From a virus: a stretch of 53,286 nt of DNA. The stretch is taken from positions 1 to 53,286 of IMG/VR virus record IMGVR_UViG_3300044800_000094. The stretch is one strand, 5' to 3'. Made by a program: the position numbers and the translations under genes. Positions 1 to 53,286 of this stretch are shown piece after piece. The notes under the pieces are model-generated. The model made no database searches and had not been told where the DNA came from. It saw only the letters and a program-made list of their open reading frames with translations. Position 1 is the first letter of the stretch. Every line of letters starts with the position of its first letter.

Positions 1-151
1 CGGCGACCGGGTGACGCTCGGCGACGGGGTGAAGCTCGGCGACGGGGTGACGCTCGGCGACGGGGTGACGCTCGGCGACTGGGTGACGCTCGGCAACGGG
101 GTGACGCTCGGCGACCGGGTGACGCTCGGCGACGGGGTGACGCTCGGCGAC
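1..151 (+). repeat. 18-bp coding tandem repeat, left portion
   Basis: Eight full copies of the unit gtgacgctcggcgacggg lie head to tail. Synonymous positions are almost invariant and variation is limited to three codons: ACG/AAG, GAC/AAC and GGG/TGG/CGG. This is the same array as the one at the right end of the window. Confidence 0.95.
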
Positions 152-382
152 CAATACGATTGCATCGTCATTGAGGGGTTAGGTTCACGCCGTGCGCCAC
201 TGTCAGCGGTTTTGAATAAAGGTAAAATTCAAATCGGGACAGGATGCTTTCTCGGAACGATTGAAGAATTTGAGGCGGCGGTGAAAAAGAATCACGCCGG
301 AAATGACCACGAAAAACAATATCTGATGGCGCTGGAATATATTCGCAGCCGGTTCAGCGCCAAGCTCAAGGAGGGGAAATAA
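1..382 (+). CDS. Hexapeptide-repeat (left-handed beta-helix) protein, C-terminal part; gene wraps round the window ends
   Basis: This is the end of a gene whose start lies at the right edge of the window (ATG 52984). The first 50 or so codons are perfect hexapeptides L-G-[DN]-[GWR]-V-[TK], which obey the left-handed beta-helix rule [LIV]-[GAED]-x-x-[STAV]-x. A non-repeat domain of about 77 residues follows, containing [27 protein letters not shown] and a charged helical tail ending KLKEGK. I recall similar GSR...TGCF.GT.EEF modules after hexapeptide repeats in other phage and bacterial proteins, but cannot name a function. No catalytic His is visible in the repeat, so a structural or binding role is more likely than acyl transfer. 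A GTG at 11 is only an internal codon. The gene ends just before the promoter of the recombination operon. Confidence 0.8.
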
Positions 383-388
383 TAGGGC

Positions 389-415
389 TTGACTTGTTTA
401 TTATCATCCTATAAT
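389..415 (+). promoter_or_regulatory. Sigma70-type promoter of the recombination operon
   Basis: TTGACT at 389-394 and a perfect TATAAT at 410-415 are separated by 15 bp, slightly short of the ideal 17. The expected transcription start lies at about 422, only a few bases before the ATG at 426, and no Shine-Dalgarno is present, so the first gene would be leaderless or nearly so. Confidence 0.65.
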
Positions 416-425
416 CTCGCCGTCC

Positions 426-548
426 ATGAGTGATAAACTGGAATGCCCACGGAAAACCTGCCGCCATCGGTGGAAGCAAAGAGGCGAGCAGCTGCCCAAA
501 TGCTGCCCCAGGTGTAAAAATTACATCACGCCCAAGAAGGTAAAATGA
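426..548 (+). CDS. Small zinc-ribbon-like protein (40 aa)
   Basis: A 40-residue protein with two cysteine pairs spaced CPRKTC near residues 7-12 and CCPRC near 26-30, as in a small zinc ribbon, followed by a basic tail (KKVK). Its ATG lies 10 nt behind a TATAAT box. Its stop overlaps the next start as ATGA, so it opens the operon that runs to 6236. A nucleic-acid or protein binding role is inferred from the zinc-ribbon look only. Confidence 0.6.
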   Translation: MSDKLECPRKTCRHRWKQRGEQLPKCCPRCKNYITPKKVK

Positions 549-904
549 TCGGATTAAAAATGAAAACTAAAATAGACGACCTAACCATCGGCGAGGCGCG
601 TGAACTGGCTACAATGTTCGGCCAGCGCACCGCGTCCGAAAACCATCCTTTCAACATTGGCGCGAATTATTTCATCCGAACGGTGACCCACCATTTGACC
701 GGCAAACTTGCTGGCGTCACATCGCAAGAACTTGTTTTGGAAAACGCCGCGTGGATTGCGGACGACGGGCGTTTAACTGACGCGCTCAAAAGTTGCACAT
801 TCAACGAGGTCGAAATGTTCCCGTCTAGTTCAAAGGTTATTGTCGGGCGCGGCTCGTTGATTGACGCCGTGGAAATTACTTCCACTCCGACTTCTCAGAA
901 GTAA
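545..904 (+). CDS. Conserved phage protein of unknown function (119 aa)
   Basis: The protein carries the motifs YFIRTVTHHLTGK, LVLENAAWIADDGR and KVIVGRGSLIDAVE, which I recognise as a family common in phage genomes without an assigned role. It has no membrane segment or signal peptide and looks like a compact alpha/beta protein. The start used overlaps the previous stop (ATGA); a second in-frame ATG six codons later (MKTKIDD) is possible. Its stop overlaps the start of the Ser/Gly/Arg-repeat gene as TAATG. In related phages, as I recall, this family is also followed by a low-complexity glycine-rich gene. Confidence 0.7.
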   Translation: MIGLKMKTKIDDLTIGEARELATMFGQRTASENHPFNIGANYFIRTVTHHLTGKLAGVTSQELVLENAAWIADDGRLTDALKSCTFNEVEMFPSSSKVIVGRGSLIDAVEITSTPTSQK

Positions 905-1152
905 TGAACGCCGCCATTGCATTCGAGGGCTGGTCGCGGTCGCTGTCGGGGTCGCGGTCGCGGTCGGGGTCGGGGTCGGGGTCGCGGTCGGGGTCGGGAT
1001 CGGGGTCGTGGTCGTGGTCGGGATCGTGGTCGCGGTCGGGGTCGGGGTCGGGGTCGCGGTCGGGGTCGCGGTCGGGGTCGGGGTCGGGGTCGTGGTCGGG
1101 GTCGGGGTCGTGGTCGTGGTCGGGGTCGGGGTCGCGGTCGCGGTCGGGGTAA
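904..1152 (+). CDS. Low-complexity Ser-Gly-Arg repeat protein (82 aa)
   Basis: After a short unique N-terminus (MNAAIAFEGWSRSL) the protein consists of about 70 residues of alternating Ser/Gly/Arg/Trp from a hexanucleotide tract. This frame is chosen because its ATG overlaps the preceding stop (TAATG), it ends 4 nt before the next start, and it fits the operon. The other two forward frames are also open through the tract (Arg-Gly and Val-Gly repeats), so the tract is translatable in all three frames. It is probably disordered. Function is unknown, and the number of copies may be unstable or collapsed in the assembly. Confidence 0.5.
   Translation: MNAAIAFEGWSRSLSGSRSRSGSGSGSRSGSGSGSWSWSGSWSRSGSGSGSRSGSRSGSGSGSWSGSGSWSWSGSGSRSRSG
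932..1149 (+). repeat. GGTCGG-type hexanucleotide microsatellite
   Basis: About 36 copies of a 6-bp unit, ggtcgg with variants ggtcgc and ggtcgt, run without interruption for roughly 220 bp. All three forward frames and the reverse complement stay open. The reverse reading gives a Thr-Pro-rich product that has no support. GGGG at the end of the tract sits 7 nt before the ATPase start at 1157 and may serve as its ribosome-binding site. Confidence 0.9.
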
Positions 1153-1156
1153 AATT

Positions 1157-2203
1157 ATGGAATTTCAAATCAAACCAGCAACCCGGCAGGGAGTGCTCCC
1201 ACTTGTAGGCTTCTATGGTCGCAGTGGAAGCGGTAAAACGATGTCTGCGCTATTGTTTGCGCGAGGCATCGTCGGGCCAAAGGGTCGCATTGTCCTCATT
1301 GATTCCGAGAACCGGCGCGGCAGCATTTTCTCCGACCAGATTCCGGGCGGCTATTCTGTGATTGATATTGAGCCTCCGTTTTCACCAGATCGCTACATCC
1401 AAGCCGTTGAAGCTGCCGAGAAAGCGGCGGATTGCGTTGTCATAGACAGCCAGAGCCATTCATGGAGTGGAGAGGGTGGAGTTCTTGACATGCAGGAGGC
1501 TGAACTTGACCGCATGGCCGGCAACGACTGGGGCAAGCGCGAAAAATGCAAGATGGCCGCTTGGATCAAGCCGAAGCTGGCGCACAAGCAAATGGTGATG
1601 CGGCTGCTCCGTTCAAAGGTCGCCCTGATTATCTGCCTGCGTGGAGAGGAAAAGACTCACATCGTCAAAGAGAACGGGGCAAACAAAGTCATCACAGATG
1701 AGTTTTCCAGCCCACTATTCGACCAAAGGTTCGTGTTTGAACTTTTACTAAATTTGGAAACCATTGCAGTTAATGGGGTTGGAGGCTATGTAATCCCGCG
1801 AAAAATCACTCATCCTGACATTGCGAAGCTGCTTCCGGGTAAAAATCAGCAGATTGGGATCGAACATGGCGAGAATCTGGCGCGCTGGTGCGCGGCGGCA
1901 GGGGCTGCTGCCACGATTGCGCCTCCAATATCCAAAGACTCAGCCACCAAACAAAACGCGCCTGAGACCGTCCTGGGAGCAAATCCGCCGGCCAAATCCG
2001 TCCGCGAGCTTGAAATCGAACTTTGGGGTGTCCTGAAGCCTATCCGAACGCCGTCTAAAAAGGGCTGGGATGAGTGCAATCAGTGGTTATGGGCCGAAGA
2101 AATCCTCGACCCGGCCAAGGAGCCATCGGAGCAGATGCCGGGATTGAGCGCGGAGAAGTTGGTTCAGGTTATCGCCAAATGCCGTCAGAAGATTACAACA
2201 TGA
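1157..2203 (+). CDS. RecA-like / AAA ATPase, Sak4-like recombination protein
   Basis: P-loop ATPase with Walker A GRSGSGKT at residues 21-28, an acidic strand IVLIDSE near residue 50 and a Walker B-like strand CVVIDS with Asp at about 97. The layout (short N-terminus, RecA-type core, variable C-terminal tail) resembles Sak4-type phage single-strand annealing ATPases. The nearby RecE-like nuclease and RusA resolvase support a recombination role. The frame is open further upstream through the GC microsatellite as an Arg-Gly repeat, but ATG 1157 is preferred because GGGG lies 7 nt upstream and the upstream gene ends at 1152. The stop overlaps the next gene as ATGA. It could also be a generic phage nucleotide-binding protein. 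Confidence 0.75.
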   Translation: MEFQIKPATRQGVLPLVGFYGRSGSGKTMSALLFARGIVGPKGRIVLIDSENRRGSIFSDQIPGGYSVIDIEPPFSPDRYIQAVEAAEKAADCVVIDSQSHSWSGEGGVLDMQEAELDRMAGNDWGKREKCKMAAWIKPKLAHKQMVMRLLRSKVALIICLRGEEKTHIVKENGANKVITDEFSSPLFDQRFVFELLLNLETIAVNGVGGYVIPRKITHPDIAKLLPGKNQQIGIEHGENLARWCAAAGAAATIAPPISKDSATKQNAPETVLGANPPAKSVRELEIELWGVLKPIRTPSKKGWDECNQWLWAEEILDPAKEPSEQMPGLSAEKLVQVIAKCRQKITT

Positions 2204-3051
2204 AAATCAAAACAATCAAAAAGGCGCTCGCCTCAAAATTCAACGCTTGGGCGAACTCAATCACAGATGAATCGCTTCGGAAGGCGGTGATGGAAAATAC
2301 AATCATCACGGGCGGTTCAATCGTTTCAATGCTTCTCGGTGAGGACGTGAATGACTTTGACTTGTATTTCCGCAACTACGACACCTGCCTGCGGGTTGCG
2401 CAATACTACGCCAAGTTCTTTCCTAGCGGCGTTCAAATCGAGGAACTGGACGCTGACGGGGTGTTTGGGCCTGATTCAAAGCCTGAAAAGGTTCGCGTGA
2501 GCATCCGTGTTTCGCTTGACGTGGCGTATCAAGGAGCGGAGGAAGCTAGCGACGAATCGCCGGTTGCCGCCGATGGGAAAGACCCCGTGTTCAAGCCGGT
2601 GTACATGTCATCAAACGCCATCACCCTTTCTGACAAGATTCAAATCGTTGTCCGGTTCTTCGGCGAGCCGGAACAGATTCACGCTTCATACGATTTTGTC
2701 CATTGCACGTGCCACTGGAAATCTTGGGACGGGGAACTGGTGACTCCGGTTAAAGCCCTGACATCCATGATGAGCAAGGAGTTGATTTACGTCGGTAGCA
2801 AATACCCGCTCTGTTCAATCATTCGGATTCGCAAGTTCATCGCCCGAAAGTGGACAATCAGTGCGGGGCAGATGCTGAAAATGATTCTTCAATTGAACGA
2901 ACTGAATTTGACGGACATCAAGGTTCTTCAAGACCAACTCGTTGGCGTTGACTCCGCTTACTTCGTGCAGCTTCTTGAAGCATTGAAAGATGTCAGCCCG
3001 GAGAAGATGACGGCGGCTTACATCAGCGAAATCATCGACCGCATATTTTGA
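2200..3051 (+). CDS. Nucleotidyltransferase-fold protein (283 aa)
   Basis: The N-terminus carries ITGGSIVSMLLGEDVNDFDL: a G-G-S turn at residues 38-40 and a D-x-D pair at 52-54, the arrangement of the nucleotidyltransferase superfamily (poly(A) polymerase/CCA-adding head). A third acidic position may be in SLDVAY or YDFVHC. The C-terminal half is helical. The start at 2200 overlaps the ATPase stop; an upstream in-frame start at 2074 would lie inside the ATPase gene and is rejected. What it adds nucleotides to, if anything, is unknown. It lies in the recombination operon and the next gene follows after 45 bp. Confidence 0.6.
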   Translation: MKIKTIKKALASKFNAWANSITDESLRKAVMENTIITGGSIVSMLLGEDVNDFDLYFRNYDTCLRVAQYYAKFFPSGVQIEELDADGVFGPDSKPEKVRVSIRVSLDVAYQGAEEASDESPVAADGKDPVFKPVYMSSNAITLSDKIQIVVRFFGEPEQIHASYDFVHCTCHWKSWDGELVTPVKALTSMMSKELIYVGSKYPLCSIIRIRKFIARKWTISAGQMLKMILQLNELNLTDIKVLQDQLVGVDSAYFVQLLEALKDVSPEKMTAAYISEIIDRIF

Positions 3052-3096
3052 TACCCCTCCGCGAGAGCGAAGACAAACCGATAAAATGGAAAAGTG

Positions 3097-3429
3097 ATGC
3101 AAACAAAATTATTCGAGTTAAGAGACCGCGCAACCTTCGTTCCGGTGCTCGCCGTAAAAATTGAGGCGGGGAACGGATACGAGCGATTTTTGCTGCGTCG
3201 GTCAGGCTACGAGCTTCCATCCGATTTAGTCATCCTCACCGGACTGGCTGGAGGATTGGATAAATCAACCTGCGATCCTTACGACTGGGGCGTAAATAGA
3301 ACGCGCCGTTTCGCCCACAAATACATCATGGAAAATTTCGACAAGCTCCAGAGCGGCCAAGTCATTGATGTGGAATTTATTCTCGGAGAAACTGAAAAAC
3401 CAAAAGAAAGTGAAAGACTGACTGCATGA
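3097..3429 (+). CDS. Conserved phage protein of unknown function (110 aa)
   Basis: Motifs LFELRDRATFVPVLAVK, FLLRRSGYELP, CDPYDWGVNRTRR and DVEFILGE mark a family that I recall as frequent in tailed phages beside recombination genes. It is soluble and alpha/beta, with no catalytic signature I can name. ATG 3097 is preferred over the GTG one codon earlier because GGAAAAG lies just upstream. The stop overlaps the next ATG. Confidence 0.7.
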   Translation: MQTKLFELRDRATFVPVLAVKIEAGNGYERFLLRRSGYELPSDLVILTGLAGGLDKSTCDPYDWGVNRTRRFAHKYIMENFDKLQSGQVIDVEFILGETEKPKESERLTA

Positions 3430-3707
3430 AAAATGTTACAAATGGAAGGCTTACCATAACCGCCAATCTCGTTTTAGGCTTTGACTTCACAGAGGCGGAA
3501 ATGGACTCAATTTTGGCGCAACCCGCACAGTCTCAGAGTCGAGCATTCGCTGAAATCCTTGCGACTAAAAATCCCAACTACGAGGATTCGCCATACAATC
3601 TTCAGCAGTTCAAAGAAGGTGCGGCTCGTTGCGTCCTTGAATATCGGGAGCAGTCACTGAAGCAATTGCCGGAAACCAGCACCGCAACGAACGACGTGCC
3701 ATGCTAA
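3426..3707 (+). CDS. Hypothetical protein (93 aa)
   Basis: Starts by ATGA overlap with the previous gene. The N-terminal half contains LVLGFDFTEAEMDSIL and the rest is helical, ending in a polar tail. I do not recognise the family. It lies between the preceding conserved phage gene and the nuclease in the same operon, and its stop is overlapped by the nuclease start by seven bases, so the two are probably made together. Confidence 0.6.
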   Translation: MKNVTNGRLTITANLVLGFDFTEAEMDSILAQPAQSQSRAFAEILATKNPNYEDSPYNLQQFKEGAARCVLEYREQSLKQLPETSTATNDVPC

Positions 3708-4708
3708 CTAACTGCAAAATCGTCGGCGATCACGTCACCTACGCGGAGTACAGCACGCAGGCGGATGGGGTGAAACGCGGTCAGGCTGGCTGGATTATGT
3801 CCCGCTCTGAACTCATGGCGTTCGCTGAGTGTCCGGCTAAATGGGTACTTGAGCCGCCGTCCGATGATGACGACACGAAATCAACCATCTTCGGACGACT
3901 CATTGAAACGCTGGCGATGTGTCCTGAAAACTTCGATGCCCTGTTCGCCGTGTCCCCAAAGACCTACAAGCTGGCCAAAGGCGGCGAGGAAAAGCTTTGG
4001 GATTATCGTTCCACGTCCTGCCAGCAATGGCGCGACCAGATGCACTCCGATGGCTTTACCGTCATATCGTTCGCTGAAAAGATGGAGGCGCTTCTAGCCG
4101 TCGAACAGTTGATGGCCGATCCAAACGTCGTTGACCTCGTTGAGTGCTCGCGCAAGCAAGTGCATGTTACGGGCATGTGGCACGATAAGGAGACAGGGTT
4201 GGATATTCCCATTCAGGCATTGCTCGACCTGGTGCCGGATAAAAAACACGTCATGTTCGGCAGGTGGCTTATAGACCAAAAAACTGCGCGTGAAGGCAAC
4301 CCATCGAAGTTCGTCCGCGCCATCGCTGACAACGGCTACGATATACAGGCTTCACTTCACGCCGATATGTACGTCGCCGCGACCGGCGAAGATCGGACTG
4401 ATTTTGTTTTCCTGCTGTCCGAGAACGAGCCACCTTACCATGTGGTTAAACCAATGCCGGCCATGACGACTGAGTTCATGCAGTTTGGCCGCGATAAGTA
4501 CCAAGGCGCACTCCGATATTACGCGCAGTGTCTCGCAACCAGCAAGTGGCCGTCCTACCAAGTGTTCGGCCTGCACGCCGGCCTGATTCAACTCATCGGC
4601 CCGGAGAGCCTGTGGAGCTACAAGCAGTACGGCGGTCAAGGCTCGTTGCAGGCGAAGATTGAATATGATGCGCCACGGGCGAAAGATGAGGATGAGGTGA
4701 CGCCGTGA
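3701..4708 (+). CDS. RecE-like PD-(D/E)XK exonuclease
   Basis: 335 residues. The N-terminus contains MSRSELMAFAECPAKW, typical of exonuclease VIII/RecE-type nucleases (serine-helix-Cys-Pro-x-x-W), then a helix FGRLIETLAMCPENF. The catalytic core is visible as IQALLDLVPD (Asp) followed by WLIDQKTA, the D-(x)n-D-x-K signature, and then IQASLHADMYVAATG, matching the conserved Q-x-x-x-Y helix. The family degrades duplex DNA 5' to 3' to make single strands for an annealing protein, here probably the Sak4-like ATPase. The usual His of the GRxxH motif appears as Glu, which is unusual. Overlaps the following gene by GTGA. Confidence 0.75.
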   Translation: MLTNCKIVGDHVTYAEYSTQADGVKRGQAGWIMSRSELMAFAECPAKWVLEPPSDDDDTKSTIFGRLIETLAMCPENFDALFAVSPKTYKLAKGGEEKLWDYRSTSCQQWRDQMHSDGFTVISFAEKMEALLAVEQLMADPNVVDLVECSRKQVHVTGMWHDKETGLDIPIQALLDLVPDKKHVMFGRWLIDQKTAREGNPSKFVRAIADNGYDIQASLHADMYVAATGEDRTDFVFLLSENEPPYHVVKPMPAMTTEFMQFGRDKYQGALRYYAQCLATSKWPSYQVFGLHAGLIQLIGPESLWSYKQYGGQGSLQAKIEYDAPRAKDEDEVTP

Positions 4709-4890
4709 ACATCTCCGACCTGAATCTCGACGAGGAAGCCAAGCAGTTCTGGCATCAGGCGCATATCAAGCCGGAAGCGGCGGTCAGAGCGGCCATGGAG
4801 CGCGGTGCCGAGTTGGGCATCGAGATGGCCATGAAGGAAATCAAGGCGCTGCGGCGAGACCTGGAGGCAGCGCGGCCTGCGCTGGTATAA
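4705..4890 (+). CDS. Small helical protein (61 aa)
   Basis: A GTG start overlaps the nuclease stop as GTGA, which fixes the start. The protein is strongly charged and almost entirely helical (ELGIEMAMKEIKALRRDLEAARP) with a probable short coiled coil. No family recognised. Its operon position suggests an accessory role to recombination, but this is inference. Confidence 0.55.
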   Translation: MNISDLNLDEEAKQFWHQAHIKPEAAVRAAMERGAELGIEMAMKEIKALRRDLEAARPALV

Positions 4891-4895
4891 ACAGG

Positions 4896-5129
4896 ATGGA
4901 AAGTGCTACGTTCACTGGGATGAGCGATGAAATTGAATTGCAGAAGATTGACGCGGCCATCGGTAGGACGAAGCAGAAACTTCTCGACCATCGCGCCGAG
5001 GCCGCTGATTTGGATAAGGTGATTTGGAAGCTGGAATGTGAGCAAAAAAAGTTGAGCGTCCAAAGAGCGGGGATCTCAACCTTTGAACTGAAGATGGAAA
5101 TTGAAACCAAACCTGTCAAATGTCAGTGA
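4896..5129 (+). CDS. Coiled-coil small protein (77 aa)
   Basis: Residues 10-60 form a charged helix with heptad character (IELQKIDAAIGRTKQK, DLDKVIWKLECEQKKL). The start is uncertain: ATG 4896 gives 77 residues, while ATG 4920 (MSDEIELQK) gives a more usual N-terminus. No good Shine-Dalgarno supports either. The stop TGA overlaps the presumed RusA start as TGATG. Function unknown. Confidence 0.5.
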   Translation: MESATFTGMSDEIELQKIDAAIGRTKQKLLDHRAEAADLDKVIWKLECEQKKLSVQRAGISTFELKMEIETKPVKCQ

Positions 5130-5520
5130 TGCCGTCCGACGACTCAATCCCCATCTGTTTAACTTGGGTCAAGCTCAAGCTGGAGTCGCCCAATCGAAAC
5201 GCGGGGAAGCACTGGTCGCACCGGCACCGGCTAAGAAAACTCGCCGCCGCCGCGTGGGTGGAGGCGGTAAACGACCATCTTCCCCAGTTCTGCGAATTAC
5301 GCTTGTTCGCTTTGGAGCGAAGCCGCTTGATGGAGACAACCTGCAATCGTCCTGCAAAGGAATCAGGGACGCCATCGCCAAGTGGTTTGGATTCGATGAC
5401 GCCGACAGATTTATCCAGTGGCAGTACGGACAGGTAGAGTCGAAGGGAGACGAAGGGTTGGCGGTGAAGGCTGAGTTAATTAACGATAAGCTGAGCCACG
5501 GCGGGGACAACGAGCAATGA
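5129..5520 (+). pseudogene. RusA-like Holliday junction resolvase, frameshifted
   Basis: Two reading frames together make one RusA. The first, from ATG 5129 (or 5120), reads SPNRNAGKHWSHRHRL...AAWVEAV, the RusA N-terminus. The second, ending at 5520, reads ITLVRFGAKPLDGDNL...KGIRDAIAKWFGFDDAD, the RusA catalytic part with the conserved Asp cluster. The frames must join near the CCCC run at 5282-5285: one extra C would give LPPVLRITLVRFG, a natural RusA sequence. No -1 slippery heptamer is present. The part in the second frame is open from 5101 on its own, but its first 60 residues look like an out-of-frame shadow. RusA cuts four-way DNA junctions and fits the recombination operon. It is either a real mutation or a base-calling error in a homopolymer. 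Confidence 0.75.
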
Positions 5521-6236
5521 GCGCACAAGAGACAATCGAATTTGGAACAACGGTGGAGCGGACAGCGCCACCCGCCGTTGGTCTCCAGCGATTTGTTAGC
5601 CCGCGTCAAGTGGCTGCTCTTTTCGTCCAAGAAAATGGAAGCTACTCAAACCTGCCTGGCGTGGACGCATGGCCGGAAAGCCGCGATGCGAGACTCTACA
5701 ACGGGCCGTGGCCGTGCGCGTGCCATCCGCCGTGCCAACGGTGGGGACGGATGTGGTTCGGCCAACCGCTCACGGTGAAGCGAACTGGTGTCCGAAAGAA
5801 AAAGGGTGACGACGGCGGCTGCTTCGCGGCGGCGCTCGCGTCAGTGCGTAAATGGGGCGGCGTGATCGAACACCCGTGGGGAAGCCATGCCTGGCCGCAC
5901 TTCGGGCTGAATGTGCCGCCGCGCTCTGGCGGATGGATAGCGGCTGACATGCTCGGCGGCTGGACGTGCTGCGTGGAGCAAGGCCAATACGGACACTATG
6001 CCCGCAAGCCGACGATGCTCTATGTGTTCGGAGTGGCTGAACTGCCCGAACTCAAATGGGGACACACCGAGGCGAAATACGATCCGGATGTCGTCGCTCG
6101 AATGGGACTGAAACGCGCAAAGCGACTCGGCGAAGTCGGCGCACGCGGTGGCGGAACTGACTCCACGCCGCGCATCCAAACACCGCCTGCCTTCCGCGAT
6201 CTACTACTGGCAATCGCGCAGCGGGCTAACAGTTAA
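5517..6236 (+). CDS. Conserved phage protein with PPC motif (239 aa)
   Basis: Contains LPGVDAWPESRDARLY, then WPCACHPPCQRWGRMW near residue 70, then KWGGVIEHPWGSHAW and GGWTCCVEQGQYGH. I recall this as a widespread phage family. The Pro-Pro-Cys and the following pattern recall motif IV of C5-cytosine methyltransferases, but no SAM-binding FxGxG motif is visible, so methylation is only a guess. The start overlaps the RusA stop as ATGA. It is the last gene of the rightward operon; a weak inverted repeat CCAACC/GGTTGG follows at 6242-6254, and I see nothing else between there and the terminator at 6363. Confidence 0.6.
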   Translation: MSAQETIEFGTTVERTAPPAVGLQRFVSPRQVAALFVQENGSYSNLPGVDAWPESRDARLYNGPWPCACHPPCQRWGRMWFGQPLTVKRTGVRKKKGDDGGCFAAALASVRKWGGVIEHPWGSHAWPHFGLNVPPRSGGWIAADMLGGWTCCVEQGQYGHYARKPTMLYVFGVAELPELKWGHTEAKYDPDVVARMGLKRAKRLGEVGARGGGTDSTPRIQTPPAFRDLLLAIAQRANS

Positions 6237-6362
6237 TTCTACCAACCCGGTTGGCATAATCATGCCACATCACTTCCTGAAATTCCTCACCGCCAAACTG
6301 AGCAGGTAGAGAGCCAGTGCGAGCAGCACCGAGTCAACACACAGGGAGAAAAGTGTTCTCAT

Positions 6363-6395
6363 AAAAAGACCCGGCACCGTTTCCAGCGCCGGGTC
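6363..6395 (-). terminator. Intrinsic terminator of the leftward capsid/lysis block
   Basis: GACCCGGC at 6368-6375 pairs with GCCGGGTC at 6388-6395 over a 12-nt loop. Read on the minus strand the hairpin is followed directly by TTTTTAT (6367-6361). It lies about 20 nt behind the stop of the last leftward gene. Confidence 0.85.
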
Positions 6396-6413
6396 ATTGA
6401 AACTTATTTCAGA

Positions 6414-6941
6414 TTACGCAGTCACAGTGACCACGAAGGACTGGGTGGCGGTGCCAACACCGTCGCTGACGGTGACAGTCACAGTCGCCGTGCCAGCGGC
6501 AACGGGTGTGAACGTCAATGAGCCGGTCGCGGCGGGACTGGTGTAAACCACGGCAGGAGCTGAGATCACCGTGCCATTGTCGCTGGAGACAGCAACCACG
6601 GAAATGCTCGGACTCGGAGCGGTTGAGCCGATGCCGGACAGCGGCACGGTCGCCACACCCGGCGCTGCGGCCAACGAGAGGGTCAGAGCGGGAATGACGG
6701 TGATTGTTGGCGATAGGACTGGCGGGGCAACAGTGCCTCCAACAGCCTTGGTAAGGGCGGCGGCATTCGCTTGGGTTGTGGCTGCCGCAGCGGTGAGGGC
6801 AGTGGTCAAAGGCACCAACTGCGCGTCAGAGGCGGGCAGGCTGTTAATGTCAGCGATGGCAGCCAAGACGGCTGAACTTTCGGTGGCAACGGCGGTTTGT
6901 AAAGCGGCTACGGCGGTTTGCAGGTCGGTTAAAACTGACAT
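6414..6941 (-). CDS. Ig-like (BIG-type) domain surface protein (175 aa)
   Basis: The N-terminal half is a helical Ala/Leu-rich segment (LTDLQTAVAALQTAV...) likely to trimerise. The C-terminal half is a beta domain rich in Val/Thr that ends FVVTVTA and resembles bacterial Ig-like/cadherin-type domains (AGTATVTVTVSDG). The start is set at 6941 because AACAGGAG lies 6 nt upstream; in-frame starts at 7013 and 7103 give longer forms, the 7013 form adding a plausible helix. Probably a decoration or tail-associated protein. It is the last gene before the terminator. Confidence 0.6.
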   Translation of the reverse strand: MSVLTDLQTAVAALQTAVATESSAVLAAIADINSLPASDAQLVPLTTALTAAAATTQANAAALTKAVGGTVAPPVLSPTITVIPALTLSLAAAPGVATVPLSGIGSTAPSPSISVVAVSSDNGTVISAPAVVYTSPAATGSLTFTPVAAGTATVTVTVSDGVGTATQSFVVTVTA

Positions 6942-7103
6942 GATGGACTCCTGTTGTTTTTTGACACCCTCTAGCAATCGGTGGATCGCGTGAAGGATTT
7001 CATGTTCTTTCATTTGGCTAAAAGCGAATCTGGCCAAGCCAGCCGCCAAGTTGATTGGACAATACTCTGGGGCCAATAAAAAGCAATCAGGTATTTTACC
7101 CAC

Positions 7104-7358
7104 TCACGCAACAGGCGGCACAGTGGGGGGTGCAGCAGCTTTCGCAGCCGCGACTTGGGAATCCGTCATCCACGCATTGGTGCTGCCCTTGGCGATCAAT
7201 GCGTTCACAAACTGGGCTTCAAGCGCCGGAGTCCACTGCGACGTTTGACTGGCGGCAGTGCGGATGCTTGAAATGAAAGCAATCAGGTCTCCAACGCCGG
7301 TGCTGACGACTGGAATTAAGGCGATGAGTTGAGGCAATAAAGCGAGTAATGCGGCCAT
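7104..7358 (-). CDS. Small membrane-anchored protein (84 aa)
   Basis: The N-terminus MAALLALLPQLIALIPVVSTGVGDLIAF is hydrophobic and could form one membrane span or an amphipathic helix. The rest is a helical Ala-rich region (SQWTPALEAQFVNALIAKG) with a Pro-rich end. The start lies 4 nt after the stop of the lipoprotein gene. A role in lysis (holin-like) is possible from size and neighbours, but nothing proves it. Confidence 0.55.
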   Translation of the reverse strand: MAALLALLPQLIALIPVVSTGVGDLIAFISSIRTAASQTSQWTPALEAQFVNALIAKGSTNAWMTDSQVAAAKAAAPPTVPPVA

Positions 7359-7362
7359 AAAT

Positions 7363-7821
7363 TTACGGGGTTGGGGTTTGAACGATGGTCGTCCACGCAG
7401 ACGCCTGATTGAGCGCGGTTTGCAAATCAGCCAGCGTGGCAGCGAGCACATTGGTCATGGCGCTGTTCGTCTCGTAGGCGAGTTTGGCCTGGTCAACCAG
7501 CAGGATCATACCCAGACCGCGTGGCTCGTTTGGATTGGTCGGCGTCGGCACCGGCTGCCTCAGCCATTCAGCAAAAGTATGGAACGCTGGCGCATTGGTC
7601 GTCCAGAACCCCCGGTCGGCATTGTCGAGGTCAACGACGAGTTGAAAGGCCGCGTCGGCGGAGGTCTCAACCTGTTCGGCGTGGACAACAATCGGGTCGG
7701 ATGTCGGGCTGACCGTGGCGCAGCCGATTGCGTAAATTGAAATGAACGTCAGTGCGGCGACAAGCAAAGACCCTGCGAATACGGCTGTCAGGCTTTTACC
7801 GATTACGATGATGTTTTTCAT
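7363..7821 (-). CDS. Lipoprotein, possible spanin component (152 aa)
   Basis: A hydrophobic signal segment (AVFAGSLLVAALTFISIYAIGC) ends in a lipobox-like AIGC with Cys at about residue 34, predicting lipid attachment. The mature part is helical, with Trp-rich FWTTNAPAFHTFAEWLRQP and a long final helix. It lies among several small membrane proteins, so an outer spanin or other lysis role is a fair guess. A host-surface moron is the alternative. Confidence 0.55.
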   Translation of the reverse strand: MKNIIVIGKSLTAVFAGSLLVAALTFISIYAIGCATVSPTSDPIVVHAEQVETSADAAFQLVVDLDNADRGFWTTNAPAFHTFAEWLRQPVPTPTNPNEPRGLGMILLVDQAKLAYETNSAMTNVLAATLADLQTALNQASAWTTIVQTPTP

Positions 7822-7825
7822 AGGC

Positions 7826-8020
7826 TTACAGTTTTGGAACCGGAACTTCTTTTGCGTGACCCCAAATGCCGAAAGCGTTCAGCAGCCAGATGGCCACACA
7901 GATGACGACAACGACGTTGATGACCTTCTTGATCTTGGCGTCAATGGGAAGATAAACATTGATGGCCCACAGAATAAGGCCGATGACGATCAGGGTGACG
8001 ACGAGTGATAACAATGACAT
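7826..8020 (-). CDS. Thivi_2564-like two-span membrane protein (64 aa)
   Basis: Two transmembrane helices (LLSLVVTLIVIGLILWAI and INVVVVICVAIWLLNAFGIW) are joined by the conserved turn YLPIDAKIKK. I recognise the pattern of the Thivi_2564 family of small membrane proteins. In a phage lysis-like cluster it is a holin candidate. The start is set at 8020 (MSLLSL), 2 nt beyond the previous stop; a longer in-frame start at 8068 has no support. Confidence 0.65.
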   Translation of the reverse strand: MSLLSLVVTLIVIGLILWAINVYLPIDAKIKKVINVVVVICVAIWLLNAFGIWGHAKEVPVPKL

Positions 8021-8021
8021 A

Positions 8022-8501
8022 TTAAACCTTGGGTGGAGTTCCGGGGTTGACTGGCACAGTGGGGACAACCGGCTGGCCCGTGGCCTGAACCTTCAGCGCG
8101 ACCGGCACATTGGTTCCGAAAACGACGGCAGCCGTGACTCCCTTAACCCCTCCGTCAGCCTGCCAAGCGTGCCATGCGCGGCCTGCGTAAGGAAGCAGCC
8201 AGATTGCCAGAGCGAGCCACAAAATATATTTCAGCGGGACAAGACTCACAACCCAAGCGGGTATTCCAAGAGAGTTCGCAATGTCCGTTATCTCCGTGGC
8301 TGTCGGAGCCGGCGCGGCAATGGATGCTGTGGCAATGACAACTCCATTGCTGACCGTCAAAACTGACGTTCCGTTCGTTACAAATGAAATCGCTGTTGGT
8401 GGTGTGGCTGGAACCAGGCCCGGAGCACCCGGCGGATTGGTCTGCGCGTTGAGACTGAAGGTTAATAGAACCAATCCGAATAAAACGATTAGCTTATTCA
8501 T
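8022..8501 (-). CDS. Secreted/membrane protein with signal peptide (159 aa)
   Basis: MNKLIVLFGLVLLTFSLNAQ is a clear signal peptide with cleavage after NAQ or before it. A Pro/Thr-rich linker follows, then a second hydrophobic helix (LVPLKYILWLALAIWLLPYAG) and a Gly/Val/Pro-rich tail. No family recognised. It is the first gene behind a near-consensus leftward promoter whose -10 ends 6 nt before this ATG; a GTG 15 nt upstream is the alternative start. It probably belongs to the lysis or envelope set. Confidence 0.6.
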   Translation of the reverse strand: MNKLIVLFGLVLLTFSLNAQTNPPGAPGLVPATPPTAISFVTNGTSVLTVSNGVVIATASIAAPAPTATEITDIANSLGIPAWVVSLVPLKYILWLALAIWLLPYAGRAWHAWQADGGVKGVTAAVVFGTNVPVALKVQATGQPVVPTVPVNPGTPPKV

Positions 8502-8507
8502 AAGGCG

Positions 8508-8535
8508 ATTATGCACACGGGGTCGTGTATGTCAA
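8508..8535 (-). promoter_or_regulatory. Leftward sigma70-type promoter for the lysis-like cluster
   Basis: Minus-strand TTGACA (8535-8530), 16-bp spacer, CATAAT (8513-8508). The -10 ends six bases before the ATG at 8501, so the transcript should start at or next to the initiation codon. Confidence 0.65.
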
Positions 8536-8637
8536 ACTGTTTCTGAAAGACGCTTCACCAGTTCGTTAATCGTCCAGTTATGGTCTGTGAGGCGAGCGCC
8601 TAAGGGCGGCGTGTCCTTGTGCGAATGAGACACAATG

Positions 8638-9180
8638 TTAGCGGCCTGTCAGCCCGCCGCCCGTTCCCAAAATCTTGTCGCTTAATCGAAATCGTTTCTT
8701 TCCAGATACCCAAGCAATCGAAAGCTTTCCCGCTCCCGATAATCGCTCAAGGGTTACATAAACAGAGACGGTAAAATTTTGAGTCTTAAAATTGAATCCG
8801 TGCTCTTTCAAATAATCACAGACTTGCCCGGCGGAAACCCCGCCCTTTTCAGCCACGCCAGTCGCGTGCAGCGCCCTTATTGAATCAAGGACGGCAGCCG
8901 TTAAACCCAAGCTGCGATACTTATCTTTTTGGACGAATAAGTATTTTTCCCGGTCGTCGGCAAACTCATCCAACCGTTTTATCTTGTCCTCAAATTCTTG
9001 AATTTCGTTTCGGCGAATTTGGATTTGGTCATGATATTTCGCCCGCAACGCCTCAATCTCGCTCTTATCTTTGCCGCTCATACTGCCATTACGATAGTAG
9101 TGATTAAACAACTTGCAAGTCTTTTTGTTTAATTTTTTAAACTTTCTGTTTAATGATGGGTTTGACTTTTTGGGTGGCAT
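8638..9180 (-). CDS. Coiled-coil protein with C-terminal winged-helix-like domain (180 aa)
   Basis: A basic N-terminus (MPPKKSNPSLNRKFKKLNKK) and a long charged helix (residues about 35-85) are followed by a C-terminal part, GVSAGQVCDYLKEHGF...VYVTLERLSGAGKLSIAWVSGKKRFRL, which has the spacing of a winged helix: helix, recognition helix, then a two-strand wing. A DNA-binding regulator is likely. It is divergent from the coiled-coil membrane gene at 9198 with only 17 bp between, forming a self-contained two-gene module inside the leftward block, probably acquired. The 121 bp after its stop hold the leftward promoter near 8508. Confidence 0.55.
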   Translation of the reverse strand: MPPKKSNPSLNRKFKKLNKKTCKLFNHYYRNGSMSGKDKSEIEALRAKYHDQIQIRRNEIQEFEDKIKRLDEFADDREKYLFVQKDKYRSLGLTAAVLDSIRALHATGVAEKGGVSAGQVCDYLKEHGFNFKTQNFTVSVYVTLERLSGAGKLSIAWVSGKKRFRLSDKILGTGGGLTGR

Positions 9181-9190
9181 AAATTATCCA
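9162..9190 (+). promoter_or_regulatory. Rightward promoter of the coiled-coil membrane gene
   Basis: TTGACT (9162-9167), exact 17-bp spacer, TATCCA (9185-9190). Seven bases (ttcaaga) separate the -10 from the ATG at 9198, predicting a leaderless message. The -35 lies inside the 5' end of the divergent gene. Confidence 0.6.
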
Positions 9191-9197
9191 TTCAAGA

Positions 9198-9737
9198 ATG
9201 TCCAATAATCCACTTCAAGACGTATTTGATTTGTTTGATGCCGGAAAATTAAAAGACCAAAACGAAGTGGTCTTGGAACGTTTATATAACACATGCGTTA
9301 ACTGCCAAGGGAATGAATTATTTTCGCGCACGAAGGCAGATCACATAGCCAAAGCAATTCTTAGCCAAATGGCGAGGCTTCAAAACGAAAAGCTTGCGGA
9401 GCAGGTTGTAAAACTTACGCAAGTTGCGGACGCCCAAAAGCAACTTGCGATAGAAGCGGGAAATAGATCTGAAGAACTCACGAAGCAAACCAATAAACTT
9501 GTCGAAGTGGCAAACGCGCAGAAACAACTGGCGGAAGACGCCGGAAAGCAAGCGACAATTCTGACAAATCAAACTGGCAAACTTATTCGCCTTACATGGG
9601 GCTTGGTTGCACTCTCCGTTGCGCTCCTTGTGTTCGCTCTTGCCCAAACCGCAATAATGATCAAACAAGATACCGGCGCACACTCGCAGCAGATTCAGGC
9701 AGGCAAGAACCAGACAAGCACAAGCACCAATAAGTAA
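9198..9737 (+). CDS. Coiled-coil tail-anchored membrane protein (179 aa)
   Basis: Residues 1-60 are soluble and helical. A tandem duplication of about 30 residues follows (QVVKLTQVADAQKQLA... then NKLVEVANAQKQLAED), forming a long coiled coil. One transmembrane span (LIRLTWGLVALSVALLVFALAQ) lies near the C-terminus, with a short polar tail after it. It is the only plus-strand gene inside the leftward block and shares a tiny intergenic space with the winged-helix gene. Such pairs are typical of accessory (moron) cargo; an exclusion or defence function is possible but unproven. The 84 bp after it hold no terminator I can see. Confidence 0.55.
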   Translation: MSNNPLQDVFDLFDAGKLKDQNEVVLERLYNTCVNCQGNELFSRTKADHIAKAILSQMARLQNEKLAEQVVKLTQVADAQKQLAIEAGNRSEELTKQTNKLVEVANAQKQLAEDAGKQATILTNQTGKLIRLTWGLVALSVALLVFALAQTAIMIKQDTGAHSQQIQAGKNQTSTSTNK

Positions 9738-9821
9738 ATAGCGATCTGATTGGCTCAATTTCCATCATTTTGCGCCAAGCTAATTCTCGGCAACAAAACG
9801 CCATACACCATCGCACACGGT

Positions 9822-10079
9822 TCATGGGGTTGCAACAGTTTTTTCATTGCTTCCCTTGGCCACCAATGCGGCGTCAGCGCGCTCTTTCGTGGCTCCCTCA
9901 ATCATTCCCTCTGCGCGGGCAGACTTCCGTGTAAGGTCAAGCAGTTCATCCATTCGGCTGTTGATGTGGGTTTTCAACTGGGCAACCTTGATGAGGCAAT
10001 AGCCGGAAATGCAGGCAATCAGGATCTCGCCAATGACAACTATTATCGCTTGTGTGGTGGATGTGACAGGAGGTTGCAT
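9822..10079 (-). CDS. Small single-span membrane protein (85 aa)
   Basis: One transmembrane helix (AIIVVIGEILIACISGYCLIKVA) near the N-terminus is followed by a charged helix (HINSRMDELLDLTRKSARAEG...ATKERADA). This is the shape of an inner-membrane spanin or a phage holin-associated protein. It follows another single-span gene, which together suggest lysis functions. Confidence 0.5.
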   Translation of the reverse strand: MQPPVTSTTQAIIVVIGEILIACISGYCLIKVAQLKTHINSRMDELLDLTRKSARAEGMIEGATKERADAALVAKGSNEKTVATP

Positions 10080-10086
10080 TGCCGGT

Positions 10087-10374
10087 TCATTTGATTAACA
10101 CAAGCGCAAGTGAGTTGGTAGCCTTACCAGAAAACTGTTCATTGGGAGATGTGTGAACCGTTGGAATCGGCACGTTGATCGTCGGGTTCTCCTGCTTGAA
10201 CTCCATTGACCAATGAAGCTGGTCAGTCACAGTCCATTGGCTTTTTTTAAGGTCTGAAACATCTCCCCGGAGCGATGACCATTCCATTGTTCCCATGGTT
10301 GCCAGCCCGATGAACGACAGCACAATTGGCAGCGTAATCCGAAGATGATTGCTGATTTCAGTTGGCTTGTTCAC
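10087..10374 (-). CDS. Small phage membrane protein (95 aa)
   Basis: N-in type layout: basic start NKPTEISNHLRITL, one span (PIVLSFIGLATMGTMEW), then a periplasmic region with LRGDVSDLKKSQWTVTDQLHW. I recall similar proteins with LRITLP at the span and WTVxD...W after it in other phages, always small and unassigned, often near lysis genes. The start overlaps the previous gene's stop. Confidence 0.6.
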   Translation of the reverse strand: MNKPTEISNHLRITLPIVLSFIGLATMGTMEWSSLRGDVSDLKKSQWTVTDQLHWSMEFKQENPTINVPIPTVHTSPNEQFSGKATNSLALVLIK

Positions 10375-10691
10375 ACTTCTATCCCTTTCCGTTTGAACAG
10401 AAATTCAATTCGTGCCCAAAGCGCGTTGAGCCGCGCGCATACACATGCTGAACCGCCACGGTCAGGGTGTAGTTGGACCACCAGTAGCCGGTAAAGTTTC
10501 CGGGCTGCTACGTACAGGTCGAACAATTGCCACTCGTTGAGTTTGCTTACCATCAGCCTACCTTGGCCATATTTCGTTTTTTTGCAACCCACGCTTGTCA
10601 TACCCAACGCCACCAAGGCTTGCGGCAACTGAATGTGACCAATCCGTTGAGTGGCCGGGAGCAATTTGGCGTAGCGCATACAAATTGTCAT
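10371..10691 (-). CDS. Small protein with HPD motif, J-domain-like remnant (106 aa)
   Basis: Residues 60-106 read VAARKLYRLLVVQLHPDRGG followed by a helix ending FLFKRKGIEV. The His-Pro-Asp triplet at residues 75-77 between two helices is the signature of J-domains, which stimulate Hsp70/DnaK ATPase. The domain is shorter than a normal J-domain (about 70 residues). The start overlaps the upstream stop (ATGA at 10691); an alternative ATG at 10553 has AAGG..AGG before it and would leave mainly the J-like half. Recruitment of host DnaK is an inference from the motif only. Confidence 0.5.
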   Translation of the reverse strand: MTICMRYAKLLPATQRIGHIQLPQALVALGMTSVGCKKTKYGQGRLMVSKLNEWQLFDLYVAARKLYRLLVVQLHPDRGGSACVCARLNALWARIEFLFKRKGIEV

Positions 10692-11275
10692 GGCATCGGT
10701 GGCAGGGACTGGCCCGTTTGAGTTGTGGGGGTGTTGGTTGGACCTTCCCCTGGTAGTGAGTCCACAAAAAAAATTGCGCTGATCTTGTTGGTGCGAAGGT
10801 CAAAGTATTGTTCGCCCGCGTTCAACAGCAGCCATGCCGGGTTGTTGTTGGTTACGACCGTCCAGGTATAATCCGTCAGGTGCGCTTTGACGCGGTACAC
10901 CAGTTTTGCTCGCCCATCCGTGGCGAACAGTTCCAGCCCGGCAAAGGTCATGCAGTTGCTCAAATTCAAAACCGTGCCGTCACTGTAGCTGGCCGCAATG
11001 GTCAACCAGTTTGGTCCCGGCAAACCCCGGCCCAAGGCCAGCATGTTCTCAGTGGGTTGCCCGCACACCATGGAACTGATCCGCACGACGCCGTTAGACG
11101 CGGCGGCGGACCAGACGCACGAGTAACCCGTCAGGTAAGGCCCGTCCACGACCTGTGCGCTGCCGTCAAAGAATTGGACCGGGTTGAGATAGGCCGGGAC
11201 CACGACGCGCCATTGCTGGGCCGAAGCTGCCGTCAGGCTCAAGCATAAAAACAGGACTGAACGGCTGATGACCAT
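10688..11275 (-). CDS. Secreted protein with signal peptide (195 aa)
   Basis: MVISRSVLFLCLSLTAASAQ is a good signal peptide with cleavage after ASA. The mature protein is beta-rich, with WRVVVPAYLNPVQFFDG, CVWSAAASNGVVRIS and YTWTVVTNNNPAWLLL, like a small beta-sandwich. No family name. It follows a shorter gene with a closely similar signal peptide, and both may be exported virion-associated or host-surface proteins. The start at 11275 is chosen for the signal peptide; the longer form from 11308 would hide it. Confidence 0.55.
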   Translation of the reverse strand: MVISRSVLFLCLSLTAASAQQWRVVVPAYLNPVQFFDGSAQVVDGPYLTGYSCVWSAAASNGVVRISSMVCGQPTENMLALGRGLPGPNWLTIAASYSDGTVLNLSNCMTFAGLELFATDGRAKLVYRVKAHLTDYTWTVVTNNNPAWLLLNAGEQYFDLRTNKISAIFFVDSLPGEGPTNTPTTQTGQSLPPMP

Positions 11276-11276
11276 T

Positions 11277-11462
11277 TTAATTATTTCGGAATGCGGTAAT
11301 AGAACCACCCGCCGTTACGGTTCCAGTACTAAACGAACACAAGAAATTGAGGTAAAGATTGGTTGTCGCTGTACCCGCGCCGGATTGCGTGGCGTACCAC
11401 GTCGCCCCCTGAGCCAGCGTCAGGCTCAGGCACAGAAACAGGATGGTGCGGAGGGAGGTCAT
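11277..11462 (-). CDS. Small secreted protein (61 aa)
   Basis: Begins with MTSLRTILFLCLSLTLAQG, a signal peptide nearly the same as that of the next gene downstream (ILFLCLSLTLA versus VLFLCLSLTAA). About 40 mature residues rich in Ser/Thr/Gly follow. The start overlaps the upstream stop as TAATG. The shared leader suggests a duplication in which only the signal region stayed alike. Function unknown. Confidence 0.5.
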   Translation of the reverse strand: MTSLRTILFLCLSLTLAQGATWYATQSGAGTATTNLYLNFLCSFSTGTVTAGGSITAFRNN

Positions 11463-12601
11463 TACCATGTGTTGGTTGGGCCGTTAATAGAAGCGGCATA
11501 ATTTGTCCCGTTAACGTTCCACCACCCATATGCGCCCTGGCCTCCAGATGAGGTATTTGTTCCTGTACCGGGAAATGATGACATATTGGTTAATATCGTC
11601 CCCTGAAAATAAGTTTGCTGCCCATTCAACCCGATTGTTCCACTGATCTTAGACCAATTTCCGCCGTGGATAATCATAGTGCCGCCACGATTCCAGCCTT
11701 TGGCATAAACATTATCCGCCCAAAACTCAGTGGTGAAGGTGTTGGTCTTGGCAGCAACTAAAGTAAATCCAATAGAGTTCCACCAAGTTATGTCTTGAGC
11801 GGCGTGGAGCTTAAGGGATACGCACTTTTGGCCCGGAGTTGCTGGGTCAATATCCTCGTCCCCCCGAATGTACTGGTCTGCATTTATGGTGCAATCCAAA
11901 TAGTTTGTAACCCACCTGGCTGAGTCTCCGATAAGAGTTGTGCCAGCCAAATTTGTAGTCGAAGCCAGCTTGATGTTAAAAACGTAATACGCTGGCCCTT
12001 CTCCGACCTGAATGAACTTGTCGTAAACGGCGAGGTGGCCGTAGATGTTTAAATTAGTCACTCCTTCACAGTTGAATCCTCCAAGGTTGGTTACAACGCA
12101 TCCGTCATCAAAGGTAATGCTCGGAGTAAGACCCAGCGAGTTTTGGAAGTTTTGCATCTGAATAGCCTCACTTGTGTCATAGCAGTCCAAAACCCACAAG
12201 TTTCTACCGGAGTTGAATGCATTGGTCAGCCCTTGACCAATAGTGGCGTTTGGATATTGGCGAGTGCCCGTCCATGAATCGTTTCCAGTTTTGTAGGATA
12301 CATATACGAATGAATTGGTAGCATAAAGACTCCCCACCACACCCGCCGCCGTTGCGGTGGATTGAGTATTGACCAGGGCAGCGGCAGCGGCGTCGGAGTT
12401 GGTGTCGTAACGGTTGGGCGTCAAAAATCCTACCGCGTTCGTGGCTGCTTTAGTGGCTCGCTGATCAATCGTAAGTCCAGCAGGGTTGGTTATCCCAGTA
12501 CCAGATACATCCAACCCTTGGAACGATCCAACATAAAGCGTTGCGAATGCCATCTGGTAGCAAGCCATCAAGCCCAAACAAAAAAGTGTGATTTTCTTCA
12601 T
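11462..12601 (-). CDS. Secreted beta-helix-like fibre protein (379 aa)
   Basis: MKKITLFCLGLMACYQMAFA is a signal peptide. The mature protein has a helical Ala/Asn-rich segment (RATKAATNAVGFLTPN...DAAAAALVNTQSTATA), then VYVSYKTGNDSWTGTRQYPNAT, the usual opening of right-handed beta-helix (pectate-lyase-like) fibre domains in phages, then many short beta repeats rich in Asn/Thr/Gly. A signal peptide on a phage fibre is unusual, so export to the host surface is possible. Start 12601 is chosen for the signal peptide. Confidence 0.6.
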   Translation of the reverse strand: MKKITLFCLGLMACYQMAFATLYVGSFQGLDVSGTGITNPAGLTIDQRATKAATNAVGFLTPNRYDTNSDAAAAALVNTQSTATAAGVVGSLYATNSFVYVSYKTGNDSWTGTRQYPNATIGQGLTNAFNSGRNLWVLDCYDTSEAIQMQNFQNSLGLTPSITFDDGCVVTNLGGFNCEGVTNLNIYGHLAVYDKFIQVGEGPAYYVFNIKLASTTNLAGTTLIGDSARWVTNYLDCTINADQYIRGDEDIDPATPGQKCVSLKLHAAQDITWWNSIGFTLVAAKTNTFTTEFWADNVYAKGWNRGGTMIIHGGNWSKISGTIGLNGQQTYFQGTILTNMSSFPGTGTNTSSGGQGAYGWWNVNGTNYAASINGPTNTW

Positions 12602-12605
12602 ATAT

Positions 12606-12884
12606 TTAGTTCCATGCTCCACCGTAATACAGCCACAACCGACCGTTGCTCGTGTCCACCGCGATTCCGAGCAATCCTGCGGCGGGTGTAAAACTTGGCT
12701 GGCCACCAGCGTAGTTTCCAGAGCCACCTTGCAGTCCGCTCGCAGTCTGAACGTAGCTCTTAATCAGCAGCGCGCTCACCTGCTGACTCTGCCCGCTCGT
12801 CGGCCCGTCAGCCTTTTCAAACAGGTCGGTGTCATTGACCTGCGTGGCTACGACCGGGATTTGGGGGATTGTTTCTGTGGCCAT
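12606..12884 (-). CDS. Small paralogous structural protein, copy A (92 aa)
   Basis: The N-terminus TIPQIPVVATQVNDTDLFEK and the following ADGPTSGQSQQV are nearly the same as in the adjacent gene. The C-terminus ends NGRLWLYYGGAWN, a pattern seen at the ends of phage fibre and tail appendage proteins. Function not known; a fibre adaptor or baseplate-associated protein is possible. Confidence 0.6.
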   Translation of the reverse strand: MATETIPQIPVVATQVNDTDLFEKADGPTSGQSQQVSALLIKSYVQTASGLQGGSGNYAGGQPSFTPAAGLLGIAVDTSNGRLWLYYGGAWN

Positions 12885-12887
12885 AAA

Positions 12888-13178
12888 TTAACTCGTCATC
12901 GTGATGGTAGCGTAGCCTTTCCAAACTGATTGGCTCGGAAGCCAAATCCAAAGACGGCCATTGCCCGTGTTGAAAAACAAAGCGCCCTTGTTGACGTTGG
13001 TTGGCGCAGCTACAGGATCACTCGTGCCGAATAACATCTGGTTTAAGAATGCGCCGAGTATGGCTCCGGTGAATCTCTGGCTCTGCCCGCTGGAAGGGCC
13101 GTCAGCTTTCTCAAATAAATCAGTGTCGTTCAGTTGAGTCGCCAGAACGGGTATATTTGGAATAGTGTAGTTGCTCAT
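12888..13178 (-). CDS. Small paralogous structural protein, copy B (96 aa)
   Basis: Shares with its neighbour TIPxIPVxATQxNDTDLFEK, ADGPxSGQSQ and a C-terminal NGRLWI.LP...W, so the two are tandem duplicates that have diverged in the middle (FTGAILGAFLNQMLFGTSD here). It begins by ATGA overlap with the preceding gene. Confidence 0.6.
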   Translation of the reverse strand: MSNYTIPNIPVLATQLNDTDLFEKADGPSSGQSQRFTGAILGAFLNQMLFGTSDPVAAPTNVNKGALFFNTGNGRLWIWLPSQSVWKGYATITMTS

Positions 13179-13771
13179 AATTGGATAACCCGAAATGAAC
13201 CATCACTCGTCACCCGGAAGCTTCCATCACTGGTTACTCTGAAGTTCCCGGTCAACACTGAATTACTTAAAAAAAAAAGGATGCACAGCTTTACGTCTCT
13301 TGGTGAAAGGGTGTCAAAGCCTGCCGCCATCATTCCCGCCTCAATGGTCGTCGTGCTGACGCTGTAGGTCGTCGCCACGCCTTCCAGGATGCACAGCAGA
13401 ACGTCATGTGGCGAGAGGCGGTCGAAGCCGGCGGCAATCGCCGAGTCGAGAACTGTGCTGTCATTCAGGCCGAGTGTTGAGGCAAGGCATTCCCGCACGT
13501 CCCCGTTTGCCAGCCCGTCGTAGCCGGCGGCAATCGCCTCATCAATCGCCGTCTGCGCCGAAACACCCTGTCGAGCCGCAAACGCGATGCAACGCCAGAT
13601 GTCCTCGGTGGCCAGCCGGTCAAGGCCGGCGGCTATGGCGGAGTTCAACTGGGTTTGGGCTGAATTGCCACCCGCGAAGGCGTAGGCAAGGTTCAGCCCG
13701 CAATCGCGTGGACTTAGCCGGTCGGCACCATCCACGATTGCCGCTGCCAGCAATGTCGCGGCTGTGCTCAT
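13175..13771 (-). CDS. Protein with five 32-34 residue tandem repeats (198 aa)
   Basis: The body is five copies of a unit of form AIAAGxDRLSPRDVxxCI followed by a variable turn, beginning at about residues 10, 44, 78, 110 and 145. The unit predicts two short helices, a solenoid. The C-terminus ends in a second repeat, FRVTSDGS twice and FRVIQL, which looks like beta-hairpins. I recognise no family. It sits between small head genes and appendage genes. The start 13771 (MSTAAT) follows the previous stop by 4 nt. Confidence 0.6.
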   Translation of the reverse strand: MSTAATLLAAAIVDGADRLSPRDCGLNLAYAFAGGNSAQTQLNSAIAAGLDRLATEDIWRCIAFAARQGVSAQTAIDEAIAAGYDGLANGDVRECLASTLGLNDSTVLDSAIAAGFDRLSPHDVLLCILEGVATTYSVSTTTIEAGMMAAGFDTLSPRDVKLCILFFLSNSVLTGNFRVTSDGSFRVTSDGSFRVIQL

Positions 13772-13775
13772 GGCG

Positions 13776-14210
13776 TTATTGCCCAATCTCCAGTCTCAGG
13801 TAGAGCATGGCCCGAAGCAGGTCGTCATTCGACATTTCGGAAAGCAGACCCATGTTCGGAGAATTACGAAGGGTGTCAACATCGCTGGAAAGGGCGGCAT
13901 ACACCGTCTTGCAATTGAACCAGTCAATCACCAAAGATGCCCGCGCCAAGTCGCCCTCCGGGATCTGGCCAAAAACGGTGTTGGCGTCCTGAATCAATTT
14001 CATCAGGTTTCCCGCCACAGCCGGGTCATAGGTAGTCAGCGGGTCGGTGGAATCATTCGCCAGTTCCTTCGCCCGGAGCCACACCTGAAGCGCCATGCGT
14101 TCCTTGGGATTGAGCGCGGCAAAGCGTTCAATATCGGTCAACAGCGCGGCATTGCTGTTGATGTTCGGCGGCGGCGTGATTTGCGCCAGTGCTACGAGCG
14201 TCTTGGGCAT
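13776..14210 (-). CDS. Small virion-region protein (144 aa)
   Basis: All-helical soluble protein: LLTDIERFAALNPKERMALQVW, AGNLMKLIQDANTVFGQI, DLLRAMLYLRLEIGQ. It lies two genes after the capsid candidate in the leftward operon, a usual place for head-completion or decoration genes. No family recognised. Confidence 0.55.
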   Translation of the reverse strand: MPKTLVALAQITPPPNINSNAALLTDIERFAALNPKERMALQVWLRAKELANDSTDPLTTYDPAVAGNLMKLIQDANTVFGQIPEGDLARASLVIDWFNCKTVYAALSSDVDTLRNSPNMGLLSEMSNDDLLRAMLYLRLEIGQ

Positions 14211-14211
14211 A

Positions 14212-14475
14212 TTACATCTCCCCCCTCGGAGCGGCGGCTTTCAAGCCTTCACCCCAGTCATCGCCGGTATCCTCGCCGGGAGTCATTTCCAATGTGACGT
14301 TATCGCCCTCCATGGATTTGACGGTGTAACTGTCGCCCACCTTGCAGTTGGGCATGAGATCGGCGGGAACCGTGATGGTCTTGGAAGCCGAATCGCCGAC
14401 CTGCGGCGGAGCGGCCAGAGCATCGCCAGCGCCGGAATCGTCCGGCGGCATTTGTGAGCCTTCGTCCATTGCCAT
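14212..14475 (-). CDS. Small acidic protein downstream of capsid (87 aa)
   Basis: A disordered acidic N-terminus (MPPDDSGAGDALAAPP) is followed by a small beta domain (KTITVPADLMPNCKVGDSYTVKSMEGDNVTLEM) and a charged tail. I recall similar short proteins of this type directly behind capsid genes in other phages, where they are uncharacterised. A decoration or head-stabilising role is an inference from position. Confidence 0.55.
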   Translation of the reverse strand: MAMDEGSQMPPDDSGAGDALAAPPQVGDSASKTITVPADLMPNCKVGDSYTVKSMEGDNVTLEMTPGEDTGDDWGEGLKAAAPRGEM

Positions 14476-14526
14476 AAAACCTTTCGGTTGGATGGAGTCC
14501 GGCTGTTACCCCGGACTCCACCTGAA

Positions 14527-16191
14527 TTATTGCGGCTGGATGCCGCCCCACTGATACGTCTGCGTGCCGCCCACATAACCCACTTGGTAGCCAACAAAGT
14601 TGGCCGCGCCCTGTTGCGCCAGTGTGGGGCCGTTGATGGGGTCGCCATCGGACTCGACTGCACGGGCGAATGGGGTCTCGCCCCAGATGACCGGGCTTGC
14701 ATCCAAAGGATCGCCGCAGTGACCGTTGTAGGCCAAGAGCGCTTGATAGTCCTGGCTGTTCGCCGGAGCCTGCGGAGGCGTGACGGTGTTCGGGCGGCGG
14801 GTGTACGGAACCGGCTCGCCGAGGGCCAGAAACCAGCGTTCAATTTCGGGATAAATCGTTTTGACACCGAAATCGTATTCCCCAAGGAAGAAACCCTTGT
14901 TGTCCTTCACGTTGTCAATCGCGCACACCGTCCCGGTGTTCGGGTCGAAGGCGTTGAAATAGCTCGGATGCTTCCAAGACCACTTGCCCATGAACGAACG
15001 GGCCACGCCGAACTTCATGTCGGAATTGACCGAAGTGATGTCGCCGACAAACACCTCGCGGGCCTCCCGGTTGTAGCAGTGGTACATCCGCAGCGGAGCG
15101 GCTTTCCAGCGGGCGGAATACTGCGTCTTGATGCCGAAGGTCGCCGCCACGTTCTCATACGGCTGGATTTGCTCAATCCAGACCGCGCCGGCCAGCACTC
15201 CACCTTGGAGGTTCAAACCGTCCAAATCAGCCCGGAAGTTGAAGCGCCATTGCTGCGGGTCGTGTTTGAACAGCCAATCGCCGCAACCGGCGTTCATGCC
15301 CAAGCTGTAGAAAGCGCCGGCCTTCTCGAAGTCGGCCGCCTTGTAAAGCCCCTTCAACTCAGGATTGGCGACGAGCAACCGGCGGGCGGTCGTGTCGTCC
15401 ATCGTGATATTGAACTTGCCGGCCACAGCCCAATCGCCCTCATGGTAGCCCTGGCCCGCCAGGTCTTCCTGATGGTTGCCGAGGTATTCCATTGTCAACT
15501 GACTCAGGAACGGCACCAAGCCGGCGGTCGTCGCCGAAGTGATCTTGCCGGCGTTCGCCAGCGAGGTAAGCTGCCCGTTGGCATTGAGGTTGATGAAAAG
15601 CTCGTTGACGGTGCCGGCCACGCCGCCGTTGCTGATGACGAACATGTTGTCGGCCATGTCAATCGCCGATGGATTGCCGTAAGCGTCCTGCACGCCGACC
15701 AGCCAGAGACCCGCGCCCTCGGAAACCGTGCCGGCGGAGCGGAGGGCCAGTTGGCGTAGAAAACCGCCGCACACGTCTTCAGGCACCTGTTTGTAGCCTT
15801 CGATGATGGCGTCCAGCTTGACCGGCGCTTCCTCAATCGTGTTCAACTGGTCAAGGCAGAATACCGCTGTGCGGTAATCCATGCGGAACCGACCGAAAGA
15901 AAGCTGATCCACGCCGTGGCCGATGTAGCGCGTCTGATTGTCGCACGGTGTCCCCAAGCAGGGATCGGCGAAGAACTGCGGCCACATGCCCGGATCGTTC
16001 GCCCGACCGACGTACACCTTCTCGTGGAGATGGACGGTTTCCGTAAAGGGTGTCCAGCGGCTTGTCTTGTACATGCCGGTGTAGATGAAGTTACGCGGTT
16101 TACGATCCTTCGCAATTTTCTTATCCCAAGGATAAGGCCTTCTGGCAAGGTAGTCGTTGAACTGAGCGCATTGAGTTGCTGTAAGGGCCAT
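14527..16191 (-). CDS. Major capsid protein candidate (554 aa)
   Basis: Large soluble protein with no signal peptide, mixed alpha/beta, first gene of the leftward head block. It begins MALTATQCAQFNDYLARRPYPWDKK and contains many aromatic surface loops. Size, position before small head genes, and the presence of scaffold, portal and terminase elsewhere make it the best capsid candidate. I cannot see a diagnostic HK97 motif by eye. A large plus-strand frame open across the same DNA is a shadow. The upstream 235 bp hold the promoter region and a cloverleaf-like inverted repeat. No Shine-Dalgarno is visible. Confidence 0.65.
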   Translation of the reverse strand: MALTATQCAQFNDYLARRPYPWDKKIAKDRKPRNFIYTGMYKTSRWTPFTETVHLHEKVYVGRANDPGMWPQFFADPCLGTPCDNQTRYIGHGVDQLSFGRFRMDYRTAVFCLDQLNTIEEAPVKLDAIIEGYKQVPEDVCGGFLRQLALRSAGTVSEGAGLWLVGVQDAYGNPSAIDMADNMFVISNGGVAGTVNELFINLNANGQLTSLANAGKITSATTAGLVPFLSQLTMEYLGNHQEDLAGQGYHEGDWAVAGKFNITMDDTTARRLLVANPELKGLYKAADFEKAGAFYSLGMNAGCGDWLFKHDPQQWRFNFRADLDGLNLQGGVLAGAVWIEQIQPYENVAATFGIKTQYSARWKAAPLRMYHCYNREAREVFVGDITSVNSDMKFGVARSFMGKWSWKHPSYFNAFDPNTGTVCAIDNVKDNKGFFLGEYDFGVKTIYPEIERWFLALGEPVPYTRRPNTVTPPQAPANSQDYQALLAYNGHCGDPLDASPVIWGETPFARAVESDGDPINGPTLAQQGAANFVGYQVGYVGGTQTYQWGGIQPQ

Positions 16192-16245
16192 GTGATTTAG
16201 TGGTTAATTGTTGTGTGTATGGTTGTTGCGTTGTTTTTGGATTTA

Positions 16246-16322
16246 GTCGTAACCGGGAGGTGAACCCCGTAGTCGGTTTGTGGTGCAAAACCAACGTCAA
16301 CCATTGTCAGAAACGATACGAC
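16246..16322. other. Cloverleaf-like nested inverted repeat in the divergent control region
   Basis: The stretch between the capsid start (16191) and the HTH gene is 16192-16425 and holds no gene. Inside it GTCGTA at 16246 pairs with TACGAC ending at 16322, enclosing CGGG/CCCG (16254/16266) and an 8-bp hairpin formed by GTCGGTTT and AAACCAAC. The overall length, 77 nt, is that of a tRNA, but the TPsiC loop and a CCA end are not convincing on either strand. It may be an operator region, an RNA element or a decayed tRNA. Confidence 0.35.
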
Positions 16323-16425
16323 CAAGTTTCGCTTCTGTTGGCCGGAACCCGAAAAGAGCCATGCGGACTAAAGGTTCACTGCTGCGTGACAAATAGTCCC
16401 CAAAAAAAGATTTGTCAAAAATTCA

Positions 16426-16453
16426 TTGCGTAATAAAAAGCGCGGTGTATCAT
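16426..16453 (+). promoter_or_regulatory. Possible promoter of the HTH regulator
   Basis: TTGCGT (16426-16431), 16-bp spacer, TATCAT (16448-16453). It ends eight bases before an in-frame TTG at 16462. The match is moderate, but the geometry equals that of other promoters in this genome. Confidence 0.35.
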
Positions 16454-16461
16454 CTGATTCA

Positions 16462-16662
16462 TTGAATCAACCGTCATTCAGGAAGCAGTTGAGAGCGTGG
16501 CGCGGAACACGAGAGCGTAAAAACGCCGCCTTCGTGCTTGAGATCCCCTACAGCACATACCGCTCTTACGAGAACGGAAAACGCCATCCAGAAAAATTAG
16601 CTTTGGCGGAGTTGTTGAGACGCATGGAGGCAAATAAATGTATGTCGGGATTTGGCCGCTAA
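16462..16662 (+). CDS. Cro/CI-type HTH regulator A (66 aa)
   Basis: Reads FRKQLRAWRGTRERKNAAFVL followed by EIPYSTYRSYENGKRHPEKL and a last helix LALAELLRRMEANK, an XRE-family helix-turn-helix with the usual P-S/R-T-Y recognition turn and E-N-G-x-R. It is paralogous to the HTH gene at 23873 (same WR, PYxTY and RxP positions). The start is uncertain: TTG 16462 lines up with the paralogue, while TTG 16426 would add 12 residues. It lies divergent to the capsid gene and heads the carbohydrate operon, so it may control either. Confidence 0.65.
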   Translation: MNQPSFRKQLRAWRGTRERKNAAFVLEIPYSTYRSYENGKRHPEKLALAELLRRMEANKCMSGFGR

Positions 16663-16728
16663 ATTTGGAGTCACTTCATCAAACATCAGTTACATCCGCA
16701 GTCGAACATCTTGGAAATCCCTCACTAT

Positions 16729-16992
16729 ATGACCCCACCCAAACCACTCCCCACTCCGCCGTTCTGCATTAACTGCCAGCACTTCACCGAAGAATCTTCC
16801 ACTGACAAGGCTGTGGATATTACGCCACGCTGCCGGAGATTCCCCATGCTTGATGTCGTCATGGGTGACAAGTTCTTCATCGCCTGTCATGCCGTCCGAA
16901 GCGAAGGCGCTCCATGCTCCGTTGAAGGAAAACTCTTTCAACCCAAGAACGTCCAACCTCTTTTTGAGCCGGACAAAACGAAGCTGAATTGA
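16729..16992 (+). CDS. Cys-rich conserved protein (87 aa)
   Basis: Contains FCINCQHF near residue 12, ITPRCRRFP and a C-terminal FFIACHAVRSEGAPCSVEGKLFQP. The four or five cysteines fit a small metal-binding fold. I recall proteins with CxxCxHF...C.R....FxxCxxxR in many phages and bacteria, all unassigned. ATG 16729 is used; an upstream TTG would add six residues. The 66 bp before it hold nothing I can name. Confidence 0.65.
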   Translation: MTPPKPLPTPPFCINCQHFTEESSTDKAVDITPRCRRFPMLDVVMGDKFFIACHAVRSEGAPCSVEGKLFQPKNVQPLFEPDKTKLN

Positions 16993-16993
16993 T

Positions 16994-17098
16994 ATGAAAC
17001 TACTGAATCTTTTTTATCTAATGGCGGTTGTTTTTGACATCGCCATCACCGTTGGCATTATTTGTGTAATAATTCATTTCGTTCACAAATACTGGTAA
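16994..17098 (+). CDS. Small membrane peptide (34 aa)
   Basis: MKLLNLFYLMAVVFDIAITV and the following VIIHFVHKYW form a single transmembrane helix with a basic aromatic end. It lies exactly between two genes (2-nt gap before, TAATG overlap with the next), which supports translation. It could anchor or assist the glycosyltransferase that follows, but that is speculation. Confidence 0.5.
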   Translation: MKLLNLFYLMAVVFDIAITVGIICVIIHFVHKYW

Positions 17099-18378
17099 TG
17101 GACAAGCTATTCGTCCAACTCTCGAAAACTGGTGATCTCTGTGGGATTCTCCCCATCGCCTATGCCGCATCCCAGCGCGGCGAGAAGGTTGGCATCATGG
17201 CGGCGACTGAGTTCGCGTCTGTCCTCGATGGCTGCTCCTACGTCGAGAAAATCGTGTTCGACGACAAGCCTTGGCTCATCGGAAAGGCCGTCGAGCAAGC
17301 CAAGAAGCTGTGCGAGAATGTGGTAGTGACTCAGACGAACGGCCCTGTCGCTGAGATTGAGAAATATGCTTACGAGCCGGCGGGCCAGAAGCACGCTGTC
17401 ACGGATTCTTTTTCAAGAGAAAGCTGGAAGCTGGCCGGCTGCCTGAAGGACTGGGGCAAGCTGCCTTTGGTGTTCGATAAACGCGATAAGGCGCGAGAGG
17501 ATGCGCTGATGCCCAAAGGCTGGTTCACCAAGGGACGCAAAAAGAAGATCATGCTCGTCTCCGCCGGTTCAGTTTCTTCGCCCTTCCCATACCGCGACCT
17601 GCTAATGAAGCTGCTGACGCTCAACTATCCGAATTTCAACGTCATTGATTTGGGTCTCATCAAGGCCGAACGATTTTACGATCTGCTTGGCCTTTACGAA
17701 AAGGCTCATTGCCTTGTGAGCGTGGACACGGCGCATCTGCACCTTGCAGTCGCTGTACCGACGCTGCCGGTGATGGCGCTGATTCAGGACAGGCCGATTT
17801 ACTGGTATGGCAGCGCATGGCGTCCGTCACATCATTTCCACTGCCGCTACCGGGACTTCCCTCGTCGCGCCATGGAACTGTTCACGGCGATTGATGACAT
17901 TGGAAGCCATCCAACATCAAACATCCTCCATGTGTTCCACGGCGGCATCCGAGAAAATAACTGCATTCGATACTTTCCAATTCAACCCGGCTCATGCCGT
18001 CGAGATGCCGTTAACTGCCTTGACGATAAGGAGCATTTTCCCATGTTACAGGACGTGATTCGGATGGTGATGCAGATTGCCAAGCCGAATGATTTTATTC
18101 AGCTTACGCGAGAGGATACAAAATTCGATGAACTTGAAGAAGTTCAAGCTCAGGTTCCCTGCTACGCCTTTCGCATGAACCGCGACAAGGACGGGAATGA
18201 CACTTACTTTCCGGCAGTTGACCTATTCGCCGCTTCGGTGGACTTCTGGGTGAAGGTGTTTCCCTTGATCCCCGATGTCGTCATGGACTCAACGCCTTAT
18301 TGGGCGAGGATTCTAATGGAAATTTTCAAGGCCAACGGCGCGAAAGAGATTGAGGGCATTTACAGGAACGATGTATGA
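17098..18378 (+). CDS. GT9-like (heptosyltransferase-type) glycosyltransferase (426 aa)
   Basis: Two Rossmann-like halves as in GT-B enzymes. The N-terminus FVQLSKTGDLCGILPIAYAA resembles the GT9 opening (R-x-G-D-x-x-x-x-P). The second half has KKKIMLVSAGSVSSPFPYRD, then a nucleotide-binding stretch LLGLYEKAHCLVSVDTAHLH followed by AVAVPTLPVMALI, matching the GT9 pattern of (S/T)-x-D-(S/T)-x-x-x-H-x-A-x-A. GT9 enzymes add heptose or related sugars from nucleotide donors. The C-terminal 130 residues are extra and unassigned. Start 17098 is fixed by overlap with the preceding stop; the stop overlaps the next ATG. First enzyme of the carbohydrate cassette. Confidence 0.65.
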   Translation: MDKLFVQLSKTGDLCGILPIAYAASQRGEKVGIMAATEFASVLDGCSYVEKIVFDDKPWLIGKAVEQAKKLCENVVVTQTNGPVAEIEKYAYEPAGQKHAVTDSFSRESWKLAGCLKDWGKLPLVFDKRDKAREDALMPKGWFTKGRKKKIMLVSAGSVSSPFPYRDLLMKLLTLNYPNFNVIDLGLIKAERFYDLLGLYEKAHCLVSVDTAHLHLAVAVPTLPVMALIQDRPIYWYGSAWRPSHHFHCRYRDFPRRAMELFTAIDDIGSHPTSNILHVFHGGIRENNCIRYFPIQPGSCRRDAVNCLDDKEHFPMLQDVIRMVMQIAKPNDFIQLTREDTKFDELEEVQAQVPCYAFRMNRDKDGNDTYFPAVDLFAASVDFWVKVFPLIPDVVMDSTPYWARILMEIFKANGAKEIEGIYRNDV

Positions 18379-19376
18379 GCGAAGAAATCGTTTTACAACA
18401 AAAGATTAAGATGCCGGTCGCTCCCAGGGTAGCGCGCAACAAATCCGCTTTGGAGAAATATCTTGCTGATAACGGCATCAAATCCCAGTGGCCTCCGGTC
18501 GAGCAGCAGCTTGAAACGGTGATCGTAAATGGAATCGCTCCGGGAGCGTACAACAATTCAATCGTCCGTTTCCATAGTCGGCTCGTGATGACTTTCCGGT
18601 TTCACGATACCACACTCAAGACCCGCATCGGCATCGCTGAATTGGATGAGAAATTCAACGTCGTCTATGCCGAGGGGCTGAATCTCGACGAGGATGAAAC
18701 ACTTTCGCTGGAGGACGGGAAATTGTTTGTGTTCAAAGGCGACCTGTGGCTCAACTTCGTGGTCTCGACGTGGCCAAACTTCCCGTCAGCCCAAGCGAAG
18801 AACGTCAAACTCTACAAGCCCGACCGCTGGCGATGTTCGGACAAAGACCAGTATTGGCTGCCTGACCGTCAAACTTTAGAAAAAAATCATTTGCCTCTGG
18901 TTCACGATGACGTGCTCCACATCATCTACCGTCAGGCCGTTTGGCAGGAGAACAACCCGGCTGAGTTGGCGCAGGTGATTTACACGCCATCCGACAAGCG
19001 CGAGATGAAGACTCCCGCACTCCGCTGGCCCTACGGCGAGATTCGCGGCGGGACTGTGCCGCTGCCTTATCAAGGCAATCTGATTTCGTTCTTCCATTCT
19101 AGGCTAAATAACGAGATGCCCCCGGTGACGCATCGTTACTACATCGGCGCTATTCTTCGTAAAGCCGAACCACCCTTCCAGATGCTCGCCATTTCCAAAC
19201 GACCAATCTTGCGAGGATCGGAAGTCGGCGGGGATGCGACAAGGTTTCACTTCAAACCAAATGTGGTTTTCCCGCTGGGGGCGATTGATTGTGGTAGTGG
19301 ATGGCTGGTCTCAGTCGGCATCAACGATTCCGCCTGTGGATTGGTGAAAATTAAACCTGAGCATTTGAACCTATGA
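18375..19376 (+). CDS. Beta-propeller protein, GH130-like (333 aa)
   Basis: Repeated beta blades are visible: TRIGIAELDEKFNVVYAEGL, LFVFKGDLWLNFVVSTW, HDDVLHIIYR, GGTVPLPYQGNLISFFHS, RYYIGAILRKAEPPFQM, AIDCGSGWLVSVGIND. The order and the last blades (FPLGAIDCGSGW...SVGINDSACGLVKI) recall the five-bladed glycoside phosphorylase/hydrolase family GH130 and its relatives. I cannot confirm catalytic acids, so a carbohydrate-binding role is equally possible. ATGA overlaps on both sides place it firmly in the carbohydrate operon. Confidence 0.5.
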   Translation: MSEEIVLQQKIKMPVAPRVARNKSALEKYLADNGIKSQWPPVEQQLETVIVNGIAPGAYNNSIVRFHSRLVMTFRFHDTTLKTRIGIAELDEKFNVVYAEGLNLDEDETLSLEDGKLFVFKGDLWLNFVVSTWPNFPSAQAKNVKLYKPDRWRCSDKDQYWLPDRQTLEKNHLPLVHDDVLHIIYRQAVWQENNPAELAQVIYTPSDKREMKTPALRWPYGEIRGGTVPLPYQGNLISFFHSRLNNEMPPVTHRYYIGAILRKAEPPFQMLAISKRPILRGSEVGGDATRFHFKPNVVFPLGAIDCGSGWLVSVGINDSACGLVKIKPEHLNL

Positions 19377-19576
19377 CAGATTTAGAATCCTTTTGTAAAA
19401 AAGTCGAAATCGAGAGATTTGCACTAAACAAAATACTCGCCAAACGAAACGAGCGCGTTGCAATGATTCCTCCAATCGTTATGACCTTATCGCACTACAA
19501 GATACACAAGAAGGTAATTAACCGTGTCTTGGGTGACATCTCAAAACAACTCTGTGACCTTCAAAGGCTAAAATGA
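19373..19576 (+). CDS. Small helical protein (67 aa)
   Basis: Starts by ATGA overlap with the propeller gene. It is wholly helical and basic (FCKKVEIERFALNKILAKRNER, IHKKVINRVLGDISKQL). No family recognised. It lies between two carbohydrate genes. Confidence 0.45.
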   Translation: MTDLESFCKKVEIERFALNKILAKRNERVAMIPPIVMTLSHYKIHKKVINRVLGDISKQLCDLQRLK

Positions 19577-19606
19577 GCGCGTAAGGTGTCCATAGGATTT
19601 ACAGTT

Positions 19607-20374
19607 ATGATGGATATTCCTAAAGAAATAATTGATGCCGCAAGGACTCTTGATTCTTTTTTCCTTAATAAAGGAATTAAAGAATGGGAACTTGGTGGAG
19701 TCGCAAGTCGAAGGACTTGCAGCTTGAATAAGGAAATCACAGCCAAGGGGCCGCATGTCGTTACTGCGATGTTCGAGCTTGAGCTTTGTCGCTACACGGG
19801 TTCAAAGTTCGCCGTTGCAGTTGACTCGCAGACTTCCGCGCTGGAACTCTGTCTCTGGCGTGAGAACGTGAAGGGCATGGAAATATCCATCCCTGAACGG
19901 ACATACATGAGCGTGCCGTGCGCTATTGTCTTGGCTGGAGCAAAAGTAAAGTGGCTTCCAGTCGAAGGAAACACGTTGACTGGAGAATATCAGCTTGCCC
20001 CAACTCGCATTTGGGATTCCGCTCTGAGGTTCACTGCGGGCATGTATCGCGCTGGTCAGTTGCAGTGCATCTCGTTCACGGGCGCGTACAAGCATTTGAA
20101 GCTCGGTAAGGGTGGAGCGATTCTGTGTGACCGCGAATCCGATTACGAATGGTTTAAGCGCGCCAGAAACAGCGGGCGCGGCGAATGCTCCTACCACGTT
20201 GACGAGTTCACAGTGATTGGACGGAACTGCTATATGATGCCCCAAGTGGCCGCGCAGGGACTTTTACTGATGGGTTCGTTCTACGAAATAACTGGCGAGA
20301 AGATTCACAACAAGGACAAAACATTGCCCTATCCGAAGCTCAGTAATTTTCCCATTTACCAGCAAGCGATATGA
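19607..20374 (+). CDS. DegT/DnrJ/EryC1-type PLP aminotransferase, short form (255 aa)
   Basis: Sugar aminotransferase signatures are present in order: AVAVDSQTSALELCL (cofactor phosphate region), DIW-type Asp in RIWDSALRF (contacts the pyridine nitrogen) and SFTGAYKHLKLGKGGAIL with the Schiff-base Lys at about residue 162. This family converts keto-sugar nucleotides to amino sugars. Full-length members have about 370 residues, so the C-terminal small domain is largely missing: the protein stops soon after MPQVAAQGLLLMG. It may be a mini-form or a degenerate enzyme. ATG 19607 is preferred with AGGA upstream; GTG 19586 is possible. Overlaps the acetyltransferase gene as ATGA. Confidence 0.7.
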   Translation: MMDIPKEIIDAARTLDSFFLNKGIKEWELGGVASRRTCSLNKEITAKGPHVVTAMFELELCRYTGSKFAVAVDSQTSALELCLWRENVKGMEISIPERTYMSVPCAIVLAGAKVKWLPVEGNTLTGEYQLAPTRIWDSALRFTAGMYRAGQLQCISFTGAYKHLKLGKGGAILCDRESDYEWFKRARNSGRGECSYHVDEFTVIGRNCYMMPQVAAQGLLLMGSFYEITGEKIHNKDKTLPYPKLSNFPIYQQAI

Positions 20375-20964
20375 ACATCGTCATCATCGGCAGCGGTGGT
20401 CATGCCGGCGTCGTCATAGACGCCGTACAAAAGCTTGGCGAGTTCCAGATCATCCGCCTGATTGACGATACCTGTGCTGGCAGCATCAAGCATGGGTACA
20501 AGGTCGAGAAGTTCGAGGAAAAATGGTCGCACTTTTTCGCCTTCATCGCCATCGGGGACAACAGAGTGCGCGAGGAACTGTCGAAGCGCGAACTGAATTA
20601 CATCAGCGTCATCCATCCGAGCGCAGAGGCGAGCAAGCAGAATTGCTATGGATCGTACTTCGGAGCCAACTCGGTCGTCGGGCCGAACTCGAAGGTGGGG
20701 AATTTCTCGATCATCAATACGGGCGTCATCCTCGAACACGATTCGACGGTGGGAGATTACACCCATCTTGCGCCCGGAGTCGTCACTGGTGGAAGGGTGA
20801 AGATTGGCAGCCGGACGTTTATTGGACTTGGGTCTCAAATTTGTGACGGTATAACGATTGGAAGCAACGTCACTGTCGGTATGGGTTCAAACGTGCTCAA
20901 AGATGTACCGGACGATTGTGTAGTTTGGGGCAATCCAGCCACAATTCAAAAGGAGGTTTGGTGA
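20371..20964 (+). CDS. NeuD/PglD-like sugar O/N-acetyltransferase (197 aa)
   Basis: N-terminal Rossmann-like domain MNIVIIGSGGHAGVVIDAVQ and a C-terminal left-handed beta-helix made of hexapeptides (VVGPNSKVGNFSIINTGVIL...). The likely catalytic histidine is in LEHDSTVGDYTHLAPG (His 123), and the C-terminus GMGSNVLKDVPDDCVVWGNPA is the standard acetyl-CoA-binding end. Relatives acetylate the amino group or hydroxyl of UDP-linked or sialic sugars, usually just after a DegT aminotransferase, exactly the gene order seen here. Overlaps both neighbours. Confidence 0.8.
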   Translation: MNIVIIGSGGHAGVVIDAVQKLGEFQIIRLIDDTCAGSIKHGYKVEKFEEKWSHFFAFIAIGDNRVREELSKRELNYISVIHPSAEASKQNCYGSYFGANSVVGPNSKVGNFSIINTGVILEHDSTVGDYTHLAPGVVTGGRVKIGSRTFIGLGSQICDGITIGSNVTVGMGSNVLKDVPDDCVVWGNPATIQKEVW

Positions 20965-21584
20965 TCATCGGCCAGTATAACATCCGCCCTTTCGTCGTAG
21001 GCATCCAGGAGATGCCGCAAAAAACGGAATTTATCCTGAAGCACTTTCGAGATGTCGGGCTTGGGGAGGTCGAGGTCTTCAACGGGATTTCCGCCACTGA
21101 GTCCGGTGTGGAAACGAAGTGGACTTACGATGTGGACAATCCAGGGACTGGTTACAAAATTGGCGGCAAGCCAACCTCAACTTTTCTGTCATTCTACATG
21201 CTTTGGTCTGCGATGCTCTACATGAATGACCATTATTGGTTAATTTTGGAGTGGGACGCGAAATTTGACACGGATTGGAGACCAAGGGTGGAGCAAGCGT
21301 TGAAGGATATTCCACCAGACTTTGACCTTTTTTACATCGGAAACTGCTGCTGCAAAGGGAAGCCAGTTCAGCATGTCAAAGGCGACCTCTACAAGATGAA
21401 CCAGATGCAGTGCGGCCATGCTACGATTGTGGCGAAGAAAGCGTTGCCGATTATGCTCAAAACTCAACGGCGCATCTACGCACCGCTGGACGTTTCGCTT
21501 GCCTTTCATACCCTGCCGCTACTAAATTGTTATGCCCTCCTGCCGAGGGCGGTTTCCCAGTTCGATACTTATTTGCCCGAATAA
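20961..21584 (+). CDS. GT25-like glycosyltransferase (207 aa)
   Basis: The core reads YWLILEWDAKF (positions 93-102), corresponding to the ILEDDV metal-binding strand of the LPS glycosyltransferase family 25, then FDLFYIGNCC, GHATIVAKKALPIML and YAPLDVSLAFHTLP...YALLPRAVSQFDT, following the GT25 order with the final P-x-x-x-Q. The usual ED is replaced by EW, which may affect activity. GTG 20961 overlaps the previous stop and fixes the start. It would transfer a sugar from a nucleotide donor to a lipid or protein acceptor. Confidence 0.6.
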   Translation: MIIGQYNIRPFVVGIQEMPQKTEFILKHFRDVGLGEVEVFNGISATESGVETKWTYDVDNPGTGYKIGGKPTSTFLSFYMLWSAMLYMNDHYWLILEWDAKFDTDWRPRVEQALKDIPPDFDLFYIGNCCCKGKPVQHVKGDLYKMNQMQCGHATIVAKKALPIMLKTQRRIYAPLDVSLAFHTLPLLNCYALLPRAVSQFDTYLPE

Positions 21585-21590
21585 AAGCTT

Positions 21591-21848
21591 ATGAACGCCA
21601 AACAACTTCTCGTCAAAAATGAACCGCTCTCAAAATGGTGGTCGTCCATCGTTGGCGATAGCCGGTTCGATCAGGTCATGCTCATTCTCAAAGCCGACTC
21701 CTTCGAGGGTTCGCCATCTCCTGAGCAGTTGAGCGGCATAACCCAGTTCATCGCCTCCATGTCATCCATCATCAACGCCGAAGAACCGCCGACACTTTAT
21801 GCCCGTCCGGGTTTGAACTACGAAACCGACACGCCGAAGAAAAAATAA
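21591..21848 (+). CDS. Small head-region protein before scaffold (85 aa)
   Basis: Helical protein with PLSKWWSSIVGDSRFDQVML and a flexible Pro-rich end (LYARPGLNYETDTPKKK). It lies 4 nt before the scaffold gene and may be a head-assembly protein. No family recognised. Confidence 0.5.
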   Translation: MNAKQLLVKNEPLSKWWSSIVGDSRFDQVMLILKADSFEGSPSPEQLSGITQFIASMSSIINAEEPPTLYARPGLNYETDTPKKK

Positions 21849-21851
21849 CCT

Positions 21852-23024
21852 ATGCTAAAACGCCTATTATTCGACCCATTGCCTGCTGGCGGCGGCGGAG
21901 CAGCCCCCGCCGCGCCGGTAAAACCCGCCTCCACACCGAGTCCAGCGGCGGCTCCTGCCGCCGCTGCGCCTGCTCCAGCCGCGCCGGAGCCATCGGACGA
22001 TCCATTCACCCCCCCTCCGAAGCCAACGCCGCCTGCGGCTGCTCCAGCGGCCAAGCCCGCGCCCGCCGCCGTCGCTCCCGACATTGACAAGCTCGCGCCC
22101 AAGGAATTGCGCGAGCGCGTGAAGCAGTTGAATCAGGAGAATCAGACCTTCAACGGCACGATCAAGACGCTGGAGGCCAAAATCAAGGAACTGGATTCCC
22201 GTGGCGTGGACACGTCGGCCTTGACCACGCGGTTGACGGCGCTGGAGAAAGAGCGCGATGCGGCCTTGGCCGACCTGCGTGCCGCCCGTCAGGAGGCCAG
22301 CCCTGAGTTCAAAGAGAAATTCGACAAGCCGTTCAACCAAGCGGCGGAACGTGCGCGGAAGCAAATCACCGAATTGACGGTCGTGGTGGATGCGGAAACC
22401 GGCGAGACCCGTCCGGCGACGTGGGCGGACTTCGCGGCTCTGTATTCACTGCCGGTTGGAAAGGCCATCGAGCAGGCCAACGCCCTGTTTGGCTCATCGG
22501 CAAACTTCGTTCTGCAACAGCGCGAGAAGCTGCTGGATTTGGACACCGCCCGTGCAACGGCTTTGGAGGAAGAAAAAGCGCAATTCAAGGAACGCTCCGC
22601 ACGCGAGATTGCCGAGCAGGCCGTCAAACGTGAAGGTGTGGGAAAGCTCTGGCAGGACACCAACAAGCGATTGGCCGAAACGGTCGAGGATTACAAGGTG
22701 GATTCGACCGACACCGAGGCGGCGGATGCCCGGAAGCACGCCTTGTCCGTGTTCGACGCCCAAATCAACGCCGCCGATCAGGACGATTTTGTTCGCCAAA
22801 AGGTGCTTAAAGATGCCCATGTTCGGCAGCGCGTCGGAGCCTACGCCGTCCAGAAGGTGCAAATCGCCAGGTTGAAGGCTGAAAAGGAAGCCCTTCAAAA
22901 GCAGGTGGATGAACTCAAGGGAACTGCGCCCGGTGGGGTTAAACGTCCCGGCGGCGATGCGCCAGCGGGCGAGGAAAACGACGATGATTGGAATGCAGGA
23001 CTGGTGAAGGCCGCGAGAGGCTAG
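21852..23024 (+). CDS. Capsid scaffolding protein (390 aa)
   Basis: A Pro/Ala-rich disordered stretch (residues 10-80) is followed by a long coiled coil with many Lys/Glu/Gln (KELRERVKQLNQENQTFNGT, LEAKIKELDSRG, QKVQIARLKAEKEALQKQ) and an acidic/basic C-terminal tail. This is the classic shape of phage scaffold proteins, which line the procapsid and leave before packaging. It lies on the strand opposite to the capsid gene and over 5 kb away, which is unusual. The terminator at 23041 ends its operon. Confidence 0.7.
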   Translation: MLKRLLFDPLPAGGGGAAPAAPVKPASTPSPAAAPAAAAPAPAAPEPSDDPFTPPPKPTPPAAAPAAKPAPAAVAPDIDKLAPKELRERVKQLNQENQTFNGTIKTLEAKIKELDSRGVDTSALTTRLTALEKERDAALADLRAARQEASPEFKEKFDKPFNQAAERARKQITELTVVVDAETGETRPATWADFAALYSLPVGKAIEQANALFGSSANFVLQQREKLLDLDTARATALEEEKAQFKERSAREIAEQAVKREGVGKLWQDTNKRLAETVEDYKVDSTDTEAADARKHALSVFDAQINAADQDDFVRQKVLKDAHVRQRVGAYAVQKVQIARLKAEKEALQKQVDELKGTAPGGVKRPGGDAPAGEENDDDWNAGLVKAARG

Positions 23025-23040
23025 TCATCCTAAGTGGTTC

Positions 23041-23072
23041 AAAACGGCTGGATTACAAGTCCAGCCGTTTTT
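23041..23072 (+). terminator. Intrinsic terminator after scaffold
   Basis: AAAACGGCTGGA (23041-23052) pairs with TCCAGCCGTTTT (23060-23071) over a 7-nt loop, ending in a T run. It closes the carbohydrate-scaffold operon. Confidence 0.85.
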
Positions 23073-23097
23073 CCGTTTTCTGCCCAAACGATTTTAC

Positions 23098-23126
23098 TTG
23101 ACGGAGTGACACGCTTTGCGTATCGT
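23098..23126 (+). promoter_or_regulatory. Promoter of the 23134-25045 operon
   Basis: TTGACG (23098-23103), 17-bp spacer, TATCGT (23121-23126). Seven bases later comes the ATG at 23134, so the message should be leaderless. The block TATCGTGT is shared with the promoter at 48806, suggesting coordinated use. Confidence 0.65.
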
Positions 23127-23133
23127 GTAACGA

Positions 23134-23409
23134 ATGACCGACATAATTAAAGACGGTGGCCCAGCGTTTCCGAGACCTCTTGGCCATGATGACTGTGGAA
23201 CACACAGTCACTCAGAGCTAGGCATGTCCCTGCGCGACTGGCTCGCGGGGATGGCGTTGCAAAATATGGGAAACATGGTTGTGCCAGCAGATTTATTATC
23301 AGACGACCCATCAAGTGGACATGTTGTTGAAACTACAAAGAAAAACATTGCCGAAGCCTGCTACGTAATGGCTGACGCCATGCTCGCCGAACGGGAGAAA
23401 TCGAAATGA
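23134..23409 (+). CDS. Conserved phage GGPAFP/GMSLRDW-family protein (91 aa)
   Basis: Reads DGGPAFPRPL...GMSLRDWLAGMALQNM, a family that I recall in many phages and prophages and which has no known role. The rest is helical and ends in YVMADAMLAEREK. It is the first gene after the promoter; its ATG sits where transcription should begin. ATGA overlap with the next gene. Confidence 0.75.
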   Translation: MTDIIKDGGPAFPRPLGHDDCGTHSHSELGMSLRDWLAGMALQNMGNMVVPADLLSDDPSSGHVVETTKKNIAEACYVMADAMLAEREKSK

Positions 23410-23876
23410 CCAACAAAGAACTCCGCGAACTGGACGCTTGGATTGCCGAGCATGTGATTGGCATGCTGTTCTATTGGAAAGTTGCGGGATGGACGACCGA
23501 TATGAGCGGATTTGACTGGAAAATGGTTTTGGCACTTCCACCAGAAGGTGGGATTGGGAAACACTGGAAAGGATGCGCCGGTGAAACCCGCAAGGCAACC
23601 GACTGCGAAGTTGCTATTGCGAAGCATGACGGAGATTTTGAGCGTCATTTTAGTCCATACACCACCGACCCCGCCGCCGCGATGATGGTGCTGGAGAAGT
23701 GTGTTGAAAATTCTAACATGCCAGTTGAGATTGACCGCAAGCGCGACAGTAAAATCGGGCATTGGCGGTTAGAAACCGGAGTTATGTCTAAAGGGTTACT
23801 TGCTATTGCTCCACACGAACACAACACTCTCCCATTGGCCATCTGTCTTTTCGCCAAGAAACTATTCTCAAAATGA
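23406..23876 (+). CDS. Phage ABA-sandwich-type protein (156 aa)
   Basis: Opens with LRELDAWIAEHVIGM and later has PYTTDPAAAMMVLEKCVE, the two landmarks of the phage ABA-sandwich family. A central insert (residues 30-75) varies. Role unknown. It overlaps both neighbours by four bases, so it is translated together with the HTH regulator that follows. Confidence 0.7.
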   Translation: MTNKELRELDAWIAEHVIGMLFYWKVAGWTTDMSGFDWKMVLALPPEGGIGKHWKGCAGETRKATDCEVAIAKHDGDFERHFSPYTTDPAAAMMVLEKCVENSNMPVEIDRKRDSKIGHWRLETGVMSKGLLAIAPHEHNTLPLAICLFAKKLFSK

Positions 23877-24076
23877 GTGAACCAAATATCCAACCCTTTT
23901 CCCAACTCCTGCGACAATGGCGGAAACAGTTCAACCTGTCTCAAGTTTCGGCCTGCCTCTTTCTGCGAGTGCCGTACCGCACTTATCAGGATTGGGAGAA
24001 CGAGCGGCGCAACCCCAAACAACTGACCCGCGAGGCCGTCGAAGAAAGGATGAAAAAATATGAATCCCAACCTTAA
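23873..24076 (+). CDS. Cro/CI-type HTH regulator B (67 aa)
   Basis: FSQLLRQWRKQFNLSQVSAC, then VPYRTYQDWENERRNPKQL and a last helix: an XRE-family helix-turn-helix paralogous to the gene at 16462. It is short, a single DNA-binding domain without an oligomerisation domain. It may bind the dyad at 48840-48858 or the region upstream of 16426, but there is no direct evidence. Overlaps the previous gene as ATGA and the next by 17 nt. Confidence 0.7.
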   Translation: MSEPNIQPFSQLLRQWRKQFNLSQVSACLFLRVPYRTYQDWENERRNPKQLTREAVEERMKKYESQP

Positions 24077-24311
24077 AATAATCGGCACGATGATCAGCGC
24101 ATTAACGAGCGGCGCACTCCCTGCGGTTGGTCTTTTCTGGCTCGTGCAACACATCGGACTGAATCTTTCGCCTTTCCACCGGCTGGCCGTCTATGTGTTT
24201 ATTTTTTCACTGCTGAGTGTTGGCTTGCTGCTCGGAGCCATCTTCGGAGTCGGCTGTCTGATTTTAAACCACATGAACCGCACCTTAAACCATAAACACC
24301 ATGACCTGTGA
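24060..24311 (+). CDS. Two-span membrane protein (83 aa)
   Basis: Two or three hydrophobic helices (IIGTMISALTSGALPAVGLF, LAVYVFIFSLLSVGLLLGAI) with a basic His-rich tail (LNHKHHDL). It could be a holin or a superinfection-exclusion protein. It is sandwiched by overlaps between the HTH regulator and the next membrane protein. Confidence 0.5.
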   Translation: MNPNLKIIGTMISALTSGALPAVGLFWLVQHIGLNLSPFHRLAVYVFIFSLLSVGLLLGAIFGVGCLILNHMNRTLNHKHHDL

Positions 24312-25045
24312 AAACCTCATCCAAAAAACGGTACTCCTTAGCCGCGTTGCTGCTCCTGCTGATTAAAGCCAAGGCATGGCTCACTGAATGTCTACTGCTT
24401 ATGGTGGTGGCTACTGTGGTGCTTGGGTCTATTATAGCGGTCGCCCATGTCGCGTTTCCAGAAACTCCCCAAAACAATCCCAACCCCACCAACAGCGTCT
24501 CAATAGACCCGTACTCTACGGTGTACGAATACGTCTATTTGGACAACTATCCGGTGTCCTCAGTGGATTCGGCGCAATCGCAAGTCCAATCATTTAAACA
24601 GCCATCAACACTCTTTACGTTCCAGTATGGATTTTGCTCAACTAACAGCATCAGCCCGGTCTGGTCGAAGGTCTCAACAAATCTGACCATCACCAAGTGC
24701 TGGCCCAATGACGACCCTATTGGCAGCAACAACATAAACTGGCAGTTGACGAATCAGTCTTATGTGGCTGAGTCCATTGTGGCCACGCCGATCAATACGT
24801 CGAATTGCTACGATATCATTTACCAAGAATGGGGATGGCTGTATCACATGCAAAATACCAACGTCGGAGGAACCTATGTCACGGTATTTAACACGAACCT
24901 GACCCTCATTGTCAGTTCATCTCCTGACATGGTGAACTGGTCGCCGGTGTTTACGAACTCCATGGTCGGTCTGGACATTCCTTACACATTTTCGGACAGC
25001 CAAGCGATGATCCCGAACAAGTTCTACCGGGTGCAGGCTTATTGA
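24308..25045 (+). CDS. Membrane-anchored surface protein with verrucomicrobial C-terminal module (245 aa)
   Basis: A GTG start overlaps the previous stop. After a basic leader there is one transmembrane helix (LLLMVVATVVLGSIIAVAHV), a Pro/Asn linker, a beta-rich body and the C-terminus SSPDMVNWSPVFTN...IPNKFYRVQAY. This last module (SSxDxVNW...FYRV) is one I associate with large extracellular proteins of Verrucomicrobiota, so this gene hints at the host. It is probably displayed outside the cell. A short plus-strand frame of about 45 codons (ends 25172) continues after the stop without a usual start; I give it little weight. The convergent leftward block ends at 25150. Confidence 0.55.
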   Translation: MKTSSKKRYSLAALLLLLIKAKAWLTECLLLMVVATVVLGSIIAVAHVAFPETPQNNPNPTNSVSIDPYSTVYEYVYLDNYPVSSVDSAQSQVQSFKQPSTLFTFQYGFCSTNSISPVWSKVSTNLTITKCWPNDDPIGSNNINWQLTNQSYVAESIVATPINTSNCYDIIYQEWGWLYHMQNTNVGGTYVTVFNTNLTLIVSSSPDMVNWSPVFTNSMVGLDIPYTFSDSQAMIPNKFYRVQAY

Positions 25046-25149
25046 ACGAATCAAGCTGAACCAAGCCGCACTCGACCGGCAGCGCCAATGGCTCACTGCC
25101 TGCCTCTACTCGTGCAACATGGAAAACTTTAAGGCGTCAAACGACCAAT

Positions 25150-28100
25150 CTAAGGACTGCCCTTCTTCTTAGGCTGGATGTCCTCGGTCAAACGTCCTCC
25201 GGTTCCCATCATAACAATGGTGGTTCCGGCTGCCTTGGCGAGTGTTTTCATTCCATCCTCGGTAAGGTGAAATCCATTTCTCCATACGTCTTTTTGCCCT
25301 TCCTCTAATGGTATTGGTGAAAACTGTTCTGCAAAGAACTCAGGCCATGTGTAGGGCTTGATGCCTTCTGCGGCGAGACGCTTTGGCATTGGAATCGGTT
25401 TTCCATAGCCGGGTATTTTTGGCAACGGTCGGTTCTCGTAATCGCCCTTAAACACAAAATCTAAGCCCATACTTGTAATAGGACTGGCCTGTGACCGGGC
25501 AAATTCACCCGCCGCACTGTACATGGATTCGTCGGGGTAGATGACGTGCTTCAACTTGCCTCCGTCACCGGCTCCGATTGTCCACAGACGAACTGGCAGT
25601 CGAGCCATGTTGAGCATCGCGTTGCCGAAGGAGAAATCCATCCCGGCCACCTTGAACTTCATAAAGTCGCTCTTGGTGGGATCAGTGAAGTTGATTTTCT
25701 GATTGCTGCCGGTCGCTGAAAGGATGGCTTGGTTCACCTTCAGCAGCCCGTAAGCCGTCGCCAGAATGGTCGCCTTCTGCTTCACCTGATTGAGCACCAT
25801 GAACTTTTGTTCAGGTGGCAACGCTTTCCACTTGGCCGGCGATGCGGCGGTGCTGGCGATTTCAATGGCCTTGTAGGGGTCGCCTGCAAGGAAAGCGGCA
25901 CGGGACATGAGCAGGCGCGGGGCAAACAGGGCGAGCGCGGCCTTGTTTCCGCCCGCGCCGGACTTCACCACGCCGGTTATATGGTTGATGTCGTCGGCCA
26001 TGGCCTTCGCCATCTCCGGCGTCTTGATGGATTCAGGCAGCTTGTTCCAGCCCTGATTGAACATGTCCTGACGCAGAATCTTGAGGGCGAAGTAACCACG
26101 ATTTCCGCCGCCGGCCAGATTTCCGAAAAACTTCCTGATTTTGCCTTGGTTCGGCCCAAGGATTTCCGCCATGTCGGGATTGTTGAAGTCCTCAACCTTG
26201 TAAGGGTCGTTCACCAGACCAGCGCGACCGGCGGTTGCGAAATTCGGGTCGCTGCGTAAAGCCTGCACATTCATCTCGTACTCAGCGGGGCTGAACACCA
26301 TTTTGTACATCTTCCCGAAATCTCGGAAATACGTCTTTGAGTATTTGGGCATGAAGGCAACCATGGGAGCGTGGGTGCCGAAAGCCACGCCGCCGTGGCC
26401 GAACACCTTTGCGCCGAACATAAGACGGGCAAGACGGGGAACGGCCTGACCCAAGATCGCGCTGTTGGTCTGACGAACCCATCGCTTGGCTGATTCACTG
26501 ACGCGGCGGGCGTCGGTCTGTTTTCGCCACAGGGCGTCGGTGAGCTTCCTGACGGTCTTGGGTTGCGCCAGTCCCTTCGCCACGTCTTTGAATGGAATAC
26601 CAAGGTCGGTGGAAACCTTTTGAACGATGTCCCGGAAATCGGCGTTGCCCTTGTCTATGTAATTTTTCTTGGCGTAATTCCAGAGGGCGCGGACATGCGC
26701 CGTGGTCATCTTGCCCCCCTTGTAATCAGCCAAGGCTGCACGGGTTTCGTCGGCAGTCGGAATCTTTCCACCCGGCTTCGATCCCGTTTCCCTGTCAATG
26801 GCATCGCCGACTTTTTTCAGAAGGTCGGCTTGGTCTTTTTTGTTCTTGGCGTTTTCGTCAGCCAGTTCCTTCGCCCGCTTTTCGTCCTTCTTGGGCATTT
26901 CCTCGCCGTCATGGGCATCGCGGTAGGCGCGCTTGAGGCCGGAGAATGTGCCGGTGTCAATGTCCACTTCGCCCTGTTGGGCATGACCGGACTTTGCCCA
27001 TTCAGTCTGCATGGCCTTGGTGCGCGCCGACCAATCCGCCTCGGTTTTGTTGGCGGCTCTGAACTCAGGTGAATCCGTTCCAAATTGTTCCTCTGCTCCA
27101 TTTGTGGCGCGGGCGAGAAAGTCTTGGTGGGCGCGGACGACAGCGAAATCATCACTCGATGCACGGTTGGTTTTCTCGAACTCCGACATGACCTTTTCAG
27201 GGTCGGCTCCGGCGTCGAGTAGCTGCTGGCCGCGTTCAACGGAAGCCTCCGGCGCGATGCCCTTACCGGGCTGGGTGGGCGCGGCATGGCCGGATGTCTC
27301 GCGCTGCGCCCGGACACGCGCTGCAAGTCCGGTAACGCTGGCATCGCCTTTAGCGGCGACTTCACCTAGCCGCGCACCGCCCATGCCGGCAGTTTGAGGA
27401 ATGGGATTTCCCGTCTGAGGATCAAGGGGTGTGGAGGATTCGAGTTGGGGTTCAGGTTCAGCTACTAATTTGCTACTAACTTCGGGAGGTTTAGTAGTTG
27501 CCAACGCTTTCTTTGCAGCATCAACGACTTCCGGGGAAAATTCACGGCTTCCAAACATGGCAATGTTGCGTATTGCTTCGCGTGGTAATTGAGCAACCAG
27601 CCCATGTTGCAGAAATTCAGCGCGCTTTGATGGGTTATTCTCAGAATCCGCAGTTAGCTCTGCTGTTTTCTCGTCTGATTGTTTCTGGAAGTCGGCCCAT
27701 TCTTTGATGACCGCGATCTTGTCAATGGCGCTTCTTAAATGATTTATCAGAGCACCCATTGCCCCGGAGGTGTCCTTTATTTTACCAGATTTTATATCAG
27801 CCAAAGTGCCTGTTTTTGATTTCTCACCAAACGCTTTGTTGGCGGCATCCTTATCAATATCCGTTGGCTGTAATTCTGCTGGTGATGGTTTGCGCGATCC
27901 GCTCCATCCCGAACTGTTTTTCAACGAGTCCGATTCAGCCTGCAACTTCCGCATCAGCGTGACCAGTCCCGGTCTCGACCTTAGAACTGCCGGGTCAAGC
28001 TTCTTGAGGTCTTGAAGCACCTGCGCCTTGTCAGCACCTGGCTTCAAGGTGGCATCTTTCCTGACTCTCAAATCCTCCGAGTTCAGGTATGGCGCTTCCC

Positions 28101-29244
28101 TTGGTTTAAGGTTTGAATTTACAAACCCAATCGCTTTCGCAGCCTGCTCCCGATTCATTGGATCGCCAATAACATTGCCGTTGGCGTCCACGCGCACAAA
28201 TACATGCGCTGCATCCTTCCTGAAGTTGTTGTCAGAATAGGCATCAAAAGCCTTATCTGAAAGCTTTGGAATCAGAGAAGCATGGTCTGTGTGTGTGTCG
28301 TCCCCGACTACAAGCTCGCCGTTGACCAGCAACGCCGGATGCAACTCGTGCGGACTCAATACCCCGGATGCTTGCTGTCGTGGGTCATTGACATGTGACG
28401 GTGCATTCCCTTGTGCTCCCGACTGCTCTGCTTGACGTGTTTCGGCAGCTTGCCCTTGTTGTCGAAGTGGTGGGCTTTGACCCATTGGTGGCCGAACTTC
28501 TGGTTGAGGTAGGCGCGTTGCGCTTGGGATTCCGCTGGTGGCATTTGGTGCTCCTGTGGTTGATGGTTTTGGTTCAAATCTGCTCCCGCCGAGCAACGCA
28601 GCACTGGCTGCGCCACTGGCAATGTCTTGTGCGGTTGGTTTTCTGCCCTGAAGTAACGGCTGTGCCGCTCCAATGCTGCCGCCTAATGCGGCACGAAATG
28701 GAAGCTGTGAAAGTTTTGGAAGCGACAACTCCATGGTTGGAATGTTTCCAGCCACATCTCCAGCAACGGCGGTAAATGGGTGGGCATCGGCTCCGGCAGC
28801 CAGTCGCTTGTCCATTTCGTCGGTGAATTTTGGTGATATTGATTTTAAGGTGGCATGTTGCGCCTTGTAAGCGCCCCATGAAGCGATGCCGCCTGAAACC
28901 AAACCTCCAATAAAAGCACCAGTGGCTCCTAAAACTCCAGCCGCAACATCCGCTGCCGGGTCTTCTGGGCCAAGTCCTAAAATCTCCCCCGTGGCTGCGC
29001 CTATCTTCGCGCCGATCTTTGCTCCTTTTGGGGCAGCTAATGCAAATGCCGCTCCGGGGCCAATTCCTGTGGCGGCATGTTCTCCGAATGTTTCAACTGC
29101 ACCGGGGGATTGTAAGGCAGCCGCCGCAGGCTTGGCCGACTGTGAAGCAATCTGGTCAAGCAGGTCGCCACTAGGCTGAGATGCAGGCAATGCAGCCGGT
29201 GAAGCCTTTGGAGCACCTGCGATTTGGTCTAGGAGATCGGGCAT
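25150..29244 (-). CDS. Large internal virion / polyvalent-type protein (1364 aa)
   Basis: The N-terminus has two copies of DLLDQIA with Ala/Pro linkers, then a Gly/Ala-rich hydrophobic stretch (residues about 65-125, GAAFALAAPKGAKIGAKIGA) that could cross a membrane. The middle, about residues 300-360, resembles domains of large polyvalent phage proteins (LHPALLVNGELVVGDDTHTD). Long charged helices follow, then a C-terminal region with hydrophobic helices and many aromatic residues. I see no lysozyme or transglycosylase motif. Size and position behind smaller internal proteins suggest an ejected protein that forms a channel during DNA entry in short-tailed phages. Confidence 0.6.
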   Translation of the reverse strand: MPDLLDQIAGAPKASPAALPASQPSGDLLDQIASQSAKPAAAALQSPGAVETFGEHAATGIGPGAAFALAAPKGAKIGAKIGAATGEILGLGPEDPAADVAAGVLGATGAFIGGLVSGGIASWGAYKAQHATLKSISPKFTDEMDKRLAAGADAHPFTAVAGDVAGNIPTMELSLPKLSQLPFRAALGGSIGAAQPLLQGRKPTAQDIASGAASAALLGGSRFEPKPSTTGAPNATSGIPSATRLPQPEVRPPMGQSPPLRQQGQAAETRQAEQSGAQGNAPSHVNDPRQQASGVLSPHELHPALLVNGELVVGDDTHTDHASLIPKLSDKAFDAYSDNNFRKDAAHVFVRVDANGNVIGDPMNREQAAKAIGFVNSNLKPREAPYLNSEDLRVRKDATLKPGADKAQVLQDLKKLDPAVLRSRPGLVTLMRKLQAESDSLKNSSGWSGSRKPSPAELQPTDIDKDAANKAFGEKSKTGTLADIKSGKIKDTSGAMGALINHLRSAIDKIAVIKEWADFQKQSDEKTAELTADSENNPSKRAEFLQHGLVAQLPREAIRNIAMFGSREFSPEVVDAAKKALATTKPPEVSSKLVAEPEPQLESSTPLDPQTGNPIPQTAGMGGARLGEVAAKGDASVTGLAARVRAQRETSGHAAPTQPGKGIAPEASVERGQQLLDAGADPEKVMSEFEKTNRASSDDFAVVRAHQDFLARATNGAEEQFGTDSPEFRAANKTEADWSARTKAMQTEWAKSGHAQQGEVDIDTGTFSGLKRAYRDAHDGEEMPKKDEKRAKELADENAKNKKDQADLLKKVGDAIDRETGSKPGGKIPTADETRAALADYKGGKMTTAHVRALWNYAKKNYIDKGNADFRDIVQKVSTDLGIPFKDVAKGLAQPKTVRKLTDALWRKQTDARRVSESAKRWVRQTNSAILGQAVPRLARLMFGAKVFGHGGVAFGTHAPMVAFMPKYSKTYFRDFGKMYKMVFSPAEYEMNVQALRSDPNFATAGRAGLVNDPYKVEDFNNPDMAEILGPNQGKIRKFFGNLAGGGNRGYFALKILRQDMFNQGWNKLPESIKTPEMAKAMADDINHITGVVKSGAGGNKAALALFAPRLLMSRAAFLAGDPYKAIEIASTAASPAKWKALPPEQKFMVLNQVKQKATILATAYGLLKVNQAILSATGSNQKINFTDPTKSDFMKFKVAGMDFSFGNAMLNMARLPVRLWTIGAGDGGKLKHVIYPDESMYSAAGEFARSQASPITSMGLDFVFKGDYENRPLPKIPGYGKPIPMPKRLAAEGIKPYTWPEFFAEQFSPIPLEEGQKDVWRNGFHLTEDGMKTLAKAAGTTIVMMGTGGRLTEDIQPKKKGSP

Positions 29245-29247
29245 TTG

Positions 29248-30093
29248 TCATTGCGCGGGTGGAATTGTGTAACCGTTATCCTGCAACCATTGACGGGCAG
29301 AATCTTTGTCACCGCCTGCGTCATCAAGCGCCTTTTGGATGATGTCCGGCGTGGCAGTCATACCAGAACCTTCTGAGGGCAATCCGGTTCCAGCGTCAGT
29401 CGGCGGTTGCAGCGCGTCGGCAGCGGAGGCGGGCGCGGCTTCGGGTGCAGCTTCAGCCGCCGGGTCGGTCGTGTATTTTTTCAGTCCAGAGATTGCCTCG
29501 TCCACGTTTGTTCCGCCACTTGAATTGGTCAACAACTGCTTAAAAAGCATGTCCTTGATGCCAGGAGTCAGCACGGGCGCAGGCGGTTTCACGACCGGAG
29601 ATTTTGGCACTGTCGGAATCTCCGCATTGGATTTGAACGCCATCGGAAACCGGGACATCAAATCAGCGTTTGAAGTTTCAGGGTGCGCGGCTTTGTATTC
29701 CGCAGCCGCCTGACGTGAGATGTCCTGAAAGTGGGAGTCTTGGGATTTTTGAACCCCTTGTCGGTTCAAAGAATCTATGCGCGCCTTGTCCAAACCGGAC
29801 GCCGCGCTGATGGCGTCAGCTTGGTTCTGAACCCGCTCACTTCCCAACAACCCCGCCTGCTTAATCTGAGCTTCTTTCAATGCCTGAGCGGCGGCGAATT
29901 GCCGTTGCTGTTGGGCATTTTCGTTGGCTGAAGCCGCCAGACGGTCGCGCTCAAGGGCAGCGGTCGCTGACAGTTGATCGGCGTGCTCCTGCGATTGCCG
30001 CAACATCTCCTGCTGCTGTAAACCAAGGCGCGTGCCGGCCTCCGAGGCTCCGAGGAAGTCGGGTGGCGTCAACCATGGGGCTGCGTAGGGCAT
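29248..30093 (-). CDS. Probable internal virion protein with coiled coil (281 aa)
   Basis: Residues 20-130 form a long Gln/Ala-rich helix (LQQQEMLRQSQEHADQLSAT, ENAQQQRQFAAAQALKEA), followed by a Pro-rich linker and a C-terminal UBA-like helical end (IIQKALDDAGGDKDSARQWL). Such Gln/Ala-rich helical proteins are common ejection proteins of podoviruses. It abuts the 1364-aa gene with a 3-nt gap. Confidence 0.55.
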   Translation of the reverse strand: MPYAAPWLTPPDFLGASEAGTRLGLQQQEMLRQSQEHADQLSATAALERDRLAASANENAQQQRQFAAAQALKEAQIKQAGLLGSERVQNQADAISAASGLDKARIDSLNRQGVQKSQDSHFQDISRQAAAEYKAAHPETSNADLMSRFPMAFKSNAEIPTVPKSPVVKPPAPVLTPGIKDMLFKQLLTNSSGGTNVDEAISGLKKYTTDPAAEAAPEAAPASAADALQPPTDAGTGLPSEGSGMTATPDIIQKALDDAGGDKDSARQWLQDNGYTIPPAQ

Positions 30094-30681
30094 TTAGGCA
30101 GATGGGTTTGGTAGATGCACGCTGGCCGGAGCACCAGCCGGGGTGAACCAAGTTGCGTTTTGAGTGCCGCCCGCCGGATTGGAATTTTGGCTCAGATACT
30201 TGTCGAACAACTGTTGCGCGTAAGTCTGAGCCGCTGCTGGATTCGGAGCCGCAGCGTCCACCGCGTTTTGCAGCGCAATATCGCTTTGCAGTTCCGGCTG
30301 TAATTGCTGACTGCCAGCCGTCCCGGTGAACGTGTTGTAATCGGTCAGCCCTTGGTGAGCCAAGCCTTCCGAAGTCAGGCCGAGGCTATTGAGGAAATTT
30401 TGATTCGTAATCGTATTTCCCGGCTGGCCTCCGGGCTGTCCAAGATTGATACCCATTGCCGCCGCCTTGTCTTGCAGCATGTTTGTTGTACCGGGAGACA
30501 GCCTACCGGCAAGCTCGCTTCCAATGTCGCCCGTGGCGGAAGTAGTCAGTGCGCTGTAGTTCGGCACGTTCGATTTCAGTTGGTCGTAGATGCTGGTGGG
30601 CAGGCTGAGTTGTCCCGGCACGGCCCCAAAAGCTCCGGCACCGCCACCTGGCGCAGGATTGAGATTAAATGTTGATGCCAT
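30094..30681 (-). CDS. Internal virion protein candidate (195 aa)
   Basis: Gly/Pro-rich ends flank a helical middle (SIYDQLKSNVPNYSALTTSA, LQSDIALQNAVDAAAPNPAA). It shares its loose, Ala/Gln-rich composition with the neighbour at 29248, and the stop and start of the two genes touch. No motif recognised. Confidence 0.5.
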   Translation of the reverse strand: MASTFNLNPAPGGGAGAFGAVPGQLSLPTSIYDQLKSNVPNYSALTTSATGDIGSELAGRLSPGTTNMLQDKAAAMGINLGQPGGQPGNTITNQNFLNSLGLTSEGLAHQGLTDYNTFTGTAGSQQLQPELQSDIALQNAVDAAAPNPAAAQTYAQQLFDKYLSQNSNPAGGTQNATWFTPAGAPASVHLPNPSA

Positions 30682-30684
30682 AAA

Positions 30685-31095
30685 TCAAGGTGTGTAATCC
30701 GCAGGACTCATGCCGTAAACATTAACGCTGTCCTGATAGGGGTCAGAAGGTGGGGGAGTGGTTGGGACTGTAGGCGTTGGGGCAACCCCTGCACCGCTCG
30801 CTGGTTTTGTGGCGGCTGGCATTCCTGTGCCGCCCCAAAGCCCGTTCCCATTCCAACGCCCACCACTCCAACCTCCACTGGTTGAAGCCGGCGATGCTCC
30901 GCGATTGTTTAGCGCGCCGTAGTTAGGAATCATCTGGCTCAACATTTCCAGAATGGATTGAGGGGTAAGCTCTCCCAAGGTTTTTTGCTGCGGAGTACCA
31001 CCCTGATAAAGCGCGTTACCGCCTATGTTTCCAAAGAAACTTGAACCCGATGGCGGGTAAATTAACGGTTGTCCATTTATTGATCCTGATGGCAT
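30685..31095 (-). CDS. Gly/Pro-rich small virion-region protein (136 aa)
   Basis: Low-complexity protein: Gly/Ser/Trp-rich centre (SGGWSGGRWNGNGLWGGTG), Pro/Thr-rich linker, and a short helical segment (SILEMLSQMIPNYGALNNRG). Its PNYGAL/PNYSAL stretch resembles the next gene's SNVPNYSAL, so the two may be distantly related. Position suggests a tail or internal protein. Confidence 0.45.
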   Translation of the reverse strand: MPSGSINGQPLIYPPSGSSFFGNIGGNALYQGGTPQQKTLGELTPQSILEMLSQMIPNYGALNNRGASPASTSGGWSGGRWNGNGLWGGTGMPAATKPASGAGVAPTPTVPTTPPPSDPYQDSVNVYGMSPADYTP

Positions 31096-31096
31096 A

Positions 31097-32143
31097 TCAC
31101 CAAAGCCGTCTCCTTCCTACTCTCGTGTCTCCAAACGTGTTGTTCTCGAATACGATCTGATCATCCGGGCTTTTGTCAAACGATTCGAGATTGAGTTCAT
31201 GGACTGCGAGCGCCCACTTTTCAGCCGCCGCTTCATCCTCGTTTGCTTCCTCTAAAAGCACCGCCTGAATGCCGAGCTTCAAGGCGCGCAGATTGTCCAC
31301 CGGAATGAAATCACGCTCATTGGTCAGTTCGATGAACTTCAGCTTTATCAGAGCCTCGACCTGTGTCCAGCAACAGCCATTGGCATCCTTGGCACGCTCC
31401 CGATTGTTTAATATCCGGCTGCAACGGTAACGGGGATGGGTTTCACCCGGTCGGAAGGCTGCGATGTCCCTTAACGTCCCGCAAACAGGGTCGTACTCGT
31501 AAAGGTAGCCCATGCCGGACGTGGGTTCGCGCACGATGGATTGAATCTCTGTCACCAGCGCGGTCGTGGAAGAAAACGGATTGGCTGCGGCGATGGTGAG
31601 ACCATTGACCACGCTGCCATTGACGCGCTCCTGCAACGGCTGGCCTCCGTACTGCTTTCCGTAAAGCGTGATGGTCTTTCCAATGTCGTCAGCGTTGGGG
31701 ACGGAGTAACGAACCTGCTTGCCGTTGCCGCCGGAGATGTCGTTGTAGCATGGCCGCGAGTTCGCGTTTTCGACAACCACATCTGACTCGTGGCCGCGAT
31801 GACCATAACCGCCTCCATTGAAACCATCACCCCATCCGTAACCACGCCGGCCATGAGCGGCACGCGGGGCGAACGAATACCAGCCATTTCGGGAGACGGC
31901 GACATCGCCATGACAGAACCGGATGGCCAGCACCGTGCCGACAAATTCAGGCCAAACGAGGTAATGACTGGACAGGCAAAATTGGATGCGCTGCTCAAGA
32001 TCGAACCAGCCGCCGCGAATCATCAGCGAATTCTCAACCTCGTTCACCAGCGCGAGAAATTCAGGTGAGTCAGTACGAACGCCGCAGATTTTCTTTATGG
32101 CGACATTGTTCTGAACGTCCTGAACTTGAATCGTGTAAGGCAT
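31097..32143 (-). CDS. Head-tail adaptor candidate (348 aa)
   Basis: Begins MPYTIQVQDVQNNVAIKKIC and has a Gly/His-rich insertion (residues about 95-118, GYGWGDGFNGGGYGHRGHES) inside a beta-rich body, then a helical C-terminal region (FIPVDNLRALKLGIQAVLLEEANE...AEKWALAVHELNLE). This split (beta domain plus helical bundle near the end) suits tail tubular/adaptor proteins, and it lies between tail and internal proteins. Not confirmed. A start two codons upstream is possible. Confidence 0.5.
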   Translation of the reverse strand: MPYTIQVQDVQNNVAIKKICGVRTDSPEFLALVNEVENSLMIRGGWFDLEQRIQFCLSSHYLVWPEFVGTVLAIRFCHGDVAVSRNGWYSFAPRAAHGRRGYGWGDGFNGGGYGHRGHESDVVVENANSRPCYNDISGGNGKQVRYSVPNADDIGKTITLYGKQYGGQPLQERVNGSVVNGLTIAAANPFSSTTALVTEIQSIVREPTSGMGYLYEYDPVCGTLRDIAAFRPGETHPRYRCSRILNNRERAKDANGCCWTQVEALIKLKFIELTNERDFIPVDNLRALKLGIQAVLLEEANEDEAAAEKWALAVHELNLESFDKSPDDQIVFENNTFGDTRVGRRRLW

Positions 32144-32161
32144 TTCCAATTCCCTTATCGG

Positions 32162-32824
32162 TCAATTCCGGTTCGATTGCAACATCTTCTTCATTGTGGT
32201 AATCGCTGTCTTTGCCTCATCGGGTATTTCCATGACTCCCCTTTTCTCCGTCAGACTGCCCATAATCCTTCGCTTGGGAGTCAGATTTCCGCCGTGAGAA
32301 TTGTAAACATAAAGCTCCGGAGGATTGTCGAGCACGACGCGGTTAAAGAACATGCAGCGGAACCATGCGTCACTGTCGTTTATCCAGTTGGGATAGCGGT
32401 TCTCCGTGTTGCGCGGGAAAAGCATTGTCGAGCCGAAGCCCGATGAGAACTTGTGGACGAGCGCGCATTCACTTTCAAAATCGTGCTGAATCCGGTTTTG
32501 AAGCAGGGACATCCGGCCTTTTGGTGTGCGTTCGGCCTGATACGCCATGTGGTTAGGATGATGCCAATCGTCATCATCCCATATCAGCAACCAATCGCTT
32601 TTTGCGGCGTCGAAAGCCAGATTCCTAAGCGCGCCGACATGCATTGATTCCGTCTTTTTGACTTTGATTTCACGGATGCCTTTTCCCGCGTAAGTTTCAT
32701 TTCCGTGATTAACGATGAGCAGTTCTTTTTCTTTATAGGTTTGATTCAGAAAACATTCTACCGCCATTTTGGGCAGTCCGGCAATGCCTCGCTTCAGCCC
32801 TGTCACCATCACGGCGGTAATCAT
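32162..32824 (-). CDS. GT2-type (GT-A fold) glycosyltransferase (220 aa)
   Basis: MITAVMVTGLKRGIAGLPKM at the start, FLNQTYKEKELLIVNHG (the N-Q-x-Y/x-x-x-E-hydrophobic strand) and DWLLIWDDDDWHHP with an acidic cluster at residues 83-86 define a family 2 glycosyltransferase: the DxD region holds the metal and nucleotide-sugar. It lies inside the tail block, with ATGA overlap to the gene before, so it may decorate tail or fibre proteins. It is separated from the main carbohydrate cassette by more than 10 kb and lies on the other strand. Confidence 0.8.
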   Translation of the reverse strand: MITAVMVTGLKRGIAGLPKMAVECFLNQTYKEKELLIVNHGNETYAGKGIREIKVKKTESMHVGALRNLAFDAAKSDWLLIWDDDDWHHPNHMAYQAERTPKGRMSLLQNRIQHDFESECALVHKFSSGFGSTMLFPRNTENRYPNWINDSDAWFRCMFFNRVVLDNPPELYVYNSHGGNLTPKRRIMGSLTEKRGVMEIPDEAKTAITTMKKMLQSNRN

Positions 32825-33408
32825 GGCGGCGTTCCCCCTGAGCAGTTTGCATTTCCGGTTCTGAAAATCTCGTACAACACTTCCAACGCCTTCGCATTCG
32901 CATCGGCCACACTCAAGGTGCTTTGAATGACGCCGGCAGCCATGACGAGATTGTTTCCACGGTTTGGATTGTCAATCGAGACTCCCGCTGGAAATGCTCC
33001 CGGCGATCTTACGAATCCTGAAATCGTGCAGTTCAACGTCTGTTGCGTGTTGAAAAATACGCCAGTGACGCATCCAAGGTTGATGGCGAATTGCGTCAGG
33101 CATTGGAGCAGCAGTCCGTTGACGAGCGTATCAAGCTGCGGCTGCGTCGTGTTGTCAGGCACGGGAACCGTAATCGTCCCGCTCACACAATTCAGCACCA
33201 AGTCAGGATACGGCGGATTGCCAAGCTCGAAAGTCAGGTTGAAGCCGATGATGCCAGCAGGCAACCCCACGGTCGTTTCCGAGCCAGAGGGGCAGGTGAC
33301 GGTCAAGGTCTGTGCCGCGCTCGTGTAAACCTTGTTCACGGGACTCGATGAAACAAAGTCCTGAAACTGCAAGCACGTCGGACATGGATTTATTTGAGGC
33401 GGTTGCAT
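32821..33408 (-). CDS. Cys-containing tail-region protein (195 aa)
   Basis: NPCPTCLQFQDFVSSSPVNK at the start, then a beta-rich part with regularly spaced cysteines (VTCPSGSETTVGLP, VLNCVSGTITVP, LLLQCLTQFAINLGCVTGVF, TLNCTISGF). The cysteines may form disulphides in the virion. The C-terminus is helical (SVADANAKALEVLYEIFRTG). No family recognised. Start 33408 (MQPPQ) is preferred over an upstream start that overlaps the neighbour. Confidence 0.55.
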   Translation of the reverse strand: MQPPQINPCPTCLQFQDFVSSSPVNKVYTSAAQTLTVTCPSGSETTVGLPAGIIGFNLTFELGNPPYPDLVLNCVSGTITVPVPDNTTQPQLDTLVNGLLLQCLTQFAINLGCVTGVFFNTQQTLNCTISGFVRSPGAFPAGVSIDNPNRGNNLVMAAGVIQSTLSVADANAKALEVLYEIFRTGNANCSGGTPP

Positions 33409-33409
33409 T

Positions 33410-33631
33410 TTATTGTTGAACAATCCGTTGAGCGTTTGTGCTGGTCGTTCTGTATGCGCCCGTGCTGGTGACGCGATCAATGATGACCGGCGGCAATGGG
33501 CCAAGATTGGACGGCGGCAGCATCGCGCTCGACCGCATCGGCTGAACGCAGAAGGCTAGATTCGGTGGGTTCACCACGGGAACATAAGCCGTTGGAACCT
33601 TGATGCAAAATGGACAGTCGTTTAATTGCAT
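33410..33631 (-). CDS. Small tail-region protein (73 aa)
   Basis: DCPFCIKVPTAYVPVVNPPN and a Pro-rich middle, then TGAYRTTSTNAQRIVQQ. The CPxC pair resembles the N-terminus of the next gene (NPCPTC). It overlaps the nozzle gene by 10 nt. Confidence 0.5.
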   Translation of the reverse strand: MQLNDCPFCIKVPTAYVPVVNPPNLAFCVQPMRSSAMLPPSNLGPLPPVIIDRVTSTGAYRTTSTNAQRIVQQ

Positions 33632-35931
33632 ACCACCCTTGCCGGCTCGTTCTCCGGCATCGAGACAGCCTTGAATTTAGCACCTTGAAAGGTCAATGCG
33701 CCGGTTATTTCGATTCTGACTTGGAAAAATCTTCCAACGGAGACAGGTCGTGAGTTCAAGGCTGACGAATCCATTTTTGAGCTTGGCTCGCCAAGTCCAA
33801 ATCGCGTGTCGTAACTCGCCTCTGCGCGCTTGTTGATGACTGTGAACTTGAGCCATGGATACCAACACTGATCAAATTCAGGCCGGAAGTAAACAGCGAT
33901 GGAAGCCTGTCCGACCAGACCGGAAATCGCTATCTCACCATCGGTCAGCCGAACCAGATCGAGTTGATTTTTCCCTTTGACGTTGTTGAAAATCATCGGC
34001 GATTCAAAAGACCAGACAATCGGCTTTGTGACCGGATTTCCACTCACATCGTAGCTCGTGTCATTTATTGGGCCGCTGTCCAACAGGATTTCCCACAATT
34101 CGACCTGATTGGTCGTCGTGTTCAACTGGAAAACGAACGTGCGGTCAACCTTGTTGAACTTTCCGGTGACAATCTGCAACGAGTTCAGCCCCTTCCACAC
34201 GCCATCATAGACACTGGGCAATTTGCCTTGCAGGCTGCTCGACTCGTCAAAGTCCAGGGCGATGATGCCTTGGCTGTAAACTCCGCCCGCGCTGTCAATG
34301 GGCGCGCAGGACAGCAAAGCACGATTGTCCGAGATTCCAAAAGTGATTCGGGAAAGTTCATTGACGTTTTCCTGCTCAATGATCCGGTTTGCTTCCGCGC
34401 TAATAGGCAGGTTGCCCCATTGGTTGAAATCCTGACGAGCGAGCTTCAGAGAGTGAATTGAAGCATCACCGGATTTCAAAATGAGGTCTCCATTGGACAC
34501 GACAGCCGCAGCCTGACCAACCCCGCCGAAGCCGATGATGGAAACGGGCAGGATGGGCGTGCTCAAGTTCGCCCACGTCGTTGCGTCGGTTGGCGCGGAG
34601 CAAGTGAATATCTGGTTGTCGCACAAGATTTGCAGCGGGCCTTGGCCGAGCGAGGCGTCAATCGCGCCCAATGCGATGATGCAGTTGATTTCACCAGCGC
34701 CTCCGGGGATTGAGAATTTGGTCGTGTTCTGGCTCCAGTTTAGAACGGAGTCCCGATAATTGAATTGCTGCGTTCCGCTGGATGAACCGTCCAAATCGCT
34801 CGCAATGAATGATTTTCCATCCGGGGATGAAATCCAGTTTCGGCCTTGAACATAAGCGCCCATGCGACCAATCGGTAATTCACTGGGTATCAGGTTTTCA
34901 CTGATGACAGGATAACCGGCATTGAGGATGATGCCTTGATTCGCAACCGGGTTTCCAAACGGAGCGTTGACATTTGTGACGGTGAGGATGCCTGACCCAC
35001 CGCCAGCAATGGCTGTCACTTTCAGTGTGTATGCCGTTAATGAGCCGGTGCCATCGGTGAGAATGATGTTGTCCCCAACCGCGCCATTAAAAGCGGGTGA
35101 GACAGTGATTTGAAAAGAGGCTCCGATGGCTGGTATTCCAGGTGCCGGAATGGAAACTGAAACCGTCCCGGCATATGCGGGCGAACTTGTACTGATAAGT
35201 GGAGTTCCAACCGGAATCACATCGCCAACGGCTGACAGGCCGGTTGTATTTTGAACGGTTATCACGTTCCCGTTGATTGACTGCACCTGCATCAGGAACG
35301 GAAAAAGGTTCAGCGGTGAAAGCTGGATGTAAGTCCCCACCGCATCCAAAAACGGAGCGTTCAAGGTGATGGGAACTGGCTGACCGATGGCTGGCACGGT
35401 GAAATATCCAACGACAGTTCCAACGAAGCTTGGAGTGACTGAGCGGCGGGAAAATGCGCCGTCAAAGATTATTGGTCGGCTTTGACCGTCCTCGACGATG
35501 ACGTAATTCTCGGTTTGCCAAAGCCATGCCTGAGCGACATTCGCCGGGTTTGGATCAAGAACGGATGGGAGAGTGCTACCGGGAGCCAGCCCGTTTACCG
35601 TCCGGTCAAAGACTCCGGCGTTGCCAATGGTGTCCGGTAAAAACTGGTAGAGCCTTCCTCCGATTTGGGCAATGAGGGATTCTGCACCAATGTCAGGCTT
35701 GTAATATGTTGCGCCCTGAAACCGGGATGCGCCAAACGAAACTCCAGTGTCCGGGATGAGCTTTATCTGGCGATATGCTGGACGGTTGGTGAGGTAAAGT
35801 CCGCGACAGGTGGTGTTAGTGCCGTAAGCAAACTGGTTTTTCTTTAGGGCTATGACCTCGATGCCCGACTCCATCCCACCGTCCATGATGGAAAATTCAT
35901 CCTCAAATTCAATCTGTGGCTTGGCAGGCAC
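33622..35931 (-). CDS. Nozzle-like tail protein, beta-propeller type (769 aa)
   Basis: The protein is beta-rich throughout. The first 180 residues (GLYLTNRPAYRQIKLIPDTG, IAQIGGRLYQFLPD, NYVIVEDGQSRPIIFDG) and the last 350 residues (GGVGQAAAVVSNGDLILKSG, SLKLARQDFNQWGN, VWKGLNSLQIVTGKFNKVDR) look like propeller blades, as in nozzle proteins of short-tailed phages (T7 gp12, P22 gp10). An Ig-like insertion lies at about residues 185-350 (VSVSIPAPGIPAIGASFQIT). Its size and place at the head of the tail block support this. Confidence 0.6.
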   Translation of the reverse strand: MPAKPQIEFEDEFSIMDGGMESGIEVIALKKNQFAYGTNTTCRGLYLTNRPAYRQIKLIPDTGVSFGASRFQGATYYKPDIGAESLIAQIGGRLYQFLPDTIGNAGVFDRTVNGLAPGSTLPSVLDPNPANVAQAWLWQTENYVIVEDGQSRPIIFDGAFSRRSVTPSFVGTVVGYFTVPAIGQPVPITLNAPFLDAVGTYIQLSPLNLFPFLMQVQSINGNVITVQNTTGLSAVGDVIPVGTPLISTSSPAYAGTVSVSIPAPGIPAIGASFQITVSPAFNGAVGDNIILTDGTGSLTAYTLKVTAIAGGGSGILTVTNVNAPFGNPVANQGIILNAGYPVISENLIPSELPIGRMGAYVQGRNWISSPDGKSFIASDLDGSSSGTQQFNYRDSVLNWSQNTTKFSIPGGAGEINCIIALGAIDASLGQGPLQILCDNQIFTCSAPTDATTWANLSTPILPVSIIGFGGVGQAAAVVSNGDLILKSGDASIHSLKLARQDFNQWGNLPISAEANRIIEQENVNELSRITFGISDNRALLSCAPIDSAGGVYSQGIIALDFDESSSLQGKLPSVYDGVWKGLNSLQIVTGKFNKVDRTFVFQLNTTTNQVELWEILLDSGPINDTSYDVSGNPVTKPIVWSFESPMIFNNVKGKNQLDLVRLTDGEIAISGLVGQASIAVYFRPEFDQCWYPWLKFTVINKRAEASYDTRFGLGEPSSKMDSSALNSRPVSVGRFFQVRIEITGALTFQGAKFKAVSMPENEPARVVCN

Positions 35932-35932
35932 A

Positions 35933-37219
35933 TTAACCTAATTGAATGGCAACGATGGATGCTTCAGTGAGGGTTGGCGCGGTGGTGGCGAAAGCGTCAA
36001 TCATGGCCTGCATGTTGATCGAATCGGTGCTGTTCAAAGTCGTGTAAATGACGGGTGGTAGAGTGGCGGAAAAGCCATTGGCGACTCCGCCTGCGGTGGC
36101 AAATGTTGCGATGTTGGTCAACGAATTTGCCACGTCTCCGGGAGAATTATTGGAGCGCGTCAGCTTCAATGACAGGGTGGTTTGAGACGCATCGGTGTCA
36201 TTCAGGAAGTATGCCGTCACGCGGGCCATGAGTAACCATTTGCCGGCAGCGGGCAGCACCAGTTGCGGCGAAAGGGTTCCAAAAACAACTTGGGCGAATC
36301 CGGTCGTCAGGGTGTACGCCGTTCCGCTGGCATAGACGGTCACGTTGCTTCCTATGGGAGCCTGAGTACCGGAAGGTGAAACTGTGGCTCCTGATGGAAT
36401 CGGATTCACGCCGCCAACCGGCAAGTCTCCGATGTAGCCAAGGAACGTGAGAACAACAGATGTGGGGCTGACAATGGTCGTAACATTGAAGTGCGCCGGC
36501 CCTGCGATGACCACGACTTCATATTGCGCCATCCACGCAGTCGAGACGACCGCCGCCGTGTAAGGTGAACCAATCGCCGGGATGGCGGAGATGGGAGCGG
36601 TCAAAGTCGTGTAAGCGTTCTGTCCCGCGCTGCCCGCCGGAGAAACCACTGAACCCAAAGGAAGCGCAGTGCCGGTGCCAACGTCGCTCGCATAGCCCAG
36701 ATAAGTCAGGTATAGCGTGGTGCCGTTTGGAATTGAAACGACCTTGAAATTAGCCGAACCCCCCGTGGCCGCTATGATGACGTTCTCACCCTTCACAAAT
36801 GACGCGCTGCTGACCACGGCATAATTATTGGTGCCTGCCAGCACCGTCTGGCCAGTCCCGGTGATGGTGGTGTAGGCGTTGACGCCAGCCAGTCCGGGAG
36901 CGCCGGTCGGAGAAACTTCCGCGCCTTGAGAAATAACCACGCCGGGAGCAAGGTCGCCGGTCAGTCCAAGGAAGGTTGCCGTGATCTGAGTCGGGCTGTT
37001 GATGGCGGTAATCTGAAAGTTGGCCGGCCCTGCGACAATGATGTTCTGGCCAACGACAAATGGCGCGGTGTTCGTCAGCAGAATGGCGACACTGGAATTA
37101 TATGCAGGGATGGTGAAATTGGCGGTGACGTAGGCGAAGGAACTGTTTCCTGCTACGCCGGGTATTTGAACCACAGGGGGGCAGCAATTGCTCATGTCTT
37201 GGACATTACTCCTTGTCAT
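35933..37219 (-). CDS. Tail protein with three large beta repeats (428 aa)
   Basis: Three or four copies of an 80-85 residue beta module are visible, each ending in YLGYxxD...GxxVSPxG and beginning with AYTT. The matching pieces are FQITAINSPTQITATFLGLT, FKVVSIPNGTTLYLTYLGYA and FNVTTIVSPTSVVLTFLGYI. The C-terminal 150 residues are a different beta domain (LPAAGKWLLMARVTAYFLND). This looks like a fibre or spike shaft with a tip. AAGGAG lies inside the first codons, so the start could instead be ATG 37195 (MSNCCPP). Confidence 0.6.
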   Translation of the reverse strand: MTRSNVQDMSNCCPPVVQIPGVAGNSSFAYVTANFTIPAYNSSVAILLTNTAPFVVGQNIIVAGPANFQITAINSPTQITATFLGLTGDLAPGVVISQGAEVSPTGAPGLAGVNAYTTITGTGQTVLAGTNNYAVVSSASFVKGENVIIAATGGSANFKVVSIPNGTTLYLTYLGYASDVGTGTALPLGSVVSPAGSAGQNAYTTLTAPISAIPAIGSPYTAAVVSTAWMAQYEVVVIAGPAHFNVTTIVSPTSVVLTFLGYIGDLPVGGVNPIPSGATVSPSGTQAPIGSNVTVYASGTAYTLTTGFAQVVFGTLSPQLVLPAAGKWLLMARVTAYFLNDTDASQTTLSLKLTRSNNSPGDVANSLTNIATFATAGGVANGFSATLPPVIYTTLNSTDSINMQAMIDAFATTAPTLTEASIVAIQLG

Positions 37220-37246
37220 TGGTCATGCAAGTGCTAAATTTATGAC

Positions 37247-37894
37247 GTGTTTGGTAGAATAAAAGAGAATCAGAAATTTGGAAGATGGACTGCAATTCGA
37301 TTTGATAAACAGACCGCTGTGGCTTGTTTTTGGTGGTGTAAGTGCAAATGTGGAACGGAAAGGTCGGTTAGAAGTGGAGATTTAAGAAATGGAGCGAGTG
37401 TTTCTTGCGGCTGTTATTCAAGAGAGGTGACCAGTAAAATAAGGAAGACACATGGGCAGTCGCTTCCAGATGCGGCGCTTCGATCTGAATACAAGACTTG
37501 GAAGGGGATTAAATCCAGGTGTTACAGGAAAACCAGTTCAGATTTTTATCTTTATGGAGCACGCGGAATACGAGTTTGCAAGCGGTGGAAAAATTCATTT
37601 GAGAATTTTATTAAAGACATGGGGAAAAAGCCATCACCCGTCCATTCAATAGAGCGAAAAAATAACAATGGCAATTACACGCCAAAAAACTGCAAGTGGG
37701 CAACTGTCACAGAACAGGCCAACAATAGAAGGAACAATTCCAGATTTTGTTTTAATGGTCAAAATTTGACTCTGGCTCAATGGTCTAAAAAATTGGGAAT
37801 ACCAGCCTCTTGTTTGTACGATAGGATATTTAGGAATTGGACATTAAAAAGAACTTTCACTACTCCATCAAGAAATGCGCTTAAAGAAATATAA
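37247..37894 (+). CDS. HNH homing endonuclease (215 aa)
   Basis: FGRWTAIRF...FWWCKCKCGTERSVRSGDL...SVSCGCYS is the N-terminal zinc-like CxCxCG module seen in many phage HNH/AP2-type homing enzymes. YKTWKGIKSRC, YLYGARGIRVCKRW, FIKDMGKKPSPVHSIERKNN and GNYTPKNCKWAT form the HNH core (His, Asn, Asn). The C-terminus (LTLAQWSKKLGIPASCLYDR...WTLKRTFTTP) is a NUMOD-like helix-turn-helix. The gene is AT-richer than its neighbours and overlaps the terminase start by 20 nt, so it looks like a free-standing invader inserted beside the terminase gene. GTG start. Confidence 0.8.
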   Translation: MFGRIKENQKFGRWTAIRFDKQTAVACFWWCKCKCGTERSVRSGDLRNGASVSCGCYSREVTSKIRKTHGQSLPDAALRSEYKTWKGIKSRCYRKTSSDFYLYGARGIRVCKRWKNSFENFIKDMGKKPSPVHSIERKNNNGNYTPKNCKWATVTEQANNRRNNSRFCFNGQNLTLAQWSKKLGIPASCLYDRIFRNWTLKRTFTTPSRNALKEI

Positions 37895-39716
37895 TTTGGA
37901 ATGGCCAGAAGGAACTGACCTTGCATCCATTGAGCGCTACATGATCCAACAAGGAGGGTCATGGGAAAAAAATGGAAAGACGTTCGGGAACGGACTTATT
38001 TTTCATTTCAAGGAATACTGGAGGCTTTTGTGGCCCCAGGACGATCAGACGTGGTGGACAGATTTGATAATTAAAACCGTCCTTGAAAACCAATTCACTT
38101 CAGTTGTCGGAGGGGCTTCGGCTTGGAAATCAGGAACAATTGGAAGACTAGCATTGATGGACTGGTCGTGTTTCCCGGATTGCACAACGATTATTATCAG
38201 TTCAACAAACATGGAGGGTTTGAAGGCGAGAATTTTCGCTGAAATTATCATGTTGTGGAAAATTGCATCTTCAAGTTATGACTGGTTTCCAGGGCATCCG
38301 ATAGATTACAAGTGTGCAATAGTGGCGGATGATGTTGATGAGGTTGAAGCTAGAGACATGCGGAATGCCATTATTGGCGTCCCCTGCAAAACGTCTTCAG
38401 GAAAATTTATCGGCATGGGTTCTTACGCCGGCAGAAAGAATCGTCGGGTGTGGTGTATTGGTGACGAATTCCAATACATGGAACTTTCCATTTTGGATGG
38501 GCAAAGAAACTTGGTGAGCAATGGGTCAAATCTGGTTCCGGGAATTATCCGACAAAAAGGGCACAAGGAATTCGGATTGCCATTGCGGGGCTATAAAGGG
38601 GTCTTCATATCCAATCCCAATCCTTCGCGCGCTGGAAATCCTACTGATATTATTTCTGAACCTGAAAGTGGGTGGGGGTCAATTCCAGAAGATGGGAAAA
38701 CAAAGGTTTGGAAATGTCGTCAGATGCCGGATCACCCGGTTAAATGCACCTGCATCTGTCTTGATTCGATGGATTCTCCAAACAATGAGTATCCAATAGA
38801 AAAACCGAGATGGGATAATCTTGCTGGAAAACATAAGCTCAAACTTTATGTTGAGGGTTCTGAGTCATATTGGTCTCAAGGGCGAGGCACTTTCAAATTT
38901 GGGCTTACGCAATTCAAAATAATCACACGAGAAATTTGCGACCAACATCACGCCTTTGACCCTCTTGTTTGGGTTTCAACTGGACAGACGAAAATTGGAA
39001 TGCTGGATGCCGCTTATGGCGCAGGAGACCGATGCGCTTTAGGATGGCTCGAATTTGGTGAATGTAATGACGGAAAAACTAGAATTCTTTTCAAGGAATC
39101 GTGGTTGGTTCCAATTATTATTCGGCCTGACCTGAAGCCAGAAGATCAGATTGCTATTTTTTGCAAACAAAAAATGGAGCAGGTTGGTGTTCCTCCGGCC
39201 AACTTCTTTTTCGATGGACGAGGCTCGATGGCGATGTCACTTGCCGCAATTTGGAGTCCATTTGTAAACGCAATTGAGTTTGGTGGCATTCCTAGTGATC
39301 GTCCGGTTGGAAGTGATATTTACACTACAGATAAAAACGGCGTGCGACGGTTAAAAACCGAACGTGAACATTTCAGTAAAAATGTGTCCGCTCTTTGGTG
39401 GGCTTGGAGATATGCCGTCGAAGCCGATCAGGTGCGTGGATTGACTTACGATATTGTATCTGACGCTCAACCCCGTGAGTGGAAAAAAGTCTCTGGTGAT
39501 AAAATAGAAATTGAGGCAAAGCATGAAATGAAAAAACGGACTGGCATATCACCAGATTTGGCTGATATGTTCGTTTCTGGAGTAGAGGGTGCAAGGAAAA
39601 GGGGATTCGAAATCAATAAGCTCGCCTCAAAATCAATCTCGGACGATCAAAAATACTTTGACGATGAGGTTAAAGCGTGGGATAACGCCATCAAGGCCGG
39701 ATTGTTGAAGTATTAA
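37875..39716 (+). CDS. terL: Large terminase subunit (613 aa)
   Basis: ATPase part: P-loop region VVGGASAWKSGTIG (residues 77-90) and Walker B RVWCIGDEFQYM with Asp-Glu at 197-198. The P-loop is not the classic GxxxxGK[ST]: a Trp stands where Gly is expected, though Lys-Ser follows. Nuclease part: RNase H-like acidic residues in GMLDAAYGAGDR (Asp 378), FFFDGRGSM (Asp 447) and SPDLADMFV (Asp 561/564). It pumps DNA into the procapsid and cuts it. AT content is higher than in the portal gene next door. It overlaps the HNH gene's end, so the true start might differ. I cannot find the small subunit with certainty. Confidence 0.85.
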   Translation: MRLKKYNLEWPEGTDLASIERYMIQQGGSWEKNGKTFGNGLIFHFKEYWRLLWPQDDQTWWTDLIIKTVLENQFTSVVGGASAWKSGTIGRLALMDWSCFPDCTTIIISSTNMEGLKARIFAEIIMLWKIASSSYDWFPGHPIDYKCAIVADDVDEVEARDMRNAIIGVPCKTSSGKFIGMGSYAGRKNRRVWCIGDEFQYMELSILDGQRNLVSNGSNLVPGIIRQKGHKEFGLPLRGYKGVFISNPNPSRAGNPTDIISEPESGWGSIPEDGKTKVWKCRQMPDHPVKCTCICLDSMDSPNNEYPIEKPRWDNLAGKHKLKLYVEGSESYWSQGRGTFKFGLTQFKIITREICDQHHAFDPLVWVSTGQTKIGMLDAAYGAGDRCALGWLEFGECNDGKTRILFKESWLVPIIIRPDLKPEDQIAIFCKQKMEQVGVPPANFFFDGRGSMAMSLAAIWSPFVNAIEFGGIPSDRPVGSDIYTTDKNGVRRLKTEREHFSKNVSALWWAWRYAVEADQVRGLTYDIVSDAQPREWKKVSGDKIEIEAKHEMKKRTGISPDLADMFVSGVEGARKRGFEINKLASKSISDDQKYFDDEVKAWDNAIKAGLLKY

Positions 39717-39717
39717 A

Positions 39718-40041
39718 ATGTGGATACTTAAAAATTATCAAAGTCCGGTTCCGGGGAATTACTTTTATGTCCAATCGGTCGGCATTGAGCACAGATTCAA
39801 GTCCAACCCCATCGTCGAGGAAGTGGCGAAGGAAGTCAGTGCGTTTCGCATCGCCAACAAGCTTCCACGTGCCAGTCTCGCTGAGTCCCTTGAGGACGTG
39901 GACACCTTCAATTGCGCCGTTCGCCGGAACGATGAACGATGGTGCCGTTGGTGTGAAGGCTCTTTCGAGTCAGCTCACGCCAATCATCGGTTCATCAGCC
40001 GGAGTTGTGCTGGCTGCGGGATGGTCGTAAAACAGGACTGA
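39718..40041 (+). CDS. Conserved phage protein between terminase and portal (107 aa)
   Basis: Starts 1 nt after the terminase stop. YQSPVPGNYFYVQSVGIEHRF, PIVEEVAKEVSAFRIANKLP and DVDTFNCAVRRNDERWCRWC match a family I recall in the same position in other phages. The C-terminus has a CxxC...CAGC arrangement that could bind zinc. Function unknown. Confidence 0.7.
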   Translation: MWILKNYQSPVPGNYFYVQSVGIEHRFKSNPIVEEVAKEVSAFRIANKLPRASLAESLEDVDTFNCAVRRNDERWCRWCEGSFESAHANHRFISRSCAGCGMVVKQD

Positions 40042-40044
40042 TTT

Positions 40045-40188
40045 ATGTTCGGGAAATTAAGCGACTCTTTTTGGGATTGGTTTGAAGCCAGTCCTTTGTC
40101 CAATTTTGAGTGCCGTTACTTGAAGTGGGAGTTCCGTGATTTGGACACAAACGAATGGCGTGAAATCTACCGGCACGTTTATAATTAA
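40045..40188 (+). CDS. Small conserved phage protein (47 aa)
   Basis: MFGKLSDSFWDWFEASPLSN, then ECRYLKWEFRDLDTNEWREI. It follows the previous gene by 3 nt. I recall this Trp-rich short protein next to portal genes in other phages. The 54 bp before the portal start hold the portal ribosome-binding site and a possible 15-codon reading frame from 40194. Confidence 0.65.
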   Translation: MFGKLSDSFWDWFEASPLSNFECRYLKWEFRDLDTNEWREIYRHVYN

Positions 40189-40242
40189 AATTTATGAAAA
40201 TGCACTCACAAAATCTATCGGAAAGGACGTTTGGAAGGTGAT

Positions 40243-42504
40243 ATGAACTTCACAGAGCCATCAAAGGTTTTGGATACCCTTCGCGCAGGCGATGATGTCG
40301 AGTTTTCCCGTGGCGCAAACCGTGTCCTTATCAACAAGGCCGCGAACAATGAGCCGTTGATGGACGAGGACGAGGCCGAGCGCGTCGGCATGAAGATTTA
40401 CAACCGTTGGGGCGAGTTGATGAACGCCCTGTCGAGTGCGCGCCGGCAGTATATCAACAACTTCATGTCGTCGGGGACTTTCTTCACGATAGACCTGCCC
40501 AAAGCGCCGGAGGAATTTAGGGCGGATTGGGCCGGAACCATCACCGAACTTCTGAATGACAAGCTCAAGGAAGGCGATCACGCTCTGGAATACTTCGAGC
40601 TTCACTGCTCGCGCTGGGGCGCGGTGGTCTGCCACGGAACCGGCGCGGTGCTCTGGGAGGATCGCTACGGCTGGATTCCCCGCTACGTTGCCATTGAGGA
40701 TTTCCGGGTGCCGACCGACACCGAGCGCAGCTTCCGAAATCTGCCGTGGTTCGGGGTTCGCATCGCCTACACGCCGGGGGAACTTTCGCGCAAGGCGTTT
40801 TCCAAGGTTCAAAGCAAATTCAAATGGGACAAGGATGCCGTCACCGCCCTGCTCCGAAACGTCAAGGAATGCAATACGACGATGGCGGAGAACAATTACA
40901 ACTGGGATGTTGAGCCGGAAAAGTTCGAGGAACTGCGGAAACAAAACGCGGGCTATTGGTCGGGGGACGCGATGCCCACCATCAACCTTTGGCACTTTTA
41001 CCACGAGGACGAGAATGGCAAGTGGCGGCTAAAGGTCGTGCCGGATGACACGTCCACTTCCGGCGACGTTTCCGAGGCCAATGAGAATTTCGTCTGCCAG
41101 AGCGAGGGCGCGATTGCGGACAATTGGAGACAACTTACCCATGTCCAGTTTGGCGACTTGAACAACAAGGCTCCGTTCATGTTCCATTCGGTGCGCTCGC
41201 TTGGATTCGCCATGTTCGAGCCGTGCTACTGGACAGACTTTACCCGGTGCCGGATGCTGCAACACACCCTCGACCAGTTCAACATCCTTTTGCGCGTCAC
41301 CGATCCGGTTGACAAGGCGAGGGCGCAAATCCAGGTTTTTCAAAATCTTGGCGTGGTGAAACCGGGGGTGAGCTTCATCCCCAACAACGAACGCTGGCAG
41401 GTTGACGCCGGACTGGTCGAAAGCGTGCTGGCTCAGACCAAGCAGTTGCAGGCCGAGGCGTCCACCGCCTACACGCAGAGCATTGACAACGGAAACCAGC
41501 GCGAGCAGACCGCTTTTGAGACGGGCGTTAAGGTTCAGCAGAACAATGCCATGCTGTCGGGTCTGATGCTGACCGCTTTCACCTATGAGAAATTTTTCGG
41601 CAAGGAAATCTGCCGCCGGTTCTGCCTGCAAAACTCGGATGATGAGGATGTGAAGGATTTTCAACAGGCTTGCAAGAAGGCCGGCATACCGGACGAATGG
41701 CTGGACATCAAGAAATGGCGCGTCGAGCCGACTTCACCGCTGGGTAACGGCAATTCCACGATGGCGATGGTTGAGGCGCAGAACGCATTGCAACTGCGTC
41801 CGATGCTAGACCCGTCCGCTCAGGCTGAAGCCCTGCATGATGCCGCTGTTCAGATGGTGGGAGCCAAGCGCGCCAAGCGTTGGGTGAAGATGAATCCCGC
41901 TGTCACGTCGGATGCTGCAAATGCCGCCGCGAATGCCTTCCCGCTGATGATGCTTGGGTTGCCGCCCCAAATCCCGGAAGGATTGAACCCCATCCAGCAG
42001 ATTCAAACGCTCCTTGGGCTGTGCGGCGGGTACATTGCCAAGATTGAGCAGACGACCAAGATTCCCGCCCCGCCGGAATTGATCGGGTTGAAGAATGTCG
42101 CCGCGTACATCACCAAGCTGGTGACTGGCATGAAGGGTGATACGGGTAACGAGGCGCTTTACAAGCAATTCGCCCACGATTTGAGCCAGTTGAACAACGA
42201 AATCAAGAAGCTCGAAATGGCGATGAATCAGGCCATGCAGAAAAACGGCCAAGGCAACGGTGTTCCCGCCGAAACGCAGGCCAAGATTCAGGCCATCGCC
42301 GCCACGACTCAGGCGAAGTTAGCCGGCAAACAGGCTGAGACGGCTTCGAAGTTGAAACAGAAGGAACTGGCCGACCGGCAGAAGATGCGGCACAAGGACT
42401 CCGCGTTTGTGAAGGAGCAGCAACGCAAGGACGTGGGGACGGTCGCGGAGATTGCGCGCACTACGGCCAAAACCAAGACTGCCAAGAAACCGCTTGAGGA
42501 ATGA
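40243..42504 (+). CDS. Portal protein, podovirus type (753 aa)
   Basis: Large, mainly helical protein with the long central region expected of portals (LEYFELHCSRWGAVVCHGTG, AFTYEKFFGKEICRRFCLQN, VAYITKLVTG-like helices) and a charged coiled-coil C-terminus rich in Gln/Ala/Lys, which could be the barrel. Placement directly after terminase and two small genes supports portal. GGAAGGTGAT lies just before ATG 40243, which fixes the start over an earlier in-frame ATG at 40231. It forms the dodecameric entry at the capsid vertex. Confidence 0.75.
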   Translation: MNFTEPSKVLDTLRAGDDVEFSRGANRVLINKAANNEPLMDEDEAERVGMKIYNRWGELMNALSSARRQYINNFMSSGTFFTIDLPKAPEEFRADWAGTITELLNDKLKEGDHALEYFELHCSRWGAVVCHGTGAVLWEDRYGWIPRYVAIEDFRVPTDTERSFRNLPWFGVRIAYTPGELSRKAFSKVQSKFKWDKDAVTALLRNVKECNTTMAENNYNWDVEPEKFEELRKQNAGYWSGDAMPTINLWHFYHEDENGKWRLKVVPDDTSTSGDVSEANENFVCQSEGAIADNWRQLTHVQFGDLNNKAPFMFHSVRSLGFAMFEPCYWTDFTRCRMLQHTLDQFNILLRVTDPVDKARAQIQVFQNLGVVKPGVSFIPNNERWQVDAGLVESVLAQTKQLQAEASTAYTQSIDNGNQREQTAFETGVKVQQNNAMLSGLMLTAFTYEKFFGKEICRRFCLQNSDDEDVKDFQQACKKAGIPDEWLDIKKWRVEPTSPLGNGNSTMAMVEAQNALQLRPMLDPSAQAEALHDAAVQMVGAKRAKRWVKMNPAVTSDAANAAANAFPLMMLGLPPQIPEGLNPIQQIQTLLGLCGGYIAKIEQTTKIPAPPELIGLKNVAAYITKLVTGMKGDTGNEALYKQFAHDLSQLNNEIKKLEMAMNQAMQKNGQGNGVPAETQAKIQAIAATTQAKLAGKQAETASKLKQKELADRQKMRHKDSAFVKEQQRKDVGTVAEIARTTAKTKTAKKPLEE

Positions 42505-42878
42505 ACGTCTGCATTAAAATAATCCCGCACAAAGAACAGCGGTATCCCACATGCGGAGACTGGTTTTACGATGATAAGGGAGACCTGTTTATCCGCATCT
42601 CCAAAATGTCCGACTGGCGTTACGAAATGTGCGTGGCCGTCCATGAACTCGTTGAGGTTTTGATGTGCAAGCACGACGGAGTTTCCCAAAAGTCTGTTGA
42701 TAAATTTGACATTGCCTTCGAGAAGAAAAGGAAGCGCGGAAATACAGATGAGCCGGGTGACAGCGACCGGGCGCCGTATCGGATTCAGCATGGAATCGCC
42801 AGCGGAGTTGAGCGAATCCTGGGAACGCTGCTTGGGATAAGCTGGAACAAGTACAACGACGAAATAAATGCGCTGTGA
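42501..42878 (+). CDS. Phage protein with HExxE motif (125 aa)
   Basis: IIPHKEQRYPTCGDWFYDDK at the start, WRYEMCVAVHELVEVLMCKH with His-Glu-Leu-Val-Glu at 48-52, and RAPYRIQHGIASGVERILGT at the end. The HExxE sequence resembles a metal-binding protease motif but has Glu for the second His of HExxH. I recall the family as common behind portal genes. Starts by ATGA overlap with the portal. Confidence 0.7.
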   Translation: MNVCIKIIPHKEQRYPTCGDWFYDDKGDLFIRISKMSDWRYEMCVAVHELVEVLMCKHDGVSQKSVDKFDIAFEKKRKRGNTDEPGDSDRAPYRIQHGIASGVERILGTLLGISWNKYNDEINAL

Positions 42879-44173
42879 GTGAAAATCTTTCAGGAAAAAC
42901 ATTCTGCGTTTTTGACCATTTCGGACTCTTTGTTGGACTCGCGCAAAGACTTTCCAAAAGCGGAGCGCGGGTGCTGTATTGCACCCCCGTTGATCGGTAT
43001 GACAGGCTGAATGAAGCCATCATTGGAGACGGTCTTGATGGAATTGAATGGGCTGAGGAATTGTGGGACAATAAAAAGGAAACCGATTGCTTTGTTTTCC
43101 CTGACATTCGCCATGCAGGTCTTCAAAATGAATTGCGTGAACAGGGACTTCCGGTTTGGGGGAGTCACCAAGGCATGAGCCTTGAGCAGTCGAGGATATT
43201 TTTTCTTTCAAAGCTGAAAGAACTTGGCCTTGACGTTGCTCCCCATGAAGTCGTGGTTGGAGTCTCCAACCTGAAAGCCTTTTTACGCGACAAGAAAGAC
43301 ATTTGGATAAAGGTCAGCAAGTGGCGCGGAACATGGGAAACCCAACACTGGAGAAGTTGGAAGCAGGACTCTCAAAATCTGGATTCTTGGGCGGTAAAGT
43401 TCGGCGGAAAAAAGGAGAAAGTTCAATTCATCTGCTTTGAGAAAATCGAAACTGATTTGGAGATCGGAGCCGACACCTATTGCGTGGACGGTCAATGGCC
43501 TTCAATGATGCTGCATGGTTTGGAAATAAAAGACGCCGCCTATTTCAGCGCCGTCACACCACGAGAGGAAATGCCAGAGCAGATTCTTCCAATCATGGAA
43601 GCCTTTTCTCCCTATTTGAAGGAAATGGGATACCGTAATCAATGGAGCATGGAGGTGCGGGTTACTGATTCTAAAAATTTCTTTATTGATGCCACAACGC
43701 GGGGGGGCTTGCCGTCAACAAGGAGCTTCCTTGCCGCAGAAAATACGGCAGAGGTTATCTTTTATGGCGCACGCGGAGAATTTGTGGAAATTGACTACGG
43801 CTTCAAATTCTCAGCCGAGTGCATGGTGAGCGCAAAGTCAAATGAGGGCGAGTGGGTCACGGTTGAACTAACACCAGAAGTTCGAGAAGCTCTTTTGGCG
43901 CAGCAATGCTGCCAAGATGACGGGCAACTTTGGTATCCCCCAATCGAAAAAGGGGGGAACCATCTCGGATGGATTGGGGCAACCGGCGACACACCGAAGG
44001 AAGTCCTCGAAAAGATGAATGCCTTGGCTGATGAACTGCCCGATGGGGTTGACGCTAAAGTTGAGGCACTGGCCGATGCTATTCAGGAGATTGAATCTGA
44101 AGAAGATCAAGGTATTCATTTCACTGACCACGAAATGCCGAAACCGGAAATCGTTTTACAGCCTTCGGAATAA
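42875..44173 (+). CDS. ATP-grasp ligase, PurD/GARS-like fold (432 aa)
   Basis: A pre-ATP-grasp domain (KTFCVFDHFGLFVGLAQRLS... TDCFVFPDIRHAGLQNELRE) is followed by an ATP-grasp core: GMSLEQSRIFFLSKLKELGLD, KDIWIKVSKWRG, FICFEKIETDLEIGADTYCV and the late strand WSMEVRVTDSKNFFIDATTRGG, where the acidic residue and R-G-G match the metal site of the superfamily. ATP-grasp enzymes join a carboxylate to an amine or thiol using ATP. The substrate here is unknown: peptide tagging or nucleotide modification are both possible. GTG start overlaps the previous stop. Confidence 0.65.
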   Translation: MSENLSGKTFCVFDHFGLFVGLAQRLSKSGARVLYCTPVDRYDRLNEAIIGDGLDGIEWAEELWDNKKETDCFVFPDIRHAGLQNELREQGLPVWGSHQGMSLEQSRIFFLSKLKELGLDVAPHEVVVGVSNLKAFLRDKKDIWIKVSKWRGTWETQHWRSWKQDSQNLDSWAVKFGGKKEKVQFICFEKIETDLEIGADTYCVDGQWPSMMLHGLEIKDAAYFSAVTPREEMPEQILPIMEAFSPYLKEMGYRNQWSMEVRVTDSKNFFIDATTRGGLPSTRSFLAAENTAEVIFYGARGEFVEIDYGFKFSAECMVSAKSNEGEWVTVELTPEVREALLAQQCCQDDGQLWYPPIEKGGNHLGWIGATGDTPKEVLEKMNALADELPDGVDAKVEALADAIQEIESEEDQGIHFTDHEMPKPEIVLQPSE

Positions 44174-44199
44174 CCCATCCCGACCCGGCAGAAGTCCTG

Positions 44200-44574
44200 T
44201 CATAACTGCCAACACCCCGGCATTGTCTCCTTGATTTTTTCCACCACGTTTTGACGCTCCCACTGCTTGATATGCTCGTATGGCACCCAAATCTTCAGAG
44301 GGAGAAAGCAGTAACATGCCCCGCAGTAATGCAGTTTCTCAATCTCTGGCACGTTCAGCCCCATGCGACCACGCATGAGCGACCACCGCTTTAGCTCACC
44401 GGAGGCTATCGCGGCCACTTTACCGAGCTTGACGTGATTCGGACACGTCAGGCACATTGTCGCACGCGCAGAAGCCACTGAGAGCGGCACAGGCTTCTTG
44501 GAAGATCCAAGCCACGCGACGAGTGCCGCCGGCTTCGTCATCCAGAGCCACCAGCGGTAGAGGAAGGAGGTCAT
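44200..44574 (-). CDS. Cys-rich small protein (124 aa)
   Basis: Residues 30-60 hold CLTCPNHVKLGK and residues 80-95 hold LHYCGACYCFLPLKIW, together a four- to six-cysteine cluster that may bind zinc. A Trp-rich N-terminus (FLYRWWLWMTKPAALVAWLG) may touch a membrane. Its start overlaps the stop of the small upstream gene (ATGA). Role unknown. Only 26 bp separate its end from the convergent ATP-grasp gene. Confidence 0.6.
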   Translation of the reverse strand: MTSFLYRWWLWMTKPAALVAWLGSSKKPVPLSVASARATMCLTCPNHVKLGKVAAIASGELKRWSLMRGRMGLNVPEIEKLHYCGACYCFLPLKIWVPYEHIKQWERQNVVEKIKETMPGCWQL

Positions 44575-44690
44575 GCGTTAAAATTCAAAGCCGTTCTTAC
44601 AGCCGCGCAAACCTTGGCAGTGCTCAACTGCTGGCCATTGGTTGAAACGAACGCGCCGAGAACTACGTTACGGTTATCACCAAATGTCAT
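44571..44690 (-). CDS. Small protein (39 aa)
   Basis: MTFGDNRNVVLGAFVSTNGQ followed by a helix ending ALNFNA. AAAGGGG sits 4-5 nt before the ATG and the stop is shared as ATGA with the next gene, which supports translation. Confidence 0.55.
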   Translation of the reverse strand: MTFGDNRNVVLGAFVSTNGQQLSTAKVCAAVRTALNFNA

Positions 44691-44718
44691 AAAACCCCTT
44701 TATTTACAATGGACTTGT

Positions 44719-44748
44719 AGATTATTTAACGCGGGATAAATAGTCCAA
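44719..44748 (-). promoter_or_regulatory. Candidate leftward promoter of the 44690-44200 pair
   Basis: TTGGAC (44748-44743), 18-bp spacer, TAATCT (44724-44719). Unlike other promoters here it leaves a leader of about 20 nt with a Shine-Dalgarno. The 149 bp between 44690 and 44839 otherwise contain only a 7-bp hairpin (CCGCATG/CATGCGG, 44812-44828). Confidence 0.4.
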
Positions 44749-44838
44749 CAAAGTTGTGTTCGTGTTCGTGTTTTGTTCGTTCAGGCTCCAGATTGTTTCG
44801 AGTCATCAGTCCCGCATGGCTCATGCGGAGCGTTCTGC

Positions 44839-45111
44839 TCATTCAATCGGATGCAACGTGCTCACGTATTTTGTTTTTTGTGCCGCCAGTGCAGCTTTAA
44901 TATGTGGCACGGCAGGATGATTCGGATAGTCTGTGAGTATGATTTGCTGACAGTTATCACATAACTTTTCTTTGGCTAGTTTCGGGTCTGCCTCGATTTC
45001 TTCCGGCAGATGGCCGAAGTTTTCGACCACACCATGCCAGTGCCAGCAGCGCGGGCATTTTACATTGTGGCCGTCATCCATTGATTTTACTTCTATCTCC
45101 ATATTAGCCAT
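44839..45111 (-). CDS. Zinc-ribbon-like protein (90 aa)
   Basis: VKCPRCWHWHGVVENFG and KLCDNCQQIILTDYPNHPAV supply two CxxC pairs about 30 residues apart, a typical zinc ribbon. The C-terminus is helical. The start is uncertain (ATG 45111 or 45102). It diverges from the promoter at 45184. A small nucleic-acid-binding role is plausible. Confidence 0.6.
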   Translation of the reverse strand: MANMEIEVKSMDDGHNVKCPRCWHWHGVVENFGHLPEEIEADPKLAKEKLCDNCQQIILTDYPNHPAVPHIKAALAAQKTKYVSTLHPIE

Positions 45112-45183
45112 CGCGGTTCATGCATTCGCCGGACGATACAGGCGGCTGAATCAGCAGTCAAGCAGATTTCCATTGATTTTCCA

Positions 45184-45212
45184 TTGACAACTAGTTGAGT
45201 GGTTGGTAGGGT
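45184..45212 (+). promoter_or_regulatory. Promoter candidate before 45223
   Basis: TTGACA (45184-45189), 17-bp spacer, TAGGGT (45207-45212); ATG 45223 follows 10 nt later. The -35 is perfect, the -10 weak. Confidence 0.4.
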
Positions 45213-45222
45213 GCTGGGAATT

Positions 45223-45441
45223 ATGATGCGAACTCATGTTTTCAACGACGAGCAGTTGACCACAGCCTTCAAGCGCGCCAAGGTGGGCGACAAGTTTCTT
45301 GTCGTCGGCCCAGTCGGTATGGATGGCAAGCGCCATCCCCGCAGCGAGCAGAACCGCGCTTACTCCTGTGCGTCCTGCGCCGGTCGTCAGATTGTCATGC
45401 GGAAATACCGCGATGGATGGAAGGCGACGATTTTGGAATGA
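45223..45441 (+). CDS. Small hypothetical protein (72 aa)
   Basis: Reads MMRTHVFNDEQLTTAFKRAK, then GDKFLVVGPVGMDGKRHPRS and CASCAGRQIVMRKYRDGW. Basic, with one CxxC. The start follows a TTGACA promoter by 10 nt. Not recognised. Confidence 0.5.
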   Translation: MMRTHVFNDEQLTTAFKRAKVGDKFLVVGPVGMDGKRHPRSEQNRAYSCASCAGRQIVMRKYRDGWKATILE

Positions 45442-45460
45442 CCAGCGAGGAATTTTTTGA

Positions 45461-45595
45461 GTGAACAGTGAATTGAAACCATTGGAAGCCAAGCGCGAGG
45501 AACTGGAGGCGAGGCTGGCGGCGGCACGGTTGCAGGGCGATCTTCGGGCGGTGGATGGAACAAGGTGCTGTTGTGCAAGTGTGATGCGGAGATAA
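45461..45595 (+). CDS. Possible small protein (44 aa)
   Basis: GTG start with GAGGAA about 10 nt upstream. Helical N-terminus (LKPLEAKREELEARLAAARL) and three adjacent cysteines near the end. Weakly supported, kept because it looks like coding sequence and lies between two supported small genes. Confidence 0.35.
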   Translation: MNSELKPLEAKREELEARLAAARLQGDLRAVDGTRCCCASVMRR

Positions 45596-45625
45596 GCGAT
45601 GCGGGGCTTTCAAGCCGAATCGGGG

Positions 45626-45634
45626 TGTGGATAA
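45626..45634. promoter_or_regulatory. Exact DnaA box
   Basis: TGTGGATAA is the reverse complement of the consensus TTATCCACA. It is followed by AT-rich DNA and lies about 400 bp before the helicase gene. A possible promoter (TTGACG near 45652) is close. Confidence 0.5.
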
Positions 45635-45742
45635 CGTGTGAATAAATAGCGGTTGACGGTTTTTCTTTTGTTTGTGATTCTCCCACCCAGTTGCCGCGCG
45701 CAACCGCTGTTTGATACACGGCGAAATTGAGAGAGTAAAAAA

Positions 45743-45838
45743 ATGTCAGACGAAACTTCCATTCCGTCGTCGCTGATGCCCTCGCCTGAATTGCCGCAAG
45801 GCAACTCTCTCGTATCACGTTGGCGGCGGCGGAATTGA
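45743..45838 (+). CDS. Possible small basic peptide (31 aa)
   Basis: MSDETSIPSSLMPSPELPQG followed by a basic end with four arginines. GAGAG lies upstream of the ATG. Only 7 bp separate it from the next gene. Plausible but not proven. Confidence 0.4.
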   Translation: MSDETSIPSSLMPSPELPQGNSLVSRWRRRN

Positions 45839-45845
45839 ATTTTCA

Positions 45846-46034
45846 ATGGCAAACGATCCAGAGCTTCCCCTGGCCGGAGCGCATCAGACCGCCGAGGTCG
45901 GGCGTGAGGGTTTTGAGGAACTGTGCCGGCGGCAGGAAGCGGGCGGAATCAGGATGACCGGATTACGAAGCCCTGGAAAATCCGACCGCTGGTTATGGCG
46001 GGTGAATTATGAACTTCTGAAAACACCGCAATGA
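45846..46034 (+). CDS. Small protein before the helicase (62 aa)
   Basis: Contains GREGFEELCRRQEAGGIR and SDRWLWRVNYELLKTPQ. Its stop overlaps the helicase start as ATGA, so it is translated in the same unit. Function unknown. Confidence 0.5.
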   Translation: MANDPELPLAGAHQTAEVGREGFEELCRRQEAGGIRMTGLRSPGKSDRWLWRVNYELLKTPQ

Positions 46035-47494
46035 GCGACAAGCTGCCACCGCATGACGAACTGGCCGAGGCGTCGGTGATTGCCTCCGCCATTTCCGATG
46101 CCGACGCCCTGGCGAAAGTGATCCGGCTGCGGCGGGATCACTTTTACCTGGTGGCCCACCAAACCCTGCTCACCACGCTAAAGCAGATGGCGTCCGAGCG
46201 GCAGCCGGTGGATTCAGTCACCCTGCGGGGAAGGTTGAATGATTCCGGCAAGTTGCAGGAGTGCGGGGGTGACGCCTACCTGCAAAAGATTCTGAACGAA
46301 CTGTCCAGCGCGGCGAACCTGCCGGCGTGGCTGGAGCGGGTGCAGCAGAAGTATGAGATGCGGCGTGTGCTGCAAATCTGCACCGATGTTGGCCAGCTGA
46401 TCATGGCCAACAATGTCCCGGTGGAAGACCTGAAGTTCAGCGTCCAGTCGGATTTGGCGATGGCGTTCGGCGGCACGGGCGGCCTGCCTGACATCGTGGA
46501 TTCCGCCAAATTCATGTCACAGCCGCAGGCAATCCCGCCCGAACTGATTGAAGGCATCCTGCACCAGGGTTCAAAACTGGCCCTGGGCGGTTCGTCAAAA
46601 TCTTTCAAAACCTGGGCCTTGCTTGATCTGGCGCTCTCCGTGGCGCACGGGCTGCGCTGGCTGGGGCTGGCAACGAAACCGGGCAAGGTGCTGTTCGTCA
46701 ACTTTGAGATCGCGGCCAACATGTGGCAGCGCCGGATCGAGGCCGTCCTGCACACCAAGGGCATCACACTGAAGCCTGACGCCATCCACCTGTGGAACCT
46801 GCGGGGCTGCGCGGCGGACTTCCGCACCCTGATTCCAAAGATCATCCAATGCACGATAGACGAGCAATACTCCCTCATTGTCCTCGATCCGCTCTACAAG
46901 ATTTACGGCGGGGCTGATGAGAATTCAGCCGGCGACGTGGCTGAACTGCTCAATTCCATTGAGCGGGTGGCGGTGGAGACCGGCGCGGCGGTGGCCTACG
47001 GCTGCCATTTTGCCAAAGGAAACGCCGCCGCCAAGGAGGCGATTGACCGGATAAGCGGTTCCGGTGTCTTCGCCCGCGACCCTGATTCTTTGATTATATT
47101 CACGCAACATGAAGAAGAAGAAGCCTTTACCGTCCAACCTGTGCTGAGAAACTTCCAACCAGTTCCAAAGTTTGTCGTCCGCTGGAACTACCCGCTTTTT
47201 GAAAAAGCCGAGGATTTGAACCCTGAAGACCTGAAACAGCCCCTTGGGCGCAAAAAGGAGTACGATATGAAGACCCTACTGGCGGCAATTTCTGACACCT
47301 CCCCAACCAATCCGATCTCGATTTCCGAGTGGTCAAAACTGGCCGGAGTTCCGCGCAAAACTTTGGCCGACTATACACCCTCCTTGAGGGCAAAAGGATG
47401 GGTAAAAACGGTCGGAGAAGGAACTGCCTCAAAACAGCATATCACGTTGGAAGGCAAGAACTTGCTGCTTGGCGGAAATGATTCCTGTCCGTAG
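46031..47494 (+). CDS. Replicative helicase: DnaB N-terminal domain fused to RepA-type ATPase (487 aa)
   Basis: Residues 5-110 have the DnaB N-terminal pattern (EASVIASAISDADALAKVIR, HFYLVAHQTLLTTLKQM, VDSVTLRGRLNDSGKL). Residues 180-300 form a RecA-like ATPase with Walker A GGSSKSFKT (186-194) and Walker B SLIVLDPLYK (Asp 286), closer to plasmid RepA-type hexameric helicases than to DnaB itself. A C-terminal winged helix-like part follows (ISISEWSKLAGVPRKTLADY). It should unwind DNA at the origin. The first iteron lies within its last codons. Confidence 0.75.
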   Translation: MSDKLPPHDELAEASVIASAISDADALAKVIRLRRDHFYLVAHQTLLTTLKQMASERQPVDSVTLRGRLNDSGKLQECGGDAYLQKILNELSSAANLPAWLERVQQKYEMRRVLQICTDVGQLIMANNVPVEDLKFSVQSDLAMAFGGTGGLPDIVDSAKFMSQPQAIPPELIEGILHQGSKLALGGSSKSFKTWALLDLALSVAHGLRWLGLATKPGKVLFVNFEIAANMWQRRIEAVLHTKGITLKPDAIHLWNLRGCAADFRTLIPKIIQCTIDEQYSLIVLDPLYKIYGGADENSAGDVAELLNSIERVAVETGAAVAYGCHFAKGNAAAKEAIDRISGSGVFARDPDSLIIFTQHEEEEAFTVQPVLRNFQPVPKFVVRWNYPLFEKAEDLNPEDLKQPLGRKKEYDMKTLLAAISDTSPTNPISISEWSKLAGVPRKTLADYTPSLRAKGWVKTVGEGTASKQHITLEGKNLLLGGNDSCP

Positions 47495-47718
47495 CTTGGC
47501 GGAAATGTTTCGGAAATTCTCTGACGATTGCTCTATTTTTGACTGCCTATTTTCTTCGTAAGTGGCTTAAAATCATAATACTCTAGCTTGGCGGAAATAC
47601 ATTCCCGCCAAGGCAAAAACATTCCCGCCATGCTCAGGTGCGCGGCTTGGCGGAAATCCTTTAGGTTTCCGCCAACCGCCAAGCACCGACGATTTTTCGG
47701 AAAATCATTTCCGCCAAG
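47468..47718. other. Iteron-bearing candidate replication origin
   Basis: Exact copies of CTTGGCGGAAAT occur at 47468, 47495, 47587 and 47646, and an exact inverted copy ATTTCCGCCAAG at 47707-47718. Near-copies in the inverted sense are at 47601, 47621, 47666 and 47676. An AT-rich stretch (47507-47586) divides the first two from the rest. Position right behind the helicase gene is as in theta-type origins. No protein gene fits this stretch: the open frame over it is repeat-derived. Confidence 0.7.
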
Positions 47719-48113
47719 TGAAAAAGGGGAGAGAAAAAAGATGGCAGGAAAGGGGGATCAAAAACAGAATCCGGAACCCTACTGAAAACTTTCCGGAGTT
47801 CTCTTTGAACCGGAGTCCTACGAGCAGACGGGACTCCGGCGGTAAAAGCGGGCCTACCGGGTGGGGCGTGGGTGGGGGAGGGTGATGAGGCAAAAGAGAT
47901 TCCTTGTTGCTGCGATACTGTAACGGCTGGCAGGCGCGTTCACTGCCCGTACCATGTCAAGGTAGCACCCTGCTAGGAAAGATGCGTCCTAGGGCATCGT
48001 GGAGCTAAGTTCACACTAAACATAATTGATATTGTGCATCCTTAATTACTTAACCCGTTGAAAGACAACGCCGGAGGAATTAAAGCGTTCGATTATTCGA
48101 TGTAAACCACAAT
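47719..48113. other. Gene-free stretch after the origin
   Basis: No convincing gene. A purine-rich run (47719-47760) includes a 14-codon reading frame (ATG 47741). A strong hairpin CCGGAGTCC/GGACTCCGG lies at 47810-47839. At 47973-47998 two overlapping hairpins compete: CTAGGA/TCCTAG and GATGC/GCATC. An AT-rich stretch follows to 48060. Confidence 0.5.
47810..47839. other. Strong 9-bp hairpin near the origin
   Basis: CCGGAGTCC (47810-47818) pairs with GGACTCCGG (47831-47839), loop 12 nt. No T run follows on either strand, so a structural role at the origin, or a weak terminator for the helicase operon, is more likely than a standard terminator. Confidence 0.55.
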
Positions 48114-48485
48114 TTACAGACCGGCCTGAGGCGGCGCTTGTGGTGTCACCGGGCCGGCTGGCTGCGTCTCCAAGGGCTGGATCGCCTCACGCTCGCGCCT
48201 GGTGGAGCGTGATTTCACAGCGCCTTGGGTGGGAAAGGCTTTATTCCAGAGGCGGTCAAGGATTGCCGCCAGCCTGCCGTATTCCTTGCGGTCACATTCT
48301 TTCTCCATCCATCGCATAACCTTTAACACCTGTTTCTGGGCTCGTTTCTGGGCATTCGGTGTATCGAATGCTAGAATTTCTTCGCGTCGTTTTTCTACGC
48401 GTGCCTGAGTTGCTCGCACGGCGTAGATTTTGGCTGTTTCACTTGTAAACGGTGGCGCTGGCCGGAGTGTCGCAAGATTGCCCAT
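48114..48485 (-). CDS. Basic helical protein, possible DNA-binding or small-terminase-like (123 aa)
   Basis: A basic N-terminal helix (TSETAKIYAVRATQARVEKR) is followed by a central helical segment (QVLKVMRWMEKECDRKEYGR, LAAILDRLWNKAFP) and a Pro/Gln-rich disordered tail. Three 11-bp direct repeats lie just before its ATG. These features would suit a self-regulating DNA-binding protein or a small terminase subunit, but I do not recognise the family. It faces the origin. Confidence 0.5.
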   Translation of the reverse strand: MGNLATLRPAPPFTSETAKIYAVRATQARVEKRREEILAFDTPNAQKRAQKQVLKVMRWMEKECDRKEYGRLAAILDRLWNKAFPTQGAVKSRSTRREREAIQPLETQPAGPVTPQAPPQAGL

Positions 48486-48486
48486 G

Positions 48487-48517
48487 TCGCGTGACTCTCG
48501 CGTGAATCTCGCATGCG
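48487..48517. repeat. Three 11-bp direct repeats upstream of the 48485 gene
   Basis: TCGCGTGACTC (48487), TCGCGTGAATC (48498) and a decayed copy TCGCATGCGG (48509) follow each other with a period of one helical turn, immediately upstream of the minus-strand ATG. Likely a protein-binding array. Confidence 0.6.
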
Positions 48518-48547
48518 GTCAACTAAAAACAAGGCGACTAGAGCGTT

Positions 48548-48751
48548 TCAACAAAAGCTATAGCCACAGGAGACAAACCAACCGAGGGCGTCTTGGGCGG
48601 TTACTTTGGCCAGGGCCTGGCCGATGGCGGTGATTAAATCGGCTGGCGTCCGGGCCTCTGCCGTCCGCAGCAGGCTTTTGATCTTACTCCACATCTTTTC
48701 AATGGGATTGAGGTCCGGCGAATAGGCCGGCAGGAAAAGCACCTGGGCGTA
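48548..48751 (-). pseudogene. IS630-family transposase, C-terminal fragment
   Basis: Reads AQVLFLPAYSPDLNPIEKMW then SKIKSLLRTAEARTPADLIT and ends GWFVSCGYSFC, the C-terminal part of an IS630 DDE transposase with its natural stop. PDLNPIE contains the last catalytic acidic residue. The rest of the protein is missing here: the middle lies in opposite orientation at 49414-49494. Confidence 0.8.
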
Positions 48752-48805
48752 GTTTGATTGATTTTATTGGTTAATTTCATCGTGAAAATAAATGGTAATA
48801 ATGTA

Positions 48806-48834
48806 TTGACAAAATGCAATCCATCGGGTATCGT
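48806..48834 (+). promoter_or_regulatory. Strong promoter of the right-hand early region
   Basis: TTGACA (48806-48811), 17-bp spacer, TATCGT (48829-48834), with the extension TATCGTGT shared with the promoter at 23098. A 65-nt leader follows before the ATG at 48906, holding the dyad at 48840 and a second small hairpin (CCCGG/CCGGG). Confidence 0.65.
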
Positions 48835-48839
48835 GTCCC

Positions 48840-48858
48840 TGTCAATGAGAGATTGACA
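48840..48858. promoter_or_regulatory. Dyad operator at the transcription start
   Basis: TGTCAAT and ATTGACA form a perfect 7-bp dyad with a 5-bp centre, at about +1 to +18 of the promoter. A further half-site ATTGACA is part of the -35 at 48805-48811. The arrangement suits repression by a Cro/CI-type dimer, such as the HTH proteins of this phage. Confidence 0.55.
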
Positions 48859-48905
48859 ATCGCCCCGGCGAATCCGGGAAGTGAACGAACAACACAGACA
48901 AAAAT

Positions 48906-49115
48906 ATGAAACTGATAACTCTCAATGCTCCCGGCGGTTACTCCATCTATGTGTGCGCCAAATGTGACGCGAAAATGAACGCCGGAAAAATCAAAATGCG
49001 TGATCATCGAGGCGCCCAATACTGCATCACGGAGCGCGGACTAACCTATGTGCGCCATGCGGTGTGCGACTGCTGCGCCGCCCTGCGCGACGGCTCTCTG
49101 ACCGAGGCAAAATAA
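48906..49115 (+). CDS. Cys-rich small protein (69 aa)
   Basis: YSIYVCAKCDAKMNAGKIKM and RHAVCDCCAALRDG give a CxxC...CxCC cluster, a likely zinc-binding fold. It is the first gene after the promoter at 48806; an A-rich leader without a Shine-Dalgarno precedes the ATG. Function unknown. Confidence 0.6.
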   Translation: MKLITLNAPGGYSIYVCAKCDAKMNAGKIKMRDHRGAQYCITERGLTYVRHAVCDCCAALRDGSLTEAK

Positions 49116-49118
49116 AAT

Positions 49119-49505
49119 ATGAGCCATAAATGCGAACACGGCAAAGACTCGGACGTGTGCGTCCGCTGCGCCGAAGAATCTCACGACCGGCCCCGTGGCG
49201 CTAAAACCGCCGACCTAGGACGCGGGGCCGGTCGTCCGCCGATTGACGGCGCACGGGCGACGGGACAAATTCAGGCGCGGACAACACTTGCGAGGAAAAA
49301 CGCCTACGTCCGCGCTGCAAAGCCAAAATCATTGACGGTTTGGATGTTTGAAATTCTCGACAAAGCAGCGAATTACAACCCCGACCTCACCCTAAAGCTT
49401 GCCCACGCTGCGGCCGGGGGACCTTGTTATCATGGACAACCTCTCGCCCCACAAGAGCGATCCGACTCTGGCCCTGATCACCAACGCGGGCGCGTCAGGG
49501 GATAG
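49119..49505 (+). CDS. Hypothetical protein with IS-derived, out-of-frame C-terminus (128 aa)
   Basis: Residues 1-25 have a Cys cluster (CEHGKDSDVCVRCAEESH); residues 45-98 look like a normal protein (GRPPIDGARATGQIQ, AYVRAAKPKSLTVWMFEILD, YNPDLTLKLAHAA). From about codon 99 the DNA is homologous to an IS630 transposase read in another frame, and the residues here (GGPCYHGQPLAPQE) are meaningless. The original end of the gene has been replaced. Confidence 0.55.
   Translation: MSHKCEHGKDSDVCVRCAEESHDRPRGAKTADLGRGAGRPPIDGARATGQIQARTTLARKNAYVRAAKPKSLTVWMFEILDKAANYNPDLTLKLAHAAAGGPCYHGQPLAPQERSDSGPDHQRGRVRG
49414..49500 (+). pseudogene. IS630-family transposase, internal fragment
   Basis: In the frame GGG-GAC-CTT the DNA reads GDLVIMDNLSPHKSDPTLAL followed by ITNAGA, the internal DDE-region strand (with the second catalytic Asp in IMDN). 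It stops matching at Ala 49494, precisely where the opposite-strand fragment at 48748 resumes with A-Q-V. Confidence 0.75.
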
Positions 49506-49528
49506 TCGCCAACAATTTCATCTCGCTA

Positions 49529-49557
49529 TTGACACCATACGCATTGCGTGTTAGTCT
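49529..49557 (+). promoter_or_regulatory. Promoter of the 49594 group
   Basis: TTGACA (49529-49534), 17-bp spacer, TAGTCT (49552-49557). About 30 nt of A-rich leader precede the ATG at 49594. The promoter lies directly behind the IS fragment. Confidence 0.5.
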
Positions 49558-49593
49558 ATGGGCGACGGTAAACAATAAACCAAAGGCTAGAGA

Positions 49594-49908
49594 ATGAAAA
49601 CGACTAGAGAGATTAACTTCAAGGCGCACTACCAAGTTGCCGGCTATCGCGGCATTGCTTTTTATTTACGCGGCTACGCTGTGACGCGGGAGCCGCTTAT
49701 GTGTTTCGCTGAAGATGAGGATGGAAACGAAATCGAAATTGCTTCCGGCGATTTTGAAGACGTGGAAGACCGCGAGCACGTTGTCGCAGTCATGGTGGGC
49801 GACGACCGGAAACATATTGTTTCGGTTGACGATATTGAAGCCATTCCCGAAATCAGCTTTTGCCGTGATTGCGGGCAGATTGGCTGCCATTGCAATAACT
49901 ACGAGTAA
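49594..49908 (+). CDS. Hypothetical acidic protein (104 aa)
   Basis: The start (MKTTREINFKAHYQVAGYRG) is basic, the centre very acidic (FAEDEDGNEIEIASGDFEDV), and the end SFCRDCGQIGCHCNNYE holds a four-Cys cluster. ATG follows the A-rich leader AATAAACCAAAGG. Similar acidic proteins in phages are unassigned. Confidence 0.6.
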   Translation: MKTTREINFKAHYQVAGYRGIAFYLRGYAVTREPLMCFAEDEDGNEIEIASGDFEDVEDREHVVAVMVGDDRKHIVSVDDIEAIPEISFCRDCGQIGCHCNNYE

Positions 49909-49936
49909 CCACCCAAACCAATAAACCAAAACGACT

Positions 49937-50071
49937 ATGAGAACAAAATTGAAATGGAATTACACGGGAGACGTAAACATGCTGGATTACGGAGGAAAGA
50001 ATTTCCGCGCTATTGGCAATCGCCAATTTCAGATTATTGAACTGATTAACTTTTTAGAAGCCACTGATTAA
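49937..50071 (+). CDS. N-terminal part of a gene split by an in-frame TAA (44 aa)
   Basis: Reads MRTKLKWNYTGDVNMLDYGG, then FRAIGNRQFQIIELINFL and stops at TAA 50069-50071. The same frame continues without any shift as LCDGSKYVVELKLVDLGAIS. The two parts make one protein of about 246 residues, so this is probably a gene interrupted by a single nonsense codon. The ATG follows an A-rich leader (CCAATAAACCAAAACGACT). Confidence 0.6.
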   Translation: MRTKLKWNYTGDVNMLDYGGKNFRAIGNRQFQIIELINFLEATD

Positions 50072-50101
50072 CTTTGCGACGGCTCCAAATACGTTGTCGA
50101 A

Positions 50102-50677
50102 TTGAAGCTGGTGGACTTGGGCGCAATATCGCCGGAGAACATTAAACGCGCCTTGAGTTGCTGCAGTATGGAAAAAGAGGAAGCGCCGTCAGATGAAATT
50201 CTCGCCGAATGCTGCGATTCCTACGGTTGTCACGCGCCATTGCAGTCATGGCAGGGAAACAACGCGCGGCAGTTAATGCGGCAGGCATACCGGCTGGCGG
50301 ATGAATTGACGGACTCCGCCAAACTTGAAACTCGGTTGGAGCGCCCTGTTAATAAAATCGGTTCAACCGCGCGTGAGTTCATGGCCGGCGACTTTAATAG
50401 CGCCATGGCGCGCGGTTGTGAATCCAGCGATCCCACCGCGCGGCTCATGGCCAAAATGCACGGCGTTCCTCAGCAGGCCATTGACGACACCAGGCCGGCG
50501 GACTATTTGCCATACATTTTCGGCTACATGGCAGGCATGGCAGGTGGAGCAAAGGAAACAGACCCAGACACCGCGCCAGAATACTTTCGCGGCTATGAGC
50601 GCGGCGTAAATGTAAAGGCGGGAAAATGTCCAACGCCTGGGTGGATCACTGAACAAAAACCTTTGCCGGTTGCCTAG
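50102..50677 (+). CDS. C-terminal part of the same split gene (191 aa)
   Basis: The frame is open from 50072. TTG 50102 is a possible restart but has no good ribosome-binding site. The protein has ISPENIKRALSCCSMEKEEA, CCDSYGCHAPLQSWQGNNAR and LADELTDSAKLETRLERPVN, and a C-terminal ATWQ-free helix pair (YIFGYMAGMAGGAKETDPDT, EYFRGYERGVNVK). I recall proteins with a YVVEL.LVDL and later G-N.A segment as a phage family of unknown function. Confidence 0.6.
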   Translation: MKLVDLGAISPENIKRALSCCSMEKEEAPSDEILAECCDSYGCHAPLQSWQGNNARQLMRQAYRLADELTDSAKLETRLERPVNKIGSTAREFMAGDFNSAMARGCESSDPTARLMAKMHGVPQQAIDDTRPADYLPYIFGYMAGMAGGAKETDPDTAPEYFRGYERGVNVKAGKCPTPGWITEQKPLPVA

Positions 50678-50750
50678 TCGTTTCCGGCGGCGCTGAGGTG
50701 ACTAAGGCGCTAAACTTTGAACTGATAACCAATAACCAAAAAGGCACAAA

Positions 50751-50939
50751 ATGAAATACAATGAACTGAACGCAAAACTTACAGGCCGCAATGCGTCGCG
50801 GCGAAAACTTGAAAACAATACATACGTTGAGAGGCGGGAGGATGGATCAATCACTATTCGATTGCATGAAACGGATATTCTTACCTTTTTACCTGACGTC
50901 CGCAAATATATGTTGCGCCGGCTGGGAATGGTGTCTTAA
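50751..50939 (+). CDS. Conserved phage protein, possibly truncated (62 aa)
   Basis: MKYNELNAKLTGRNASRRKL, then ENNTYVERREDGSITIRLHE. This is a known phage pattern (KLTGRN...RRKLENNTY...IRLHxTD), but relatives usually continue with a Gly-Trp rich part. Here the frame ends with VRKYMLRRLGMVS, while a neighbouring frame reads ANICCAGWEWCLNPI. A frameshift near 50895 is possible but not certain. ATG follows the A-rich leader CCAATAACCAAAAAGGC. Confidence 0.6.
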   Translation: MKYNELNAKLTGRNASRRKLENNTYVERREDGSITIRLHETDILTFLPDVRKYMLRRLGMVS

Positions 50940-51019
50940 CCCGATCCGCCTTGATCCAGTGCGCGTCATTGGATCACGGCAGGCCGGCAATGAAGCCATT
51001 GCAAACAAAAAAGGCTAAA

Positions 51020-51226
51020 ATGAAAACGATTGAAACTAAGGTTTACGAATACGATGAGCTGTCAGACGCGGCGAAGGCTCACGCGCGGGATTGGTTCAGA
51101 GATTGCACGGCTGGCGATATTGACTTTGCCGAAAGCGTGGCGGACGACGCGGAAACGATTGCCGAATTTATGGGGATCGAATTCGCCCAGCGCCGTTATG
51201 CCACCAATTCAGTGAGGGTAAAATGA
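51020..51226 (+). CDS. Conserved phage protein, shortened (68 aa)
   Basis: MKTIETKVYEYDELSDAAKA, ARDWFRDCTAGDIDFAESVA and DAETIAEFMGIEF match the N-terminal half of a phage family whose members, as I recall, are about twice as long and go on with a Gly/Phe-rich part (YFSGFWSQGDG). Here the protein ends early in QRRYATNSVRVK, so it is probably truncated. It overlaps the next gene as ATGA. The leader AAACAAAAAAGGCTAAA again lacks a Shine-Dalgarno. Confidence 0.65.
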   Translation: MKTIETKVYEYDELSDAAKAHARDWFRDCTAGDIDFAESVADDAETIAEFMGIEFAQRRYATNSVRVK

Positions 51227-51555
51227 ATGATTTGATTAAAACTTGGCGCGATGCGGCTGTAAGTTGGCGTAAGGCAGCCTCTAAAATGGGAGAGACAACA
51301 TATAGTGGGCCGCCTTTTTATGAGGATGGATTACTTGGCATGTCTGACGGGCAACAAGTCGCAGCAGCACTATGCCCGGCGCTAACCGCTGCTCAACGTG
51401 AAGAGTGCCTTGAACTTATCGAAAAATTGAAGTTCGGAATTGCTGATTTGAATTTCAGGACAATGATGAAAGTTGCAGCCATAAGATTAGCTCAACCTGA
51501 AAAATGGTCTGAAATTTCCAGCTATATGGTAACTGCAAAACACGCCGACAAATAA
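51223..51555 (+). CDS. Hypothetical helical protein (110 aa)
   Basis: MNDLIKTWRDAAVSWRKAAS at the start, a Gly/Pro turn (TTYSGPPFYEDGLLGMSDGQ) and two final helices (REECLELIEKLKFGIADLNF). All-helical, soluble. No family recognised. Confidence 0.6.
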   Translation: MNDLIKTWRDAAVSWRKAASKMGETTYSGPPFYEDGLLGMSDGQQVAAALCPALTAAQREECLELIEKLKFGIADLNFRTMMKVAAIRLAQPEKWSEISSYMVTAKHADK

Positions 51556-51560
51556 CTCTT

Positions 51561-52391
51561 ATGACAACAACAACAACCGTTCATTTTAAAATCTGTCCAA
51601 AGTGGCTCACTGGATTTGTTCGAGACGTTTGGGCTGAAGGTTCTTATCAGAAATCGTTCAACATCATCAATGCTGCTTTTCCGGAAATGAGAGATGAAAT
51701 CAAGTTCGCCATCATATCAGGCAGCAAGAAACTTGTCCAAGACAAGCATGATAAAGAATCAATGAATATCGCTAATGACGACTGGAAACCAGATTTGAGC
51801 CGTTGCCATAACGGCTTGTATCCAGACCCCGAAGAAGTACGTAACAATGCAGTTTACACGGCGAGAGATCTTGAAGAATATCTTGAGCGTAAGAATCCAA
51901 CGCCTCCAAAACTTGACAGAGCTGAATTTATTGAAAATAACGACTTACCTGACCTGAAAGAAGTTCGGCGCGAAATGAAGATGTTCGCCGGATACGACAG
52001 TCTTGAAGAAATGAATCAAGCTCTTCTTTTCAAGCGCAGCATTCCAACGCCAGAACAATATGTTGAAACGCAAATGAGCCGCGACGAACGTGCCGGACAA
52101 AAGCCGAAGCCTGACAAAACTCTTTTAGCCGATTTAGGCTGGATTACGCCGGATGGTAAATTTTACGCGTGCTTGACCGCCATGGAACACGTCTGGCTTG
52201 CTGACCAGTTTGGATTAAGTGAGCGCGAAGCAGAGCTCGCTGGATGGATTAAAATTACACGCGGAATAGATATGGTTCGCCACGTGTTTCAGGGTGAAAA
52301 AGAGCCCACACAAAAACAAATCGACACCGTATTTCAATGGTGCGAAAAACACAAAACTAAGCTGCCCGATTGGGCTGGAGGTGATTTATGA
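51561..52391 (+). CDS. Hypothetical protein (276 aa)
   Basis: Opens with MTTTTTVHFKICPKWLTGFV and has several helical regions (SFNIINAAFPEMRDEIKFAI, DLEEYLERKNPTPPKLDRAE, LKEVRREMKMFAGYDSLEEM). The last third (GWITPDGKFYACLTAMEHVW...LSEREAELAGWIKI...VFQGEKEPTQKQIDTVFQWC) is a compact domain I have seen repeatedly in phage and bacterial proteins, without a function. It overlaps the next gene as ATGA. Confidence 0.6.
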   Translation: MTTTTTVHFKICPKWLTGFVRDVWAEGSYQKSFNIINAAFPEMRDEIKFAIISGSKKLVQDKHDKESMNIANDDWKPDLSRCHNGLYPDPEEVRNNAVYTARDLEEYLERKNPTPPKLDRAEFIENNDLPDLKEVRREMKMFAGYDSLEEMNQALLFKRSIPTPEQYVETQMSRDERAGQKPKPDKTLLADLGWITPDGKFYACLTAMEHVWLADQFGLSEREAELAGWIKITRGIDMVRHVFQGEKEPTQKQIDTVFQWCEKHKTKLPDWAGGDL

Positions 52392-52663
52392 AAGTTTCCA
52401 AATCATTTATATTTACCTGTGACTGTGGGCACGAATATGAAGTTAGTGAAGAGCACGTCGGCGTAGAGCGCTTGCTAGGCCACATTAAGCAGAAACATCC
52501 TCTAATTTTTACGCGCCTTGAAAAAGAGGGCCGCAAAGCAGCTATGTCTCAAAATGGCTGTGGGTATCACGACTCTGGAGAAGGTAAATACGGCGGATGG
52601 CATGAAGCCCAAGCTAGCTTCAGAAACGCTTGGATTAAAAATGTGCTTAGTCTCCACATATAG
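52388..52663 (+). CDS. Small Cys/His protein (91 aa)
   Basis: FIFTCDCGHEYEVSEEHVGV then LLGHIKQKHPLIF gives C-x-C...H...H, a possible zinc finger. The C-terminus (NGCGYHDSGEGKYGGWHEAQ) has further Cys/His. ATGA overlap fixes the start. Function unknown. Confidence 0.6.
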   Translation: MKVSKSFIFTCDCGHEYEVSEEHVGVERLLGHIKQKHPLIFTRLEKEGRKAAMSQNGCGYHDSGEGKYGGWHEAQASFRNAWIKNVLSLHI

Positions 52664-52679
52664 GAGCTCATTGACGCCT

Positions 52680-52937
52680 ATGCTAAACTTCCGCATGTCA
52701 AAGCGCGTGCCGGAAAATCTAGTTAGCTATATGACACATCAAACAGCCAATAAAAGTACCACAGGAATGAACCTGAATCATTGGTTGTATACAATCTCGC
52801 AGCTGCGCCTGTTGCATTCATCATCTCAGGCGCGCGGCTGCCCCGGCGGAGGCCGCGTACCCACTCGCCGCCTTTGCCAGCTTGGAAGCTGGTTTTCTGG
52901 CGGGTGGGGCGCGGCGATATTTGAAAGGAAAGTATGA
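52680..52937 (+). CDS. Hypothetical protein (85 aa)
   Basis: MLNFRMSKRVPENLVSYMTH and a helical NLNHWLYTISQLRLLHSSSQ look real; the last 40 residues (RGCPGGGRVPTRRLCQLGSW...) are read through GC-rich DNA with a terminator-like palindrome and may be fortuitous. Start at 52680 chosen; TAGGAG lies 13 nt upstream, rather far. Confidence 0.4.
   Translation: MLNFRMSKRVPENLVSYMTHQTANKSTTGMNLNHWLYTISQLRLLHSSSQARGCPGGGRVPTRRLCQLGSWFSGGWGAAIFERKV
52877..52896 (+). terminator. Terminator-like palindrome
   Basis: CCAGCTT (52877-52883) and AAGCTGG (52886-52892) are followed by TTTT. Short loop of two bases. It falls within the weak reading frame 52680-52937, which counts against that frame's C-terminus. 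Confidence 0.5.
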
Positions 52938-52987
52938 AAGAAAAAGGAATCTTAATTGAGCGGCAAGCTCAAGGAGGACGTCTATGA
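52934..52987 (+). CDS. Leader peptide before the hexapeptide-repeat gene (17 aa)
   Basis: [17 protein letters not shown]. Its stop overlaps the next start as ATGA, and the ribosome-binding site AAGGAGGA of the repeat gene lies within it. Translation of this short frame would couple to the repeat protein. Confidence 0.5.
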   Translation: MKEKGILIERQAQGGRL

Positions 52988-53286
52988 AAATATATTTATT
53001 TGAAAAAGGCGAATGGAAGTTTTACGAAGGCGTTAAAGCCGATTTGCTTGGCGTGCTCAACGAACACGGGGTGAAGCTCGGCGACGGGGTGACGCTCGGC
53101 AACGGGGTGACGCTCGGCGACGGGGTGAAGCTCGGCGACCGGGTGACGCTCGGCGACGGGGTGACGCTCGGCGACTGGGTGACGCTCGGCAACGGGGTGA
53201 CGCTCGGCGACCGGGTGACGCTCGGCGACGGGGTGAAGCTCGGCGACTGGGTGACGCTCGGCGACGGGGTGACGCTCGGCGACAGG
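52984..53286 (+). CDS. Hexapeptide-repeat protein, N-terminal part (continues at base 1)
   Basis: [20 protein letters not shown] then [13 protein letters not shown] leads into 12 hexapeptides L-G-[DN]-[GWR]-V-[TK] that run off the window. AAGGAGG 8 nt upstream is the best Shine-Dalgarno in the right-hand region. The short N-terminal domain may cap the helix. With the left-hand part the visible protein is about 224 residues with at least 20 repeats; the true copy number may be larger, because an assembler would collapse such an array. Confidence 0.8.
53071..53286 (+). repeat. 18-bp coding tandem repeat, right portion
   Basis: Twelve copies of the same unit as at bases 1-151. A five-unit block with fourth residues G, W, G(N), R, G occurs in both halves, showing a higher-order repeat. 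The final codon is AGG where other units have CGG or GGG. Confidence 0.95.

What the first reader, a model, noticed from the sequence alone, without database searches (positions are those of the whole stretch)
52984..53286. Variable hexapeptide-repeat protein closes the circle of the genome
The right end starts a left-handed beta-helix protein and the left end finishes it. Every unit fits L-G-[DN]-[GWR]-V-[TK], with variation confined to three positions per turn while synonymous sites are frozen. That means recent unit-level expansion and shuffling, with stacked faces of Thr/Lys and Gly/Trp/Arg. Such a pattern could give a repeat-tunable binding surface. The conserved GSR...TGCF C-terminal module makes this a fusion rather than a plain acyltransferase.
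Basis: partly seen in the sequence, partly recalled or inferred. Interest (0 to 1): 0.8.

Follow-up and report, generated by a model that had tools for sequence, protein, structure and literature searches.

The report
Phage beta-solenoid gene with shuffling repeats
The two ends of this phage sequence are almost certainly two halves of one gene for a rod-like repeat protein whose surface residues vary from repeat to repeat, a phage protein family found in phages of many bacteria and of unknown function, but the number of repeats and the circular join cannot be read from this assembly.

Summary
The repeats are real. Both ends carry 18-nt units encoding L-G-[DN]-[GRW]-V-[TK]. Among 18 complete units only nucleotides 7, 10 and 17 vary, and no third codon position varies. 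The right end has the N-terminus. The left end has the C-terminus with a GSR...GTGCF module. Complete relatives carry all three parts in one ORF, so the ends are very probably one gene cut by the assembler. The literal join fails: it is one base out of frame and out of repeat phase, with no exact end overlap. The array length is unknowable. A published technical replicate of a Vibrio phage gives a different array from the same phage, so short reads do not resolve such genes.

What it is: a member of an unnamed phage family, usually sited beside replication or recombination genes, with an N-terminal piece, a homogenised beta-solenoid array and a ~73-residue cap. The cap (4 strands + 2 helices, confident model, no solved relative) also sits on YdcK-type hexapeptide and pentapeptide solenoids. 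Relatives with near-identical flanks differ mainly in the array (Sfi19/SFi18; four Edwardsiella phages). Acyltransferase activity is unlikely. Best mechanism (inferred): an intracellular binding rod whose surface is reshuffled by intra-array recombination.

A second array, 904-1152, is a separate widespread S-[GRW] micro-protein.

The parts
52971..52977 (+). Shine-Dalgarno-like AAGGAGG, 6 nt before the ATG
   Evidence: sequence
52984..53076 (+). N-terminal 31 residues [31 protein letters not shown] before the array
53077..53286 (+). right part of the array: 11 complete 18-nt units plus partial LGDR (last codon AGG), cut by the end of the record
1..142 (+). left part of the array: partial unit (2-16) and 7 complete units (17-142), cut by the start of the record
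143..382 (+). C-terminal cap [40 protein letters not shown]..., stop 380-382; four beta strands and two helices predicted; PHROG 20532/7964 (unknown function)
53141..53236 (+). 96-nt stretch identical to 45-140 at the other end of the record
426..548 (+). next small ORF (40 aa, zinc-ribbon-like cysteine pairs), no family match
   Evidence: sequence; no Pfam hit
545..904 (+). 119-aa protein; homologues lie just upstream of S-[GRW] arrays in many viral contigs
904..1152 (+). second array: leader MNAAIAFEGW + S-[G/R/W] dipeptides (36 TCG codons)
1157..2203 (+). AAA / Sak4-like ATPase (PHROG 1366)
3701..4708 (+). exonuclease VIII-like (DUF3799 / PHROG 412)

Best explanation
The two ends are the 5' and 3' parts of one gene (shown by comparison, not by a joining read). 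Its product is a phage protein, probably made early, with three parts: a short N-terminal piece, a left-handed beta-solenoid built of near-identical hexapeptides, and a conserved ~73-residue cap. Inside each unit Leu and Val face the core; the variable residues (D/N, G/R/W, T/K) face outward (inferred from the hexapeptide fold). The array evolves by recombination between its own units (duplication, loss, conversion), which keeps synonymous sites uniform, while changed outward residues are retained. In relatives the gene usually sits beside replication, recombination or lysogeny genes, not tail genes. The most likely role is therefore an intracellular binding rod whose surface is reshuffled to match or escape a variable host or rival-phage partner, with the cap doing a constant job such as capping, dimerising or docking. 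Shown: architecture, homogenisation, placement, cap fold by prediction. Inferred: binding, partner, selection.
For: One-gene reading: complete relatives have N-terminus + LGxxVx array + cap in one ORF (L006, L008, L009, L010; phiRM10, P26059A, Javan64/246); same strand, same unit codons, 96-nt identity between the ends. Frozen third positions: 0 of 12 minor-base cells in the window; 60 of 445 cells and 17 of 83 variable sites over 15 arrays (binomial 0.007 against one third, 3e-8 against one half, approximate). Codon choice differs between phages but is largely uniform within most arrays. Turnover: Sfi19 and SFi18 have 18 units each with 10 differences in the 401-nt array against 11 in 3006 nt outside. 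Four Edwardsiella phages differ by 4-6 unit edits in 8-10 units, against 1-5 nt in 2.5 kb downstream. phiRM10 has a 203-nt exact repeat 8 units apart. Cap shared across solenoid types: (14 BFVD hits at E<=1e-3, including ydcK-like, polymer-forming cytoskeletal and pentapeptide-repeat phage proteins), L151 pentapeptide array + cap. Placement: exonuclease, ERF, Rad52-type annealing protein, SSB, excisionase, antirepressor or helicase nearby.
Against: No ligand, partner or phenotype is known. The array part of both models is low-confidence. The LGDGVT comparison arrays were found with a DNA pattern that fixes most bases of the unit, so part of their uniformity is ascertainment; the YdcK-type arrays were found by protein, but several arrays (L014, Javan246, P26059A, L147, the Edwardsiella ones) do carry synonymous variation. 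Array order and length from short reads are unreliable. Some relatives lack the GCF cap (Edwardsiella) or carry a different one (Vibrio, L006, E. coli plasmid copy). P26059A lies next to a cell wall hydrolase, not a recombination gene.
Confidence: 0.5

Rival explanations
1. The array is a neutral tandem repeat. Slippage and conversion homogenise it, the fold tolerates any residue at three outward positions, and variation there has no function.
For: Tandem 18-nt repeats are unstable by nature; phiRM10's 203-nt repeat is a plain block duplication; the tolerated residues (G/R/W, D/N, T/K) are one base apart.
Against: Third positions are at least as free to change, yet none vary in the window and they are under-represented over 15 arrays. 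In L006 the three positions are combined almost independently, with 15 amino-acid combinations in 37 units.
Confidence: 0.27
2. A rigid scaffold or polymer (bactofilin-like or YdcK-like spacer) in which length matters, not the identity of surface residues.
For: YdcK-type relatives also hit Pfam Bactofilin and are annotated polymer-forming cytoskeletal; unit number differs between relatives (8 to 37).
Against: Variation of residues is at least as striking as variation of length: Sfi19, SFi18 and CHPC919 all have exactly 18 units but different residues. Bactofilin hits are to the repeat only.
Confidence: 0.12
3. A hexapeptide acyltransferase acting on a sugar or lipid of the host.
For: Best curated-family matches of the array are LpxD/LpxA-like; 'putative acyltransferase' is the usual annotation.
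Against: Scores are 25-40 bits against cut-offs of 207-242. No histidine occurs in any array unit and there are no loops between units. A normal PglD-type acetyltransferase is encoded elsewhere in the window (20371-20964) and looks quite different.
Confidence: 0.05
4. The two ends are parts of two different genes with the same repeats, or the record is chimeric in the repeat.
For: The literal join is out of frame and phase; no exact end overlap; best overlap has 2 mismatches.
Against: One end lacks the C-terminus and the other lacks the N-terminus, exactly as expected of one broken gene; same strand, codons and unit types.
Confidence: 0.1
5. A diversity-generating retroelement edits the array.
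For: Non-synonymous-only variation at chosen positions.
Against: No reverse transcriptase in the record; variation is not adenine-directed (adenines at unit positions 8 and 16 never change in the window); the target is a tandem array.
Confidence: 0.01

Closest known systems
PHROG 20532 and PHROG 7964 (phage proteins of unknown function)
   Same: C-terminal module matches at E 4e-12 and 3e-8
   Different: No function assigned; profiles do not describe the variable array
Streptococcus phage Sfi19 orf229, Ruminococcus phage phiRM10 gp34, Curvibacter phage P26059A ASJ79256
   Same: N-terminal piece + homogenised hexapeptide array + GCF cap in one ORF; replication or lysogeny neighbours for Sfi19 and phiRM10
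   Different: Unit is [YSFC]-G-[DN]-A-[RWQE]-V (YdcK type) instead of L-G-[DN]-[GRW]-V-[TK]; longer N-terminal piece
YdcK (Pfam PF18836 B_solenoid_ydck; PDB 2f9c, 2pig)
   Same: Hexapeptide beta-solenoid; only solved relative found by profile (E 6.5e-05, repeat region only)
   Different: Window protein does not match PF18836; relatives score 61-107 bits against a 350-bit cut-off for the YdcK family
Hexapeptide acyltransferases (LpxD/LpxA)
   Same: Unit periodicity and Pfam Hexapep match
   Different: No catalytic histidine, no loops, scores far under family cut-offs
Pentapeptide-repeat phage protein of IMG/VR contig 3300035698_000963 (L151)
   Same: C-terminal cap 49% identical to the window's
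   Different: Right-handed pentapeptide solenoid instead of hexapeptides
TAL effectors (analogy only, from general knowledge)
   Same: Near-identical repeats with variation confined to a few exposed residues
   Different: Helical repeats that read DNA; no homology and no evidence that this protein reads any polymer

Membership tests
Left-handed beta-helix hexapeptide repeat (Pfam PF00132) | [LIV]-G-x-x-[VA]-x units over the curated cut-off | tested here: met
   67.9 and 58.9 bits against cut-off 27
LpxA/LpxD-type acyltransferase | Score above family cut-off | tested here: not met
   25-40 bits against 207-242
LpxA/LpxD-type acyltransferase | Catalytic histidine in the solenoid and substrate loops | tested here: not met
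   No His in any of 18 complete units; uninterrupted 6-residue spacing. The unseen middle of the array could differ
YdcK family (NF040481 / PF18836) | Curated score | tested here: not met
   Window protein has no PF18836 or NF040481 match; YdcK-type relatives pass PF18836 but not NF040481
Phage GCF-capped beta-solenoid family (PHROG 20532/7964 and relatives) | Cap with invariant G-C-F...E...H...Y after a solenoid array | tested here: met
   Invariant columns in A7; BFVD fold matches
Phage GCF-capped beta-solenoid family | N-terminal piece, array and cap in one reading frame | tested here: inconclusive
   True of complete relatives; in the window the join is not covered by sequence
Diversity-generating retroelement target | Reverse transcriptase, template repeat, adenine-directed variation | tested here: not met
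   No RVT_1; adenines at unit positions 8 and 16 invariant
Bactofilin | Polymer formation | not testable with these tools
   Weak repeat-level match in YdcK-type relatives only

The most novel reading that the evidence does not exclude
A phage-wide recognition system in which a constant cap is mounted on exchangeable beta-solenoid arrays (hexapeptide, YdcK-type, pentapeptide), and exposed residues are reshuffled by the phage's own recombination functions on a frozen coding background, giving a repeat-coded, TAL-effector-like binding surface used inside the infected cell.
Probability: 0.12. Interest if true: 0.85.

Novelty: new variant of a known kind. Interest (0 to 1): 0.5.

Why it matters
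The protein type occurs in phages of Streptococcus, Bacillus, Vibrio, Xanthomonas, Bacteroides and others under misleading names (acyltransferase, glycerol kinase, polymer-forming cytoskeletal protein, even CRISPR spacers). Recognising one capped, array-bearing family, with the array as its fast-changing part, gives a testable candidate for phage-host or phage-phage conflict. It also warns that array lengths in short-read phage genomes are not data: a published technical replicate disagrees with its original exactly here.

Tried and rejected
(1) Circular closure by end overlap: no exact overlap; literal join out of frame. (2) L007 versus L010 as proof of natural length variants (>=27 versus 12 units, with the later of the two shared blocks shifted by 180 nt): kept only as suggestive, because assemblers make just such jumps. 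(3) Vibrio phages 1.034.O/X and 1.139.A/B, whose flanks are 100% identical but arrays differ: rejected as biological evidence because the Nahant paper lists 1.034.X as a technical replicate and notes indels up to 201 bp in parallel-purified sets (PMC6029569); the 1.139 pair differs by 201 bp across this gene. (4) Retroelement: no RT. (5) Profile search with six divergent caps: no usable pattern; genome contigs gave only three loci. (6) Solved fold for the cap: none, best E 0.29. (7) E. coli population test: the E. coli plasmid copy has a degenerate array and no copies in complete genomes. (8) No nucleotide relative of window 1-20000 among isolate phages; no Rfam match. (9) Literature searches for this family found nothing; only open-licence papers were searched.

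Full report
What was checked. The record is a 53,286-base virus record and the window covers all of it. The right end holds an ORF starting at 52984 with a good ribosome-binding site; after 31 residues it runs into 18-nt repeats until the record stops. The left end is open at base 2, continues the same repeats to base 142 and ends in a conserved module with stop at 380-382. TRF finds both arrays and Pfam calls both Hexapep at E 4e-19 and 3e-16. Over the 18 complete units, 15 of 18 nucleotide positions are invariant. The variable ones are position 7 (GAC/AAC), 10 (GGG/CGG/TGG) and 17 (ACG/AAG), and no third codon position varies.

The join. There is no exact overlap of the ends. Joining 53286 to 1 as written adds one base to the frame and breaks the 18-nt phase. 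Overlaps that keep the phase (28, 46, 64, 82 ... nt) all carry mismatches, the best being 82 nt with two. A 96-nt stretch is identical in both ends at different distances from the tips. The positive case is comparative: complete relatives have N-terminal piece, array and cap in one ORF, and here one end lacks exactly what the other has.

How far the array can be trusted. In the Nahant collection two Vibrio phages carry a related gene. 1.034.O and 1.034.X are identical over 2,940 nt before and 2,700 nt after it but differ in the array; 1.139.A and 1.139.B likewise, and 1.139.B has stop codons in it. The data paper lists 1.034.X as a technical replicate and reports indels up to 201 bp between parallel-purified sets (PMC6029569); the 1.139 regions differ by 201 bp. 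Short-read assemblies thus do not resolve these arrays. Unit types are safe, since a unit is far shorter than a read; unit order and number in the window are not. The same caution applies to L007 and L010, which are near-identical contigs with >=27 and 12 units.

Turnover in relatives. Sfi19 and SFi18 (AF115102, AF158601; records of the Sanger era by accession, my inference) both have 18 units, yet 10 of their 21 differences over 3.4 kb fall in the 401-nt array. Four Edwardsiella phages from different laboratories have 8-10 units, short enough to be assembled. They differ by 4-6 unit edits while 2.5 kb downstream differs by 1-5 nt. phiRM10 has a 203-nt exact repeat eight units apart. Copying between units of one array explains these.

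Frozen synonymous sites. In fifteen arrays from different phages, third positions hold 60 of 445 minor-base cells and 17 of 83 variable sites (binomial tests, approximate because sites within an array are not independent). Codon choice differs between phages (GGT or GGC, GTC, GTA or GTT) but is largely uniform within most arrays. Several arrays do have synonymous variation, and the LGDGVT set was found with a DNA pattern, so the effect is real but not absolute. In L006, 37 units show 15 combinations of the three variable residues, close to independent.

The family. The cap matches PHROG 20532 and 7964, both of unknown function. Invariant features over ten sequences are G-C-F, E, H and Y. AlphaFold2 gives four strands and two helices at pLDDT mostly 84-95 for the cap, while the array in the same model is below 50. 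No solved structure matches. Among predicted viral proteins the cap is found on ydcK-like, polymer-forming and pentapeptide-repeat proteins; L151 is a pentapeptide protein whose cap is 49% identical to the window's. The LGDGVT subfamily in IMG/VR carries caps that share the I-x-x-G-C core but are otherwise diverse. So a cap with a constant core is mounted on different solenoids.

Where it sits. Window: next to a 119-aa protein, the S-[GRW] array protein, an AAA/Sak4-like ATPase and an exonuclease VIII-like protein. L007: downstream of ERF and YqaJ genes. phiRM10: before Gam-like and Rad52-type genes. Javan246: between excisionase and replication genes. Javan64: near SSB. Sfi19: upstream of the helicase. 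P26059A is less clear, next to a cell wall hydrolase. The usual position is not that of a tail or receptor-binding gene.

Function. Acyltransferase activity is unlikely: scores are far under cut-offs, there is no histidine in the units and no loops. The most likely role, inferred only, is an intracellular binding rod with a surface reshuffled by recombination and retained by selection. The neutral-repeat rival cannot be excluded.

A second array. The window's 904-1152 ORF is a separate finding: S-[G/R/W] dipeptides encoded TCG-[GCT]GG behind a leader. Many have a short leader in the same frame (MNAAILRAGFD, MNAAIAFEGW, KQKYR, LGNxNT). Of 82 loci with enough sequence upstream, 51 carry a homologue of the 545-904 protein on the array's strand, in most measured cases within 150 nt upstream. 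That upstream protein is nearly absent from isolate phages (1 of 50,697 records).

Verdict. A real, unnamed but widespread phage protein type; the window member is new in its unit sequence; circularity and unit number are not established.

Noticed in passing
window 904-1152 (+), with 545-904 (+); L015-L134: Micro-protein of a short leader plus 10-45 S-[G/R/W] dipeptides encoded TCG-[GCT]GG, in at least 120 IMG/VR stretches, often directly downstream of a homologue of the 119-aa protein 545-904 (51 of 82 loci with upstream sequence); that homologue is nearly absent from isolate phages. The search pattern fixed TCG and excluded AGG, so codon counts are biased.
   Followed up: partly
L156-L160 (Vibrio phages 1.034.O/X, 1.139.A/B, 1.209.O): The solenoid array is annotated as CRISPR spacers in the deposited records; replicate assemblies of one phage disagree in it, 1.139.B has in-frame stops and 1.209.O a frameshift in it.
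   Followed up: yes
window 18375-20964 (+): Possible sugar-modification genes: GH130-like (weak), aminotransferase-like (weak) and PglD-type acetyltransferase, i.e. a conventional hexapeptide enzyme in the same phage.
   Followed up: no
window 25150-37219 (-): The five large minus-strand ORFs tested in this stretch (one of 1,364 aa) have no PHROG match, so the structural genes of this phage are unrecognised.
   Followed up: no
L155 3896-4120 (Richelia MAG): GCF cap after only a remnant of a pentapeptide repeat in a cyanobacterial genome.
   Followed up: no
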